Positions 1 through 45,539 of a stretch of 45,539 nt of DNA are shown piece by piece. Position numbers and translations under genes: made by a program. This DNA is from Lentimicrobium sp. (GTDB taxonomy: Bacteria > Bacteroidota > Bacteroidia > Bacteroidales > Lentimicrobiaceae): assembly GCA_024709105.1 (NCBI GenBank), contig JANJXJ010000224.1, positions 1 to 45,539 on the forward strand, in the 5' to 3' direction. The notes below the pieces were generated by a model. That model was not told the DNA's origin. It saw nothing but the letters and a program-made list of their open reading frames with translations, and did not search any database. Within the stretch, counting starts at the first letter, position 1. Every line of letters begins with the position of its first letter.

Positions 1-1
1 A

Positions 2-1927
2 AAACTGTTACTCATTGCAACAGCAGTATGCATCAGTGCAGGGTTATTTGCTCAGAAGAGCCCTGTAAAGGTCAAATCAAATGTTCCTACTGCTTCAATG
101 AAGCTGTACAATGTTGATGAAGAAAGCCTTCTCAACTCCACTACCATCGTGAACAACACGCTGCCACGTCCTTCTGTTAAAGGAACTGCTGACATTACCA
201 TTATTAACATTGGTGGTGCCTCAAATGCCTATGGTCTTTACAATGGTGGACGTACCGCCATCTGGGCCGATCCCAACATCAATGCAGTTGCTTTCTTCCA
301 TCGTATGCTTATTCCTCCCGGATCAGGTTATATAGCTCATGATCTTTCATTGGACGGAGGAAATACCTGGACAGTTAACAACCAATTCTACAACCCTACC
401 ATTGCTCCTGGTGCCAACGCACGTTATCCTCAGGGTGTATTGGTTAACCCGGTTGGCAACACCGATCCCAACAATGCTTATGCAGTAAACGTTAACCCCA
501 TCCTTGATGGTAGCAACGGTACAGCTGGCAGCTGGGGCGGACTTGGTGCTGCTTTCACCAAACTCGATGGTACAGGCGCTGCTCAGCAAAGCTGGCCAAG
601 TACTCCTCCTTTCAGAAACAACGTTCCCGATGCTATGACCGTTAACCCTGTTACCGGCGAAGTATTTGTAGTTGAGCCTTCACTTATTGGTGGCCTTGGC
701 AATCAGTATGTTGATACCCTGGTGATTACCAGAGGCAACATTGAAGGTGATGCCATTACCTGGGAACAGGAACTCCTCTATGCTCCTGTAGTTTCTTACG
801 GAACTTCAGTTGCTGACACAAGGATAGCTTTTGCTCCTGACGGACAAACCGGTTACATCATGACCCTCAGCGACAATGGTGTAGACGGATTCGCCACTGG
901 TCTTGCTTACTATCCAATTCTTTACAAAACTACCGATGGTGGCAACACCTGGAGCGATGCCATTACTGTACCTCTCGGAGGCCCTGACGGAATGAATGGT
1001 ATTGTTAACGGACTTCTTACAGATGATCAGATTGCTGAATTGTTTGAGGCTCCTGTTCCTGCAAGAGATGAGATTGCTTACACCACAGCTTTCACAAGTG
1101 ACTTTGCTGTTGATTATAATGGAAATCCTGTGATTTCAGTTGTTATTGGTGTTGCTGCTTCTGATCCTTATTCAATCGTTTCAGCAGCTGGATTCTTTGC
1201 TTCATACAACATTCTATCATTAGATGGTGGTCAGACCTGGCTTGCGCAGAAATTAGGTGCAAACCTGAAGACTTTCCGCGGCGAATGGGGTGAAGTAGCA
1301 GAAGACAACCGTTCACAGCTTACCACTTCCTATGATGGCAGATATATGTTCTTCTCATGGCTGGATACCGACTTCGAAGGACAAACTGACAATATTCAGC
1401 CTGACATTTTCTGTGTTGGCTGGGATGTTGAAAATAACCTTTACACCGATGTTGTAAACGTTACCTTCCTTTCAGATGCATGGCTGCAGGCTTATATGGG
1501 AACCGCTTCCTATTACGCTCTTCCGGCAGCCGATGGCCATATTGTTCCGTTGATGTATCAGGATTTTAACACCACCGATCCTCTGCAACCGGTTCAGTAT
1601 AAATATATCAAGGATTTCAGTTTTTCAGCTGCTGATTACTACATAGTTGGCAACAGCTACAAAGAAACTGTTTCCAAAATTTCACAAAACTATCCCAACC
1701 CCTTCAACGGAGTTACCCGCGTGGATGTAACCCTTACCAAACAGGCCAATGTAAGCCTTGAGGTATACAACCTGCTCGGACAGAAAGTTTATGAAATTCC
1801 TGCCCGCAACCTGGGCGAAGGAACCCACAACTTCCAGATCAATGCTGCCGGACTGAATGCTGGTATTTATACCTATTCAGTAATTGCAAACGGTGAGCGC
1901 ACCACCCGCAAAATGGTGATCAAATAA
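2..1927 (+). CDS. Secreted Asp-box (BNR-like) protein with T9SS type A sorting domain, 5' partial
   Basis: The reading frame is open to the window edge. Its first visible residues (KLLLIATAVC... ending LFAQ) are a signal peptide, so the true start lies just upstream of base 1 and the Met at 98 is internal. Three Asp-box motifs, SLDGGNTW, TTDGGNTW and SLDGGQTW, suggest a beta-propeller of the sialidase/BNR kind. The last 80 or so residues form a type A C-terminal sorting domain: NYPNPFNG, a VYNLLGQKV strand, GLNAGIYTY and a final RKMVIK. Proteins with this tail cross the outer membrane by the type IX system and are either cell-surface anchored or released. The substrate is unknown, and no sialidase catalytic residues are evident. 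A strong terminator follows, so transcription probably ends here. Secretion is well supported; the enzymatic role is not. Confidence 0.85.
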   Translation, partial: KLLLIATAVCISAGLFAQKSPVKVKSNVPTASMKLYNVDEESLLNSTTIVNNTLPRPSVKGTADITIINIGGASNAYGLYNGGRTAIWADPNINAVAFFHRMLIPPGSGYIAHDLSLDGGNTWTVNNQFYNPTIAPGANARYPQGVLVNPVGNTDPNNAYAVNVNPILDGSNGTAGSWGGLGAAFTKLDGTGAAQQSWPSTPPFRNNVPDAMTVNPVTGEVFVVEPSLIGGLGNQYVDTLVITRGNIEGDAITWEQELLYAPVVSYGTSVADTRIAFAPDGQTGYIMTLSDNGVDGFATGLAYYPILYKTTDGGNTWSDAITVPLGGPDGMNGIVNGLLTDDQIAELFEAPVPARDEIAYTTAFTSDFAVDYNGNPVISVVIGVAASDPYSIVSAAGFFASYNILSLDGGQTWLAQKLGANLKTFRGEWGEVAEDNRSQLTTSYDGRYMFFSWLDTDFEGQTDNIQPDIFCVGWDVENNLYTDVVNVTFLSDAWLQAYMGTASYYALPAADGHIVPLMYQDFNTTDPLQPVQYKYIKDFSFSAADYYIVGNSYKETVSKISQNYPNPFNGVTRVDVTLTKQANVSLEVYNLLGQKVYEIPARNLGEGTHNFQINAAGLNAGIYTYSVIANGERTTRKMVIK

Positions 1928-1947
1928 GCTGATCTGCACCTATTGAT

Positions 1948-1975
1948 AAAAAGCCCGCTTTGGCGGGCTTTTTTT
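1948..1975 (+). terminator. Rho-independent terminator
   Basis: Arms AAGCCCGC (1951-1958) and GCGGGCTT (1963-1970) form a perfect 8-bp stem with a TTTG loop, followed by a T run to 1975. It lies 21 bases after the stop codon of the T9SS protein. Confidence 0.93.
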
Positions 1976-2123
1976 GTGCGCGGTTAATTCGTTCAAAGCT
2001 TATATAAAGTATTGAAGCAACTCAGCGTTAATCAAACAATACAATGAATTTTTATGTTATACGATTCATTCAGCAATATTTGCCTTTTGGCAGTTATGAT
2101 GAAAAACCAAAGTTTTGAAAATT

Positions 2124-2696
2124 ATGAAACCATTTCTTGCCCTGTTGCTGCTTTTCTTCAGTTACGCTGCATTTTCGCAGACAAAATATGAGAAGGAAAT
2201 ACGTGTAAAAAGCAATGAAGTTCCACAGCTGGCTGTTTCCTTTATTGATTCATTGCCATTTGATCAGAAAATTAAGTGGTACAGGGAAACCGGCCTCGAA
2301 CGCATAAACTACGAAGCAAAAACCCGTTTTCGGGACAGCTGGTTCAGTGTGGAGTTCCTCAATGATGGTGCTTTAAAAGATATTGAGGTGTTGCTGGATT
2401 ACAATGCACTACCCGAAATGGTTTTAAGAAAAGTTGATCTGTATTTCCTTAACAAATACCAGAAATTTAATGCCGACCGGGTTCAGAAGCAATATTCAGG
2501 GAGCAGGGAAGACCTGTTTGAATTGGTGAAAAACTATCCGGAAGAAGCATCTGTAATTGTTGTACAGTATGAGATTGTTATAACGGTTAAAGTGGCAGGG
2601 GCATTCCAAACCGAAGAGTACCTTTTTTCTGCAGATGGCGACTTCATCAGCAGCAGCAGGGTGGTAAACAGAATTACTGATAATATTGAATATTGA
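2124..2696 (+). CDS. Small exported protein of unknown function (possibly PepSY-like)
   Basis: A 190-residue product from the ATG at 2124; a longer frame begins at TTG 2115 but adds only three residues before this Met. Residues 1-19 (MKPFLALLLLFFSYAAFSQ) are a clear signal peptide, so the protein is exported. The remainder is mixed alpha/beta with many charged and aromatic residues. It resembles, weakly and by eye, the PepSY-like periplasmic proteins common in Bacteroidota; I do not recognise a catalytic motif. The next gene starts 2 bases after the stop, so the two are almost certainly co-transcribed and may work together in the envelope. Confidence 0.75.
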   Translation: MKPFLALLLLFFSYAAFSQTKYEKEIRVKSNEVPQLAVSFIDSLPFDQKIKWYRETGLERINYEAKTRFRDSWFSVEFLNDGALKDIEVLLDYNALPEMVLRKVDLYFLNKYQKFNADRVQKQYSGSREDLFELVKNYPEEASVIVVQYEIVITVKVAGAFQTEEYLFSADGDFISSSRVVNRITDNIEY

Positions 2697-2698
2697 TT

Positions 2699-3367
2699 AT
2701 GAATAAGATACTTCTGCCCGCCTTGATTGTTTCGCTTTTTATGGGTGCAAAAGCGCAGTCTCCTTTACAGTTTGGAGCCATGCCTTCTGTAAACATCAAT
2801 AAAAAATTCCAGAAGGACTGGACAGGCAATTTTAAAGCCGAGTCACGTTTGATATTGTACAATGAAGAGTTTGATTACAAATACTCACTCACCGACTTAT
2901 CGCTCATTGCTTCGAAGAGGATTTCGCCTTCGGCTTCATTGGGTTTTGGCTATCTTGCACGTATTGAGGATAATACTGTAAAAAACAGGGCAATACAGCA
3001 GCTCAGTCTGGTAAGGAGATACACCGGCTGGAGGCTGGCGCACCGCATTATGGCCGACCAGACGTTTGAGAAAGATGAGGATACAGAATTTCGGTTCAGG
3101 TATCGTATTTCAGCTGAATTTCCGCTTGAGGGCCAGACCCTGGATGTTGGTGAGTTTTTTCTGAAAGCAGGTAATGAGTATCTGAACTCATTTCAGGGAA
3201 GTGAATATGATCTGGAAATCAGGGCTACATTATTGCTAGGTTACTCAATATCAGCCAGAAACAGTCTGGAAGCCGGTGCAGATTACAGGGTTGATTCATT
3301 CATCAGCAACAATACACGCAACCGGCTCTGGTTCAGTATTAATTTTTTCCAGAGTATCGGAAAATAG
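2699..3367 (+). CDS. DUF2490-type outer-membrane beta-barrel protein
   Basis: A 222-residue protein from the ATG at 2699; the TTG at 2693 overlaps the upstream stop and is less likely. A signal peptide ends near residue 20 (MGAKAQ). The body has alternating strands such as FKAESRLIL, SASLGFGYLARI, EFRFRYRISAEF, NSLEAGADYRV and a terminal RNRLWFSINFF, which is the pattern of a small transmembrane beta barrel and matches DUF2490 in length and in its aromatic C-terminus. No function is established for the family. It is the second gene of a two-gene operon with the exported protein upstream and converges on the M23 peptidase gene. Confidence 0.75.
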   Translation: MNKILLPALIVSLFMGAKAQSPLQFGAMPSVNINKKFQKDWTGNFKAESRLILYNEEFDYKYSLTDLSLIASKRISPSASLGFGYLARIEDNTVKNRAIQQLSLVRRYTGWRLAHRIMADQTFEKDEDTEFRFRYRISAEFPLEGQTLDVGEFFLKAGNEYLNSFQGSEYDLEIRATLLLGYSISARNSLEAGADYRVDSFISNNTRNRLWFSINFFQSIGK

Positions 3368-3434
3368 ACAAGCAGTGGTTTGCTAAATGCTGAAATATAT
3401 CAGGAATTTTGATCAAAAGAATTGTCAGGCTCGT

Positions 3435-4709
3435 TTAGATTGGCATAACCACTCTTTTTTCAGGCATATTTACAGAATCGTGTTGCCTGGTAAGTTTCAT
3501 GCGCAGGGAATTGAACTCTCCGAGCAATTCTTTTTTTACCGGCAATGCAGGCGGTGATTCAACCTTAAGCGGATCAACCGGAGTTCCATTTTTGTAGAAT
3601 CTGAAGTCGAGGTGCGGCCCGGTTGACAATCCCGAACTGCCAACATATCCGATAACCTGACCCTGGCTGACTCTGGCACCCTGTCTAATGCCCGGCCCGT
3701 AGCCGCTCAGGTGCAGATATGCTGTGGTATAGGTAGCATTGTGTTTGATTTTTACCATACGGCCGGCGCCTCCGGCATATCTTACATCGGTAACCGTACC
3801 ACTGCCGACAGCAAGAACAGGAGTACCTTTGGGTGCTGCATAATCTACCCCGTGATGTGGCCTGCGAATGCGCAATACAGGATGTAATCTGCTGTTTGAG
3901 AACCGCGAGCTGATGCGGGAGAACTTAAGCGGAGCTTTGAGAAATGCTTTGCGCAGACTCATGCCGTTTTCATCGAAATAGTCAACTGCTTCGTCCTGTA
4001 TAAACCGGAATGCATAAATGTCCTTGCCACCATGGTTAAACCTTGCTGAAATAATGTTTCCGAGTCCTATGGGTTCGTCATCCACCGAGAGTTCTTCGTA
4101 AAATACCGTAAAGTTGTCGCCGGTCTGTATGGCGTAAAAGTCAATGCTCCAGGCGTAAATATCGCTCAGGGCAACGGCAAGATTTGCGCTGGCTCCGGCA
4201 TCCATCATCGCATTCCACAGCGAAGAGGTTATACTTCCGGATGCGGCTTTTACTTTTACCATTACCTCTTTTTCACCGGCATGAATGTGCAGTGAATCTC
4301 CGGTTTCAAAAACCACATAGCGGGTTGGGCTTTGCTCGTAGATAAAATACAATGCCTTGCGCAGGCTGTCGCTGCTGCACAAAACGGTATAACGGTTGCC
4401 GGCTTTAATTTTTCTTACATCAAATACACCTTCAGCTTTTTTTACAAGTTGTTCCACCTGTTGCTGATTGATTTTGTATCTGAGTAAAATGGTTGAAAGA
4501 TTGTCGCCCGGTTTTACCTCATCCTTAATTACATAAAGCGAATCCACCGCAATTCCGAATTCGTAACGTGGTTCGGGTTCCCAAACTGACTCTTCGGCAG
4601 GGGCCTTGTGAAGTGCCGATACATAATAATCAACAGCAAAAAGTAAAACGACAGCAATCCCAAGTAAAAGGGCTGCTTCAATCAATCTCTTCCGGGTAAT
4701 TTTGTTCAT
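3435..4709 (-). CDS. Membrane-anchored M23 family metallopeptidase (MepM/Csd3-like)
   Basis: A 424-residue protein with one N-terminal membrane segment (about residues 9-30), then a LysM/OapA-like region (VKPGDNLSTILLRYKINQQQ) and a C-terminal lysostaphin-type M23 domain. The zinc-site motifs are visible: HHGVDYAAPKGTPV, the YLHLSGYG segment and GPHLDFRFYKNG. Members cleave peptide cross-links in murein and are needed for growth or cell separation, so the protein should sit in the inner membrane with its catalytic part in the periplasm. The start codon follows a TATCGTTG box (4734-4727, one mismatch to TAnnTTTG). It is separated from the upstream iorB by a hairpin terminator, so it is probably its own transcription unit. 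Confidence 0.9.
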   Translation of the reverse strand: MNKITRKRLIEAALLLGIAVVLLFAVDYYVSALHKAPAEESVWEPEPRYEFGIAVDSLYVIKDEVKPGDNLSTILLRYKINQQQVEQLVKKAEGVFDVRKIKAGNRYTVLCSSDSLRKALYFIYEQSPTRYVVFETGDSLHIHAGEKEVMVKVKAASGSITSSLWNAMMDAGASANLAVALSDIYAWSIDFYAIQTGDNFTVFYEELSVDDEPIGLGNIISARFNHGGKDIYAFRFIQDEAVDYFDENGMSLRKAFLKAPLKFSRISSRFSNSRLHPVLRIRRPHHGVDYAAPKGTPVLAVGSGTVTDVRYAGGAGRMVKIKHNATYTTAYLHLSGYGPGIRQGARVSQGQVIGYVGSSGLSTGPHLDFRFYKNGTPVDPLKVESPPALPVKKELLGEFNSLRMKLTRQHDSVNMPEKRVVMPI

Positions 4710-4767
4710 TCTTTCGGGTGTAAATGCAACGATATTTCAGAGAACGGATTCGCTGCCGGCTTATTGT

Positions 4768-4796
4768 AAAGGAGCGGGTATTTTACCCGCTCCTTT
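4768..4796 (-). terminator. Hairpin terminator after iorB
   Basis: Perfect 13-bp inverted repeat (4768-4780 with 4784-4796) and a 3-base loop, lying 19 bases beyond the iorB stop. In the minus direction it is followed only by TTTACAATAA, so the U tract is short. A long GC-rich stem still makes termination likely. Confidence 0.75.
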
Positions 4797-4815
4797 AAAT
4801 CTTTATGTTTCTTTT

Positions 4816-5400
4816 CTAATTCATTTTGCTCATGGCAAAATCTCTTCCGGCCTGCAGTGCATCGAGGTTTACCTGAACAATTTCATCCCCTTTTTTTCTG
4901 AAAATGGTTCTGATGGCATTTTGCAGCGATTCATAATCTATGTCGAGGAAAGGAGATGCGGCACCCAGAATTACCATGTTGGCAGATTTGGGTGATCCCA
5001 TTTGCCGGGCGATTTCGTCGGCATCCATGGCAATGTGCCTGGGTTGCGATTCAATTTCGGCCATGAGTTTATCCATTTCAGGATAATTGCGGATGTTGAT
5101 GTAAGGTTTGATGTTGGTGATGAGCCATCCGTTTGGCGAAAGCATGGGCAGATACCTTAGCGATTCCATAGGCTCCACCGAAATAATCATATCGGCTTTA
5201 CCCATTGGGATAAGGTCGGATGCTATTTCGCGGTCGGAGATTCTGAGGTTTGACTGAACGTCGCCACCCCGCTGACTCATTCCGTGAACTTCGGCTTGTT
5301 TCAGAAAGAGGCCTTTGCTTAATGCAGCTGTTCCAATAGTAGCTGCAATGGATAAAATTCCCTGTCCGCCAACTCCGGCGAGTATAATGTCTTTTTTCAT
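4816..5400 (-). CDS. iorB: Indolepyruvate:ferredoxin oxidoreductase, beta subunit
   Basis: A 194-residue protein. The frame extends upstream into iorA, but the family N-terminus (MKKDIILAGVGGQGIL) begins at the ATG at 5400, two bases after the iorA stop. The GVGGQGIL motif (residues 8-15) and the segment KQAEVHGMSQRGGDVQ are diagnostic of the gamma/beta domain of 2-oxoacid:ferredoxin oxidoreductases. With IorA it oxidatively decarboxylates aryl pyruvates (from Trp, Phe, Tyr) to aryl-acetyl-CoA and reduces ferredoxin in the cytoplasm; it can also run in the reductive direction. No phenylacetate-CoA ligase gene, a frequent neighbour, is present here. Confidence 0.93.
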   Translation of the reverse strand: MKKDIILAGVGGQGILSIAATIGTAALSKGLFLKQAEVHGMSQRGGDVQSNLRISDREIASDLIPMGKADMIISVEPMESLRYLPMLSPNGWLITNIKPYINIRNYPEMDKLMAEIESQPRHIAMDADEIARQMGSPKSANMVILGAASPFLDIDYESLQNAIRTIFRKKGDEIVQVNLDALQAGRDFAMSKMN

Positions 5401-5402
5401 GA

Positions 5403-7028
5403 TTATGCCTCCGATTTTTCGGTTAATTGCTGCTTTTTGGTTTCTCTCATCCTGCGGGTAACGGTTTGAATACATTCCCTGCGTGGTATCACCACTGAAA
5501 CTCCCTGATAGGCCAGTTCTTCTTTCATAACGGCGAGGTTTTCCTCGTGGTGTTTCTGCAGCGGATTCAGAATGCGGATGTGATCTTTTTCAACACCAAG
5601 TGCAGCGACAATGTCTTCAATTTTGCCGAGGGCAGAAGAATCCTGGCCTCCGGTCATAGCGGTGGTGGCATTGTCGAGAATTATTACGGTGATGGGTGAT
5701 TTTGAAATCACAGCATCGAGCAGTCCGGTCATGCCTGAGTGGGTAAAGGTGGAATCACCGATAACTGCCACTGCCGGGACCAATCCTGCATCGGCCGCGC
5801 CTTTGGCCATGGTGATGGAAGCGCCCATGTCTACACAGGAATTGATGGCGTCGAAGGGTTCGAGTGCACCCAGGGTATAACATCCTATGTCGGAAAATAC
5901 GCGGCCTTTGCCAGCGGTGAGCAATGCTTCGTTCAGGGCATTGTAGCTGTAAATGTGCGGACAGCCTTTGCAAAGTGAAGGCGGGCGGCTGCTCACAATT
6001 GCGGGTATATCGCGTCCATGCTCGTCGGGCAGGCCCAAAGCGCGGGCAATAATGTTGGGATTAAGTTCTCCGTCGCGCGGGATGGTGCCATCCAGCCTGC
6101 CTTTTACCGGTTTGCCATTGTTCATGAAACCACGGATCAACTCTTCAACGAGAGGATATCCGTCTTCAAGAATAAGCAGTGAATCGCAGGTTTCGTATAG
6201 GTCGCGAATTTGTTTTTCGGGAAGCGGATACTGCCCGATTCTTAAAACAGGGTGGGGGACTTTATGGTCGTCGAAATTTTCTATCAGGTAGTTGTAGGCC
6301 AATCCGCAGGCAATGAGGCCCATTTTTTTGTCGGAATGATCGAGCAGCACATTGTACGGCGATTTTTCCGATTCAAGGATATAGGCAGCCTGACTGTTGA
6401 GCAGTCCTTTGTACTGACGGCGGGCGTTTGCCGGAAGCAGAATGAACTGTTTGAGATTTTCGGGCAGTTTGATTTCGTTTTGTTCGCGCACTTCGCGGCG
6501 GGCAACACCCGAGCGGGAGTGTGCCAATCGGGTGGTAATGCGCATAAGCACCGGAATGCGGTATTTTTCACTTAGTTCAAAGCCATAATGAACCATATCG
6601 TAAGCTTCCTGCTGATTGCCCGGCTCAAGAATCGGGATAAGGGCAAATTTTCCGTAAAACCTTGAGTCCTGCTCATTCTGAGACGAGTGCATGGAAGGAT
6701 CGTCGGCTGCAACAACGATTAACCCGCCGTTGGCGCCGGTGATGGCTGAATTAACAAATGCATCGGCAGCTACATTGAGGCCAACGTGCTTCATACAAAC
6801 CATGGCACGTTTTCCGGCATACGACATGCCCAAAGCAGCCTCCATGGCAGTTTTTTCGTTTGCGCCCCACGAAGCAACCACCTTGCCGGATTTGGCTTCT
6901 TTTGAGTGCATAACATATTCGGTAATTTCGGTTGACGGTGTCCCGGGGTAAGCATAAATTCCGGACATACCGGCATCAATGGCTCCCTGCGCAATGGCTT
7001 CATCGCCAAGTAATAATAACTTTTGCAT
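5403..7028 (-). CDS. iorA: Indolepyruvate:ferredoxin oxidoreductase, alpha subunit, without C-terminal ferredoxin domain
   Basis: The start is placed at the ATG at 7028 (MQKLLLLGDEAIAQGAIDAG), giving 541 residues; 19 upstream in-frame residues look non-coding. The N-terminal pyrimidine-type domain has AYPGTPSTEI. The C-terminal half contains LCKGCPHIYSYNAL and the thiamine diphosphate segment VIGDSTFTHSGMTGLLD...ILDNATTAMTGGQ. Family members commonly end with a two-[4Fe-4S] ferredoxin domain of about 60 residues after the VxxxRxxC segment. Here the protein stops shortly after VIPRREC with a lysine/glutamate-rich tail and no CxxCxxC motif. It is co-transcribed with iorB. A TAGTTTTG box (7100-7093) precedes it. 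Confidence 0.92.
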   Translation of the reverse strand: MQKLLLLGDEAIAQGAIDAGMSGIYAYPGTPSTEITEYVMHSKEAKSGKVVASWGANEKTAMEAALGMSYAGKRAMVCMKHVGLNVAADAFVNSAITGANGGLIVVAADDPSMHSSQNEQDSRFYGKFALIPILEPGNQQEAYDMVHYGFELSEKYRIPVLMRITTRLAHSRSGVARREVREQNEIKLPENLKQFILLPANARRQYKGLLNSQAAYILESEKSPYNVLLDHSDKKMGLIACGLAYNYLIENFDDHKVPHPVLRIGQYPLPEKQIRDLYETCDSLLILEDGYPLVEELIRGFMNNGKPVKGRLDGTIPRDGELNPNIIARALGLPDEHGRDIPAIVSSRPPSLCKGCPHIYSYNALNEALLTAGKGRVFSDIGCYTLGALEPFDAINSCVDMGASITMAKGAADAGLVPAVAVIGDSTFTHSGMTGLLDAVISKSPITVIILDNATTAMTGGQDSSALGKIEDIVAALGVEKDHIRILNPLQKHHEENLAVMKEELAYQGVSVVIPRRECIQTVTRRMRETKKQQLTEKSEA

Positions 7029-7092
7029 CACTATTTTATGTTTTGAAGTTTCAGGTGGTTGGGGTGGTTTTAATGCACAAAACATTATGCGA

Positions 7093-7100
7093 CAAAACTA
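7093..7100 (-). promoter_or_regulatory. Bacteroidota -7 box for iorAB
   Basis: TAGTTTTG on the minus strand matches TAnnTTTG exactly, about 65 bases before the reassigned iorA start. No convincing -33 TTTG was found at normal spacing. The 366-base gap between iorA and the hemerythrin gene (7029-7394) holds this box, a divergent box at 7271 and a leader hairpin. Confidence 0.5.
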
Positions 7101-7270
7101 TAAAAATTTAGTCAGATGCCATACCCTGTCAGTTATCTATAATTGTTATAAATAATATTTTTAAAAACGGTGATTCCCGAAACTAGCCTTAAAGAATAAG
7201 TTGTGTGAGAATGAAGCGAATTGAGCAATCATGGAATAAAACACTATGTCACAGGTAACAAGATATCCAT

Positions 7271-7278
7271 TAATTTTG
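7271..7278 (+). promoter_or_regulatory. Bacteroidota -7 box upstream of the hemerythrin-like gene
   Basis: TAATTTTG fits the TAnnTTTG consensus. If used, transcription would begin near 7285 and give a leader of about 110 bases that contains the hairpin at 7297-7340. Confidence 0.45.
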
Positions 7279-7296
7279 GCAGGTAATTAAAACATT

Positions 7297-7340
7297 CATC
7301 CTGCAAGGCCGGTTCTTTTTGTTTTTCGGCCTGAAGGATG
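7297..7340 (+). promoter_or_regulatory. Two-part leader hairpin ahead of the hemerythrin-like gene
   Basis: CATCCT (7297-7302) pairs with AGGATG (7335-7340), and AGGCCG (7306-7311) pairs with CGGCCT (7327-7332), separated by a small internal loop and closed by a 15-base T-rich loop. No T run follows, so it is not a standard terminator. It could be a structured 5' UTR element or a protein-binding site. Confidence 0.4.
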
Positions 7341-7394
7341 TGCAAACCAGGCTCTTAAAACAGATTGAGCTTTCAGTATTCTTAAAAACAGCGT

Positions 7395-8120
7395 ATGTAC
7401 CAAACCCGCAAAACATATATAAAGTCAAACATGCGAATGTTTGATATGATTAACGAAAACCCTTTGCTTTTGCTGCTGCTGGAGCATCTTTCGGTTGACT
7501 TTGCCGTAGCTGATAAAACCATTTCGCGTTTGTGTGCCGATGAAGGAATACCCGAAGATACATTTCTGCTGATGGCCAACCTTTACAACGGATTTTATCC
7601 CGCGAAGGAAGAAATTGATAAAGTAACCGACATAGGTTTGATACTGAGATTGTTGAAAAGCAGCCATACCTTTTACAAAGAAGATAAATACCCTGAAATC
7701 CTGAGCTATCTACAACAGCTTGAAAAAAAACATGATACAGAGTCCATTCGGCTGATCAGAGGTTTTTTTACCGATTATTTCAAGGAAGTGCTTGAGCATC
7801 TGGATTATGAAGAGAATGTGGCTTTTCCCTATTTCTGGGCGCTGATTGCCGGCGAAAAAGCATTGCCTTCCGGCGATTTTAAAGCCGGAGAGTACCGTGA
7901 ACATCATACCGATATAGAAACCAAGCTCACCGACCTCAAGAATATTCTGCTCAAGCACGTTACCATTCAGGACGACCTTACCCTGAGGCGAAAACTGCTG
8001 AACAGCCTGTTTGAACTTGAATTTGATCTGATGATTCATTCTCTGATTGAAGAAAAAATTCTGCTCCCCCTGGTTGAAAAAGTTGAAGAAAACAGACTAC
8101 ATGGAAAAATGCAGGATTAA
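7395..8120 (+). CDS. Hemerythrin-like (HHE) protein with degenerate ScdA_N-like N-terminus
   Basis: A 241-residue, mostly helical protein. Candidate di-iron ligands lie in the order expected for HHE domains: H91 (SSHTFY), H135/E139 (HLDYEE), H170/H171 (EHHTD) and H215/E219 (HSLIEE). Residues 20-60 resemble the DUF542/ScdA_N segment of the Ric/YtfE iron-centre repair proteins, but the usual Cys pair after VDF is replaced (VDFAVADKT). YtfE-type proteins handle nitric oxide or iron-sulfur damage, and other HHE proteins bind O2; which applies here is not known. The next gene, a LuxR-type regulator, overlaps by 20 bases, so the two are translationally coupled. A start at 7431 or 7437 is also possible. 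Confidence 0.82.
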   Translation: MYQTRKTYIKSNMRMFDMINENPLLLLLLEHLSVDFAVADKTISRLCADEGIPEDTFLLMANLYNGFYPAKEEIDKVTDIGLILRLLKSSHTFYKEDKYPEILSYLQQLEKKHDTESIRLIRGFFTDYFKEVLEHLDYEENVAFPYFWALIAGEKALPSGDFKAGEYREHHTDIETKLTDLKNILLKHVTIQDDLTLRRKLLNSLFELEFDLMIHSLIEEKILLPLVEKVEENRLHGKMQD

Positions 8121-8697
8121 TATAGCGGTAATTGAACCCTCATCCATTGTTTACGAAGGTTTCAGCACTCTTTTGCTGAAATCGGGGGCGTATTTCGGAC
8201 TTTTCAGAGTGAATGATGCCGACGAACTGGGGGATTTTATCAGTAAAGAAAATATTAATGTAGTAATTTGTAATCCGGTGGTATTTCAAAACCGGTACAA
8301 CGACTTTCAGCGCCTGCGCAAGCAACATGTTTCAGTAAACTGGATGGCGCTGGTGTATTCGTATTTTGATGGTCAGGTGCTGGCTAGGTTTGATGAAGTC
8401 ATTTATATCAGCGATGAAATAGATCAGATTGTTGAAAAACTTAACAACTACTGTTCCGACTGCCATTGCCGTGAGGAACAGCATGAAATGCTTTCGGGTC
8501 GTGAGATTGATGTGTTGATCCTGCTGGTAAAGGGAATGTCGAATAAAGAGATTGCAGATAAGCTCAGCATCAGTATTCATACGGTAAATAGCCACCGAAA
8601 GAATATCATGGAAAAAACAGGCATCCGGAGCCTGGCAGGCCTGGCGATTTACGCCATCTCAAAAAAAATTGTGCCGGTTGATTTTAATCAGGCCTGA
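8101..8697 (+). CDS. LuxR/NarL-type regulator with degenerate receiver and Cys-rich linker
   Basis: A 198-residue product starting at the ATG at 8101 (MEKCRINIAVIEP); the 18 residues upstream in frame overlap the hemerythrin gene in another frame and are unlike a receiver. Residues 5-115 have a receiver fold pattern, but the acidic pair is EP (12-13) and the phospho-acceptor position is N58 (VVICN), so classical phosphorylation looks impossible. The linker has C118, C121, C123 and H128 (CSDCHCREEQH), which could bind a metal or an iron-sulfur cluster. Residues 131-190 are a standard LuxR helix-turn-helix (LSGREIDVLILLVKGMSNKEIA...TVNSH). Coupling to a di-iron protein suggests a redox or metal signal; that is inference. 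Confidence 0.85.
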   Translation: MEKCRINIAVIEPSSIVYEGFSTLLLKSGAYFGLFRVNDADELGDFISKENINVVICNPVVFQNRYNDFQRLRKQHVSVNWMALVYSYFDGQVLARFDEVIYISDEIDQIVEKLNNYCSDCHCREEQHEMLSGREIDVLILLVKGMSNKEIADKLSISIHTVNSHRKNIMEKTGIRSLAGLAIYAISKKIVPVDFNQA

Positions 8698-8790
8698 TCG
8701 CTGTTTTAAATCTGAAGGTAATTTGCACAAGCCGCCTTCCGGATCTTACCTTCCCCGCATTTTTCTTAACTTCATAAGCGCTTTTTTTCG

Positions 8791-8835
8791 CTCACCTGAA
8801 CAGGTGAGTTTGCCACAACATTTTCATTACTTTTG
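8791..8835 (+). promoter_or_regulatory. Palindromic operator-like site and promoter for the TonB receptor
   Basis: CTCACCTG-AA-CAGGTGAG (8791-8808) is a perfect 8-bp-arm palindrome. It directly abuts a TTTG (8809-8812) and is followed by TACTTTTG (8828-8835), an exact TAnnTTTG box. The 15-base spacing is shorter than the usual 19-21. The position is right for an operator recognised by the adjacent LuxR-type regulator or by a metal repressor. Confidence 0.55.
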
Positions 8836-8914
8836 GTGATTGCAGGGTTTTTGAAGCTCCTGTTACTTTGCATTTGGAATCTTTCTAAATAAAAACAAGT
8901 AAAGGAGCTTTAAA

Positions 8915-11341
8915 ATGAAGAAATTACTTTTTTTACTCATCATCATTTTTGTATCTGACCTGTCAATAGCTCAGGAAAAAACAGATGCCATGCTGTTTGG
9001 TGATGTTAAGTCGAAAAATACCGGCGAACATATTCCCTATGCATCCGTAAGTCTTAAAGGAACCAACGTCGGGGCCACAGCCGACGGAAGCGGCCATTTT
9101 AAACTGGCAAACCTGCCTGTTGGCAAACTCCTGATAGTTGCACAGGCCATGGGCTACAAGTCAACAGAACAGGAAGTAGTTATGGAAAAGGGAAAAGCCA
9201 TAACTATTTTTTTTGAACTTGAGGATGATGTACTGAATCTGGAGCAGGTTGTGGTAACAGGTACCCGCACAGAACATTTTGTTAAGGATGTCCCCATTCG
9301 TACCGAAGTAATTACAGCCAAAGCCATTGAAAATAAAAACGCCAGCAATCTGTATCAGGCACTCGAGGGAACTCCTGGTGTAAGGGTTGAAAATCAGTGT
9401 CAGTATTGCAATTTTACCATGATCAGGATGCAGGGACTTGGCGCTGAGCATACACAGGTGCTTATCAACGGACAGCCCATGTATTCGGGACTTGCCGGAG
9501 TATATGGACTTCAGCAGCTCAGCACAGTTGATATCGGAAAAATTGAAGTGGTAAAAGGTGCCGGCTCAGCATTGTATGGGAGCGGCGCAGTAGCCGGAGC
9601 CATCAACATTGTTACCAAAGAGCCTTCGTATGAGCCTGCCACCGATATTGATTTGCAGCTGGGGCGATACGGAACCAACCGTTTTGATGTTTCATCCTCA
9701 ATGCGTAACGAAAAAGGAAACATAGGTCTGAGCATTTTTGCACAGCGTTATAATGAAGGAGTAATTGATGAAACCGGCCCCGGGCTCACCAGGGAAGAGG
9801 TAAAACAAAAAGACGGTATTTCCGACCGCGTGTTGACCAACCTTACCAATGCCGGATTTGCACTTTATGTTGACAATGCTTTTCTGAAGGATGATAAATT
9901 GGTGATCAGGGGTAAGTCGGTTTTCGAGAAACGCGAAGGCGGCACCATGACCGATGATTATTTCCGCAACCCGCTCACCGATGGTACCGAAAACATTACC
10001 ACCGACAGGTATGAGCTTTCGATGAGTTACAACAAAAAACTAGGCATAAAATCAGAAATTGACTTTAATCTGGGTTATGTAAGCCACAACCGGAATGCCA
10101 CCAACGATTCTTACCTGGGCGATTACATGGCTACACACAACGACAGTGTTCCCGATTTGCGCAATATGCGCCCTTATCTGGCACATGAAAACACGCTTAC
10201 TTCGACATTGTCATATACCACCAAAGCAGGAAACCATAGCCTGATATTTGGTTTGCAGGGCTTTTATGATGATCTGGAAGAGTCGGGTATGTATGTGATT
10301 GTTGATGAATCAAGCAGTTTCCTGGGTGAGTCGTACCGGTCGGTAGCGCACAAATCGGCCAGAGAGTTCGGATTTTTTGTTCAGGACGAATGGGCGCTGG
10401 GTAAAAAACTACTTGTGGTTCCCGGTTTCAGGGTGGATTATCACAGTTCGGGCGAAGAATATACCGCCGATAAGCAAGTGTCGGATCTGAGTGAATTTCC
10501 AAAAACAGAATTTGAAGAAACGGCAATCAATCCCCGCCTGGCTGTTAAGTATCAGCTGAGCGAGTCCATTACCCTGCGTGCCAATGCCGGAACCGGTTTC
10601 CGCGCACCTTTTGGGTTCTCCGAAGATCTTCACTTGTGCAGCGGGTCTCCCAGGGTTTGGAAATCTTCGGATCTGAATCCCGAAAAATCGGTTAGTTTCA
10701 ACTTTTCAGCCGATTATTACGGCACCCGCCTCAGGGTTAGTGCAAATCTTTTCAGAACCGACCTGAAAGACAAAATTGGTTTCACCGATGCCGATGAGAA
10801 CGTTTCTTCACTCGGATATGACTATCAGTGGAAAAATATTGATGATGCTTTTGTACAGGGTGCCGAACTTTCCATACTTGCCAATTTGCACAAAGATCTT
10901 GATTTAGGATTTGACTTTACCTACAATCAGGGCGAATATAAAAATATGCGCGAAGACTGGGTTGGAACCGCATTTGAAAACGACAGCAGATACATTTCGC
11001 GTTTTCCGGTTACAACAGGTAACCTGAGGCTGGAATACTACCCCGGAACCTGGACATTTGCCCTTTCGGGAAACTACCAGGGAAACATGTACATTGACTA
11101 TTACAATGAAGAAATTGACCCTGAGCTGGGTGATCAGTCAAAAATCAAAAAGACAGATCCTTTTATGCTCTTCAATGCCAGGGTTTCAAAAAGGCTGAAC
11201 CAGTTCAAACTCTATGCTGGTGTGAATAATATTTTCGGCTATGTGCAGGACGAACGCCACCTTGATGATGCTGCATTTATGTATGGTCCGGTCTACGGAA
11301 CCATGTGGTATGCCGGAATTTCACTGAGTATCAAACACTAA
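8915..11341 (+). CDS. TonB-dependent outer-membrane receptor with CxxC in the plug
   Basis: An 808-residue protein with a signal peptide (residues 1-19), a carboxypeptidase-D-like regulatory domain (about 25-100), a TonB box region (QVVVTGTRT, 111-119), a plug (about 120-235) and a 22-strand-type beta barrel to the C-terminus. The plug carries NQCQYCNF (C162, C165) followed by RMQGLGAEHTQVLINGQ, and the barrel has a LHLCSGSPRVW loop. This pattern marks a Bacteroidota receptor subfamily whose ligand is not settled; metal complexes, haem or corrinoids are plausible. A purine-rich AAAGGAG sits 13 bases before the ATG. It follows the hemerythrin/LuxR pair on the same strand with a separate promoter and palindrome. 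Confidence 0.9.
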   Translation: MKKLLFLLIIIFVSDLSIAQEKTDAMLFGDVKSKNTGEHIPYASVSLKGTNVGATADGSGHFKLANLPVGKLLIVAQAMGYKSTEQEVVMEKGKAITIFFELEDDVLNLEQVVVTGTRTEHFVKDVPIRTEVITAKAIENKNASNLYQALEGTPGVRVENQCQYCNFTMIRMQGLGAEHTQVLINGQPMYSGLAGVYGLQQLSTVDIGKIEVVKGAGSALYGSGAVAGAINIVTKEPSYEPATDIDLQLGRYGTNRFDVSSSMRNEKGNIGLSIFAQRYNEGVIDETGPGLTREEVKQKDGISDRVLTNLTNAGFALYVDNAFLKDDKLVIRGKSVFEKREGGTMTDDYFRNPLTDGTENITTDRYELSMSYNKKLGIKSEIDFNLGYVSHNRNATNDSYLGDYMATHNDSVPDLRNMRPYLAHENTLTSTLSYTTKAGNHSLIFGLQGFYDDLEESGMYVIVDESSSFLGESYRSVAHKSAREFGFFVQDEWALGKKLLVVPGFRVDYHSSGEEYTADKQVSDLSEFPKTEFEETAINPRLAVKYQLSESITLRANAGTGFRAPFGFSEDLHLCSGSPRVWKSSDLNPEKSVSFNFSADYYGTRLRVSANLFRTDLKDKIGFTDADENVSSLGYDYQWKNIDDAFVQGAELSILANLHKDLDLGFDFTYNQGEYKNMREDWVGTAFENDSRYISRFPVTTGNLRLEYYPGTWTFALSGNYQGNMYIDYYNEEIDPELGDQSKIKKTDPFMLFNARVSKRLNQFKLYAGVNNIFGYVQDERHLDDAAFMYGPVYGTMWYAGISLSIKH

Positions 11342-11349
11342 AAACAATT

Positions 11350-11478
11350 TATCCTACCAAAGTCCTGATTGATGACAAATATTTGGGTTTGCCGCTGGAT
11401 GTTGACAATCAGAGCAAACTGACAGACAAACTCATCACCGACTGGTTAGAGGCAATCGTTCCGGAATTGTTATATTAA
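11350..11478 (+). pseudogene. Possible relic of a deleted gene (C-terminal 42 residues)
   Basis: Directly after the receptor gene one frame reads YPTKVLIDDKYLGLPLDVDN, continues through LTDKLITDWLEAIVPELLY and ends in TAA. The composition is protein-like and YPTKVLID recalls the segment after the active site in thioredoxin-fold proteins. There is no start codon in a sensible place, since upstream the frame runs into the receptor's 3' end. The simplest reading is the tail of a gene otherwise deleted. The family assignment is a guess. Confidence 0.35.
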
Positions 11479-11984
11479 TTCTGGATTGGTTAATGGAAAT
11501 GATTGGTTTTTCGATTTATGATTAAAGCTGGTTTTTTGGGTGGCTGAATTTGCTGATGTTATCCTGGCGTATGGTTAATCAGTCACCCCAATAACCGAAA
11601 CTGTAAAAGAGGAGCAAACAGCAGGTGTAATCTTCCAACGACATACCAATGAGCATGAATACAAAAAGTAAGGCCTTTTTTAGTCTTGCTGCAACAGCAG
11701 GCAAGGGACGGTGGTGGCTTGCCGGTCCGGTGATTCCTGCGGTGCATTGTGCCATGGAGCAGTTTGTTCTTTCTGAATCAGTTTATTTTTTGCTGGTGTT
11801 AACAGCCAGTTATGCAGTTCAGCCCGAAATGAAAGATTATAGTGTTTGTGTGGTACCGGGCATATAAAGCCTTGTATGGGTATCGAGCGTTTCGGGCTGC
11901 TGCTTTTTTGTTTTTGAAAAGTGTGAAGTAAGTTATTCAGTATAGAAGCAGCGGAAATTTTTTCCGGTAATTGCTACGAGGCAA
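11479..11984. other. 506-base gap with no convincing gene
   Basis: Between the relic and the minus-strand regulator I see no family-level coding signal. One 72-codon frame (11649-11867, plus, beginning MSMNTKSKAFFSLAATAGKG) has a purine-rich AGAGGAGC about 40 bases upstream, but no signal peptide, domain or neighbour supports it. No hairpin terminator for the receptor was recognised. Confidence 0.5.
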
Positions 11985-12644
11985 TTATATCTCAATCAGG
12001 TTATTTTTTATGGCAAATTTCACCATATCCACGGTAGTTTTCAGGTTGATTTTGCGCATAATGTTGTTTTTGTGCGATTCCACCGTTCGAATGCTCAGAA
12101 ATAGTTTATCGGCAATTTCCTGATTGGTGTAACTTTCGGCAAACAGCTTTAACACCTCCATTTCCCTGTCGCTGAGCGAACCAATGGGTTGATTGCGCTG
12201 GTTAAGTTTGTCGCCCGGCTGATTGAGGTAACGTTTCAGGATGATTTCCGAAATGGATTTGCTGTAATAATCAAAGCCACTTCTTACGGTTAGTACCGCT
12301 TCTACAAGTTCATTTTTGTCGGCATCCTTGCTCAGAAATCCTTTGGCGCCTGCTTTCAGTGTGCGCAGAATAAAGTTTTCCTGAGTAATCATGGCAAGTA
12401 TCAGAATTTTTATCTGCGGATGTTCGCGCTGAATAATGCGGATCATCTCAATATCATGATCTCCTGGTTCGTAGCAGCTGAGCAAAACCACATGTATCGG
12501 CAGAATCCTGAGCTTTATAAGTAACTCTGAAAGATTTCTAACACAACCCATAACTGTGATTTCGCGCGAATCCGAAAGCATGGATTTAATGCCTTCGCAC
12601 ACAATGCGGTGATCATCAACCAGTATGAGTTCAATTTTATTCAC
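11985..12644 (-). CDS. NarL/LuxR-family response regulator lacking the phospho-acceptor Asp
   Basis: A 219-residue protein. The receiver domain (1-120) keeps the acidic pair D10-D11 (LILVDDHRIV) and the conserved Lys (K106, GFLSKDADK), but the position normally occupied by the phosphorylated Asp is S56 (HVVLLSCYEPGDHDIE). Residues about 150-210 form a LuxR helix-turn-helix: LSDREMEVLKLFAESYTNQEIADKLFLSIRTVESHKNNI. It should bind DNA as a dimer; control by Asp phosphorylation is unlikely unless the Ser or nearby acidic residues substitute. It is divergent from the GAF/receiver/ATP-grasp gene, with 222 bases between them, and may regulate it. Confidence 0.88.
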   Translation of the reverse strand: MNKIELILVDDHRIVCEGIKSMLSDSREITVMGCVRNLSELLIKLRILPIHVVLLSCYEPGDHDIEMIRIIQREHPQIKILILAMITQENFILRTLKAGAKGFLSKDADKNELVEAVLTVRSGFDYYSKSISEIILKRYLNQPGDKLNQRNQPIGSLSDREMEVLKLFAESYTNQEIADKLFLSIRTVESHKNNIMRKINLKTTVDMVKFAIKNNLIEI

Positions 12645-12866
12645 TTCTGATTAGTTGTAGTTTAAGCCCGACGAAAATAGAATTTTTTTTCAAAATGGGG
12701 TACTATTTACTTCTGATTTTTGTAGAAAAACATAGTTGCAACACAATTACTTTAAGATTTGCTCCAAAGGTGAATTTCTTTCACCGAACCGGACTTTTTG
12801 GAAGAATAATCTCCTGCCCGGTATGCAAAATTCCTTATCTTAGTGCAATAAAAAACTGTTTGGAAA

Positions 12867-15800
12867 ATGGATGAATTCAGTGATTCCAACCCCGATATAA
12901 AACGACTGATGCACGAGCGCCGCGAGCGCCTTAAAGAGCTTGCAGCCATAAATCAGACCACACAGATTCTTCGGGAAGGAAAGCCGGTTGATGAAACCTT
13001 ACAACAGCTGGCTATGATTTTTCCCGATGCATGGCAATACCCGGCATACACAGTGGTCAGGATTGTTTTCGACGGAAAGGAATACCGCTCTGTTAGATTT
13101 GCCGAAACCATCTGGGTGCAACGTCAGCAGTTTGAAACCATCAATGGCAAAAAGGGGTATATCGAAGTGTACTATACCCGCGAATTTGTGCAGGAAGATG
13201 AGGGCCCGTTTCTGATAGAAGAACGGCACCTCATTACCAACCTGGCCAATATGATTGCCGGTTATCTCAACAGCATTGAAGCCAGGGCAATTCTGAGAAA
13301 AACCAAAGAGGTAAAGGATGATGCACCGTATATCGGCGACAAGCCTCAGCCCAAAATAACCAGCAGGCAGTTGCTGCAGAAGTTTCTGAACAAAAGCAAT
13401 TACGACCGCGATGTATATCACGATCTGATGCCTTTTAAAGTAAAAGAAATACTGCTGGTAGCCAATCTTTATGATGCCTACAGTATCGAAAAGGAGGGAC
13501 GATTCTCTGAACATGTGCTCGGGGAGTATCATCAGCTCAGTCTCACTTCAATGCCCAGGATTACCGGGGTTTCAAGCGAAGAGGAAATTTTTGCACAATT
13601 GGAAAACAAACATTTCGACCTGATTATATTTATGGTGGGCGTTGAAAAAACGCTCCCATTGCAACTGAGCGGAAAAATCAAAACTGAGTTTCCATATATT
13701 CCTGTATTTCTTTTACTTAACAACAACAAGGACATTGAATTTTTCAAAGGCCATGCCTTAATGAAAAACATTGACCGCATTTTTGTCTGGAATGGTGAGT
13801 CGAAGGTTTTTTTTGCCATGATTAAACTCATTGAAGACAAAATAAATGTTGAAAACGATACCCGGGTGGGGCTGGTACGTGTTATACTTCTGGTTGAGGA
13901 TTCTCCGCAGTATTATTCCCGTTATCTGCCTCTGCTATACAGCATTGTACTGGAGCAAACACGGCGGATTATTGAAGACGTAAGCACCGATGAGTTGTAT
14001 AAGGTGCTGAGGATGAGGGCCAGACCAAAAATATTGCTGGCTTCGGATTTTGAAGAGGCCAAAGCCATTCTTGACAAATACAAGGATTTTATCCTCAGCC
14101 TGATTACAGATGTAAAATATGAAAAGAATGGAGTTGTAAACGAAGCTGCCGGTTTTGAGCTTACCCGATATGCCCGCCTCATTAACAAGGAGTTGCCCAT
14201 CATCATTCAGTCGCACGATAGTGAGAACTCGCGCATGGCCTATGAGCTCAAAACTACTTTTATTGATAAAAACTCCGAAACCCTGGTACAGGATTTTAAG
14301 AGTTTTATCACCCATTATCTCGGGTTTGGAAACTTTATTTACCGCAATACCGATGGAGTTCAGATTGCCATTGCACGTTCGCTTAAAGAGTTTGAATCGT
14401 ATCTTAAAGTTATTCCCGATGACTCACTGATTTACCATGCCCGCAAGGATCATTTTTCACAATGGCTGATGGCCAGGGGCGAAATTCAGGTGGCCAAAAT
14501 CATTAATCCCGCCAAGGTGAGTGATTTTAACAACACCCGCGATCTTCGCGAATATCTGATACAGGTAATCAAACAGTTCAGAAATGAGCAAAACCGCGGA
14601 AAGATTATTCCCTTTGAAGAAAGCGCCCTCACCGACGAAACCAATGTGGTCAGCCTCAGTTCGGGTTCCCTGGGCGGCAAAGGGCGCGGACTGGCTTTTA
14701 TCAATACGCTGATTTACAATTACGATTTTGAGAAGATACTTCCGCATATCAACATAAGAACACCTAAAACCTCTATCATAGGTACGGATGAATTTGAGTA
14801 CTTTATAGAGCGTAACAAACTGCAGGACAGGCTTATTGAAGGAATTGACTACGATGAGGTTAAAATCATGTTTCTGGATGCCAGCCTTACCGATACGCTG
14901 GTAAAGCGACTCAAGATACTGCTTAAATACATTACCAATCCGCTGGCTGTCAGGTCGTCGGGTTTGTTTGAAGATTCCCTTATGCAGCCATTTGCAGGTA
15001 TTTTTGAAACCTACCTGCTTCCCAACAATCATCCCGACATCAATGTACGGCTCAATCAGTTGATGGATGCCATCAAACTGGTTTACGCCTCGGTTTATTC
15101 CAAAATAGCCAGAGGTTACATCAAAGCCATCAATTACCAGATTGAGGAAGAAAAGATGGCCGTTATTATACAGGAAGTCGTTGGAAACCGTTACGAAAAC
15201 TGCTTTTATCCGCACATCAGCGGGGTAGCGCAGTCATACAACTATTACCCCTTTGCCCATATGAAACCCGAAGAGGGATTTGCAGTGGCTGCGCTGGGTC
15301 TGGGTAAACAGGTAGTTGAAGGTGAAAAGGCTTATCGTTTCTCACCAAAATATCCTGATACTGAGATTAACTCGCCGCGTGATCAGTTTAAAAACTCACA
15401 GGTTTCATTTTATGCGGTGGACCTGGGCAAAGAATTTATCAATCTGCTCGAAGGCGAAATGGCCGGGTTGGTAAAGCTTGACATTGACGATGCCGAAAGG
15501 CATGGAACCATCAGGCACCTGGCATCGGTATATGATGTTGATAATAATCGCATAGTGCCCGGGCTGACACATGCAGGGCCAAGGATAATAAACTTTTCTA
15601 ATATACTGAAATACAATTATATTCCTTTGGCTGAAACCATTGCCGCCACTCTTGATGTAGTGCAGGAAGCCATGGGAGCTCCGGTTGAAATTGAATTTGC
15701 TGTTGATCTTAATCGCGACAAAGAACTCAAAGCCTCCTTTTATTTATTGCAGATCAAGCCGCTCATCGGCAGCATGCAGGACTTTAGTTTTAACCCCGAA

Positions 15801-16325
15801 GAACTGGACTCGGAAAAAGTACTGATGTTGTCAGAAAAGGGGATGGGCAATGGTTTGATAGATGATATTACCGATGTTATTTACATTGACATAGCTGCTT
15901 TTGACAAAAGAAACACTGTTGAAATGGTTTCTGAAATAGAAGGGCTCAACACTGTTATGCAAGCCGAAAACCGGAAATATCTGTTGATAGGCCCGGGGAG
16001 GTGGGGCACCCGCGATCGCTGGATTGGGATTCCGGTGAACTGGCCTCAGATTTCATCTGCCAAAGTAATTGTAGAAACCAGCCTCGAGGGATATCCGCTG
16101 GATGCCTCATCGGGTTCACATTTTTTCCACAATGTTACTTCAATGAATGTGGGTTATTTCAGCATACAGCAGGAACTTTCAGGCTCCTGGATCAGGTGGG
16201 ATATGCTGGATCAACAGGAATTGGTGCAACGAACCAAACATTTTAAACATGTAAGGTTCCCTAAACCTGTGATTATCAAAATGGACGGGAAAAAGCGAAT
16301 TGCAGCGGCAATCTGCGATTTATAA
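12867..16325 (+). CDS. GAF-like / double receiver-like / PEP-synthase-type ATP-grasp fusion protein
   Basis: An 1152-residue cytoplasmic protein. Residues 20-140 match the GAF-like sensor region found in Bacteroidota histidine kinases (TTQILREGK, IFPDAWQYPAYTVVRI, VYYTREF, DEGPFLIEER). Residues 192-320 and 337-490 are receiver-like; the second begins VILLVEDSP and has D415 (LITDVKY) as a possible phospho-acceptor. From about 600 it matches the N-terminal ATP-grasp domain of PEP synthase/pyruvate phosphate dikinase: SLGGKGRGLAFI, NPLAVRSSGLFEDS (691-704), GLGKQVVEGE (811-820) and LLQIKPL (960-966). The swivelling domain with its GGxTSHAA catalytic His and the PEP-binding barrel are absent; instead there is an unrelated C-terminal module (about 1035-1152). 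It is therefore not a PEP synthase but probably an ATP-dependent signalling or phosphotransfer protein. Confidence 0.8.
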   Translation: MDEFSDSNPDIKRLMHERRERLKELAAINQTTQILREGKPVDETLQQLAMIFPDAWQYPAYTVVRIVFDGKEYRSVRFAETIWVQRQQFETINGKKGYIEVYYTREFVQEDEGPFLIEERHLITNLANMIAGYLNSIEARAILRKTKEVKDDAPYIGDKPQPKITSRQLLQKFLNKSNYDRDVYHDLMPFKVKEILLVANLYDAYSIEKEGRFSEHVLGEYHQLSLTSMPRITGVSSEEEIFAQLENKHFDLIIFMVGVEKTLPLQLSGKIKTEFPYIPVFLLLNNNKDIEFFKGHALMKNIDRIFVWNGESKVFFAMIKLIEDKINVENDTRVGLVRVILLVEDSPQYYSRYLPLLYSIVLEQTRRIIEDVSTDELYKVLRMRARPKILLASDFEEAKAILDKYKDFILSLITDVKYEKNGVVNEAAGFELTRYARLINKELPIIIQSHDSENSRMAYELKTTFIDKNSETLVQDFKSFITHYLGFGNFIYRNTDGVQIAIARSLKEFESYLKVIPDDSLIYHARKDHFSQWLMARGEIQVAKIINPAKVSDFNNTRDLREYLIQVIKQFRNEQNRGKIIPFEESALTDETNVVSLSSGSLGGKGRGLAFINTLIYNYDFEKILPHINIRTPKTSIIGTDEFEYFIERNKLQDRLIEGIDYDEVKIMFLDASLTDTLVKRLKILLKYITNPLAVRSSGLFEDSLMQPFAGIFETYLLPNNHPDINVRLNQLMDAIKLVYASVYSKIARGYIKAINYQIEEEKMAVIIQEVVGNRYENCFYPHISGVAQSYNYYPFAHMKPEEGFAVAALGLGKQVVEGEKAYRFSPKYPDTEINSPRDQFKNSQVSFYAVDLGKEFINLLEGEMAGLVKLDIDDAERHGTIRHLASVYDVDNNRIVPGLTHAGPRIINFSNILKYNYIPLAETIAATLDVVQEAMGAPVEIEFAVDLNRDKELKASFYLLQIKPLIGSMQDFSFNPEELDSEKVLMLSEKGMGNGLIDDITDVIYIDIAAFDKRNTVEMVSEIEGLNTVMQAENRKYLLIGPGRWGTRDRWIGIPVNWPQISSAKVIVETSLEGYPLDASSGSHFFHNVTSMNVGYFSIQQELSGSWIRWDMLDQQELVQRTKHFKHVRFPKPVIIKMDGKKRIAAAICDL

Positions 16326-16367
16326 TTATTCTTGCCTTGCCGGCTGAGCATCTTGTTTAAAAGTAAA

Positions 16368-16388
16368 CCAACCTAAGACTAAGGTTGG
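16368..16388. repeat. Inverted repeat between convergent genes
   Basis: CCAACCT and AGGTTGG form a perfect 7-bp stem with a 7-base loop. There is no T run on either side, so it is at best a weak bidirectional terminator between the ATP-grasp gene and the minus-strand secreted protein gene. Confidence 0.4.
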
Positions 16389-16475
16389 CAACGCATCATC
16401 TCTGATACATTCGAGAAGTCAGGAAATTAGTGAAATGAACTTGTGAATTTGCTATTTAAAACAGGTTGTTTGTTG

Positions 16476-17108
16476 CTAATTTAATGCAAATCCGTTGAGC
16501 AGTTCCTCCATCATGTTTTTGTATTTGCCCAGTAAGTCCTGCGAAGTATAGGCCACCAGTTGAATTGTCCCTTCTGCAGATGAGTAGTAATAACCCATAT
16601 ACGAAAATTTTATTCCCTGAGTAGTGCCGTTCATCTGCATATATAGCAATCTGACCCCATTAACGTTACGATATTCCTTCTTTACAACCTTTATGTCCGG
16701 TGCAACAGCCCTGGCATTGGTTACAGCAATATCCATCAGAGTGGATAATGGAATTTCAATCCTTTCAGTAATGAGCATGGCATAACAGTCCTCATTTCTT
16801 CTGCCGAACTGAAATTCTGCATCTTCGTTGGTGGCAGATTTGGTAAATTCCCAGAGTTTGGGATTGATCCACACTCCAACACCAACACGTTTGCTGCTTA
16901 CCTTAAATGATGCATCAGACGGTTTGAAGAATTCTGCAGGATTTTCATCAATCGGGATTATTTCAGAGTTGCTGTCTTCGGCATAGGACCAGGTGCCATC
17001 TTCATACAGAAAGACCTGTTCACCGGTAGATGTTACAGCCGGAATCTGGGCAAATATAACAAAGGAAGAAAGCAGAAACGAGAGGATAAGCAAAAAATGT
17101 AATTTCAT
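16476..17108 (-). CDS. Exported protein of unknown function (PsbP/DUF1795-like by eye)
   Basis: The start is set at the ATG at 17108 (MKLHFLLILSFLLSSFVIFAQ), which gives 210 residues with a clean signal peptide; the longer frame from 17144 puts charged residues ahead of it. A short segment (EQVFLYEDGTWSYA) resembles a motif that follows the signal peptide in many Bacteroidota exported proteins. The region from about residue 70 (VGVWINPKLWEF...) to the end resembles small single-domain proteins of the PsbP or DUF1795 type: a fatty-looking core, then VNGVRLLYMQMNGTTQG and a terminal amphipathic helix. No catalytic motif is visible. Function unknown. Confidence 0.7.
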   Translation of the reverse strand: MKLHFLLILSFLLSSFVIFAQIPAVTSTGEQVFLYEDGTWSYAEDSNSEIIPIDENPAEFFKPSDASFKVSSKRVGVGVWINPKLWEFTKSATNEDAEFQFGRRNEDCYAMLITERIEIPLSTLMDIAVTNARAVAPDIKVVKKEYRNVNGVRLLYMQMNGTTQGIKFSYMGYYYSSAEGTIQLVAYTSQDLLGKYKNMMEELLNGFALN

Positions 17109-17186
17109 AGAGTTAAGTTTTCTAATGATGATAAGTTTATGCAAATATCATCTTTTTCTATGAAATTCAGAGTCTTCAGGAAACTT

Positions 17187-17969
17187 TTATTGATGCAATC
17201 GCATAATAAGCCGTGTAACAAAACTGCGCGGGTAAAATCTGATGGTAAAAATGAGGAAACGGTTCATCATTCCGTGAATAGCCAGGCGCTTCCCGTTCAT
17301 CATGGATTTATAGCCATACTCAGCCAGCTCTGTTGCTGTGGCAGGTTTCATCATTTTCATCAGGGCGGGTTCCCTGAATTCTGCTCTTTTCTGGAAACCG
17401 GTATCTACCGGGCCGGGACACAGGGTGGTTAAAGTTACTCCGCTTCCCTGTATTTCGGTGGCTATGGCTTCGCCGAATGAAAGAACAAAAGCCTTGGATG
17501 CATAATACACCGACATCAGTGGTCCGGGCATAAACGAAGCTACTGAAGCAACATTCATTATTTTCCCTGATTTTGCTTTGCGCATATCAGGAAGAAACTC
17601 GCGGGTAAGATGTGCAAGAGCTGTGATGTTCAAATCAATCATCTGATGGTTTTTATCCCAGTTGCTGGTTTCAAAAGGGCCGAGGTCGCCAAAACCGGCG
17701 TTATTTACCAGAATTTCGATGTGTAGTTTTTTCTCCCTGATTGTATTAATCAGCTGGGTGCGCTCTTTTTCAACCGAGAGATCAGCCGGAATGCTGATGG
17801 CTTCAATATTGTGATTCTTAGCCAGCTGCCGCGCTATGTTGGTTAATTTTTCCTCTGAACGGGCTGTAAGTATAAGATGATGGCCTTTTGAAGCCATAAG
17901 CACAGCCAGCTCGAAGCCAATTCCTCCGGATGCACCGGTTATGAGTGTGTATGTTTTGCCGGGAGACAT
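17187..17969 (-). CDS. Short-chain dehydrogenase/reductase (SDR)
   Basis: A 260-residue classical SDR. The Rossmann motif TGASGGIGFELA lies at residues 11-22, NNAG follows the fourth strand (VNNAGFGDLG), and the active site has the YYASKAF motif (YxxxK). The arginine after LTA (LTARSEEKL) suggests NADP(H) preference. The C-terminal part (CPGPVDTGFQKRAEF and a basic amphipathic tail) is like the DltE/YqjQ branch of uncertain substrate. It acts in the cytoplasm or at the membrane surface. The start codon lies inside an inverted repeat (17967-17992). Confidence 0.88.
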   Translation of the reverse strand: MSPGKTYTLITGASGGIGFELAVLMASKGHHLILTARSEEKLTNIARQLAKNHNIEAISIPADLSVEKERTQLINTIREKKLHIEILVNNAGFGDLGPFETSNWDKNHQMIDLNITALAHLTREFLPDMRKAKSGKIMNVASVASFMPGPLMSVYYASKAFVLSFGEAIATEIQGSGVTLTTLCPGPVDTGFQKRAEFREPALMKMMKPATATELAEYGYKSMMNGKRLAIHGMMNRFLIFTIRFYPRSFVTRLIMRLHQ

Positions 17970-17992
17970 GAGTATATATTTTAGTACTCATG
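17967..17992 (-). promoter_or_regulatory. Inverted repeat spanning the SDR start codon
   Basis: CATGAGTA (17967-17974) and TACTCATG (17985-17992) are perfect 8-base arms with a 10-base spacer. The first arm contains the start codon, so the repeat is either a repressor site or an mRNA hairpin that hides the start. Confidence 0.4.
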
Positions 17993-18048
17993 TTAACACC
18001 TGTGTAATACGTTTGTTCAGGGGTGAATGTCCTGCCGGCAACACTTTT

Positions 18049-19272
18049 TTAATCTTTTAACATATCCCTTACCGCTTCAATATTTCCGTCGGTAGGAGCG
18101 GGTTCAATACCTAACAGTTTGGCCAGCAGTGAGTAAACATGTACATTGCTGAATGCAGGATGAACATACCCAATTTTAAACGCAGGGCCATCGGCATAAA
18201 AAATGGCATGCATATCGGTGTTCGCCGGGTCGTAGCCGTGAGTACCTCCTGTAAATTTCTTTTTTGGCTTGTTCAGTGTGATGCTCCATGATGAATCTGC
18301 CACCGCAATTACATCCCCAACTCTCGGGTTTTTGCCATAGTTCAGATGATCAGGTACTTCACCTGCTTTCCAAACCGAAATTCCTTCTAATGGCTTGAGG
18401 GCTAAGTAAACAGAGTCGGCATAACTGCCTTCGGCATAAAAATTGAAATTCGGATTTCCGCCTTCCGGCCTCACCGGCCAATGCTCTTTGATGTGCTCAG
18501 AAAGAGCAATATTTTTTTCGGATGTAATCGGGCCCATGCCGTGGTCGGACAGCACAATAAAGTTGATGCAATTGCTGTGCGGCAAAGCCCTGATCCTGTC
18601 GTAAAGTATGCCTGTATAATGATCAATTTCGGTTATGAGTTCAAAGGTTCTTTTGTCATCAGGGCCATAATTATGTCCCACACCATCGGGCTCATGATAA
18701 TAACCCATAATCAGGCGCGGCCTTTTTCCTTCCGGAAGGTTTAACCAGGAAATAATTGTATCAATCCGCTGACTGAACGGAACACTGCCATCGTATTTTT
18801 TCCAGTAGTCGGGTTGCATTCCATTTATGCTGACATCGGTTCCTACCCAGAAATAAGAAGCGGTAATCAGGCCTTGTTTGCGGGCAGTTATCCAAATGGG
18901 TTCACCACCGTAAAATGCCCCGTTGAATCGTGCTTCCTTATTGCCGATGGCATAGGGTTTATCCATCTCACGATCATAAAATGCATTGTTTACTAATCCG
19001 TGATGGTCGGGTACCAGTCCGGTAGCTAATGTATAATGATTTGGAAAGGTTTTGGACGGGAAGGACGGAATCAGTGCTTCTGCTTTAACTCCTGCGGCTG
19101 CAATTTTATTGAGTGCCGGTGTATTGGTTTTAACCGGATAATCCCAGCGAAACCCATCAAGCGAGATAATCACAGTGATTTGTTCATCGTTACACTGCCC
19201 TTTTGAAAGTGAAGGTACAAACAAAACCGTAAGAAGTATCAAACGCACGAGAGGTATTACAAAGTTTTTCAT
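18049..19272 (-). CDS. Ectonucleotide pyrophosphatase/phosphodiesterase (NPP) family, alkaline phosphatase superfamily
   Basis: A 407-residue protein with a signal peptide (about 1-25). The two-metal active site of NPP enzymes is visible: D39 (ISLDGFRWDY), nucleophile T75 with N78 (FPSKTFPNHYTLATG), VLSDHGMG and GGTHGYDP near the C-terminus. Family members hydrolyse nucleotide pyrophosphate or phosphodiester bonds outside the cytoplasm, releasing nucleoside monophosphates for uptake. No sorting domain is present, so the periplasm is the likely location. Neighbouring minus-strand genes show no clear functional link. Confidence 0.92.
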   Translation of the reverse strand: MKNFVIPLVRLILLTVLFVPSLSKGQCNDEQITVIISLDGFRWDYPVKTNTPALNKIAAAGVKAEALIPSFPSKTFPNHYTLATGLVPDHHGLVNNAFYDREMDKPYAIGNKEARFNGAFYGGEPIWITARKQGLITASYFWVGTDVSINGMQPDYWKKYDGSVPFSQRIDTIISWLNLPEGKRPRLIMGYYHEPDGVGHNYGPDDKRTFELITEIDHYTGILYDRIRALPHSNCINFIVLSDHGMGPITSEKNIALSEHIKEHWPVRPEGGNPNFNFYAEGSYADSVYLALKPLEGISVWKAGEVPDHLNYGKNPRVGDVIAVADSSWSITLNKPKKKFTGGTHGYDPANTDMHAIFYADGPAFKIGYVHPAFSNVHVYSLLAKLLGIEPAPTDGNIEAVRDMLKD

Positions 19273-19409
19273 AAAAAAAGTTTAACAAAAAAAACAGTTT
19301 AGTTAAAAGTGGAATTTGATTTAGAGGACAACATTTGAAACAGACACTTTTCCTCTCTGCACAAAAGAAATCTTAACTTATAAAAGATTGGTAGAATGTA
19401 ATAGGAGCC

Positions 19410-19745
19410 TTATCTAAGCAAGACTTCAATTTCCTCTTTCAATTTTGGAAGATGAATCATTAAAATTCCCCAAATATTTTCGTCAGAGATGTTATCGTAG
19501 GCGTGTATAATTTGATTTCTCAATCCTACAATTTTTTTAGCATTTTGTATTGGAAACTCCGGATCAATAGTTAAAATACGGTTGATTGCTTCACCAATGA
19601 TCTCTAAATCTCTTTCAATAGCTCTTTTTAGTTGAATATCACCCGAGTAGTTTTCGAATCGTTTTTCTTTTTCTGTAAAATAAAAGTCTACTTCATCAAT
19701 TGCAGACTTTATATCGAAAAGATATTTAAGAATTTTTTCGTTCAT
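19410..19745 (-). CDS. hepT: HepT-type HEPN toxin
   Basis: A 111-residue helical protein; the start is set at the ATG at 19745 (MNEKILKYLFDIKSAIDEV), overlapping mntA by 20 bases. The HEPN RNase motif RX4HXY is present as RNQIIHAY (R76, H81, Y83). HepT toxins cleave RNA, with tRNA reported for characterised members, and are silenced when the partner MntA attaches AMP to the Tyr of this motif. The adjacent MNT gene makes this a complete pair. The local sequence is visibly richer in A/T than the flanks, consistent with horizontal gain. Confidence 0.9.
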   Translation of the reverse strand: MNEKILKYLFDIKSAIDEVDFYFTEKEKRFENYSGDIQLKRAIERDLEIIGEAINRILTIDPEFPIQNAKKIVGLRNQIIHAYDNISDENIWGILMIHLPKLKEEIEVLLR

Positions 19746-20037
19746 AAACCAGGCTTTTTTCTCTGTCAATAACTTTCCGTAAAACAGGGTTTTTAATTGC
19801 TTGATTTTCTAAAAGATCTACAGGTCTTTGGAAGAGTTTTTCAAGTTCTTCTTTTAATTCCATGTAGTTGTCAAAATAGTCCAATAAGTCCATTTGGAAA
19901 AATTGGATTAAAATATCTACATCACTGTTTTCGTCAAATTTGTCAGTCAGAATAGAACCAAAAAAATACAATTCCTGAACTTTGTGCTTTTCGCAGAGCT
20001 CAATCAATTTGTCTTTATTCAGGTCTATTTGTGTCAT
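19726..20037 (-). CDS. mntA: MntA-type minimal nucleotidyltransferase antitoxin
   Basis: A 103-residue protein with the nucleotidyltransferase signature GSX10DXD: FFGSILTDKF...NSDVDILI (G27, S28, D39, D41). MntA proteins are adenylyltransferases that AMPylate HepT and so neutralise it. The gene is first in the two-gene operon and overlaps hepT by 20 bases, which would couple their synthesis. A close match to the Bacteroidota promoter lies so near the ATG (20042-20072) that the mRNA may be leaderless. Confidence 0.9.
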   Translation of the reverse strand: MTQIDLNKDKLIELCEKHKVQELYFFGSILTDKFDENSDVDILIQFFQMDLLDYFDNYMELKEELEKLFQRPVDLLENQAIKNPVLRKVIDREKSLVYERKNS

Positions 20038-20041
20038 AAAG

Positions 20042-20072
20042 CAAAGATATTAATATTTTGTGATGCAGACAA
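20042..20072 (-). promoter_or_regulatory. Promoter of mntA-hepT, likely leaderless
   Basis: On the minus strand TTG (20072-20070) is followed after 20 bases by TATCTTTG (20049-20042), an exact TAnnTTTG box. The box ends 4 bases before the mntA ATG, so transcription should start at or next to the start codon. Confidence 0.6.
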
Positions 20073-20112
20073 GAATAATCAAACATTGTACCAGGCTGCT
20101 TTTAACTGGTGT

Positions 20113-20142
20113 AAAAAAAAGGAGTCCCGTTTCCGGGACTCC
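20113..20142 (-). terminator. Rho-independent terminator of the Oar-type receptor gene
   Basis: GGAGTCCCG (20121-20129) and CGGGACTCC (20134-20142) form a perfect 9-bp stem with a 4-base loop. In the minus direction it is followed by eight T (20120-20113). It lies 22 bases past the receptor stop. Confidence 0.93.
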
Positions 20143-20164
20143 CTGGAACCAATTTTTCTAAAAA

Positions 20165-23100
20165 TTAGTTGAAGATGTACCTGATGGTAAACTGACCCTG
20201 CCACCTTGAACTCAGGATACCTGAATCGTCGATAGCCCAGATGTCGCCTTTAGGTTTCTGGAATGAAAAACGGGGAGTTGTGTTGTCTTCTTCAAATCCC
20301 TGCATTCTGATAAGAGGATAGTTGCTGTAATAAGCTCCTGAAGCGAAATAGATACGTCCCCAGTCTTTGTTGATCATGTTACCAAGGTTGAAGATATCAA
20401 GTGCAAACTGAAGGGTGTTGCGTTTTCCACCAATGTTTACATAAATATCCTGAGCAATGCGGAAATCGAAGATGTTGGTGAAAGGAACACGTGAGTGATT
20501 TCTTTCAGCATACTGACCACGACGGCCACTCAGATACTCATCGGCTTCGATAAATGCATTGAGGTCTTCCCACTGCTGATCGGCTGTAAGGGTAGACTCT
20601 CCTACAGTAATGTCAACCAGGTTGATATCGCTGCGGTCTTTGGGAACATACATCAATTCAAGGCTCTGATTGTCTTCGCCTAAGAATTTGCTTGATCCGT
20701 CAGCATAACCGTAAGAATACAGTTCGCCGGATTGTCCGGTGTAGAAGAGGGTAAGTGTAGTGGCTGTATGTTTCAGATACTCTTTGCGATAAGAAACATA
20801 ACCTACAATACGATGACCCATGGCGAAGTTGGAAACTGCAAAATCGAGGTCGTTTTTACCACGTACGTTGGGAACCCTCCACTGTGATGAGTTCTGTGAA
20901 GAAACTCCATCGTTCATTGATTTGGCGTTACCATAAGAGTAAGCTAAGCTACCTGCAAAACCTTTGTCGAAGTTTTTCTGCAACTGAGCTGTAATGTTGT
21001 ACGAGTATCCTTTTTTGGTATTTGTGCCGAGGATAATGTCGGTGTAAGCTCTGTTTTTATCAGTAACAGGGTCTTTACCGAGGTCAATTCTGCTCCAGAT
21101 GGGGCGGTCGTCACCGGTACCGGTCAGGGTGCCGTTCTTCACAAAACGAGCGTTATAATAAAGAACGTTGTTTATGTTTTTGGTGTAAGTAAAGTCAACT
21201 GTTCCAACAAGGCCCCAGGGCAATTTGGCGTCAACAGCAACACTGGTGCGGAAAACTTTGGGGAATTTGAAATCTTTGGCAAAGATATCAACCTGGCCTG
21301 AAGGCTGTGTAGGAGGAACTGAAGGCTGCTGATCCCAGTTGGGGTTGAAAATCAGTTCGGGGGAACCTGCAGCGGTAACGCGCATACCACCGGTCATAAC
21401 TGCGTTGTTCTGGAATGATGCTCCCGGCCATACATAAGGAATGCGGCTGGTAAAGAGTCCGGCACCACCACGAATTTGCAAAGTCTGGTCGCCTTTAACA
21501 TCGTAGTTGAAACCAAAGCGGGGGTTCAGCATAATGGCCGGATCTGGCATCTGACCGGTTTTTGCACCTTCAAGATCCCAACCGTTTGCTTCAAGTATGG
21601 GAATTACGTTGTTGTTGAAGTCTTCGTTGAGCGCAGGTGTATCAAGGAACATTGGCATATCCATGCGGAGGCCAAGGGTAACTTTAAATTTGTCGTTAAC
21701 CTGAATCTCATCCTGAGCGTAGAAGCCAATCTGTAATGCATTGAATTCAGCTGCTGCTTTTGATCCGTCACCTGTAATATTATCAACTGCAGAGAAAGTG
21801 CGGTCGAACTGATAGGCAGGCTGTCCGGTAAGGAAATCACTCAGGCTGTTAAATTGGTATGAACCAAATGCCTGACGTACAAAAAGATTGTACATTTTGT
21901 AGAACTCATTGTGGGTTCCAAAGGTGAAGGTGTGTTTTCCTTTGTAGATCTCAAAATTATTGGTCAGGGTAATAATGTCCTGATTGAGCTGATTACCGGT
22001 TGAGAACTCTTCTGATCCAAAATAAATATTTGAATTTCCGTCTTTGATTCTCACATATGGGAAGTTGTTGCCCATAGGGTCGCGGTCGTCGCGCACATAA
22101 GTAAGGCCTACGATAAGGCTGTTGCTCATGCTGCTGCTGATGTTGCTCTTTAACTCAATGGCTGTTGAATTGGTGGTGGAAGGAAAATAAATTCCCGAGT
22201 TGGCAAACCTGAGGTTGGTGGTGCTTGAGTTGGAAGGGCTGGTTTGTTCAGCTTTGGTGTACTGATGGCGAATCATCAATTTGTGAACATTATTGATGTT
22301 CCAGTCAATACGACCAAAGACCTTAGTGCCTTTAAGAGAACGGGTTACATTGGTATATCCTCCGGGATCGTAGCCAAATTCTTTAAGTTTGCTTACCAGT
22401 AGGCCAAGTTCTTCCTGAGTAACTGCACCATTATAGGTTTCGAAGTCAAATGGCTGAGGTGTTTCATCGTTCTGAAGCTCGGCATTTACAAAGAAGAACA
22501 ATTTGTCTTTTACAATAGGTCCGCCCAAACGGAAACCATAAGTATTTGCTGTAAATGGGTTCAGTTTAACGCGATCAAAATCAGGATTGTCAGTTGGAGT
22601 TTTTCCAGCAAGTCCTTCATTACGCATAACATAGTAAGCAGATCCCTGGAATTCGTTGTTACCACGACGGGTTACTGCGTTGATACCAGCACCGGCAAAA
22701 CCTCCCAGTTTTATGTCATAGGGAGCCACCTGAATAGATACCTGATCAAGAATGTCCATGGAGAAAGGTGAAATCCCTGTTTGTCCGCCATTGGTACCCT
22801 GATCGGTAAGTCCGAATACGTCATTGTTTACTGCACCGTCAATATAAATGGCATTGTAGCGATTGTTTGAACCGGCAATTTCAACACCACCAAACTGGGT
22901 AACCCTTGCCTGAGGAGTCAAACGGGTATAGTCAGAGAAATTACGTCCAACAGAAGGCATACGCTCAATGGTCTGCAAACTAACGTTGGTTTCAGCACCT
23001 GTGCGGTTTCCGTCGAAAATATCGTAGCGGGCGCCCACTACTTCAACGCCTTCAAGAGCACTGGCTTTTTCGCTGAGTTTAACACTCAGTTTGTAAGTCT

Positions 23101-23425
23101 GACCCAGATTGAGGTAAACTTCGCTGTTGGTGTAACTTTCAAAACCCACGTACGAAACGGTGATTTTGTATGGTCCGCCAACGTTCATGTTGGGGATACG
23201 GTAGCTGCCATCAACATCGGTAGTAGTACCATACTGTGATCCCGAAGGAGTATGAACTGCTACAACAGTGGCGCCGGGCAGGCTTTCGCCATTGCTTCCG
23301 GTAACTTTACCGTTCATTCCTGATGTGGTAACCTGTGCCATAGCAATAGCCGAGGTCAGCACAAATGCAGCAACAAGCATCATCTGCCTGCCAAAACTGC
23401 GCAACAAATTGTCTGTTTTGCTCAT
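20165..23425 (-). CDS. Oar-like TonB-dependent receptor/porin
   Basis: A 1086-residue outer-membrane protein. A signal peptide ends near residue 30 (IAMAQ); a carboxypeptidase-regulatory-like domain follows (GMNGKVTGSNGESLPGATV...), then a plug (IERMPSVGRNFSDYTRLTPQ, NAIYIDGAVNNDVFGL, GAGINAVTRRGNNEFQGSAYY) and a large beta barrel ending in RWQGQFTIRYIFN. The length and the plug pattern fit the Oar family of Bacteroidota and myxobacteria rather than SusC. Members are abundant outer-membrane proteins whose ligands (peptides or other small polymers, or surface export) are mostly unknown. No SusD partner is adjacent. The gene ends at a strong terminator and appears monocistronic. TAATTTTG at 23555-23548 is a possible -7 box. 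Confidence 0.92.
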   Translation of the reverse strand: MSKTDNLLRSFGRQMMLVAAFVLTSAIAMAQVTTSGMNGKVTGSNGESLPGATVVAVHTPSGSQYGTTTDVDGSYRIPNMNVGGPYKITVSYVGFESYTNSEVYLNLGQTYKLSVKLSEKASALEGVEVVGARYDIFDGNRTGAETNVSLQTIERMPSVGRNFSDYTRLTPQARVTQFGGVEIAGSNNRYNAIYIDGAVNNDVFGLTDQGTNGGQTGISPFSMDILDQVSIQVAPYDIKLGGFAGAGINAVTRRGNNEFQGSAYYVMRNEGLAGKTPTDNPDFDRVKLNPFTANTYGFRLGGPIVKDKLFFFVNAELQNDETPQPFDFETYNGAVTQEELGLLVSKLKEFGYDPGGYTNVTRSLKGTKVFGRIDWNINNVHKLMIRHQYTKAEQTSPSNSSTTNLRFANSGIYFPSTTNSTAIELKSNISSSMSNSLIVGLTYVRDDRDPMGNNFPYVRIKDGNSNIYFGSEEFSTGNQLNQDIITLTNNFEIYKGKHTFTFGTHNEFYKMYNLFVRQAFGSYQFNSLSDFLTGQPAYQFDRTFSAVDNITGDGSKAAAEFNALQIGFYAQDEIQVNDKFKVTLGLRMDMPMFLDTPALNEDFNNNVIPILEANGWDLEGAKTGQMPDPAIMLNPRFGFNYDVKGDQTLQIRGGAGLFTSRIPYVWPGASFQNNAVMTGGMRVTAAGSPELIFNPNWDQQPSVPPTQPSGQVDIFAKDFKFPKVFRTSVAVDAKLPWGLVGTVDFTYTKNINNVLYYNARFVKNGTLTGTGDDRPIWSRIDLGKDPVTDKNRAYTDIILGTNTKKGYSYNITAQLQKNFDKGFAGSLAYSYGNAKSMNDGVSSQNSSQWRVPNVRGKNDLDFAVSNFAMGHRIVGYVSYRKEYLKHTATTLTLFYTGQSGELYSYGYADGSSKFLGEDNQSLELMYVPKDRSDINLVDITVGESTLTADQQWEDLNAFIEADEYLSGRRGQYAERNHSRVPFTNIFDFRIAQDIYVNIGGKRNTLQFALDIFNLGNMINKDWGRIYFASGAYYSNYPLIRMQGFEEDNTTPRFSFQKPKGDIWAIDDSGILSSRWQGQFTIRYIFN

Positions 23426-23653
23426 TTTTGTTGTTTTGGTTAGTTAATTGATTTTGTTCTTGTGTTGGTGTTGTATTTAATCTGAAATTTTTCTGAGTGT
23501 TGTAAATCTTGTTCCAGCAAAGTATTTGATGTTGTTTTTAGCGGTGGCAAAATTAGAACTTTCACTTTTTTTCCGGCAGGGTCAAGAGTTAAGTTATCAT
23601 TAATTCTGAAAAATAGAATCACTATGTTGCGTTTTTGTGAGTTACCTGCCGGT

Positions 23654-24445
23654 TTAGTCCAGATCTATCCGCCTGATTAAACGGAGTTTGTGAGTGTACT
23701 TTCCTTTTGACTTGTCATAAATACCATGATGGTCCACGGGGTCTATTCTTACTTCACCAGAGGCATGGATAATGCTGTTGCTTCCGGTAAGAATGCCCAC
23801 ATGAATTATATTTCCCTCCTCGTTGTCGAAAAATGCGAGATCGCCGGGTTGAGATTCTTCAATGAGATTGACAAGTTGCCCCTGAGTAGCCTGCATACTG
23901 GCATCACGCAACAGCCTGATACCTTTGAGTTTAAAAACCATCTGCACAAGACCTGAACAGTCAATTCCAAATGGTGACCGTCCTCCCCATAAATAAGGAG
24001 TTTTCAGGTAGGAAGCTGCAATTTCAACCACATGTTCATAGTTTGTTGAAGGCATAACCGTTGTTCCTTCCGAAATGTGGTAATCTCCGCCCGGCCCGGC
24101 ATACTTTCCATTAGGTAAAATATAAATGGTGCTTCCCTGCACCAGGGTGAGAGGTGGTAAAGCCCTTGCAGTAAAACTTGCTGTGGTGCCCGAAACCATC
24201 ACAGAACTGCTGTGCGAAAGAATTTCAATGGTTTCCTGACTTAAAGGAACTATCTGTTTTGCACTGCACCATCCGGTATACTGATCATGTAAAGTGGTGA
24301 TCTTTACCCAGTCGTTAAAAGTTTCATGAATTTCAACGATATCGCCAAAAAGGAGCTGATTAACCATCTCGGACCTTTCCGAGGGTTCAGCCCTGACTGC
24401 AGCAAGTGAAAGATAGCAAATGCCTCCGGCCATTGGGTATTGCAA
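23654..24445 (-). CDS. SH3b plus NlpC/P60 cysteine peptidase (YkfC-like), no signal peptide
   Basis: A 263-residue protein. The N-terminal part is an SH3b domain (about residues 8-65: GICYLSLAAVRAEPSERSEM...GDIVEI) and a second SH3-like segment follows. The C-terminal NlpC/P60 domain shows the catalytic Cys (FGIDCSGLVQMVF), the first His (IIHVGILTG) and the third residue region (IIHASGEVRID). The architecture is that of gamma-D-glutamyl-L-diamino acid endopeptidases such as YkfC, which trim murein peptides. The SH3b domain begins almost at the N-terminus, leaving no room for a signal peptide, so a cytoplasmic role in muropeptide recycling is inferred. The start could be Met1 (24445) or Met5 (24433). 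Confidence 0.88.
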   Translation of the reverse strand: MQYPMAGGICYLSLAAVRAEPSERSEMVNQLLFGDIVEIHETFNDWVKITTLHDQYTGWCSAKQIVPLSQETIEILSHSSSVMVSGTTASFTARALPPLTLVQGSTIYILPNGKYAGPGGDYHISEGTTVMPSTNYEHVVEIAASYLKTPYLWGGRSPFGIDCSGLVQMVFKLKGIRLLRDASMQATQGQLVNLIEESQPGDLAFFDNEEGNIIHVGILTGSNSIIHASGEVRIDPVDHHGIYDKSKGKYTHKLRLIRRIDLD

Positions 24446-24615
24446 ACGTTATGTCGGGCAAATATATTGAAATACACATATACAAAGAATTAAAGTAATT
24501 AACAATGAGAGTCATTTTGTTGATAACTTTCCCTTCGTTTGTTTGTTACTTTTTGATTGTGAATGAATTGTGTGTTAAAGTCGCAGTTTTATAAATTTTT
24601 AACCTTTCTCCAAAT

Positions 24616-24646
24616 TTTGCAAATGTCAGAAACCTTTGTAATTTTC
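24616..24646 (+). promoter_or_regulatory. Promoter of the 7TM-HD phosphodiesterase gene
   Basis: TTTG (24616-24619), a 19-base spacer and TAATTTTC (24639-24646, one mismatch to TAnnTTTG). Transcription would start about 25 bases before the ATG at 24679. Confidence 0.5.
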
Positions 24647-24678
24647 GTGGTTCGCAATCACCCTTTTTGCTCAAAAGT

Positions 24679-26748
24679 ATGGATAAATTCCTGAATAAAC
24701 TGCGTGATCAGTATGATCTGATAGGTAAGATTTTTCTGTTCGTTTTAATGATTGCCCTGTTGCTGGCTATTTTTCCCCGCGAAGGGAAGTTTCGTTATGA
24801 ATATCAAAAAGGTAAACCCTGGCAGCACTATGATCTGATCGCGCAGAGCGATGTAGCCATTTTAAAGCCTGAAGCTGAACTGCAGGCCGAAATAAATGAG
24901 GCTCTGCTTGCAGCAAGACCATATTTCCGCAGAGATCACAGTGTTGTAAGTGTACAAACCAACAACCTGATAAATGCTTTTAATAAACTCAGAGAATCAG
25001 AAAAAGGCAGGGGAATGTTTCAGAATATACAACACAGCGATCCTTTGCTTTTTATGCTCAGATTATTGGATTCGGTTTATGCAACAGGAGTAATAGGTCT
25101 TACTACCGAGATTGAGAACCGCCCTTCCGATTACGAAATTTTTGAAACTGATAATAATACTGCATTCAGGAAGCGGGTTTCTGGTTATTTTACAATAAAG
25201 AGTGCTGCCCAATTCATAGAGAGAAAAACTGATGAGGCAGGACTTCCGCAGCCACTGCGCGAAATTCTGCTGAGCTCATTGCGTCAGAACCTGATATTTG
25301 ATGCAGAAAATACCAAAAGAGCCCGTGATCTGATTGTAAACGAAATATCAACTACCCGTGGAATGATTCAAAGTGGTGAACGGGTAATTTCAAGAGGAGA
25401 ACTGATCAATGCTGAAAAATTTCAGATTCTTGAGTCCATTCGGCTTGATTATCAGGCAAAACTGGGCGATGGGTTTCAGTACGAAAAAATCCTGCTGGGC
25501 CAGTTTATTCTAATCGGCCTGACAGTGATTGTTTTTATTCTTTTTATGCTTTCGTTCAGGCGCGATATTTTTATTGATAACAAAAGGCTGCTCATGCTTC
25601 TGCTTATTATTGTAATTATGGTTTATGCTGCGGCCTCTACCATGAAGCACAATCCCGGGTTGCTGCAACTGCTGCCTTTTTGTCTCGTTCCTATTGTAGT
25701 GCGGGTGTTTTACGATACCCGTATTGCCTTCTTTGTACACGTAATCACTCTTATTTTAACCGCCTTCATGGTGCCAAGCGGTTTTCAGTTTCTTTTTCAG
25801 CAACTGGTTGCAGGTATTATTGCCATTATTTCAGTGGCTGAGTTTCGCCGCAGGTCGCAGTTTTTTCTTACTGCACTGGCCATCTTTGCCACTTACTCTC
25901 TGGTATACACAGGTATGCTGCTGATACAGGATGGTAGCATTGAAAATATCAATTACCAGATGTTCGTTTTGTATCTCGGAAGTGCAGCCTTTACTTTGCT
26001 GGCTTATCCTATCATTTTTGTTTTTGAAAAGCTGTTCTCTCAGGTTACAGATGTAACCCTGATGGAGCTCTCCGATACCAACAGCCCTTTGCTCAGGCAG
26101 CTTTCGCTATATGCACCCGGCACTTTCCAGCATTCCATGCAGGTAGCCAATCTCGCTGAAGCAGCCATTTATGAAATCGGAGGCAATACGCTGCTGGTTC
26201 GTACCGGAGCCTTGTATCATGACATTGGTAAAATGGAAATGCCTATGTATTTTATTGAAAATCAGCTATCGGAGATGAATCCGCACGACGAACTCAGCTA
26301 TGAGGAAAGTGCACGGATAATCATAAGTCATGTAATCAAAGGCATTGAAAAGGCTAAAAAGCACAAATTGCCCGAAGTGCTGATTGATTTTATAAGAACC
26401 CACCATGGAACCCGCATGGCTGAGTATTTTTATAACAAACAGCGCATTGAGTTCCCTGAAAGCGAGATCAGGGACAAGGATTTCCGTTATCCCGGGCCTG
26501 CTCCGTTTTCAAAAGAGACTTCGGTGCTCATGATGGCCGATTCGGTTGAGGCAGCATCGCGCAGCATAAAGTCGCACACTGCCGATTCCATCAGTAATCT
26601 GGTAGAGAATATTATTGACAAACAGATTGAAATGAAACAGTTTGTAAATTCTGATCTTACGCTGAAAGATATTACCAGAATTAAAAAAGTACTCAAGAAA
26701 AAACTTATGAGTATTTATCACGTACGTATTGAATATCCTGCTTTGTAG
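24679..26748 (+). CDS. 7TM-HD family cyclic-di-AMP phosphodiesterase (PgpH-type)
   Basis: A 689-residue membrane protein from the ATG at 24679; a TTG at 24667 would add four residues. An N-terminal membrane segment (about 18-36) precedes an extracytoplasmic 7TMR-HDED domain. About seven hydrophobic segments follow between residues 275 and 460, and then a cytoplasmic HD domain with FQHSMQVANLAE, LYHDIGKMEMP, HVIKGIEKA and RTHHGTRM. This order is that of PgpH, which hydrolyses c-di-AMP to pApA and so influences osmotic balance and wall stress. The cyclase gene is not in the window. The WbqC-like gene converges on it with 14 bases between the stops. Confidence 0.92.
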   Translation: MDKFLNKLRDQYDLIGKIFLFVLMIALLLAIFPREGKFRYEYQKGKPWQHYDLIAQSDVAILKPEAELQAEINEALLAARPYFRRDHSVVSVQTNNLINAFNKLRESEKGRGMFQNIQHSDPLLFMLRLLDSVYATGVIGLTTEIENRPSDYEIFETDNNTAFRKRVSGYFTIKSAAQFIERKTDEAGLPQPLREILLSSLRQNLIFDAENTKRARDLIVNEISTTRGMIQSGERVISRGELINAEKFQILESIRLDYQAKLGDGFQYEKILLGQFILIGLTVIVFILFMLSFRRDIFIDNKRLLMLLLIIVIMVYAAASTMKHNPGLLQLLPFCLVPIVVRVFYDTRIAFFVHVITLILTAFMVPSGFQFLFQQLVAGIIAIISVAEFRRRSQFFLTALAIFATYSLVYTGMLLIQDGSIENINYQMFVLYLGSAAFTLLAYPIIFVFEKLFSQVTDVTLMELSDTNSPLLRQLSLYAPGTFQHSMQVANLAEAAIYEIGGNTLLVRTGALYHDIGKMEMPMYFIENQLSEMNPHDELSYEESARIIISHVIKGIEKAKKHKLPEVLIDFIRTHHGTRMAEYFYNKQRIEFPESEIRDKDFRYPGPAPFSKETSVLMMADSVEAASRSIKSHTADSISNLVENIIDKQIEMKQFVNSDLTLKDITRIKKVLKKKLMSIYHVRIEYPAL

Positions 26749-26762
26749 TAAAAAATGGTAAC

Positions 26763-27425
26763 TCAGGCAACAGGAGTTGATTGCCCGGGTTTGTGATTCT
26801 GCAGATAGACTATTGTTTCGGGGCCAAGGTTAAACAGCAGATCCAGAATGCTCAGGTTCTCAAGAAATTCATTCCGGTCAGAAAATACCTGAATGTACGG
26901 TTTGAAGGTTTTGATTTGATAAACGTGCTGAACCTGCTTTTTCGGCATGATGAGCCCGCGCATGTCGTAGTAGTTAACAGGTTTATTTTCAAATGTTTGA
27001 GTATAGTCAAACTCTTTTTTCAGACCAATAAGTTTTAAACATAAGTTCAGAATACTGATATTGAGATCTTTGAGCAATGCCGGTGGATTCAGGAAAAGCT
27101 GCTCAAAATGGTCACGGTAGTAAATAAAGAAAGGTGATTTGCTGTATGCCGATTCAATGGTTCTCCAGTGTGTAATGTTCCAGTTTGTGGAATTGTCCAG
27201 TTCAATGATTTTAAATGGAGAGTTGTTGCCCTGTGGTTTATTCACCGGAACACTCAATACTGTAATGCCTTGTGCAGTAGCAATCCGGTAGCGGTTTCTG
27301 CAGGTTTGTTTGGGGTACGATTCCTGCATTTCTATGCTCACCTGCGGGGCATGAAGCAGCCATGCAAAAAACTCTGCATCGGGGAAACAGGCCGGAGGCA
27401 ATAGTACTGCTGGAATTTCCTGCAT
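26763..27425 (-). CDS. WbqC-family protein
   Basis: A 220-residue protein that matches the WbqC-like family common in Bacteroidota: an N-terminal strand region (AVLLPPACFPDAEFFAWLLHA), YPKQTCRNRYRI, TVLSVPVNKPQGN, the WRTIESAYSKSPFFIYYRD segment and QVFSDRNEFLENLSILDLLFNLGP near the end. WbqC genes were first noted in O-antigen clusters, but the biochemical activity is not established. An exact TAnnTTTG box (TATTTTTG, 27451-27444) lies just upstream, and the thioredoxin terminator ends before it, so it has its own promoter. Confidence 0.88.
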   Translation of the reverse strand: MQEIPAVLLPPACFPDAEFFAWLLHAPQVSIEMQESYPKQTCRNRYRIATAQGITVLSVPVNKPQGNNSPFKIIELDNSTNWNITHWRTIESAYSKSPFFIYYRDHFEQLFLNPPALLKDLNISILNLCLKLIGLKKEFDYTQTFENKPVNYYDMRGLIMPKKQVQHVYQIKTFKPYIQVFSDRNEFLENLSILDLLFNLGPETIVYLQNHKPGQSTPVA

Positions 27426-27443
27426 TTGATTTTAAAATTTCGG

Positions 27444-27451
27444 CAAAAATA
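27444..27451 (-). promoter_or_regulatory. -7 box for the WbqC-family gene
   Basis: TATTTTTG on the minus strand fits TAnnTTTG exactly and ends 18 bases before the ATG, which would give a very short leader. Confidence 0.5.
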
Positions 27452-27458
27452 GAAAATA

Positions 27459-27488
27459 AAACAGGCCCGGGAAACCCCGGACCTGTTT
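27459..27488 (-). terminator. Rho-independent terminator of the tandem thioredoxin operon
   Basis: Outer arms AAACAGG (27459-27465) and CCTGTTT (27482-27488), inner arms CCGGG (27467-27471) and CCCGG (27476-27480), one mismatched position and a 4-base loop. A T-rich stretch (TTTTATTTTC) follows in the minus direction. Confidence 0.88.
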
Positions 27489-27515
27489 GGATTAATCAAA
27501 TCAACAACAATATTC

Positions 27516-27878
27516 TTAATTGGCGTTTTTATGCAAAAGCACGTCGTCAATAGCCTGAATAAGCGCATGTTTGGGGAGAGCTCCCTGTGCCATCTGGGGT
27601 TGGCCGTCGGCCGGGCAGAAAAGCATACTCGGGATGCTGCGAATGCCAAAAATCTGTGAAAGCTCCTGCTCTGACTCAGTATCAACTTTGTAGATGTTTA
27701 TCTTGCCTTCATATTCTTTTGAAAGCTCATCCAGAATCGGGGCTACCATTTTGCAGGGGCCGCACCAGTCTGCATAGAAGTCAATAATACATGGGAGTTT
27801 GCCTTCAAACTTCCATTCCTGGTTTTTGTCGAAATCGAAAACCTTTTCTTTAAAGGTTTCAAAGGTTAAATGTTCCAT
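27516..27878 (-). CDS. Cytoplasmic thioredoxin-family protein
   Basis: A 120-residue protein; the start is set at the ATG at 27878 (MEHLTFETFKEKVFDF) because the longer frame runs into the spacer after the previous gene. The active site is WCGPCK in IDFYADWCGPCKMVAP, and the cis-Pro region is IRSIPSMLFCPADGQPQM, which carries an extra Cys. No signal peptide, so a cytoplasmic disulfide reductant is expected. It follows a closely similar lipoprotein paralogue by 25 bases and ends at a terminator, so the two form one operon. It is longer at the N-terminus than classical TrxA. Confidence 0.9.
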   Translation of the reverse strand: MEHLTFETFKEKVFDFDKNQEWKFEGKLPCIIDFYADWCGPCKMVAPILDELSKEYEGKINIYKVDTESEQELSQIFGIRSIPSMLFCPADGQPQMAQGALPKHALIQAIDDVLLHKNAN

Positions 27879-27903
27879 TATTTGTAATTGGGTAAATCGT
27901 TGA

Positions 27904-28416
27904 TTATTTCTGTGAAGTGGGCTGAGCAAGTAAGAGCTCCTTGATCATTTTTTCAAATTGCTCTTTGGGCAAAGCTCCCATGGTCATTTGTGGCTGTCCC
28001 TCGGCAGGGCAGAACAAAATACTTGGAATACTGCGGATACCAAATACCTGAGCAAGTTCGCGCTCTTTATCGGTGTCAACTTTGTAAATTACAATCTGAT
28101 CCTTGTATTCGGCAGCAAGCTCAGCCATGATGGGTGCAATTTTTTTGCAGGGGCCGCACCAGTCTGCATAAAAATCAATAATGCAGGGTTTGTCGCCTTT
28201 AAAAACCCATTTGTCGGGGTTCTCTTCGTAGTTGAATACTTTGTCAATGAACATGGCTTTGTTCATCTGAATTACTTTTCCTTCCTGTGTGTCGTTGCTT
28301 GCGTTGGCTGATTTTGCAGGCTCTCCTGCAGTAGTCTGTCCGTTTCCGGTTGACTGATTGCATCCAAACAAAGCAAGACTTGCAACAAGTGCAATAGATA
28401 AGAGGTGTTTTTTCAT
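27904..28416 (-). CDS. Lipoprotein thioredoxin-family protein
   Basis: A 170-residue product; the start is the ATG at 28416 (MKKHLLSIALVASLALFGCNQ), which gives a lipoprotein signal with lipobox LFGC. About 35 residues of low-complexity linker (STGNGQTTAGEPAKSANASN) separate the anchor from a thioredoxin domain with WCGPCKK and IRSIPSILFCPAEGQPQM. The core is strongly similar to that of the next gene, so they are recent paralogues. It should act outside the cytoplasm, anchored to a membrane, as a disulfide reductase or isomerase. The in-frame extension to 28500 covers the promoter box at 28464-28457 and is not coding. Confidence 0.9.
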   Translation of the reverse strand: MKKHLLSIALVASLALFGCNQSTGNGQTTAGEPAKSANASNDTQEGKVIQMNKAMFIDKVFNYEENPDKWVFKGDKPCIIDFYADWCGPCKKIAPIMAELAAEYKDQIVIYKVDTDKERELAQVFGIRSIPSILFCPAEGQPQMTMGALPKEQFEKMIKELLLAQPTSQK

Positions 28417-28456
28417 ATAAGTGTCAAAGGTTAGGTTCAATTTTGTTTTCACGCTG

Positions 28457-28464
28457 CAAAGGTA
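28457..28464 (-). promoter_or_regulatory. -7 box for the thioredoxin operon
   Basis: TACCTTTG on the minus strand is an exact TAnnTTTG match, about 40 bases before the ATG at 28416. It supports that start over the longer frame. Confidence 0.5.
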
Positions 28465-28507
28465 GATATTTTTTATTTTAAATCGCATAAATATCACCAA
28501 AAAAAGT

Positions 28508-28570
28508 TAATTTTGCAGCGCACATTTAACAACAAGTGTCGTGCCAATTTGTTTATTGTTGAAATTCAAC
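28508..28570 (+). promoter_or_regulatory. -7 box and 13-base palindrome upstream of the zinc-ribbon gene
   Basis: TAATTTTG (28508-28515) is an exact TAnnTTTG box. GTTGAA-A-TTCAAC (28558-28570) is a perfect palindrome 10 bases before the putative TTG start and could be an operator for the gene's own product. Confidence 0.4.
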
Positions 28571-28580
28571 GCGATAGAAT

Positions 28581-29036
28581 TTGTCTTCCATTAATCTGTC
28601 ACATCTGTTTAAGAGCCTCGATCCTGAAGAGTTCAATTTCAGGTTCTCGTCGCCCGATCATTGCCTTGAGGTAATTGCCTCAGAGAAATGGCGCGAAGGT
28701 TATGTATGCCGAAAATGCGGGCATACCAATTATTGCAGCGGTAAAACACCTTTTTCCAGAAGGTGCACCCGATGCAAGACCGATGAGTCAGCAACTGCCC
28801 ACACCATTTTTCACCGTTGCCGGATTCCCATCACCGATGCATTTGAGATAGCCTATATGGTATGCGGCACGCCCAAAATATCGAGTTATGAGTTGTCGCG
28901 CCGCCTCGAAACCCGCCAAATGACCTGCTGGAAATTCAAAAAGCGAATCATGGAGTGCATCGAAGAGGGCAGGGGACTGCAACTTTTCGAGCCGGAAATA
29001 AGAAAGAACACTAAGGCTGAAGCCTCTATTTCCTGA
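28581..29036 (+). CDS. Orphan IS1595-type zinc-ribbon protein without DDE domain
   Basis: A 151-residue protein. Two CxxC pairs (CRKCGH...RRCTRCKTD) form a zinc ribbon of the IS1595 transposase N-terminus, followed by the TIFHRCRIPITDAFEIAYMV segment and a helical SSYELSRRLETRQMTCWKFKKRI region typical of the same transposases. The catalytic ISXO2-like DDE domain is wholly missing, and no inverted repeats or remnants follow. No ATG exists near the start: a TAG at 28575 closes the frame upstream, so translation probably begins at TTG 28581. It may be a domesticated DNA-binding protein or a truncated transposase. Its 3' end overlaps the convergent C10 peptidase gene by 11 bases. Confidence 0.72.
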   Translation: MSSINLSHLFKSLDPEEFNFRFSSPDHCLEVIASEKWREGYVCRKCGHTNYCSGKTPFSRRCTRCKTDESATAHTIFHRCRIPITDAFEIAYMVCGTPKISSYELSRRLETRQMTCWKFKKRIMECIEEGRGLQLFEPEIRKNTKAEASIS

Positions 29037-31122
29037 TAAACCTTACCTGTCTCCAGTCATTTACTGAGTTGATTCTCAGTAAATAGACTCCCTGTGGAAG
29101 ATTGCCGGTTTCAATTACCGCCTGACCATTTCCTGTTTTAATCAATGCTTTTCTGCTCATCAGTTTGCCAGTTACATCAAATATGCTGACTTCACTCACA
29201 TTGCTGAAGGAATCTGGTAAAACAATATTCAGAAAATCATCAGCAGGGTTAGGATATACCAGCAGGGTTTTGCCTGCGATAAGATTGTTTTCAACACTTC
29301 CCTGCGGTGCCCAGCTTATTTCCCAGCCGGGGGCAGTACCTTGTCCGTCGGTGGTGAAGACCAGATATGCTTTACCTCCCGGTATAATAACATTTCCCGG
29401 AAGCGAGTCGCCGGTAAGGGAGGCAACAAGCTGCTGATTGCTGAGATCATAGATTTTTAAGAAATCTTTTCCTTCTTCAAGATCAAAATAGTTGAAGGTC
29501 AGCGAGAGAGGAACCAATTGTTCCGGGATGATCCTCCATTTGCAGATGCTGTTGTTCGAGTACTTTTTGTCACCACTGCCATCATCAAATAGTCCTGAAG
29601 GGCTGTTAAAAGTTGTTGTTCCCGAACAATAAACCGGCAAAATACTTTTATAGGAAGCCAGAAATCCGTCTGCATTTCCTTCCTCACCCGAAAACCAGAC
29701 ATAGGCTTCATTGCCGGAAACAGTTATCATTCCGGGATTCTGGTTCTGAGTAACTTCTGCAAGCAGATTCGTCATATTGCTGTTGTCGTAAATCCTGATA
29801 AAATCTCCGTTTGCTAAATCAGCGTAAGGAAACTGCAATTGAATAGACGATATGCTGTCGAAGTCCGGTTCATCGGGAGCTATCTGCCAGAAACATTCGC
29901 TGCCGCCGGGATAATTGATCATGTTGCTGCCATCGGTAAAGGTTCCGCTGATGGTGGTAAGGCTGCTGTTGTTGCTGCAGTATTCAGGATAGTTATACAT
30001 TGTGGTATCAGGGTAGATATCTTTGATCACTTCCTGTGCGAAATTGAAATTATTTCCGCCCGGTGTGAGGGCCGACAGCAGGAAATAACCATCATAAGAT
30101 CCGCTCCAGCCCCAGTTGAAGTGGTAAAAGTTATCAGGTGCATATCCGTCGCAAACAAAAGCATGTCCGTTTTGAGAACCAACGCCTTCCCATCCGGCAT
30201 AATAGAGTGGTTTGCGGGCTTCGAGATTGGCCACCAGAATGCTGTCCCAGTTCATGGTGGTGGTATCTCTGAAAATGTATTGTGTTTGCGGACCATATTT
30301 GAAAAAGTTTCTCATGGAATTGGCCGCACTGTGGTTCCACATTCCCGATCCGTTGGGGCCGTAGTCCATATCAAATGAAATTCCCAGGTGGTAGAGTAAC
30401 TGAGCAATATATGGATTTGCACTGTTCAGTGATGTTTCCATGCCATTCCACAAATAGGTGGTTTCTTCAAAATTGGCGTATTGCACACCATACACGGGGT
30501 GAACATAGCTGTACTCTCCGGTCCCCTGGTTGGGCCAGCGATGATAAAACATCAGCTGCCCTACTGCTGTTGCCACACAGCCGGCGTAACATCGTCCGCC
30601 GGGCCCGGCCGGGTCGGGCGGACAGGCACCGTTGTAATAATTTCCCTGATCCCATTGTGTTTGCAGCATAGGTTCCACGGTTCTGCCCGAAGATTTTATA
30701 TTTCCCGAGAGGTAAGCATCACGTGCCTGAATAATTTGTTCAGGTGTGGAGCCCTGAGATTGGGCAAATTCAATCTGCCTTCCGTAATATCTGAGCCAGG
30801 CCTGCAGCGCTTCGGGCAGGTTTTCGCCGGTAAAGCTGCCTTTCAGGCTGTAACCCAGAACCGGAAAAGTATGCTTGCTTTCTGCAATCAGCACAAAACC
30901 ACCATTTTCGAAATTTACTGCTTTTGCAACTGTAAAATCACCAGCTTTCACATCAGTTGTATTTGTAATTCGCGGTACAAAAACTGAGGACTTGTTGTGA
31001 ATCATTTGCCTTTCGGCGAAAAAATTGCCGGCAATGCGAATATGTTCCGGTTTGCCGGATTGAGCTATCAGTTGAGGTGAAAAACAAATTATGGCAAAAA
31101 GGCAAAGGTAAAAGTGTTTCAT
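29026..31122 (-). CDS. Secreted C10 (streptopain-like) cysteine peptidase with CUB-like domains and T9SS sorting signal
   Basis: The start is set at the ATG at 31122 (MKHFYLCLFAIICFSPQLIAQ), giving 698 residues; the preceding 15 in-frame residues spoil the signal peptide. An N-terminal inhibitory propeptide is likely before the C10 domain, with nucleophile C182 (CYAGCVATAVGQLM) and H320 (QNGHAFVCDGY), followed by YHFNWGWSGSYDGYF. Two CUB-like domains follow, each beginning YCS, with DFIRIYD and DFLKIYD strands. The last 75 or so residues are a type A sorting domain (LLVYPNPADD...GVYLLRI). The protein should be exported by Sec and T9SS and act on extracellular protein. A TATCTTTG box (31153-31146) precedes it. 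Confidence 0.93.
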   Translation of the reverse strand: MKHFYLCLFAIICFSPQLIAQSGKPEHIRIAGNFFAERQMIHNKSSVFVPRITNTTDVKAGDFTVAKAVNFENGGFVLIAESKHTFPVLGYSLKGSFTGENLPEALQAWLRYYGRQIEFAQSQGSTPEQIIQARDAYLSGNIKSSGRTVEPMLQTQWDQGNYYNGACPPDPAGPGGRCYAGCVATAVGQLMFYHRWPNQGTGEYSYVHPVYGVQYANFEETTYLWNGMETSLNSANPYIAQLLYHLGISFDMDYGPNGSGMWNHSAANSMRNFFKYGPQTQYIFRDTTTMNWDSILVANLEARKPLYYAGWEGVGSQNGHAFVCDGYAPDNFYHFNWGWSGSYDGYFLLSALTPGGNNFNFAQEVIKDIYPDTTMYNYPEYCSNNSSLTTISGTFTDGSNMINYPGGSECFWQIAPDEPDFDSISSIQLQFPYADLANGDFIRIYDNSNMTNLLAEVTQNQNPGMITVSGNEAYVWFSGEEGNADGFLASYKSILPVYCSGTTTFNSPSGLFDDGSGDKKYSNNSICKWRIIPEQLVPLSLTFNYFDLEEGKDFLKIYDLSNQQLVASLTGDSLPGNVIIPGGKAYLVFTTDGQGTAPGWEISWAPQGSVENNLIAGKTLLVYPNPADDFLNIVLPDSFSNVSEVSIFDVTGKLMSRKALIKTGNGQAVIETGNLPQGVYLLRINSVNDWRQVRFIRK

Positions 31123-31145
31123 GTTTGTGGAGGTAGATGATGTTT

Positions 31146-31153
31146 CAAAGATA
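31146..31153 (-). promoter_or_regulatory. -7 box for the C10 peptidase gene
   Basis: TATCTTTG on the minus strand is an exact TAnnTTTG match, 23 bases before the reassigned ATG. It lies inside the longer reading frame and so supports the shorter start. Confidence 0.55.
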
Positions 31154-31258
31154 ATAATTTTCCTCAACCTGGTTTGATTTGGGATGGATTTTGGCGACTG
31201 TAATTATTCAGTACACTGTCATGAAATAGTACAGTATAAGTGCGCAGAAAGATGACAC

Positions 31259-31296
31259 TTGTTAACTGATTAACAGGTCTGTTATTTCAATAACAT
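31259..31296 (+). promoter_or_regulatory. Two tandem Rex-operator-like palindromes upstream of the redox island
   Basis: TTGTTAACTGATTAACAG (31259-31276) matches the Rex operator pattern TTGTTAAnnnnTTAACAA at 13 of 14 arm positions. CTGTTATTTCAATAACAT (31279-31296) is a second palindrome with the TGTTA/TAACA core. Their centres are 20 bp apart, two helical turns. They lie about 90-125 bases before the alcohol dehydrogenase start, just upstream of the likely promoter (TTTG 31296-31299; TTATAATTTG near 31322-31331). Rex represses fermentation genes and leaves DNA when NADH is high. A Rex-like protein is encoded three genes downstream. Confidence 0.72.
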
Positions 31297-31383
31297 TTGT
31301 ATATTATTGATAAACAATGTATTATAATTTGTGGCACGGCAATTGGAATAAGGGTACCGACCTAAGTTAAAAAATCAAACAAC

Positions 31384-32550
31384 ATGGCAAGATTCACGCT
31401 ACCCCGCGATCTCTACTTCGGAGAAAACGCACTCGCAGAACTGAAAAAACTAAAAGGCCGCCGTGCTATCATAGTAGTCGGAGGCGGATCTATGAAAAAA
31501 TTCGGCTTTTTGAATCAGGTTGAGACCTACCTTCAGGAAGCAGGAATGGAAACACTGGTATTTGAAGGAGTAGAGCCGGATCCATCGGTGGAAACGGTAA
31601 TGCGGGGAGCTGAAGCCATGCGGCGCTTTGAACCCGACTGGATTGTATCCATCGGAGGCGGATCGCCCATTGATGCAGCCAAAGCCATGTGGGTGTTTTA
31701 CGAACATCCTGAAGCTACATTCGAAGAAGTTGCCAAACCGTTTAATATTCCGGCACTTCGCAACAAAGCCCGTTTTGTAGCCATACCGAGCACCAGCGGA
31801 ACAGCCACCGAGGTAACCGCTTTTTCGGTAATCACCGATTACAAAACCCAGATCAAGTATCCTCTGGCAGATTTTGAGATTACTCCCGATATCGCCATTG
31901 TTGATCCTGCTCTGGCTTACACTATGCCTCAGGAGCTCACCGCCCATACAGGTATGGATGCGCTGGCACATGCTACCGAAGCCTATGTAGCTGTGAACCG
32001 TTCCGATTTTTCAGATCCTCTGGCTCTCAAAGCCATTCAGATGATTAAAGATAACCTGGTAAAATCATACCACGGCGATAAAGTTGCCCGCGACAAAATG
32101 CACATTGCCCAGTGCCTGGCCGGAATGGCATTCTCGAATGCGCTGCTAGGAATTGTACACAGTATGGCCCATAAATCGGGTGCTGTTTTTCATATTCCGC
32201 ACGGATGCCTGAATGCCATTTACATGCCGGTAGTGATTGACTACAACCGCAAGGTTTGTGCAGGCAGGTATGCTGAAATAGCCCGATTCATCGGGTTGCC
32301 GGGCACAACTGACGATGAACTCACCGATGCATACCGCGATTTCTGCACAGGACTGAACGATGAGCTGAATATTCCTCAGACTCTGCAGGCATACGGAATA
32401 ACCGAAGATATGTTCCTCTCGAATGTTGACCGCATTTCTGCCAATGCAGTGCTTGACGCATGTACTGGTTGCAACCCCCGCGAAACCGGCGAAAATGAAT
32501 TCAAAACCTTGTATTCGGCTGCTTATTACGGAAACAAAATAAGCATCTGA
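31384..32550 (+). CDS. Iron-containing alcohol dehydrogenase
   Basis: A 388-residue group III alcohol dehydrogenase. The NAD(P)-binding loop is VVGGGS plus SIGGGSPIDAAKAM, and the metal-binding part shows IVDPAL, THAT-type HTGMDALAHATEAY, GIVHSMAHKSGAVF and HIPHG, with the Asp and three His ligands expected for Fe(II). It closely resembles butanol/ethanol dehydrogenases and the C-terminal half of AdhE. It would reduce an aldehyde with NADH in the cytoplasm and so dispose of reducing equivalents, which fits the Rex-like sites upstream. A hairpin (32589-32617) separates it from the next gene, so part of the transcription may stop there. Confidence 0.93.
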   Translation: MARFTLPRDLYFGENALAELKKLKGRRAIIVVGGGSMKKFGFLNQVETYLQEAGMETLVFEGVEPDPSVETVMRGAEAMRRFEPDWIVSIGGGSPIDAAKAMWVFYEHPEATFEEVAKPFNIPALRNKARFVAIPSTSGTATEVTAFSVITDYKTQIKYPLADFEITPDIAIVDPALAYTMPQELTAHTGMDALAHATEAYVAVNRSDFSDPLALKAIQMIKDNLVKSYHGDKVARDKMHIAQCLAGMAFSNALLGIVHSMAHKSGAVFHIPHGCLNAIYMPVVIDYNRKVCAGRYAEIARFIGLPGTTDDELTDAYRDFCTGLNDELNIPQTLQAYGITEDMFLSNVDRISANAVLDACTGCNPRETGENEFKTLYSAAYYGNKISI

Positions 32551-32588
32551 TCTTACAGATAAGTTCTTTCTCTTTTGTGTGTTTACTT

Positions 32589-32622
32589 ACCGGCAGAAGG
32601 CACTGCTTTCTGCCGGTTTATT
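32589..32622 (+). terminator. Hairpin terminator or attenuator between adh and the flavoprotein gene
   Basis: ACCGGCAGAA (32589-32598) and TTCTGCCGGT (32608-32617) form a perfect 10-bp stem with a 9-base loop, followed by TTATT, a weak T tract. It may reduce read-through into the hydrogenase genes rather than stop it. It lies only 19 bases before the next ATG. Confidence 0.6.
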
Positions 32623-32635
32623 AAAAACCAGCGTT

Positions 32636-33523
32636 ATGTTTACAGTAATCAGCCGCAAAGCCATTGCAAAAGATATTTTACTGATTGAAGTTTTTGCGCC
32701 CCGCATTTCAGCAGCCATTCTTCCCGGTCAGTATATTGAAGTGAAACCTTTAGCCGCATTGCCATATCTGGCGGTTCCGGTAGTAAAGGTCAATGCCACC
32801 ACTGGCACACTAACATTTATGGTGCAAGCCGTTGAACCTACCGGTTCGCTTTTGGTAAATGACCCCGGAATTTCGATTTTCGAAAACATTTCGGGCCCGG
32901 TGGGCAAGCCATCACTGCTTACAGAATGTAATGATCCGGAGCTTAAGTCTGCCAATTTTCTTTTTGTTGCCGGTGGGCTGGGCGTGGCATCTGCAATGGC
33001 GCAGATCAGCTGGCTAAGGAAAATCGGGGCACAGGCCGATGTATTGCTCGAGGCAGATACTCAGGCCAGCCTGTTGTTAAAAGATGAATTTGAAAAAATA
33101 TGCCGGAACGTTTATCTGGCAACTGCCGATGGTAGTCTGGGATTTCATGGTTCAGCCGCTCAATTACTCACAATGCTGCCCCATGAACAGGTGAAGGCCT
33201 ATGACCTGATCACTGTTTTTGGCCCTATGAAGATGATGAAACAAATATCAGACTTCACTTTGAGTCATGGAATCCCCGCTACTGCCGGTTTTGTTGAAAT
33301 ACTTACCTCGGCCGGTCTTACTTCTTTCAGGTTGGATGTGTCTGGCATAGCTGCCGAAGTATCAGTTTCGGGACCCGAATTCAACGCACATCTGGTAGAT
33401 TTTGATCATGCCATAAGCAGGGCAAGCATCAGTGTGAAAACTTCTGATGAATCTGCCGATGTGATAAAACTGAAAGGACTGCCTCCGCAGAAAACAGAAG
33501 GTGCACTGCCCAGACAGGCATAA
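32636..33523 (+). CDS. NfnA/PyrK-like FAD/NAD(P)-binding reductase lacking the [2Fe-2S] cysteines
   Basis: A 295-residue protein from the ATG at 32636 (MFTVISRKAIAKDILLIEVF); the longer frame includes the hairpin. It has an FNR-type FAD domain (PGQYIEVKPLA, FMVQAVEPTGSLL) and an NAD(P) domain (FVAGGLGVASAMAQISWLRK, LATADGSLGFHG, LITVFGPMKMMKQI). It matches the subfamily of NfnA, PyrK and archaeal sulfide dehydrogenase beta. In those proteins a C-terminal CGxCR...C(V/A)DGPEF region holds a [2Fe-2S] cluster. Here the aligned stretch (SAGLTSFRLDVSG...SVSGPEFNAHLVDF) has no Cys; only C98 and C156 exist in the protein. The RxPL/ST flavin motif also reads YLAVPVV. Electron transfer is therefore doubtful and a sensor or adaptor role is possible. 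Confidence 0.83.
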   Translation: MFTVISRKAIAKDILLIEVFAPRISAAILPGQYIEVKPLAALPYLAVPVVKVNATTGTLTFMVQAVEPTGSLLVNDPGISIFENISGPVGKPSLLTECNDPELKSANFLFVAGGLGVASAMAQISWLRKIGAQADVLLEADTQASLLLKDEFEKICRNVYLATADGSLGFHGSAAQLLTMLPHEQVKAYDLITVFGPMKMMKQISDFTLSHGIPATAGFVEILTSAGLTSFRLDVSGIAAEVSVSGPEFNAHLVDFDHAISRASISVKTSDESADVIKLKGLPPQKTEGALPRQA

Positions 33524-33535
33524 AATCAGCGCATC

Positions 33536-34303
33536 ATGGAATCAAGGAACTTCAACTCTCTTTTCAGGCGCTCAGAGCGGAAACGCTTTGTAACCACTGC
33601 TCCTTTTTTTGAAGATCAGGATGAGCCATATGTTTATCCGGGAATCAGCCGGAAAAGGTTGCAGGTAGATGAGGTTAAGCGTTTTGGCTTGTATCTGGCA
33701 TGTCTGAAACTCATGAAACTCAGAGGGAGAATAGATATTTCCATAGAATCCATCGAGGTAGAAACCGGAATAAAAGCATTTCAGATAGAAGAAGACTTTT
33801 TGATGAACGGAATGATGATTTCGGGTCAGAAAGCATTTCATATCAGCAGTTTGATTCGTGCAGCTGAAGAATTACTGGGTTATTACAACGAAACTGAGTC
33901 GTTTCTTGTGGGAGCCGGTAAACTGGGAACTTCGCTGCTGTTAAAGGAAAATCTGGGTCAGACCAGCTTGAAAATAGTGGCGGCATTCGACAACGACTAC
34001 AGAAAAATCGGTAGTCAGATAGGTTCAATTAAGGTAATGTCGCCCGACAAAATAATTCCACTTGCAACACGCATGCATGTCAGTCTTGGAATTATTGCCA
34101 CTCCGGCCGGCGAGGCCTCCCATGTTGCCGATATGCTGGCCGGTGCAGGCATGAAAGCCATCTGGAATTTTACCCCCGATTCCATTGCCCCCGGCAACGA
34201 CATAATTGTGGTGAATACCCGGCCTGGTGATGATATTGGCGCAGCTTATGACCTGATTACAGCCAAACTGAGAAGCAAATCAGGCAGCAACCCATTAATT
34301 TAA
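33536..34303 (+). CDS. Rex-like winged-helix/NAD-binding protein with altered recognition helix
   Basis: A 255-residue protein. About 45 N-terminal residues are extra, then a winged-helix region (46-115) and a Rossmann domain with SFLVGAGKLGTSLLL (122-136), KIVAAFDND and the C-terminal signature LGIIATPAGEASHVADMLAGAG and KAIWNFTP, all typical of the NADH-binding domain of Rex. In Rex the recognition helix carries a conserved Arg-Arg-Asp; here the aligned segment reads FQIEEDFLM. DNA binding by the usual contacts is therefore uncertain. It sits between the flavoprotein and a [2Fe-2S] ferredoxin with 12- and 2-base gaps. It may be a divergent Rex acting on the sites at 31259-31296, or an NADH-sensing protein partner without DNA binding. 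Confidence 0.78.
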   Translation: MESRNFNSLFRRSERKRFVTTAPFFEDQDEPYVYPGISRKRLQVDEVKRFGLYLACLKLMKLRGRIDISIESIEVETGIKAFQIEEDFLMNGMMISGQKAFHISSLIRAAEELLGYYNETESFLVGAGKLGTSLLLKENLGQTSLKIVAAFDNDYRKIGSQIGSIKVMSPDKIIPLATRMHVSLGIIATPAGEASHVADMLAGAGMKAIWNFTPDSIAPGNDIIVVNTRPGDDIGAAYDLITAKLRSKSGSNPLI

Positions 34304-34305
34304 AC

Positions 34306-34566
34306 ATGATGAATCCACAATTCAGGATAGTTATTTGCATGGGAAGTTCATGCTATGCCCGGGGCAACCGTGTGAGCCTCGAAATCATCAAAGCCTGGCT
34401 GGCTGAGCGGAAAATTGATGCCGAAATCAGTTTTAAAGGTCAGTTATGCTCGGGGCTTTGCAGCAAAGGGCCTGTGTTGATTATCAACGATCATGCTTAT
34501 CAGGACGTAAATCCGGCCAACGTGATCAACATTCTGAAAGGCGCTCTCAATGGTGTAAATGTTTGA
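34306..34566 (+). CDS. Thioredoxin-like [2Fe-2S] ferredoxin (NuoE/HydA-associated type)
   Basis: An 86-residue protein whose four Cys follow the thioredoxin-like [2Fe-2S] pattern: C11 and C16 (CMGSSCYARG), C48 and C52 (LCSGLCSKGP). The fold is that of the C-terminal part of NuoE and of HndA/HydC-type hydrogenase subunits. It would pass electrons between a flavoprotein or hydrogenase and another carrier in the cytoplasm. The start may be either ATG of the ATGATG at 34306. It ends 11 bases before the sensory hydrogenase gene. Confidence 0.88.
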   Translation: MMNPQFRIVICMGSSCYARGNRVSLEIIKAWLAERKIDAEISFKGQLCSGLCSKGPVLIINDHAYQDVNPANVINILKGALNGVNV

Positions 34567-34577
34567 ATTTTGATGCA

Positions 34578-36302
34578 ATGGACAGAATGCAGCCTGTTTT
34601 CACCGAAACCAACAATTGCCAGGATTGCTACAAATGCATCAGGGAATGTCCGGTGAAAGCCATTAGAATTGAGTCAGACCGGGCATCCATTGTCAAAGAG
34701 TTCTGCATTTTTTGCGGACGTTGCACCTTGATTTGTCCCTCGGGAGCCAAAAAAGTGCGCGATGATGTTTCGCGGGTAAAACGAATGTTGCGCCGCGAAA
34801 AACCTGTCTATGTTTCATTAGCTCCTTCGTTTGTTGCTGAATTTCCGGAGTTTACACCCGGAGAACTGGTTGCGGTCATCCGCAAGCTGGGTTTTGCCGG
34901 AGTGTCGGAGACGGCCTTAGGCGCAGAAAGAGTTACCAGAGAAACACATGCCTTTCTTTGTCAATCGGAGCCTGGTATTTTTATCAGTTCAGCCTGCCCT
35001 TCGGCCGTTGATTATATACGCAAATATTGTCCGGAACTCACTACTTCTATTATATCTGTTAACTCACCACTGATGGCACATGCAGCCATGCTCCGGCAGT
35101 ATTTTGGAAGCGAAATCAGGGTGGTCTTTATCGGACCGTGTGTTGCAAAAAAGAATGAATCCGATGATTTTTCGTCACTGGTGGATGCAGCACTCACCTT
35201 CCGCAACCTGAGAAACTGGCTGGAGGAAGAAGGATTGATTTCGGGACTGATCAGCCCCTTTGCTGAAGAATCGTTTGTACCGTTTACATCTGCTGATGGC
35301 AGCTTGTATCCCATGGATGGCGGAATGACTTCAACCATTACCAATCTGGGCAGATGCAAAGATGTTAGTTATATGCATGTTTCAGGTATTGAAAATATTA
35401 AGAGTGGATTAAAAGGCATTCAAAATACAATACCAGGAAAACAAAAGATATTTCTTGAACTGCTGGTATGCGATGGCGGCTGCCTGAATGGCCCCGGCAT
35501 GTCGCAGAATCATGGAACCATCATAAAAAATCTTCAGGTTGAGAATTACCGGGCGGGCCTGGCAAGGGAGGCAGTGGTACTGGCTGATGAAGCCAGTGTT
35601 CCTGTGCGTTCTGATTTTTGTACCATCAGTCAGCCGGTGGTGGTTTCCGGTTTCAGCGAAGCCGAAATTGAAGAGGCTCTGAAAACAGTAGGTAAAAGTT
35701 CAAGATCAGATGAGCTGAATTGCGGGGGTTGCGGCTACAACAGTTGCAGAGACTTTGCCATTGCCATGCTCCGCGATATGGCAGAGCGGCAGATGTGTGT
35801 TTCGTATATGCGGCGGGTAGCTTCGGATAAGGCAAGTGTTTTGTTGCAGCGCATGCCTTATGGTGTAATTCTGGTAGATGACAGTCTTCATATTATAGAA
35901 AGCAACCGTGCATTTGCAAATCTGGTTGGCAACGACCTGCCTTTGCTCTGGGAAGCAAGGCCGGGGCTTCAGGGAGCCGACATACGCAAAATGCTGGGCT
36001 ATCATAAAGTATTCAGCAATGTGTTGTCCTCAGGCAACGATTTGATTGATAAAAATATAGATGAAAAGGGAAGAATGATTAATCTCTCCGTTTTCACCAT
36101 ACAGCGGCATCGTATTGTTTGCGGTATTGTTCAGGATTTGCATCAGCCCGAAATTATTCAGGAGCAGGCAATTGGTAAAATACGGCAGGTTGTACGCGAA
36201 AACATGGCAACAGTGCAGAAGGTGGCATTTCTTTTGGGTGAGAACGCTGCCCGCACCGAAGCCATGTTGAATGCCCTGGTAACCGAGCAAAACAAACACT
36301 GA
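34578..36302 (+). CDS. Sensory-type (group C, HydS) [FeFe]-hydrogenase with PAS domain
   Basis: A 574-residue protein from the ATG at 34578; the longer frame overlaps the ferredoxin gene. Two [4Fe-4S] motifs come first (C14/17/20/24 and C43/46/49/53). The H-cluster domain has P1 ISSACPSAV (C140), P2 FIGPCVAKKNE (C188) and P3 VCDGGCLNGPG (C298, C302), so all four cluster ligands are kept. The proton-relay Cys that precedes the P1 ligand in catalytic enzymes is Ala139. A further four-Cys domain (NCGGCGYNSC...C407) and a PAS domain (about 420-520, MPYGVILVDDSLHIIESNRAF) follow. This is the architecture of group C hydrogenases, thought to sense H2 or redox state rather than turn over rapidly. The next gene, 1 base on, is a PP2C-like phosphatase, the usual partner. 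Confidence 0.9.
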   Translation: MDRMQPVFTETNNCQDCYKCIRECPVKAIRIESDRASIVKEFCIFCGRCTLICPSGAKKVRDDVSRVKRMLRREKPVYVSLAPSFVAEFPEFTPGELVAVIRKLGFAGVSETALGAERVTRETHAFLCQSEPGIFISSACPSAVDYIRKYCPELTTSIISVNSPLMAHAAMLRQYFGSEIRVVFIGPCVAKKNESDDFSSLVDAALTFRNLRNWLEEEGLISGLISPFAEESFVPFTSADGSLYPMDGGMTSTITNLGRCKDVSYMHVSGIENIKSGLKGIQNTIPGKQKIFLELLVCDGGCLNGPGMSQNHGTIIKNLQVENYRAGLAREAVVLADEASVPVRSDFCTISQPVVVSGFSEAEIEEALKTVGKSSRSDELNCGGCGYNSCRDFAIAMLRDMAERQMCVSYMRRVASDKASVLLQRMPYGVILVDDSLHIIESNRAFANLVGNDLPLLWEARPGLQGADIRKMLGYHKVFSNVLSSGNDLIDKNIDEKGRMINLSVFTIQRHRIVCGIVQDLHQPEIIQEQAIGKIRQVVRENMATVQKVAFLLGENAARTEAMLNALVTEQNKH

Positions 36303-36303
36303 G

Positions 36304-37491
36304 ATGGAAGGCGGTGAAATCTACATCGAAATAGCAGCCCGGCAACTCAGCAAAAAAGGTGAGTCTATCTGCGGTGATGTTTTTCTTTCCAGGAAAATTC
36401 AGGAAGAAAACAGGGTAATTACTGTGCTCAGCGATGGGCTGGGCAGCGGCGTAAAAGCCAATGTGCTGGCAACGCTCACAGCTACCATGGGCCTGAATTT
36501 TACAGTAGAAAGATATCCGCATGAGCTCACAGCGCGAACCATCCTCGATACACTTCCTGTTGACAGGGCCCGAAAAATAAGCTATGCTACTTTTACCATT
36601 GTAGACAGCGATGCTGATGGTGAAACCCGCATTGTAAACTTCGACAATCCGGCCCCTCTCATCATCCGCAACCGTAAGTTGCTGAAACCAGACAGAAAAC
36701 GCCTGGTGATTGATAAAAAGGCTGGCAATGAGCGCGAACTGGAGTACTCCACTTTTAATGCCCGCCGCGAGGACAGAATTGTGCTGGTCACCGATGGTGT
36801 AAGTCAATCGGGAATTGGCACTGCCATGTACCCATTCGGCTGGGACGTGCCCGATATTGGTGGTTGGATTTGCGGTGTGCTTGAGCAGGAGCCGGGAATT
36901 TCGGCTGCTGATCTTTCGGGCAGACTGGTAGAGAGAGCACATGCCAACGATATTTTCTCAGCCCGCGATGATGCATCCTGTGTGGTAATCTATTTCAGAA
37001 GACCCAGGAAACTGCTGTTGTGCTCGGGCCCGCCATATCATAATGCCGACGACACCAGACTTGCGAAGATTGTGGAGTCATTTGCCGGACAAAAAGTACT
37101 CTGCGGTGGTACAACAGCCGAAATTGTTGCCAGAGAAACACAGCAGGAGGTTGAGGTGAGCCTCGACTCCATGTCTGATGGAATTCCTCCGGCATCGCAA
37201 ATGAAAGGAGTAGATCTGGTAACTGAAGGAGTGCTGACACTAGGCCGGGTTTCGGCCCGTTTGGAGGAGGGGGTAAATACACCTGTAAGGGGAAAAGATG
37301 CTGCATCTGCTTTGTTGAATCTTTTGCTGAATAACGATCAGATATTTTTACTGGCCGGCACCCGAATCAACGAGGCACATCAGGATCCCAGCCTGCCTGT
37401 TGAGCTGGAAATCCGCAGAAATGTGGTAAAAAAAATCAGGCGGCTTCTCGAAAATAAGTATCTCAAAGAGGTACATCTTGATTTTATCTGA
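36304..37491 (+). CDS. SpoIIE/PP2C-like Ser/Thr phosphatase linked to HydS
   Basis: A 395-residue protein. The N-terminal 230 or so residues are a SpoIIE-type PP2C domain with the metal-binding acidic motifs CGDVF, VLSDGLGSG, LVTDGVSQSG and SARDDASCVVIYF. The C-terminal 160 residues (from KLLLCSGPPYHNADD) form an additional domain seen in hydrogenase-linked phosphatases; its role is not known to me. Group C hydrogenases regularly neighbour such phosphatases, so the protein is inferred to be the output that dephosphorylates a Ser/Thr-phosphorylated target when HydS senses H2. No matching kinase is encoded in this window. It follows hydS by 1 base. Confidence 0.87.
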   Translation: MEGGEIYIEIAARQLSKKGESICGDVFLSRKIQEENRVITVLSDGLGSGVKANVLATLTATMGLNFTVERYPHELTARTILDTLPVDRARKISYATFTIVDSDADGETRIVNFDNPAPLIIRNRKLLKPDRKRLVIDKKAGNERELEYSTFNARREDRIVLVTDGVSQSGIGTAMYPFGWDVPDIGGWICGVLEQEPGISAADLSGRLVERAHANDIFSARDDASCVVIYFRRPRKLLLCSGPPYHNADDTRLAKIVESFAGQKVLCGGTTAEIVARETQQEVEVSLDSMSDGIPPASQMKGVDLVTEGVLTLGRVSARLEEGVNTPVRGKDAASALLNLLLNNDQIFLLAGTRINEAHQDPSLPVELEIRRNVVKKIRRLLENKYLKEVHLDFI

Positions 37492-37505
37492 AAAATACCC
37501 TGAAA

Positions 37506-37778
37506 ATGACTGAAAAAACAGAAGTAAGTATTTGTTTCGGAACCCTGTGCTTCATTATGGGTGGATCTGCTTTTGAACTGCTTTCCGAACATCTGGACGA
37601 AGAACTCAGGGAAAAGACTCTGATCAGGGGGATGAATTGCCCGGGGTACTGCAATCAAACATCCGAGTACGGAAAACCTCCTTTTGTAAAGGTAAATAAT
37701 ACCCTGATAAGTGAGGCCAATCTGCAAAAGGTAATTACTGCTGTTAAAAAGGAGGTATTACATGGCGCAGACAAATAA
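37506..37778 (+). CDS. Thioredoxin-like [2Fe-2S] ferredoxin, second copy
   Basis: A 90-residue protein with the thioredoxin-like [2Fe-2S] Cys set: C10 and C15 (CFGTLCFIMGG), C45 and C49 (NCPGYCN). It shares the pattern of the ferredoxin at 34306 but little other sequence, so the two are not a recent duplication. It overlaps the start of the group B hydrogenase gene by 17 bases and is probably its electron partner. Confidence 0.88.
   Translation: MTEKTEVSICFGTLCFIMGGSAFELLSEHLDEELREKTLIRGMNCPGYCNQTSEYGKPPFVKVNNTLISEANLQKVITAVKKEVLHGADK
37749..37755 (+). promoter_or_regulatory. Strong Shine-Dalgarno site for the group B hydrogenase
   Basis: AAGGAGG lies 6 bases before the ATG at 37762, inside the ferredoxin gene. 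Near-perfect Shine-Dalgarno sites are rare in Bacteroidota, so it helps fix this start and suggests high or independent translation. Confidence 0.65.
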
Positions 37779-39213
37779 TGCCACCCTCATTCGCAGGGAG
37801 ATCATTACCCGCCTGTGCCGGCTGTATGCCGAAAACCGGCTCGATGAGATCGACCGCATTCCTCTGGAAATGGCTCCCCGCAATACCACGGCTCATAATT
37901 CGCGCTGCTGCATTCATAAGGCAAGGGCAATCATCAGGTACAGAATCATGGCCCTGCTTGGGTTTAATGTGGCTGATGAAACCGACGAACTTGAAACTTT
38001 GTACAGCTATGCACTGAGGTCGCTTGCCGGAACCGACCGCGGAAAAGGTGTGCTTACGGTGGTTGACGAAGCCTGCACCTCGTGTGTAAAAAGTAATTAT
38101 ACCGTTTCAAACCTCTGCAGGGGTTGCCTGGCCTCACATTGTATGGTTACCTGTCCAAAACAGGCAATTACCATGGAAAACGGACAAGCGAAGATTGACC
38201 CGGCCCGATGTGTGGGCTGTGGCCTTTGCCAGGATGCATGCCCGTATCATGCCATTATTTATGTGCCTATTCCCTGCGAAGAATCTTGTCCGGTTAAGGC
38301 CATTTACCGCAATGCTCAGGGTATTGAAGAGATTGATTACGAAAAGTGCATACATTGTGGAAAATGTATGGTGGCTTGCCCGTTTGGCGCAATTATGTAC
38401 CGTTCGCAACTGATACATGTACTGCATCAGATTGCCAAACCTGCGAAACCTGTGGTGGCCATGCTGGCTCCGGCGGTTTGCGGGCAGTTCAGGGCCGATT
38501 ATACCGCTGTTGCGGATGCCGTTAAACGACTCGGATTCACCGACGTGTTTGAAGTAGCCGAAGGAGCTGTACTTACAGCCCGGCACGAAGCCGGAGAGCT
38601 TGCTGCGCATTTGGAGTCGGGCCGTGAGTTTCTCACAACTTCCTGCTGTCCGGCATGGGTAGAGATGGCCCACAAGCACCTGCCTAAATTTTTACCTGAT
38701 GTTTCTGAAACCTGGTCACCCATGCGGTACTCTGCTTCAATGATCAGGGAAAAATACCCCGATGCAATGGTTGTTTTTATAGGACCCTGTGTTGCCAAAC
38801 AGGCAGAGGCCTTAAAATACCCGGGAGTTGATTTTGTAATGACCTTCGAGGAACTCGGTTCTTTGATGATAGCGCTGAATGTTGATTTTCAGGATTCTGA
38901 TGCCTCCGTGCCTGGCGAAGTTATACGCGAACGGGCATTTGCCATCAGCGGCGGTGTGGCCGGTGCTGTAGCACAGTATTATCAGGGAGAAGTATTAAAA
39001 CCATTGGTAATCAATGGTATTAACAAGAAAAACATTGCCCTGCTGCGCAAACTGTCTGCCACAAAACATGACTATAATTTGATTGAAGTAATGGCTTGCG
39101 AGGGTGGCTGTTTGTCGGGGCCTGCTGGTATCAGCGCACCGGCAGTGGCGCGTAAGCTTTTTAATGCCAGGTCGGGCATATCGGTTGACCAGATTGCAAT
39201 TACCGGATTTTAA
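37762..39213 (+). CDS. Group B [FeFe]-hydrogenase
   Basis: A 483-residue single-subunit enzyme. A Cys-rich N-terminal part (C105/C108/C119/C122/C127/C131) precedes [4Fe-4S] motifs at C150-C160 and C196-C206, with a further CEESCP at 172-176. The H-cluster motifs are canonical: TTSCCPAWVEM (relay C295, ligand C296), FIGPCVAKQAEA (C343) and VMACEGGCLSGPAG (C446, C450). This arrangement fits group B hydrogenases of Clostridia and Bacteroidota, presumed ferredoxin-dependent and H2-evolving or bifurcating in the cytoplasm. Maturation genes hydE, hydF and hydG are not in the window. Only 25 bases separate it from the carboxyltransferase gene, with no terminator, so read-through is likely. Confidence 0.93.
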   Translation: MAQTNNATLIRREIITRLCRLYAENRLDEIDRIPLEMAPRNTTAHNSRCCIHKARAIIRYRIMALLGFNVADETDELETLYSYALRSLAGTDRGKGVLTVVDEACTSCVKSNYTVSNLCRGCLASHCMVTCPKQAITMENGQAKIDPARCVGCGLCQDACPYHAIIYVPIPCEESCPVKAIYRNAQGIEEIDYEKCIHCGKCMVACPFGAIMYRSQLIHVLHQIAKPAKPVVAMLAPAVCGQFRADYTAVADAVKRLGFTDVFEVAEGAVLTARHEAGELAAHLESGREFLTTSCCPAWVEMAHKHLPKFLPDVSETWSPMRYSASMIREKYPDAMVVFIGPCVAKQAEALKYPGVDFVMTFEELGSLMIALNVDFQDSDASVPGEVIRERAFAISGGVAGAVAQYYQGEVLKPLVINGINKKNIALLRKLSATKHDYNLIEVMACEGGCLSGPAGISAPAVARKLFNARSGISVDQIAITGF

Positions 39214-39238
39214 AAAAGTAACGTAAACAAAAATAGAC

Positions 39239-40795
39239 ATGAAAGTTTCAGAAAAACTAGCGCTGTTAAAGGCTAAAAGAGAAAAGGCCTCGGCCATGGG
39301 AGGGCGTGAAAGGGTGGATAAACAACACGAAAAAGGCAAACTTACAGCCCGCGAAAGAATTGAGCTGCTGTTTGATGAAAATACATTCCGTGAAATAGAC
39401 ACTTTTGTTTCGCACCGTTCCACCAATTTTGGAATGGAGAAAACAGAAATAGTTTCAGATGGTGTAATCACCGGGCATGGACTGGTAAACGGCCGGCCGG
39501 TATTTGCCTTTTCGCAGGATTTTACCTCAAGTGGCGGATCGCTGGGCGAGATGCATGCCGCCAAAATCTGCAAAATCATGGATCTCGCCATTAAGGCAGG
39601 AGTGCCTGTGGTAGGACTCAATGATTCAGGAGGTGCAAGGGTAGAAGAGGGGGTTGATGCATTAAAAGGATATGGAGAGATATTCTTCAGAAACTCAAGG
39701 GCTTCGGGAGTTATTCCGCAAATTTCTGCGATTATGGGGCCATGTGCCGGTGGTGCGGTTTATTCTCCGGCCATGACCGACTTTGTGTTTATGGTGAAGA
39801 AAACCAGCCATATGTTCATCACGAGCCCTTATGTTATTAAGACTGTGACCGGCGAAGAAACCACATTCGAAGAGCTGGGTGGTGCCATGGTGCACAATAC
39901 CAAAAGCGGAAATGCACATTTTGCCTGCGAAAATGATGAACATACCATTGAGCAGATCAGGGAATTGCTTGATTATCTGCCCGATAACAATATGAGTTCA
40001 CCTCCACGCATAGGCATGGGCGATGATCCTGCGCGTGAGTGCGAAATGCTGAACACCATTATTCCTGATGATGCCAGAACCCCCTACGATATGAAAGAGA
40101 TCATCAGGGAAGTGGTGGATGCAGGCGATTTTTTTGAAGTTCATGAACACTTTGCAGAAAACTGCATCGTGGGTTTTGCCCGCCTCAACGACAGATCGGT
40201 TGGTATAATTGCCAATCAGCCCATGGTTTCTGCCGGCTGTCTCGATATTGATGCTTCCGACAAAATCAGCAGGTTTATCCGTACCTGCGACGCCTTTAAC
40301 ATTCCGCTCATCACTTTTGTGGATGTACCCGGATATCTGCCCGGTGTTCATCAGGAATGGGGCGGAATCATCAGGCATGGCGCAAAGTTGCTGTGGTCGT
40401 ATTCCGAAGCTACAGTGCCCAAGTTTACAGTTGTAATTCGCAAGGATTATGGCGGGGCTTATCTGGCCATGAGTGCCAAACAACTGGGAGCTGATATGGC
40501 ATTTGCCTGGCCGACCGCCGAAATTGCCGTGATGGGTGCCAAAGGTGCTGTGGAAGTGCTTTCGGGTTACCGAAAGGAAATCAAGGAAGCTGCCGATAAA
40601 GAAGCCAAAACCAAAGAGAAGATAGCTGAGTACGAAGAGGCATTTAATGTGCCGTATCTGGCTGCACAAAGAGGGTACATTGATGAGGTAATTCTGCCTT
40701 CTGAAACCCGGCAGCGGCTCATTGATGCCCTGGAAGTAATGGCTACCAAAACCGAAGCCCTTCCTCCCAAAAAACATGGTAATATCCCTCAATAA
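39239..40795 (+). CDS. mmdA: Methylmalonyl-CoA/propionyl-CoA-type carboxyltransferase (12S-like subunit)
   Basis: A 518-residue acyl-CoA carboxyltransferase with both crotonase-like halves. Landmarks are GKLTARERIELLFDENTFREID, FSQDFTSSGGSLGEMHA, GLNDSGGARVEEGVDAL, IMGPCAGGAVYSPA, a second oxyanion region VDVPGYLPGVHQEWGGIIRHGAKLL and DMAFAWPTAEIAVMGAKGAV. It transfers CO2 between carboxybiotin and propionyl/methylmalonyl-CoA. With the biotin-bearing protein two genes on, it could form a methylmalonyl-CoA:pyruvate transcarboxylase or part of methylmalonyl-CoA decarboxylase. No membrane beta subunit gene is adjacent, which favours a soluble complex. Confidence 0.92.
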   Translation: MKVSEKLALLKAKREKASAMGGRERVDKQHEKGKLTARERIELLFDENTFREIDTFVSHRSTNFGMEKTEIVSDGVITGHGLVNGRPVFAFSQDFTSSGGSLGEMHAAKICKIMDLAIKAGVPVVGLNDSGGARVEEGVDALKGYGEIFFRNSRASGVIPQISAIMGPCAGGAVYSPAMTDFVFMVKKTSHMFITSPYVIKTVTGEETTFEELGGAMVHNTKSGNAHFACENDEHTIEQIRELLDYLPDNNMSSPPRIGMGDDPARECEMLNTIIPDDARTPYDMKEIIREVVDAGDFFEVHEHFAENCIVGFARLNDRSVGIIANQPMVSAGCLDIDASDKISRFIRTCDAFNIPLITFVDVPGYLPGVHQEWGGIIRHGAKLLWSYSEATVPKFTVVIRKDYGGAYLAMSAKQLGADMAFAWPTAEIAVMGAKGAVEVLSGYRKEIKEAADKEAKTKEKIAEYEEAFNVPYLAAQRGYIDEVILPSETRQRLIDALEVMATKTEALPPKKHGNIPQ

Positions 40796-40805
40796 CACCC
40801 CTGAA

Positions 40806-40985
40806 ATGACACGCAAGGAAATGAAAATGAAAGCCGCTGCTGTTGCCGTAAGTTATTACCTGAAGAATCAGTGTGAAACCTGCGAAAATGTGTCGGTGAA
40901 CGAATGGGCCAGAACTGGCCTGAAAATGGCCATGAACAGCAGAGAAATTCTGCAGCTTAAAGGCAGAATGCCCCGAAATAAATAA
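40806..40985 (+). CDS. 59-residue protein resembling the soluble tail of carboxyltransferase delta/epsilon subunits
   Basis: The start is set at the ATG at 40806 (MTRKEMKMKAAAVAVSYYLKNQ), since the longer frame overlaps mmdA. There is no membrane segment. The pattern AAAVAVSYYL...WARTGLKMAMNSREIL recalls the C-terminal soluble part of OadG/MmdD-type subunits, which helps hold these complexes together; the small MmdE of Veillonella has a similar role and size. The gene sits exactly between the two carboxyltransferase genes with gaps of 10 and 21 bases, so a structural role in that complex is inferred. C33 and C36 (CETC) are unexplained. Confidence 0.65.
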   Translation: MTRKEMKMKAAAVAVSYYLKNQCETCENVSVNEWARTGLKMAMNSREILQLKGRMPRNK

Positions 40986-41006
40986 TCACCCAAAACTTTT
41001 AAAAAC

Positions 41007-42920
41007 ATGACGAACTTTGATAAACACGGGGTTCTTGAAATGACCCCCATGAATTATAACCCCGACAGGCCAGTAGCTGCAAACCCGGTAAAAATTCAGG
41101 ATGTGAGCCTGCGTGACGGCCACCAGTCGCTGTTTGCAACCCGTGGCCGCACCGAAGATATGATTCCGGTTGCCGAAATGATGGATGAGGTTGGTTTTCA
41201 TGCCATTGAAACCTGGGGTGGAGCCACTTTTGATACCATGCACCGTTACCTGAACGAAGATCCCTGGGAAAGGTTGAGAATCCTGAAGAAATATATGCCC
41301 AAAACTCCGTTCTTTATGTTGTTGCGCGGACAAAATGTTGTGGGCTACCGCAATTATGCCGACGATGTGGTAGAAGCTTTTGTGCAAAGAGCCTGCGACA
41401 ACGGAATGGACATATTCCGCTGCTTCGACGCCCTGAACGATTACCGCAATTTTGAAACGGCTGCCAGAGTAGTCAAGCGAAACAACAGGCATTTCCAGGG
41501 TACCATATGTTATACGCTCACCGAACCCAGGCTGGGCGGAGAAATATATAACATTGATTACTACCTGAATAAAGCCAAGGAACTCCTCGAATTTGGGGTA
41601 GATTCCATTTGCATTAAAGATATGGCCGGCCTGATCGCGCCATACGACATTTATAATCTGGTAAGGGAACTGAAAAAATTAACTGATGTTCCCATCAACC
41701 TGCACACCCACTTTACTTCAGGTATGGGCGATCTGGCCATCTTCAAAGCCATTGAAGCAGGTGTGGATATTGTGGATACCTGTATGTCGCCATACGCTTA
41801 CCGCACTTCGCATGCAGCCATTGAACCGCTGGTAATTTCGCTGCTTGGTACTAACAGAGACACGGGGCTCGACATCAGAAAACTCTCAGCCATCAGTGCA
41901 AAAATGGAAGAGTTTATTCCCAAATACAGGCATCTTGACAACAACCCAAAGTATTCGATTATTGATACTGATGTTATTATGCATCAGACTCCCGGGGGCA
42001 TGTTGTCGAATCTGGTTAATCAGCTTAAGCAGATGAATGCTCTGGATAAGCTTGAAGATGTGTTCAGATTGCTTCCCAAGGTTCGCCGCGACCTCGGACA
42101 AATTCCTCTGGTAACCCCCACCAGTCAGATTGTTGGAGTACAAACCGTGAACAATGTACTTTTTGATTCCTACGAAGGCGAGTATTCAAAAATTACAGAA
42201 CAGGTGAAGGATTTGTGTTTCGGTCTTTACGGTACCACCACCAGACCCATCAGCGATGAGCTGCGCAAAAAGGCATTAAAAGACTATCCCAGAGGCGAAA
42301 ACTTTATTGAATGTCGCCCCGGAAGCGTGCTGGAGCCCGAAATGCCCAAAGTTACCGAAGATGCCAGAGGCCTTGCCAGAGACATAGATGATGAGCTGAT
42401 CGTAGCTCTTTATCCCGTTACCGGCAAACGATTCCTCAAATGGAAATACGGCTTTGAAACACCGCCCGATGATGTAAAAGCCAGAACTATGGAAGACGTT
42501 AAACGGGAGGAAGAACTTATCAAAGCCGCATTGAGCGGAGAATTGTCGCAAAAAAAGACCGACACAGCACTCAATGAACTGGAAGTATTTGTTGATGGTG
42601 AGAAGTTTACAGTGGCCATTCCTGATTTTCAGGCTTCGCCCGGCAGCCGCAGGGTTCGCAAACCACGCAAGGAAACCGAAAAGCAAACCGTTGTGGCAAC
42701 AGGTGCACTCACAGCGCCCATTCCCGGTATGCTGGTTGAGTTTAAAAAGAAAAACGGCGATGTGGTGAAGGCAGGTGAAACAGTGGCGGTGATTGAAGCC
42801 ATGAAAATGATGAACAACATCAAAGCAACTGCCGATGGAGTTATTTCGGGTATTAAGTTTAATCCCGGCGATGCGGTAGCCAAAAACGACATACTTTTTA
42901 TTGTTGAGCCCGCTGTTTAA
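41007..42920 (+). CDS. Pyruvate/oxaloacetate carboxyltransferase fused to biotin carrier domain (OadA/PycB-like, 5S-1.3S)
   Basis: A 637-residue protein. The TIM-barrel carboxyltransferase has VSLRDGHQSLFATR (metal Asp), IETWGGATFD, CIKDMAGLIAPYD (carbamylated Lys) and NLHTHFTSGMG (metal His pair). A conserved PYC/OADA helical domain follows to about residue 480. A charged, Lys/Arg-rich linker leads to the C-terminal biotinyl domain with EAMKMMN and the preceding PIPGMLVEF. It exchanges CO2 between pyruvate/oxaloacetate and biotin. Placed after mmdA and without a decarboxylase membrane subunit, it completes a plausible Propionibacterium-type transcarboxylase with its 1.3S subunit fused. A terminator follows. 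Confidence 0.92.
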   Translation: MTNFDKHGVLEMTPMNYNPDRPVAANPVKIQDVSLRDGHQSLFATRGRTEDMIPVAEMMDEVGFHAIETWGGATFDTMHRYLNEDPWERLRILKKYMPKTPFFMLLRGQNVVGYRNYADDVVEAFVQRACDNGMDIFRCFDALNDYRNFETAARVVKRNNRHFQGTICYTLTEPRLGGEIYNIDYYLNKAKELLEFGVDSICIKDMAGLIAPYDIYNLVRELKKLTDVPINLHTHFTSGMGDLAIFKAIEAGVDIVDTCMSPYAYRTSHAAIEPLVISLLGTNRDTGLDIRKLSAISAKMEEFIPKYRHLDNNPKYSIIDTDVIMHQTPGGMLSNLVNQLKQMNALDKLEDVFRLLPKVRRDLGQIPLVTPTSQIVGVQTVNNVLFDSYEGEYSKITEQVKDLCFGLYGTTTRPISDELRKKALKDYPRGENFIECRPGSVLEPEMPKVTEDARGLARDIDDELIVALYPVTGKRFLKWKYGFETPPDDVKARTMEDVKREEELIKAALSGELSQKKTDTALNELEVFVDGEKFTVAIPDFQASPGSRRVRKPRKETEKQTVVATGALTAPIPGMLVEFKKKNGDVVKAGETVAVIEAMKMMNNIKATADGVISGIKFNPGDAVAKNDILFIVEPAV

Positions 42921-42945
42921 GCAGTAGTTCATAAACTGAGATTTG

Positions 42946-42984
42946 CCTGATATGTCCTTTGCGGATGTGTCAGGTATTTTTTTT
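42946..42984 (+). terminator. Rho-independent terminator of the carboxyltransferase/hydrogenase island
   Basis: Bases 42946-42957 pair with 42963-42974 as a continuous 12-bp RNA stem that includes three G-U pairs, with a 5-base loop. A T run (42977-42984) follows. It lies 25 bases after the biotin-protein stop and marks the end of the island. Confidence 0.88.
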
Positions 42985-43101
42985 GACATTATTTGCCTGA
43001 CTATATGTTTCCTTTTATCCGGAGTTCCAAATGGACATCAGTGTGATGTGAAGTTTTCATAAAATCGGGGTAAATTCTTAATTTCACAAATGGTCAAATA
43101 T

Positions 43102-43109
43102 TACCTTTG
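43102..43109 (+). promoter_or_regulatory. -7 box for the threonine aldolase gene
   Basis: TACCTTTG is an exact TAnnTTTG match ending 13 bases before the ATG at 43123. Because it lies inside the longer reading frame from 43090, it argues that translation starts at 43123. Confidence 0.6.
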
Positions 43110-43122
43110 CAAAAAAAACACC

Positions 43123-44145
43123 ATGATTATTGACCTGCGCAGCGATACCCTTACTCAACCCACTCCCGCAATGCTGGATGCCATGTTTTCGGCCAGAACC
43201 GGCGACGATGTTTTTGGTGAAGACCCGACTGTTTATGCACTTGAAGAAAAAGCAGCCAGTATGTTTGGCAAAGAAGCCGGTTTGTTCTGCCCTTCAGGCA
43301 CCATGACCAACCAAATTGCTGCCAGAGTGCATGCTTTGCCCGGCGAGGAAGTAATTCTGCATAAACTGTCGCATCTGTATTATTACGAAGGAGGCGGATT
43401 GATGAGCAATTCAGGGCTTTCGGTTTGCCTGCTCGATGGTGAAAGAGGAATGATCAATGCTGCTGATGTTCAGAATCACATCAACCCCGACGATATACAC
43501 CGCCCGCGTACCGCTATGGTTGAAGTGGAGAATACCATGAACAAAGGAGGCGGTGCGGTTTACAATCAGCTTGAAATTGGCAGGATTTCGGAAGTCTGCC
43601 GGAAAAATAATCTCAGGTTTCATCTGGATGGGGCACGCATTTTTAATGCACTGGCAGTTACCGGCCAAACTCCAGCTGCTTGCGGAAAGGATTTCGACAG
43701 TATTTCCGTTTGTTTGTCAAAAGGCCTGGGTGCCCCGGTAGGTTCTTTGCTTTTGGGAACTCATGATTTTATCAGAAAAGCCCGCCGGGTGCGAAAAGTT
43801 TTTGGGGGCGGAATGCGTCAGGCTGGTTATCTTGCAGCTGCCGGCATCTACGCTCTTGATCATCATGTGGAAAGATTGAAAGAAGACCACCAGAGAGCTG
43901 CTCTACTGGGAGATGTGTTGCGGCAACTGCCCTGGGTAAAAAATGTACTTCCGGCAGAAACCAACATTGCTATTTTTGAAGTGACTGAAAACTTAACCTC
44001 TGCAGTTGTCAACCGTACATTGGCTGGCGCGGGTATAAAAGCCATAGAGTTTGACAAAAAGTCAGTGAGATTGGTTACCCATCTTGATTTTACCGATGAA
44101 ATGCTGGGCAGATGCGTGGAAGTCCTGAAAAAGCTTAAGTTTTAA
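43123..44145 (+). CDS. ltaE: Low-specificity L-threonine aldolase
   Basis: A 340-residue PLP enzyme of fold type I. The family N-terminus MIIDLRSDTLTQPTPAML begins at the ATG at 43123, not at 43090. Recognisable segments are GDDVFGEDPTV, EAGLFCPSGTMTNQ, ENTMNKGGGAVY, LHLDGAR-type FHLDGARIFNA and the PLP lysine in VCLSKGLGAPVGS. It cleaves threonine and allo-threonine to glycine and acetaldehyde in the cytoplasm. The acetaldehyde could be reduced by an alcohol dehydrogenase such as the one at 31384, but that link is speculative. It is monocistronic, with its own promoter and a convergent neighbour. Confidence 0.93.
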   Translation: MIIDLRSDTLTQPTPAMLDAMFSARTGDDVFGEDPTVYALEEKAASMFGKEAGLFCPSGTMTNQIAARVHALPGEEVILHKLSHLYYYEGGGLMSNSGLSVCLLDGERGMINAADVQNHINPDDIHRPRTAMVEVENTMNKGGGAVYNQLEIGRISEVCRKNNLRFHLDGARIFNALAVTGQTPAACGKDFDSISVCLSKGLGAPVGSLLLGTHDFIRKARRVRKVFGGGMRQAGYLAAAGIYALDHHVERLKEDHQRAALLGDVLRQLPWVKNVLPAETNIAIFEVTENLTSAVVNRTLAGAGIKAIEFDKKSVRLVTHLDFTDEMLGRCVEVLKKLKF

Positions 44146-44223
44146 TCTCCGGTTTTATCAGCAAAGGATAGTTCAACAAATTCAAAGGTTGCTTCCCGGA
44201 CAGTACTTTATTATGGCCTGTTT

Positions 44224-44805
44224 TCAGATGGTCCCGTTTTCAATCATCTGAACAATGGTTTCAATTTCGCGGTCTTTGCCCTCGGGGTCGTATTTCTCCT
44301 TGAGGTTATATCCAAACAGGCGGCTGAGGTTTTGCCAGAAGAAAGCAACAAAGGATCCCCGCAATTCCTTCACAATATGATAGGTGGGGTTTCCGGTTTC
44401 GCGGTCAACCAGTTTAAGCAGTATTTTTCCCTGTGTAAAATTCAGGGCTTTTAATTCTTCTCCAAATTCAGCTTTTAGTTCATCTTCGGCTCTTTTAAGC
44501 AGTTTTCGCTGCTCTTTTTCGGTCAGTCCCGCCATCATGGCATCGTATTCATTCAACTTGATGCCGGCCAATTTGGCGTAAGGATAAACCTTTTTTACAT
44601 TCCTCACTAAGCGGTCAAAACGTCTCTGGTCAGCCGGGCTTCTGAAAATAATGTATCCCCTGATGTTAATTTCGGGCAGGGTAATCTGAGGAACGGTATC
44701 CCCGTCAATAATTCTGGCTCTCACCACAATATGGTCAAAACTCTGCGCTGATAGCTGCGCAGAAAAAAGCAGAAATAAAAGGGTAATAAAGCCAGGGCGC
44801 TTCAT
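44224..44805 (-). CDS. DUF4294-type exported protein
   Basis: A 193-residue protein with a signal peptide (MKRPGFITLLFLLFSAQLSAQ). The body has the features I associate with DUF4294: GDTVPQITLPEINI, RRFDRLVRNVKKVYPYAKLA, a charged helix (LTEKEQRKLLKRAEDELKAEFGEEL cut by acidic turns) and ILLKLVDRETGNPTYHIVKELRG near the C-terminus. It is found only in Bacteroidota as far as I know, and no function is established. A TATATTTG box (44859-44852) lies 46 bases upstream. Confidence 0.78.
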   Translation of the reverse strand: MKRPGFITLLFLLFSAQLSAQSFDHIVVRARIIDGDTVPQITLPEINIRGYIIFRSPADQRRFDRLVRNVKKVYPYAKLAGIKLNEYDAMMAGLTEKEQRKLLKRAEDELKAEFGEELKALNFTQGKILLKLVDRETGNPTYHIVKELRGSFVAFFWQNLSRLFGYNLKEKYDPEGKDREIETIVQMIENGTI

Positions 44806-44851
44806 GCCTGTATCCGGTTTGGTTTATTAACTCAGATCAATTACAATGCCA

Positions 44852-44859
44852 CAAATATA
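44852..44859 (-). promoter_or_regulatory. -7 box for the DUF4294-type gene
   Basis: TATATTTG on the minus strand is an exact TAnnTTTG match in the spacer between clpX and this gene. Confidence 0.45.
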
Positions 44860-44929
44860 AACGCAAAGCCGGCCAATTTGTTATTTGATGAATTTTACAC
44901 CAAAAAGCTATGCCGTCTATGTTATAAGA

Positions 44930-45539
44930 TTAAGCCACTTTAAGTCTCGAAATATTGGCCTTGCTCAGCTTCTCCATGGCGTAATCCTTAGTTACCAGCA
45001 GTTTGTCGGAATGCTCACCGGACGGAGCCTCAAACATGGCATCCATTAGAATGGCTTCCATCATTGAGCGCAATCCGCGGGCACCCAGTTTGAATTCAAT
45101 GGCTTTGTCAACAATAAATTCAAAAGCTTCGGGCTGGAAGGAGAGTTTTACTCCATCCATTTCAAAGAGCTTTACAAATTGTTTCACCAGTGAATTTTTA
45201 GGCTCGGTAAGAATCTTGATAAGCACTTCGCGGTTGAGCGGGCTCAGATAGGTAACCACCGGCAGCCTGCCAACGAGTTCCGGAATCAGGCCGTAGCTTT
45301 TAAGATCCTGGGGTGCAACATATTGCAGCAGATTGCTTCTGTCAATTTCTTCCTGTTCCTTGGAAGCAGCATATCCAATAACATTCGTAGCCATGCGGGA
45401 GGCAATCTTTTTTTCGATGCCATCGAAAGCACCTCCGGCAACAAACAGCACATTCTGGGTGTTGATCTGAATCATGCGCTGCTCGGGATGCTTGCGGCCA
45501 CCCTGTGGCGGTACATTCACAATAGTGCCTTCGAGCAGT
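44930..45539 (-). CDS. clpX: ATP-dependent Clp protease ATP-binding subunit ClpX, 5' partial
   Basis: The C-terminal 202 or so residues of ClpX. The frame continues to the window edge (LLEGTIVNVPPQGGRKHPEQ), so the GTG at 45520 is an internal Val, not a start. Visible ClpX features are the LEGT...VPPQGG stretch with RKHP (pore-region segment), VLFVAGGAFDGIE (sensor 1 region), YGLIPELVGRLPVVTYL with the box VII arginine finger, and KLGARGLRSMMEAILMDAMFEAPS (sensor 2). ClpX unfolds tagged proteins and feeds them to ClpP. The zinc-binding N-domain and Walker motifs lie outside the window, and clpP is usually upstream. Confidence 0.96.
   Translation of the reverse strand, partial: LLEGTIVNVPPQGGRKHPEQRMIQINTQNVLFVAGGAFDGIEKKIASRMATNVIGYAASKEQEEIDRSNLLQYVAPQDLKSYGLIPELVGRLPVVTYLSPLNREVLIKILTEPKNSLVKQFVKLFEMDGVKLSFQPEAFEFIVDKAIEFKLGARGLRSMMEAILMDAMFEAPSGEHSDKLLVTKDYAMEKLSKANISRLKVA

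Follow-up and report, generated by a model that had tools for sequence, protein, structure and literature searches.

The window, a 45,539-nucleotide stretch of DNA from Lentimicrobium sp. (contig JANJXJ010000224.1), holds between 31.26 and 42.92 kb a set of redox and carboxylase genes, all of which were found, as named in the first-pass annotation, as intact open reading frames (ORFs) on the same strand (Table 1). The functions of all cluster genes are inferred. An alcohol dehydrogenase (ADH) gene stands first, followed by genes for an NfnA-like protein (NfnA*), a Rex-family protein (RexL), a sensory-type hydrogenase (HydS), a phosphatase, a catalytic-type hydrogenase (HydA), and two small ferredoxin-type proteins (Fdx1 and Fdx2). 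Two other hydrogenase loci of the same genome, at C187 and C190, had gone unnoticed in the first-pass annotation.

Table 1. Features of the cluster and its flanking DNA (positions in the window)
Feature	Position	Strand	Remarks
TGT-N11-ACA repeat, putative enhancer-binding-protein site	31199-31215	-	Upstream of Rex-type sites
TGT-N11-ACA repeat, putative enhancer-binding-protein site	31217-31233	+	Upstream of Rex-type sites
Rex-type operator 1, TTGTTAACTGATTAACA	31259-31275	+	Exact palindrome
Rex-type operator 2	31280-31295	+	Looser palindrome, ~20 bp from site 1
Sigma-54-type -24/-12 element, TGGCACG-N4-TTG	31332-31345	+	52 bp 5′ of ADH start
Iron alcohol dehydrogenase (Fe-ADH)	31384-32550	+	PF00465/PF25137
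Hairpin between adh and nfnA*	32589-32617	+	Terminator- or attenuator-like
NfnA* (NfnA-like)	32636-33523	+	Without FAD motif and [2Fe-2S] cysteines
RexL (Rex family)	33536-34303	+	Noncanonical helix-turn-helix (HTH)/wing; GAGKLG loop retained
Fdx1, thioredoxin-like [2Fe-2S] ferredoxin	34306-34566	+	PF01257
HydS, sensory-type [FeFe]-hydrogenase	34578-36302	+	FeS domain PF04060 and conserved C-terminal segment
SpoIIE/PP2C-type phosphatase	36304-37491	+	PF07228
Fdx2, small [2Fe-2S]-type protein	37506-37778	+	Position conserved; NuoE match weak
HydA, group B [FeFe]-hydrogenase, catalytic type	37762-39213	+	TIGR04105 above cut-off
MmdA-type carboxyltransferase	39239-40795	+	PF01039; neighbor, not module
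Small ORF, 59 aa, between mmdA and oadA	40806-40985	+	
PycB/OadA-type carboxytransferase subunit, biotinyl domain	41007-42920	+	NF006761; neighbor
Intrinsic-terminator-like hairpin 3′ of oadA	42944-42976	+	

HydA scored 500.4 bits with TIGR04105 (cut-off, 450) and the PycB/OadA-type protein 681.6 bits with NF006761 (cut-off, 402). MmdA has a clear Carboxyl_trans domain and reached 859.5 bits with TIGR01117, below the cut-off of 998.8, and the small ORF downstream of its gene matched no Pfam family. Fdx2 likewise had no Pfam match and gave a weak one to NuoE (E 0.0017). HydS keeps the four H-cluster cysteines (C140, C188, C298, and C302), which are invariant in all 12 aligned rows and, judged by their motifs, presumably match C300, C355, C499, and C503 of CpI. 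In the available text on TmHydS (PMC10055695), Ala replaces the proton-relay Cys and Gly replaces a Met near the cluster (A131/G177), a pattern that the window HydS shares through its SACP and GPC motifs; in the alignment, nine of the 12 rows have Ala at this relay residue, two have Cys, and one has Gly. No PAS domain was matched in this HydS at E 0.01 among the Pfam families listed, and the HydS paralogue of the same genome gave a PAS_9 match below the cut-off (E 4.5e-4).

The order ADH-NfnA*-RexL-HydS-phosphatase is kept in all eight genomes of the genus that hold the module, and parts of it recur in other families. Gene order is thus conserved, and the opposite case envisaged in the first-pass annotation, an order without conservation, therefore does not apply. 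ADH, Nfn, Rex-like protein, HydS, phosphatase, and hydrogenase genes occur together in some other families, and the HydS-phosphatase core recurs across other families and phyla. A survey of HydS neighborhoods (77 called loci of 80 fetched) revealed, within 6 kb, the phosphatase at 72 loci, Fdx1 at 64, the group B hydrogenase at 46, and Fdx2 at 42; the complete Fdx1-HydS-phosphatase-Fdx2-HydA core was found at seven loci of other families (L069 to L074 and L076). Two relatives (L184 and L215) have a fuller arrangement, in which an enhancer-binding protein (EBP) gene is followed by ADH, NfnA, NfnB, RexL, and HydS. Operon content varies between families. Marinifilum, Labilibaculum, and Odoribacter laneus also have the HydS-phosphatase pair, and ADH, Nfn, and RexL are absent from the operon maps of these loci. 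Within the genus, hydA and Fdx2 are missing at the locus in G160 and G159, which keep mmdA.

The first-pass annotation had proposed a switch between H2, alcohol, and propionate as electron sinks. A single operon coupling the three, with the carboxylase step coregulated by redox and H2 sensors, would fit the 25-bp hydA-mmdA gap, which has no terminator (the next terminator-like hairpin lies 3′ of oadA), and the presence of MmdA after the module in eight of the nine assessable genus loci. However, the carboxylase genes are absent at the G150 locus, and outside the genus MmdA lies within 6 kb at only 1 of 72 called HydS loci (L238), among different neighbors; it had no match in a further set of 20 compared regions. 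Such three-way coupling is thus very improbable: the carboxylase genes are a neighbor in the genus and not part of the widespread module. The propionate arm of the earlier proposal is not supported by these counts; its H2/alcohol arm is partly supported by the conserved order and by the precedent of the hfs operon discussed below.

The region upstream of adh combines three kinds of putative regulatory elements. Of the claimed Rex-type operators, one is clear and the other looser. Matches to the Rex-type pattern with at most one mismatch numbered three in the window against 0.21 expected by shuffling, i.e., the palindrome at 31259 read on both strands and one match at 18046. Operator 1 is present in all eight genus promoters (at most one mismatch to the 18-letter pattern in seven and two in the remaining one), and 56 of 1,319 control regions carry a site at this threshold of one mismatch; operator 2 has at most two mismatches in five of the eight promoters and three in the other three. 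Across the whole genome, 43 strand matches were not clearly more than the 37 of a reversed-pattern control, and when one mismatch was allowed, hydrogenase operons accounted for 6 of the 30 distinct positions.

The -24/-12 element has the correct spacing, lacks the usual C in its -12 part, and differs at one position from TGGCAYRN4TTGCW, a consensus relaxed from its usual form once the genus promoters were in view. TGGCAYG-N4-TTG occurs in all eight genus promoters, seven of which have at most one mismatch to the longer consensus, while the eighth has two. Among ADH-first operons, at most two mismatches were found in 16 of 16 and at most one in 12 of 16, as compared with 104 and 20, respectively, of 1,319 control upstream regions, which include the test regions themselves. 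The element appears, at up to two mismatches, in all eight ADH-first operons outside the genus but in only three of eight HydS-type operons that do not start with ADH. Genome-wide, exact sigma-54-type elements (three versus two for the reversed pattern) were not clearly enriched, and the TGT-N11-ACA repeats numbered eight (two exact and six with one mismatch), as did their reversed-pattern control. By eye, these repeats were seen in seven of the eight genus promoters, those whose contig reaches far enough. No EBP gene adjoins the operon within the window. In relatives, one lies beside the operon as judged by Pfam (L073, L075, and L077) or by ~50 to 53% identity (L071); the Lentimicrobium genome itself has 10 EBP domains, with the best homologue at C140.

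A stable hairpin separates adh from the NfnA-like gene in all eight genus loci, a count made without a shuffle control; in the window its T-run is broken, and a terminator search of the window did not list it. Cotranscription of adh with the following genes is doubtful because of this hairpin, and so is a single uniform transcript from adh onward. Neither this hairpin nor the sigma-54-type element or the upstream repeats had been noticed in the first-pass annotation.

RexL resembles Rex in that it exceeds the cut-off of the whole-protein Rex equivalog NF003994 (152 versus 130 bits; the other Rex models listed stay below theirs), keeps the GAGKLG nucleotide loop, and has Rex proteins as the best PDB matches of its structure model (3wg9_D, E 2.5e-16). 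It departs from Rex in its recognition helix and wing, as the description of an altered DNA helix had correctly stated: the DNA-binding domain PF06971 scored 19.4 bits, below the cut-off of 27, and the whole-model superposition was poor (TMq 0.41; rmsd 13.6). In the model, helices are retained in the N-terminal domain, and residues 1 to 39 have pLDDT below 50. RexL could still be a functional repressor with a new specialization, sensing NADH itself and acting at the sites that precede its own operon. It co-occurs with Rex-type sites in all eight genus genomes, and L049, of another family, has an ADH-RexL pair with a perfect site; the retained loop and helices and the equivalog score agree with this view. 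We nevertheless regard it as rather unlikely. PF06971 remained at 17.6 to 22.5 bits in seven genus genomes and was undetected in G158, similar sites front the C187 and C190 operons, and most operons with RexL from outside the genus have no site (2 of 11 do, at one mismatch or fewer). Moreover, a canonical Rex is encoded at the C190 hydABC locus of this genome, and 17 of 19 genus genomes have a Rex HTH above the cut-off. The atypical HTH and the existence of a canonical Rex thus make control of the operon by RexL itself doubtful. In the tree, 13 RexL rows and one ADH-adjacent Rex form one side of a branch with 100/100 support. An HTH that exceeds the Pfam cut-off is present in the RexL of L244 (47 bits) and also in the Rex next to HydS in L205 (35 bits), which is not a member of the RexL group; the HydS operons L080, L081, and L082 hold canonical Rex.

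NfnA* gave no Pfam match and 150.9 bits with NF004862, under the cut-off of 220. Its modeled fold resembles NfnA, which is the small subunit of NADH-dependent ferredoxin:NADP oxidoreductase; among PDB entries, 5jca_S matched best (TMq 0.78; E 2.8e-25). It differs from NfnA by the absence of the FAD motif, the cluster cysteines, and an adjoining NfnB gene. The flavoprotein had been called cluster-less; the [2Fe-2S] cysteines are indeed absent, and so is the FAD motif (ERIPLT type). Both are missing in all eight genus genomes and present in all 25 other NfnAs compared. No NfnB partner gene was found in the window operon, and the operon has lost NfnB throughout the genus; a search of the genome at E 1e-8 gave no further NfnA-like protein. 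These losses would suit a known hfs-type operon lying beside ADH and carboxylase genes as ordinary neighbors, with NfnA* and RexL as decaying, functionless leftovers; so would the fluid operon content between families, the absence of hydA in G160 and G159 and of mmdA in G150, and the amino acid identity between the window and relatives, which is lowest for NfnA* and RexL among seven genes tested. However, both ORFs are intact in all eight genus genomes and share conserved residues. Pairwise comparison of four genus genomes (six pairs) gave a dN/dS of 0.12 to 0.21 for NfnA* and 0.13 to 0.16 for RexL, well below 1, although both evolve faster than ADH (about 0.03 to 0.06). Decay is therefore an unlikely explanation.

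The closest known counterpart is hfsABCD of Thermoanaerobacterium (compare the HydS/HydA2 pair of Ruminococcus albus), in which, by the accessible descriptions, the sensory [FeFe]-hydrogenase is likewise followed first by a serine phosphatase and then by a ferredoxin-linked hydrogenase. In the window, by contrast, genes for an iron ADH, an NfnA-like protein, and RexL precede this set, HydS and the hydrogenase have small ferredoxins on their flanks, and the predicted promoter combines sigma-54 and Rex elements. According to the portions available of PMC5707799 and PMC11837493, deletion of hfsA or hfsB in Thermoanaerobacterium increases ethanol and adhE transcripts, and high ethanol requires hfsD, hydAB, and nfnAB, with hfsB absent; ethanol yield there is influenced by the homologue of HydS. 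By analogy with this homologous operon, the H2/alcohol link is partly supported by experimental precedent (PMC5707799, PMC11837493); some Bacteroidota relatives carry an intact nfnAB directly linked with the HydS module. The promoter recalls adhA of Clostridium beijerinckii, which the available text (PMC7017808, PMC6615313) places under AdhR/sigma-54 control, with a -24/-12 element and upstream TGT-N10-12-ACA sites. It differs in its Bacteroidota host, in an EBP gene that adjoins the operon in relatives only, and in the Rex-type sites lying between the upstream repeats and the promoter.

The sequence itself shows which genes are present, how they are ordered and conserved, which promoter elements precede them, which motifs are lost, and how selection acts; from these data we infer the following mechanism. 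On balance, the cluster is somewhat likely to be the Bacteroidota counterpart of hfs, in which an alcohol dehydrogenase has been combined with a module that senses H2. The sigma-54 promoter, driven by an AdhR/AcoR-like EBP, would turn the operon on, and canonical Rex from the C190 hydABC locus, bound at the Rex-type sites, would turn it off at low NADH. ADH would remove NADH as alcohol, and the hairpin 3′ of adh may keep its output above that of the following genes. HydS, probably with Fdx1, would bind H2 at a tuned H-cluster and use its C-terminal part to signal the state of that cluster to the SpoIIE/PP2C phosphatase; the phosphatase may act on a phosphoprotein and thereby alter hydrogenase or ADH output; HydA and Fdx2 would produce H2, and the carboxylase genes probably ride along in the genus. 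RexL probably derives from Rex, and NfnA* from a former NfnAB pair, as its NfnA member; some relatives have such a pair at the same position. Since features for DNA binding or electron transfer are lost yet purifying selection persists, both may assist a HydS complex as accessory proteins that sense nucleotides or have a structural role. More tentatively, and with considerable doubt, these former NAD(H)-handling proteins might now be sensor subunits, neither enzymatic nor DNA binding, that report nucleotide state to Fdx1-HydS-phosphatase, so that H2 and NADH would be read jointly by one posttranslational switch between alcohol and hydrogen.

Signal relay from HydS-type H2 sensors is described as unclear in the available text of two reports (PMC10055695, PMC10084766), and the recurring operon provides a defined set of candidate HydS partners, consisting of a single phosphatase, the two ferredoxins, RexL, and the NfnA-like proteins. 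That some relatives carry ADH, NfnAB, and an H2 sensor in one operon points, on genomic grounds and independently of the genetic work in Thermoanaerobacterium, to the same ethanol/H2/Nfn link. Finally, two redox proteins retained despite their lost parts may hint at a way of balancing alcohol against hydrogen.

The family in question consists of a single genus (19 genomes). An NfnA-like gene is present in 8 of these and a HydS (sensory-type [FeFe]-hydrogenase) of the window type (≥65% identity) in 10, two of the HydS loci being cut by contig ends. The ORFs named in the first-pass annotation all exist and belong to the families claimed, and the gene order holds across the genus: ADH, NfnA* (an NfnA-like protein without FAD motif and [2Fe-2S] cysteines), RexL (a Rex-family protein with a noncanonical HTH/wing), HydS, and the SpoIIE/PP2C phosphatase are arranged in this way in all eight genomes with the NfnA-like gene. 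The catalytic group B hydrogenase HydA is next in 8 of the 10 HydS loci (absent at that place in genomes G160 and G159), and MmdA in 8 of the 9 assessable ones (missing in G150; the G152 contig stops within hydA, and its mmdA position was left out of the count). Gaps from nfnA* to oadA measure 25 bp or less, one being an overlap, and a terminator-like hairpin lies 3′ of oadA. The host genome is a 4.47-Mb draft in 239 contigs (97% complete), with the window as contig C22, and its eight [FeFe]-hydrogenase domains are spread over three loci on C22, C187, and C190. The 2-oxoacid:ferredoxin oxidoreductase encoded elsewhere in the window could supply the hydrogenases with electrons. The C10-family peptidase gene next to the operon is syntenic in the genus loci that reach that far.

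Coordinates of the operon and of further features in the window
Feature	Position	Remarks
2-Oxoacid:ferredoxin oxidoreductase	4816-7085	two adjoining genes, POR domains
TGGCACG-N4-TTG element	28533-28546	46 bp before thioredoxin gene
C10-family cysteine peptidase	29026-31167	domains: Spi inhibitor, CUB, type IX sorting; transcribed divergently to adh
Operon	31.26-42.92 kb	adh, nfnA*, rexL, Fdx1, hydS, SpoIIE/PP2C phosphatase, Fdx2, hydA, mmdA, small ORF, oadA

Among 149 genomes of the order, full-length HydS relatives (41 to 48% identity) occur in nine further genomes, and G058 holds another as two contig pieces (49 to 53%). Twenty regions were fetched, comprising these order-level relatives and comparison loci. 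The core Fdx1-HydS-phosphatase-Fdx2-HydA is complete in seven of them (L069 to L074 and L076), HydA is missing beside HydS and phosphatase in L075 and L077, and contig ends truncate L078, L079, and L081. Ferredoxin counts are lower bounds here, because greedy ORF calling passes over a small ferredoxin gene where a longer ORF overlaps it. Two HydS-phosphatase pairs per cluster were observed in L071 (genome G089) and in Marinifilum/Labilibaculum loci (L179, L187, L190, and others).

A GTDB scan, from which the best 80 of at least 557 HydS relatives were kept (some titled as other phyla), delimited the module further. HydS was called in 77 of these 80 loci, many of them truncated at contig ends, and the tallies exclude the other three. 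Counting same-strand genes up to 6 kb away, the phosphatase accompanies HydS in 72 of the 77 called loci, making it a near-constant partner, followed by Fdx1 (at least 64), a group B hydrogenase (46), Fdx2 (at least 42), a Rex of either kind (15), ADH (11), and intact NfnA, NfnB, and an enhancer-binding protein (EBP, a sigma-54 activator; 7 each). By the same measure, NfnA* occurs in five loci, all genus members (L171 to L175), and MmdA in four, namely three genus members and L238. The first-pass annotation had proposed a switch among H2, alcohol, and propionate on a redox island joined to the carboxyltransferase genes. Its propionate branch is not supported, and a single regulatory island that includes the carboxylase was rejected, because outside the genus MmdA does not regularly accompany HydS. 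In L238, titled Tidjanibacter, an MmdA-type gene set lies directly upstream of Fdx1-HydS with partners other than those in the window; in L212, the other Tidjanibacter locus, no MmdA was labeled. A fuller operon, EBP-ADH-NfnA-NfnB-RexL-HydS, was found in L184 and L215 (L215 stops after HydS, and Fdx1 was called in neither). From these two loci we infer that the window operon descends from such a version, with nfnB lost and the nfnA cofactor sites decayed.

None of the eight NfnA* proteins of the genus has the FAD motif or the [2Fe-2S] cysteines; all 25 other NfnAs compared have both. NfnA* proteins form one group with a support of 100/100 in a tree computed without two duplicates (L010 and L022) and loci L031 to L038. 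Their dN/dS ratios of 0.12 to 0.21 (six pairs from four genus genomes, dS of 0.55 to 1.06) exceed those of ADH (about 0.04 to 0.06) and of most HydS pairs (0.06 to 0.15). The reading of NfnA* as a pseudogene was discarded because of these ratios and the eight intact ORFs. Loss of the NAD loop was rejected as well: a pattern search that missed the loop in NfnA* also missed it in many intact NfnAs, and inspection by eye found the AGGLG loop largely kept in six of the eight proteins and changed in L148 and L149. The predicted model has a mean pLDDT of 85, with the NfnI subunit 5jca_S as the best PDB match. No second NfnA-like protein was detected in the host genome at an E value of 1e-8. Among the matches listed from the open-licence literature, judged by title and start of abstract, none described the ADH-NfnA-RexL-HydS arrangement or a cofactor-less NfnA. 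A retained yet apparently cofactor-less NfnA* is one of the surprising parts of the operon.

RexL scores as Rex over the whole protein, with a recognition helix and wing unlike those of canonical Rex. For the HTH, the window protein and the other genus rows with a match stay under the Pfam cut-off; in G158 no HTH was detected. Outside the genus, the HTH is under the cut-off in L073, L184, L186, and L215, gives no match in L177, and is over it in L244; the glycine-rich loop is also gone in several rows from beyond the genus. In the Rex tree, the 13 rows that we chose to label RexL and the Rex of L049, which stands directly behind an ADH, make up one side of a 100/100 branch. The inner order of this group is unsure because L069, L215, and L244 have long branches. 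Very diverged proteins of L075 and L077, matching RexL at only 20 to 22 bits, were kept out of the tree, and that of L075 has no Pfam family. HydS operons with a canonical Rex, outside the RexL group, are L080, L081, L082, L205, L218, and L250; at L205 (Ignavibacteria titled), hydABC and HydS are surrounded by three Rex-family genes. A Rex HTH over the cut-off is present in 17 of the 19 genus genomes. In the host genome it belongs to the Rex on C190, in an operon with hydABC and a HydS-kinase; this Rex overturned the impression, given by a search at an E value of 1e-10, that RexL is the sole Rex of the genome. This second H2-sensing locus (L083) contains hydABC-type genes, a HydS-histidine kinase, response regulators, and the canonical Rex; its hydABC/Rex genes diverge from Fdx-HydS-SpoIIE, with two Rex-type sites in between. 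The RexL group is another surprising part of the operon.

A Rex-type palindrome precedes adh in all eight genus loci, and a second one lies ∼20 bp further (within 2 mismatches in five loci and with 3 in the other three). A strict scan of 15 upstream regions in other families (L069 to L082) yielded no Rex site; a looser scan with further loci detected such sites, at up to 1 mismatch, in L184 and L049. At up to 1 mismatch, 6 of the 30 distinct positions in the genome fall at the hydrogenase operons on C22, C187, and C190, for a chance expectation of about 0.01 in some 2 kb of hydrogenase promoters (our own arithmetic). Further positions are on C57, preceding an aldehyde:ferredoxin oxidoreductase homologue; on C190, in the interval from nqrA to a T9SS gene; on C196, next to an octaheme cytochrome gene; and on C211, ahead of a thioesterase gene. 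Of 15 host regions fetched around Rex-type matches, 8 (L135 to L142) lack a site of the stricter form, and the genome-wide total of 43 matches is not clearly above the 37 of a reversed-pattern control.

A sigma-54-type element, TGGCAYG-N4-TTG, lies 52 to 58 bp before the start codon in all eight genus loci, its −12 part being without the usual C. By a pattern that was relaxed with the genus promoters already known, all eight ADH-first operons outside the genus matched within 2 mismatches and five within 1. The figures are three and one for eight such operons starting with another gene, and 104 and 20 for 1319 control upstream regions, a set in which the test promoters and duplicated genomes are also counted. 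Genome-wide, the element is hardly above control (3 versus 2 for the reversed pattern), which, like the missing C, speaks against the sigma-54 reading. The copy before the thioredoxin gene has a similar counterpart in L149 and is unconserved in the other loci aligned; for a third TGGCACG-N4-TTG copy, on C141 with an EBP gene about 4 kb away, no link was found. An EBP gene stands directly upstream of the operon in several relatives, and the closest EBP homologue of the host genome is on C140, beside NuoE/NuoF-like genes (neighbors named by eye). TGT-N11-ACA repeats were seen by eye upstream in all seven genus loci whose contig reaches that far, and they also precede adh in L071, L075, and L077. 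In type they agree with AdhR-group sites of Clostridiales as given in an excerpt of PMC6615313; genome-wide they number 8, as in the reversed-pattern control, likewise a point against. The portion of PMC12316311, on sigma-54 regulons, that we consulted shows no such operon. An H2-sensor operon under a putative promoter of combined sigma-54 and Rex type also ranks among the surprising parts.

Between adh and nfnA*, all eight genus loci have a stable hairpin. Among relatives, a hairpin follows adh in five of seven (clear in L184, L215, L204, L176, and L071, weak in L077, and absent in L075), both being raw counts, uncorrected by shuffling. A T-run stands behind it in several loci and is broken in the window. 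The hairpin may serve as an attenuator that would set ADH above the downstream genes.

HydS of the window keeps the H-cluster cysteines and shares Ala and Gly with the Thermotoga sensor. Its C-terminal segment, in which the LLGEN motif is invariant across 12 rows, is a candidate contact with the phosphatase. According to excerpts of the respective papers, deletion of the HydS homologue in Thermoanaerobacterium raised adhE transcripts and ethanol (PMC5707799), and high ethanol there needs hfsD, hydAB, and nfnAB, with hfsB absent (PMC11837493). Group B hydrogenases of gut Bacteroides are the subject of PMC12578642, in whose main text the words operon and phosphatase are absent and Rex occurs only in an author's name. 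The arrangement described here is real and conserved, and is a known kind of system in a new form; by analogy with the Thermoanaerobacterium results, H2-to-alcohol control would be the best reading for the window lineage too.
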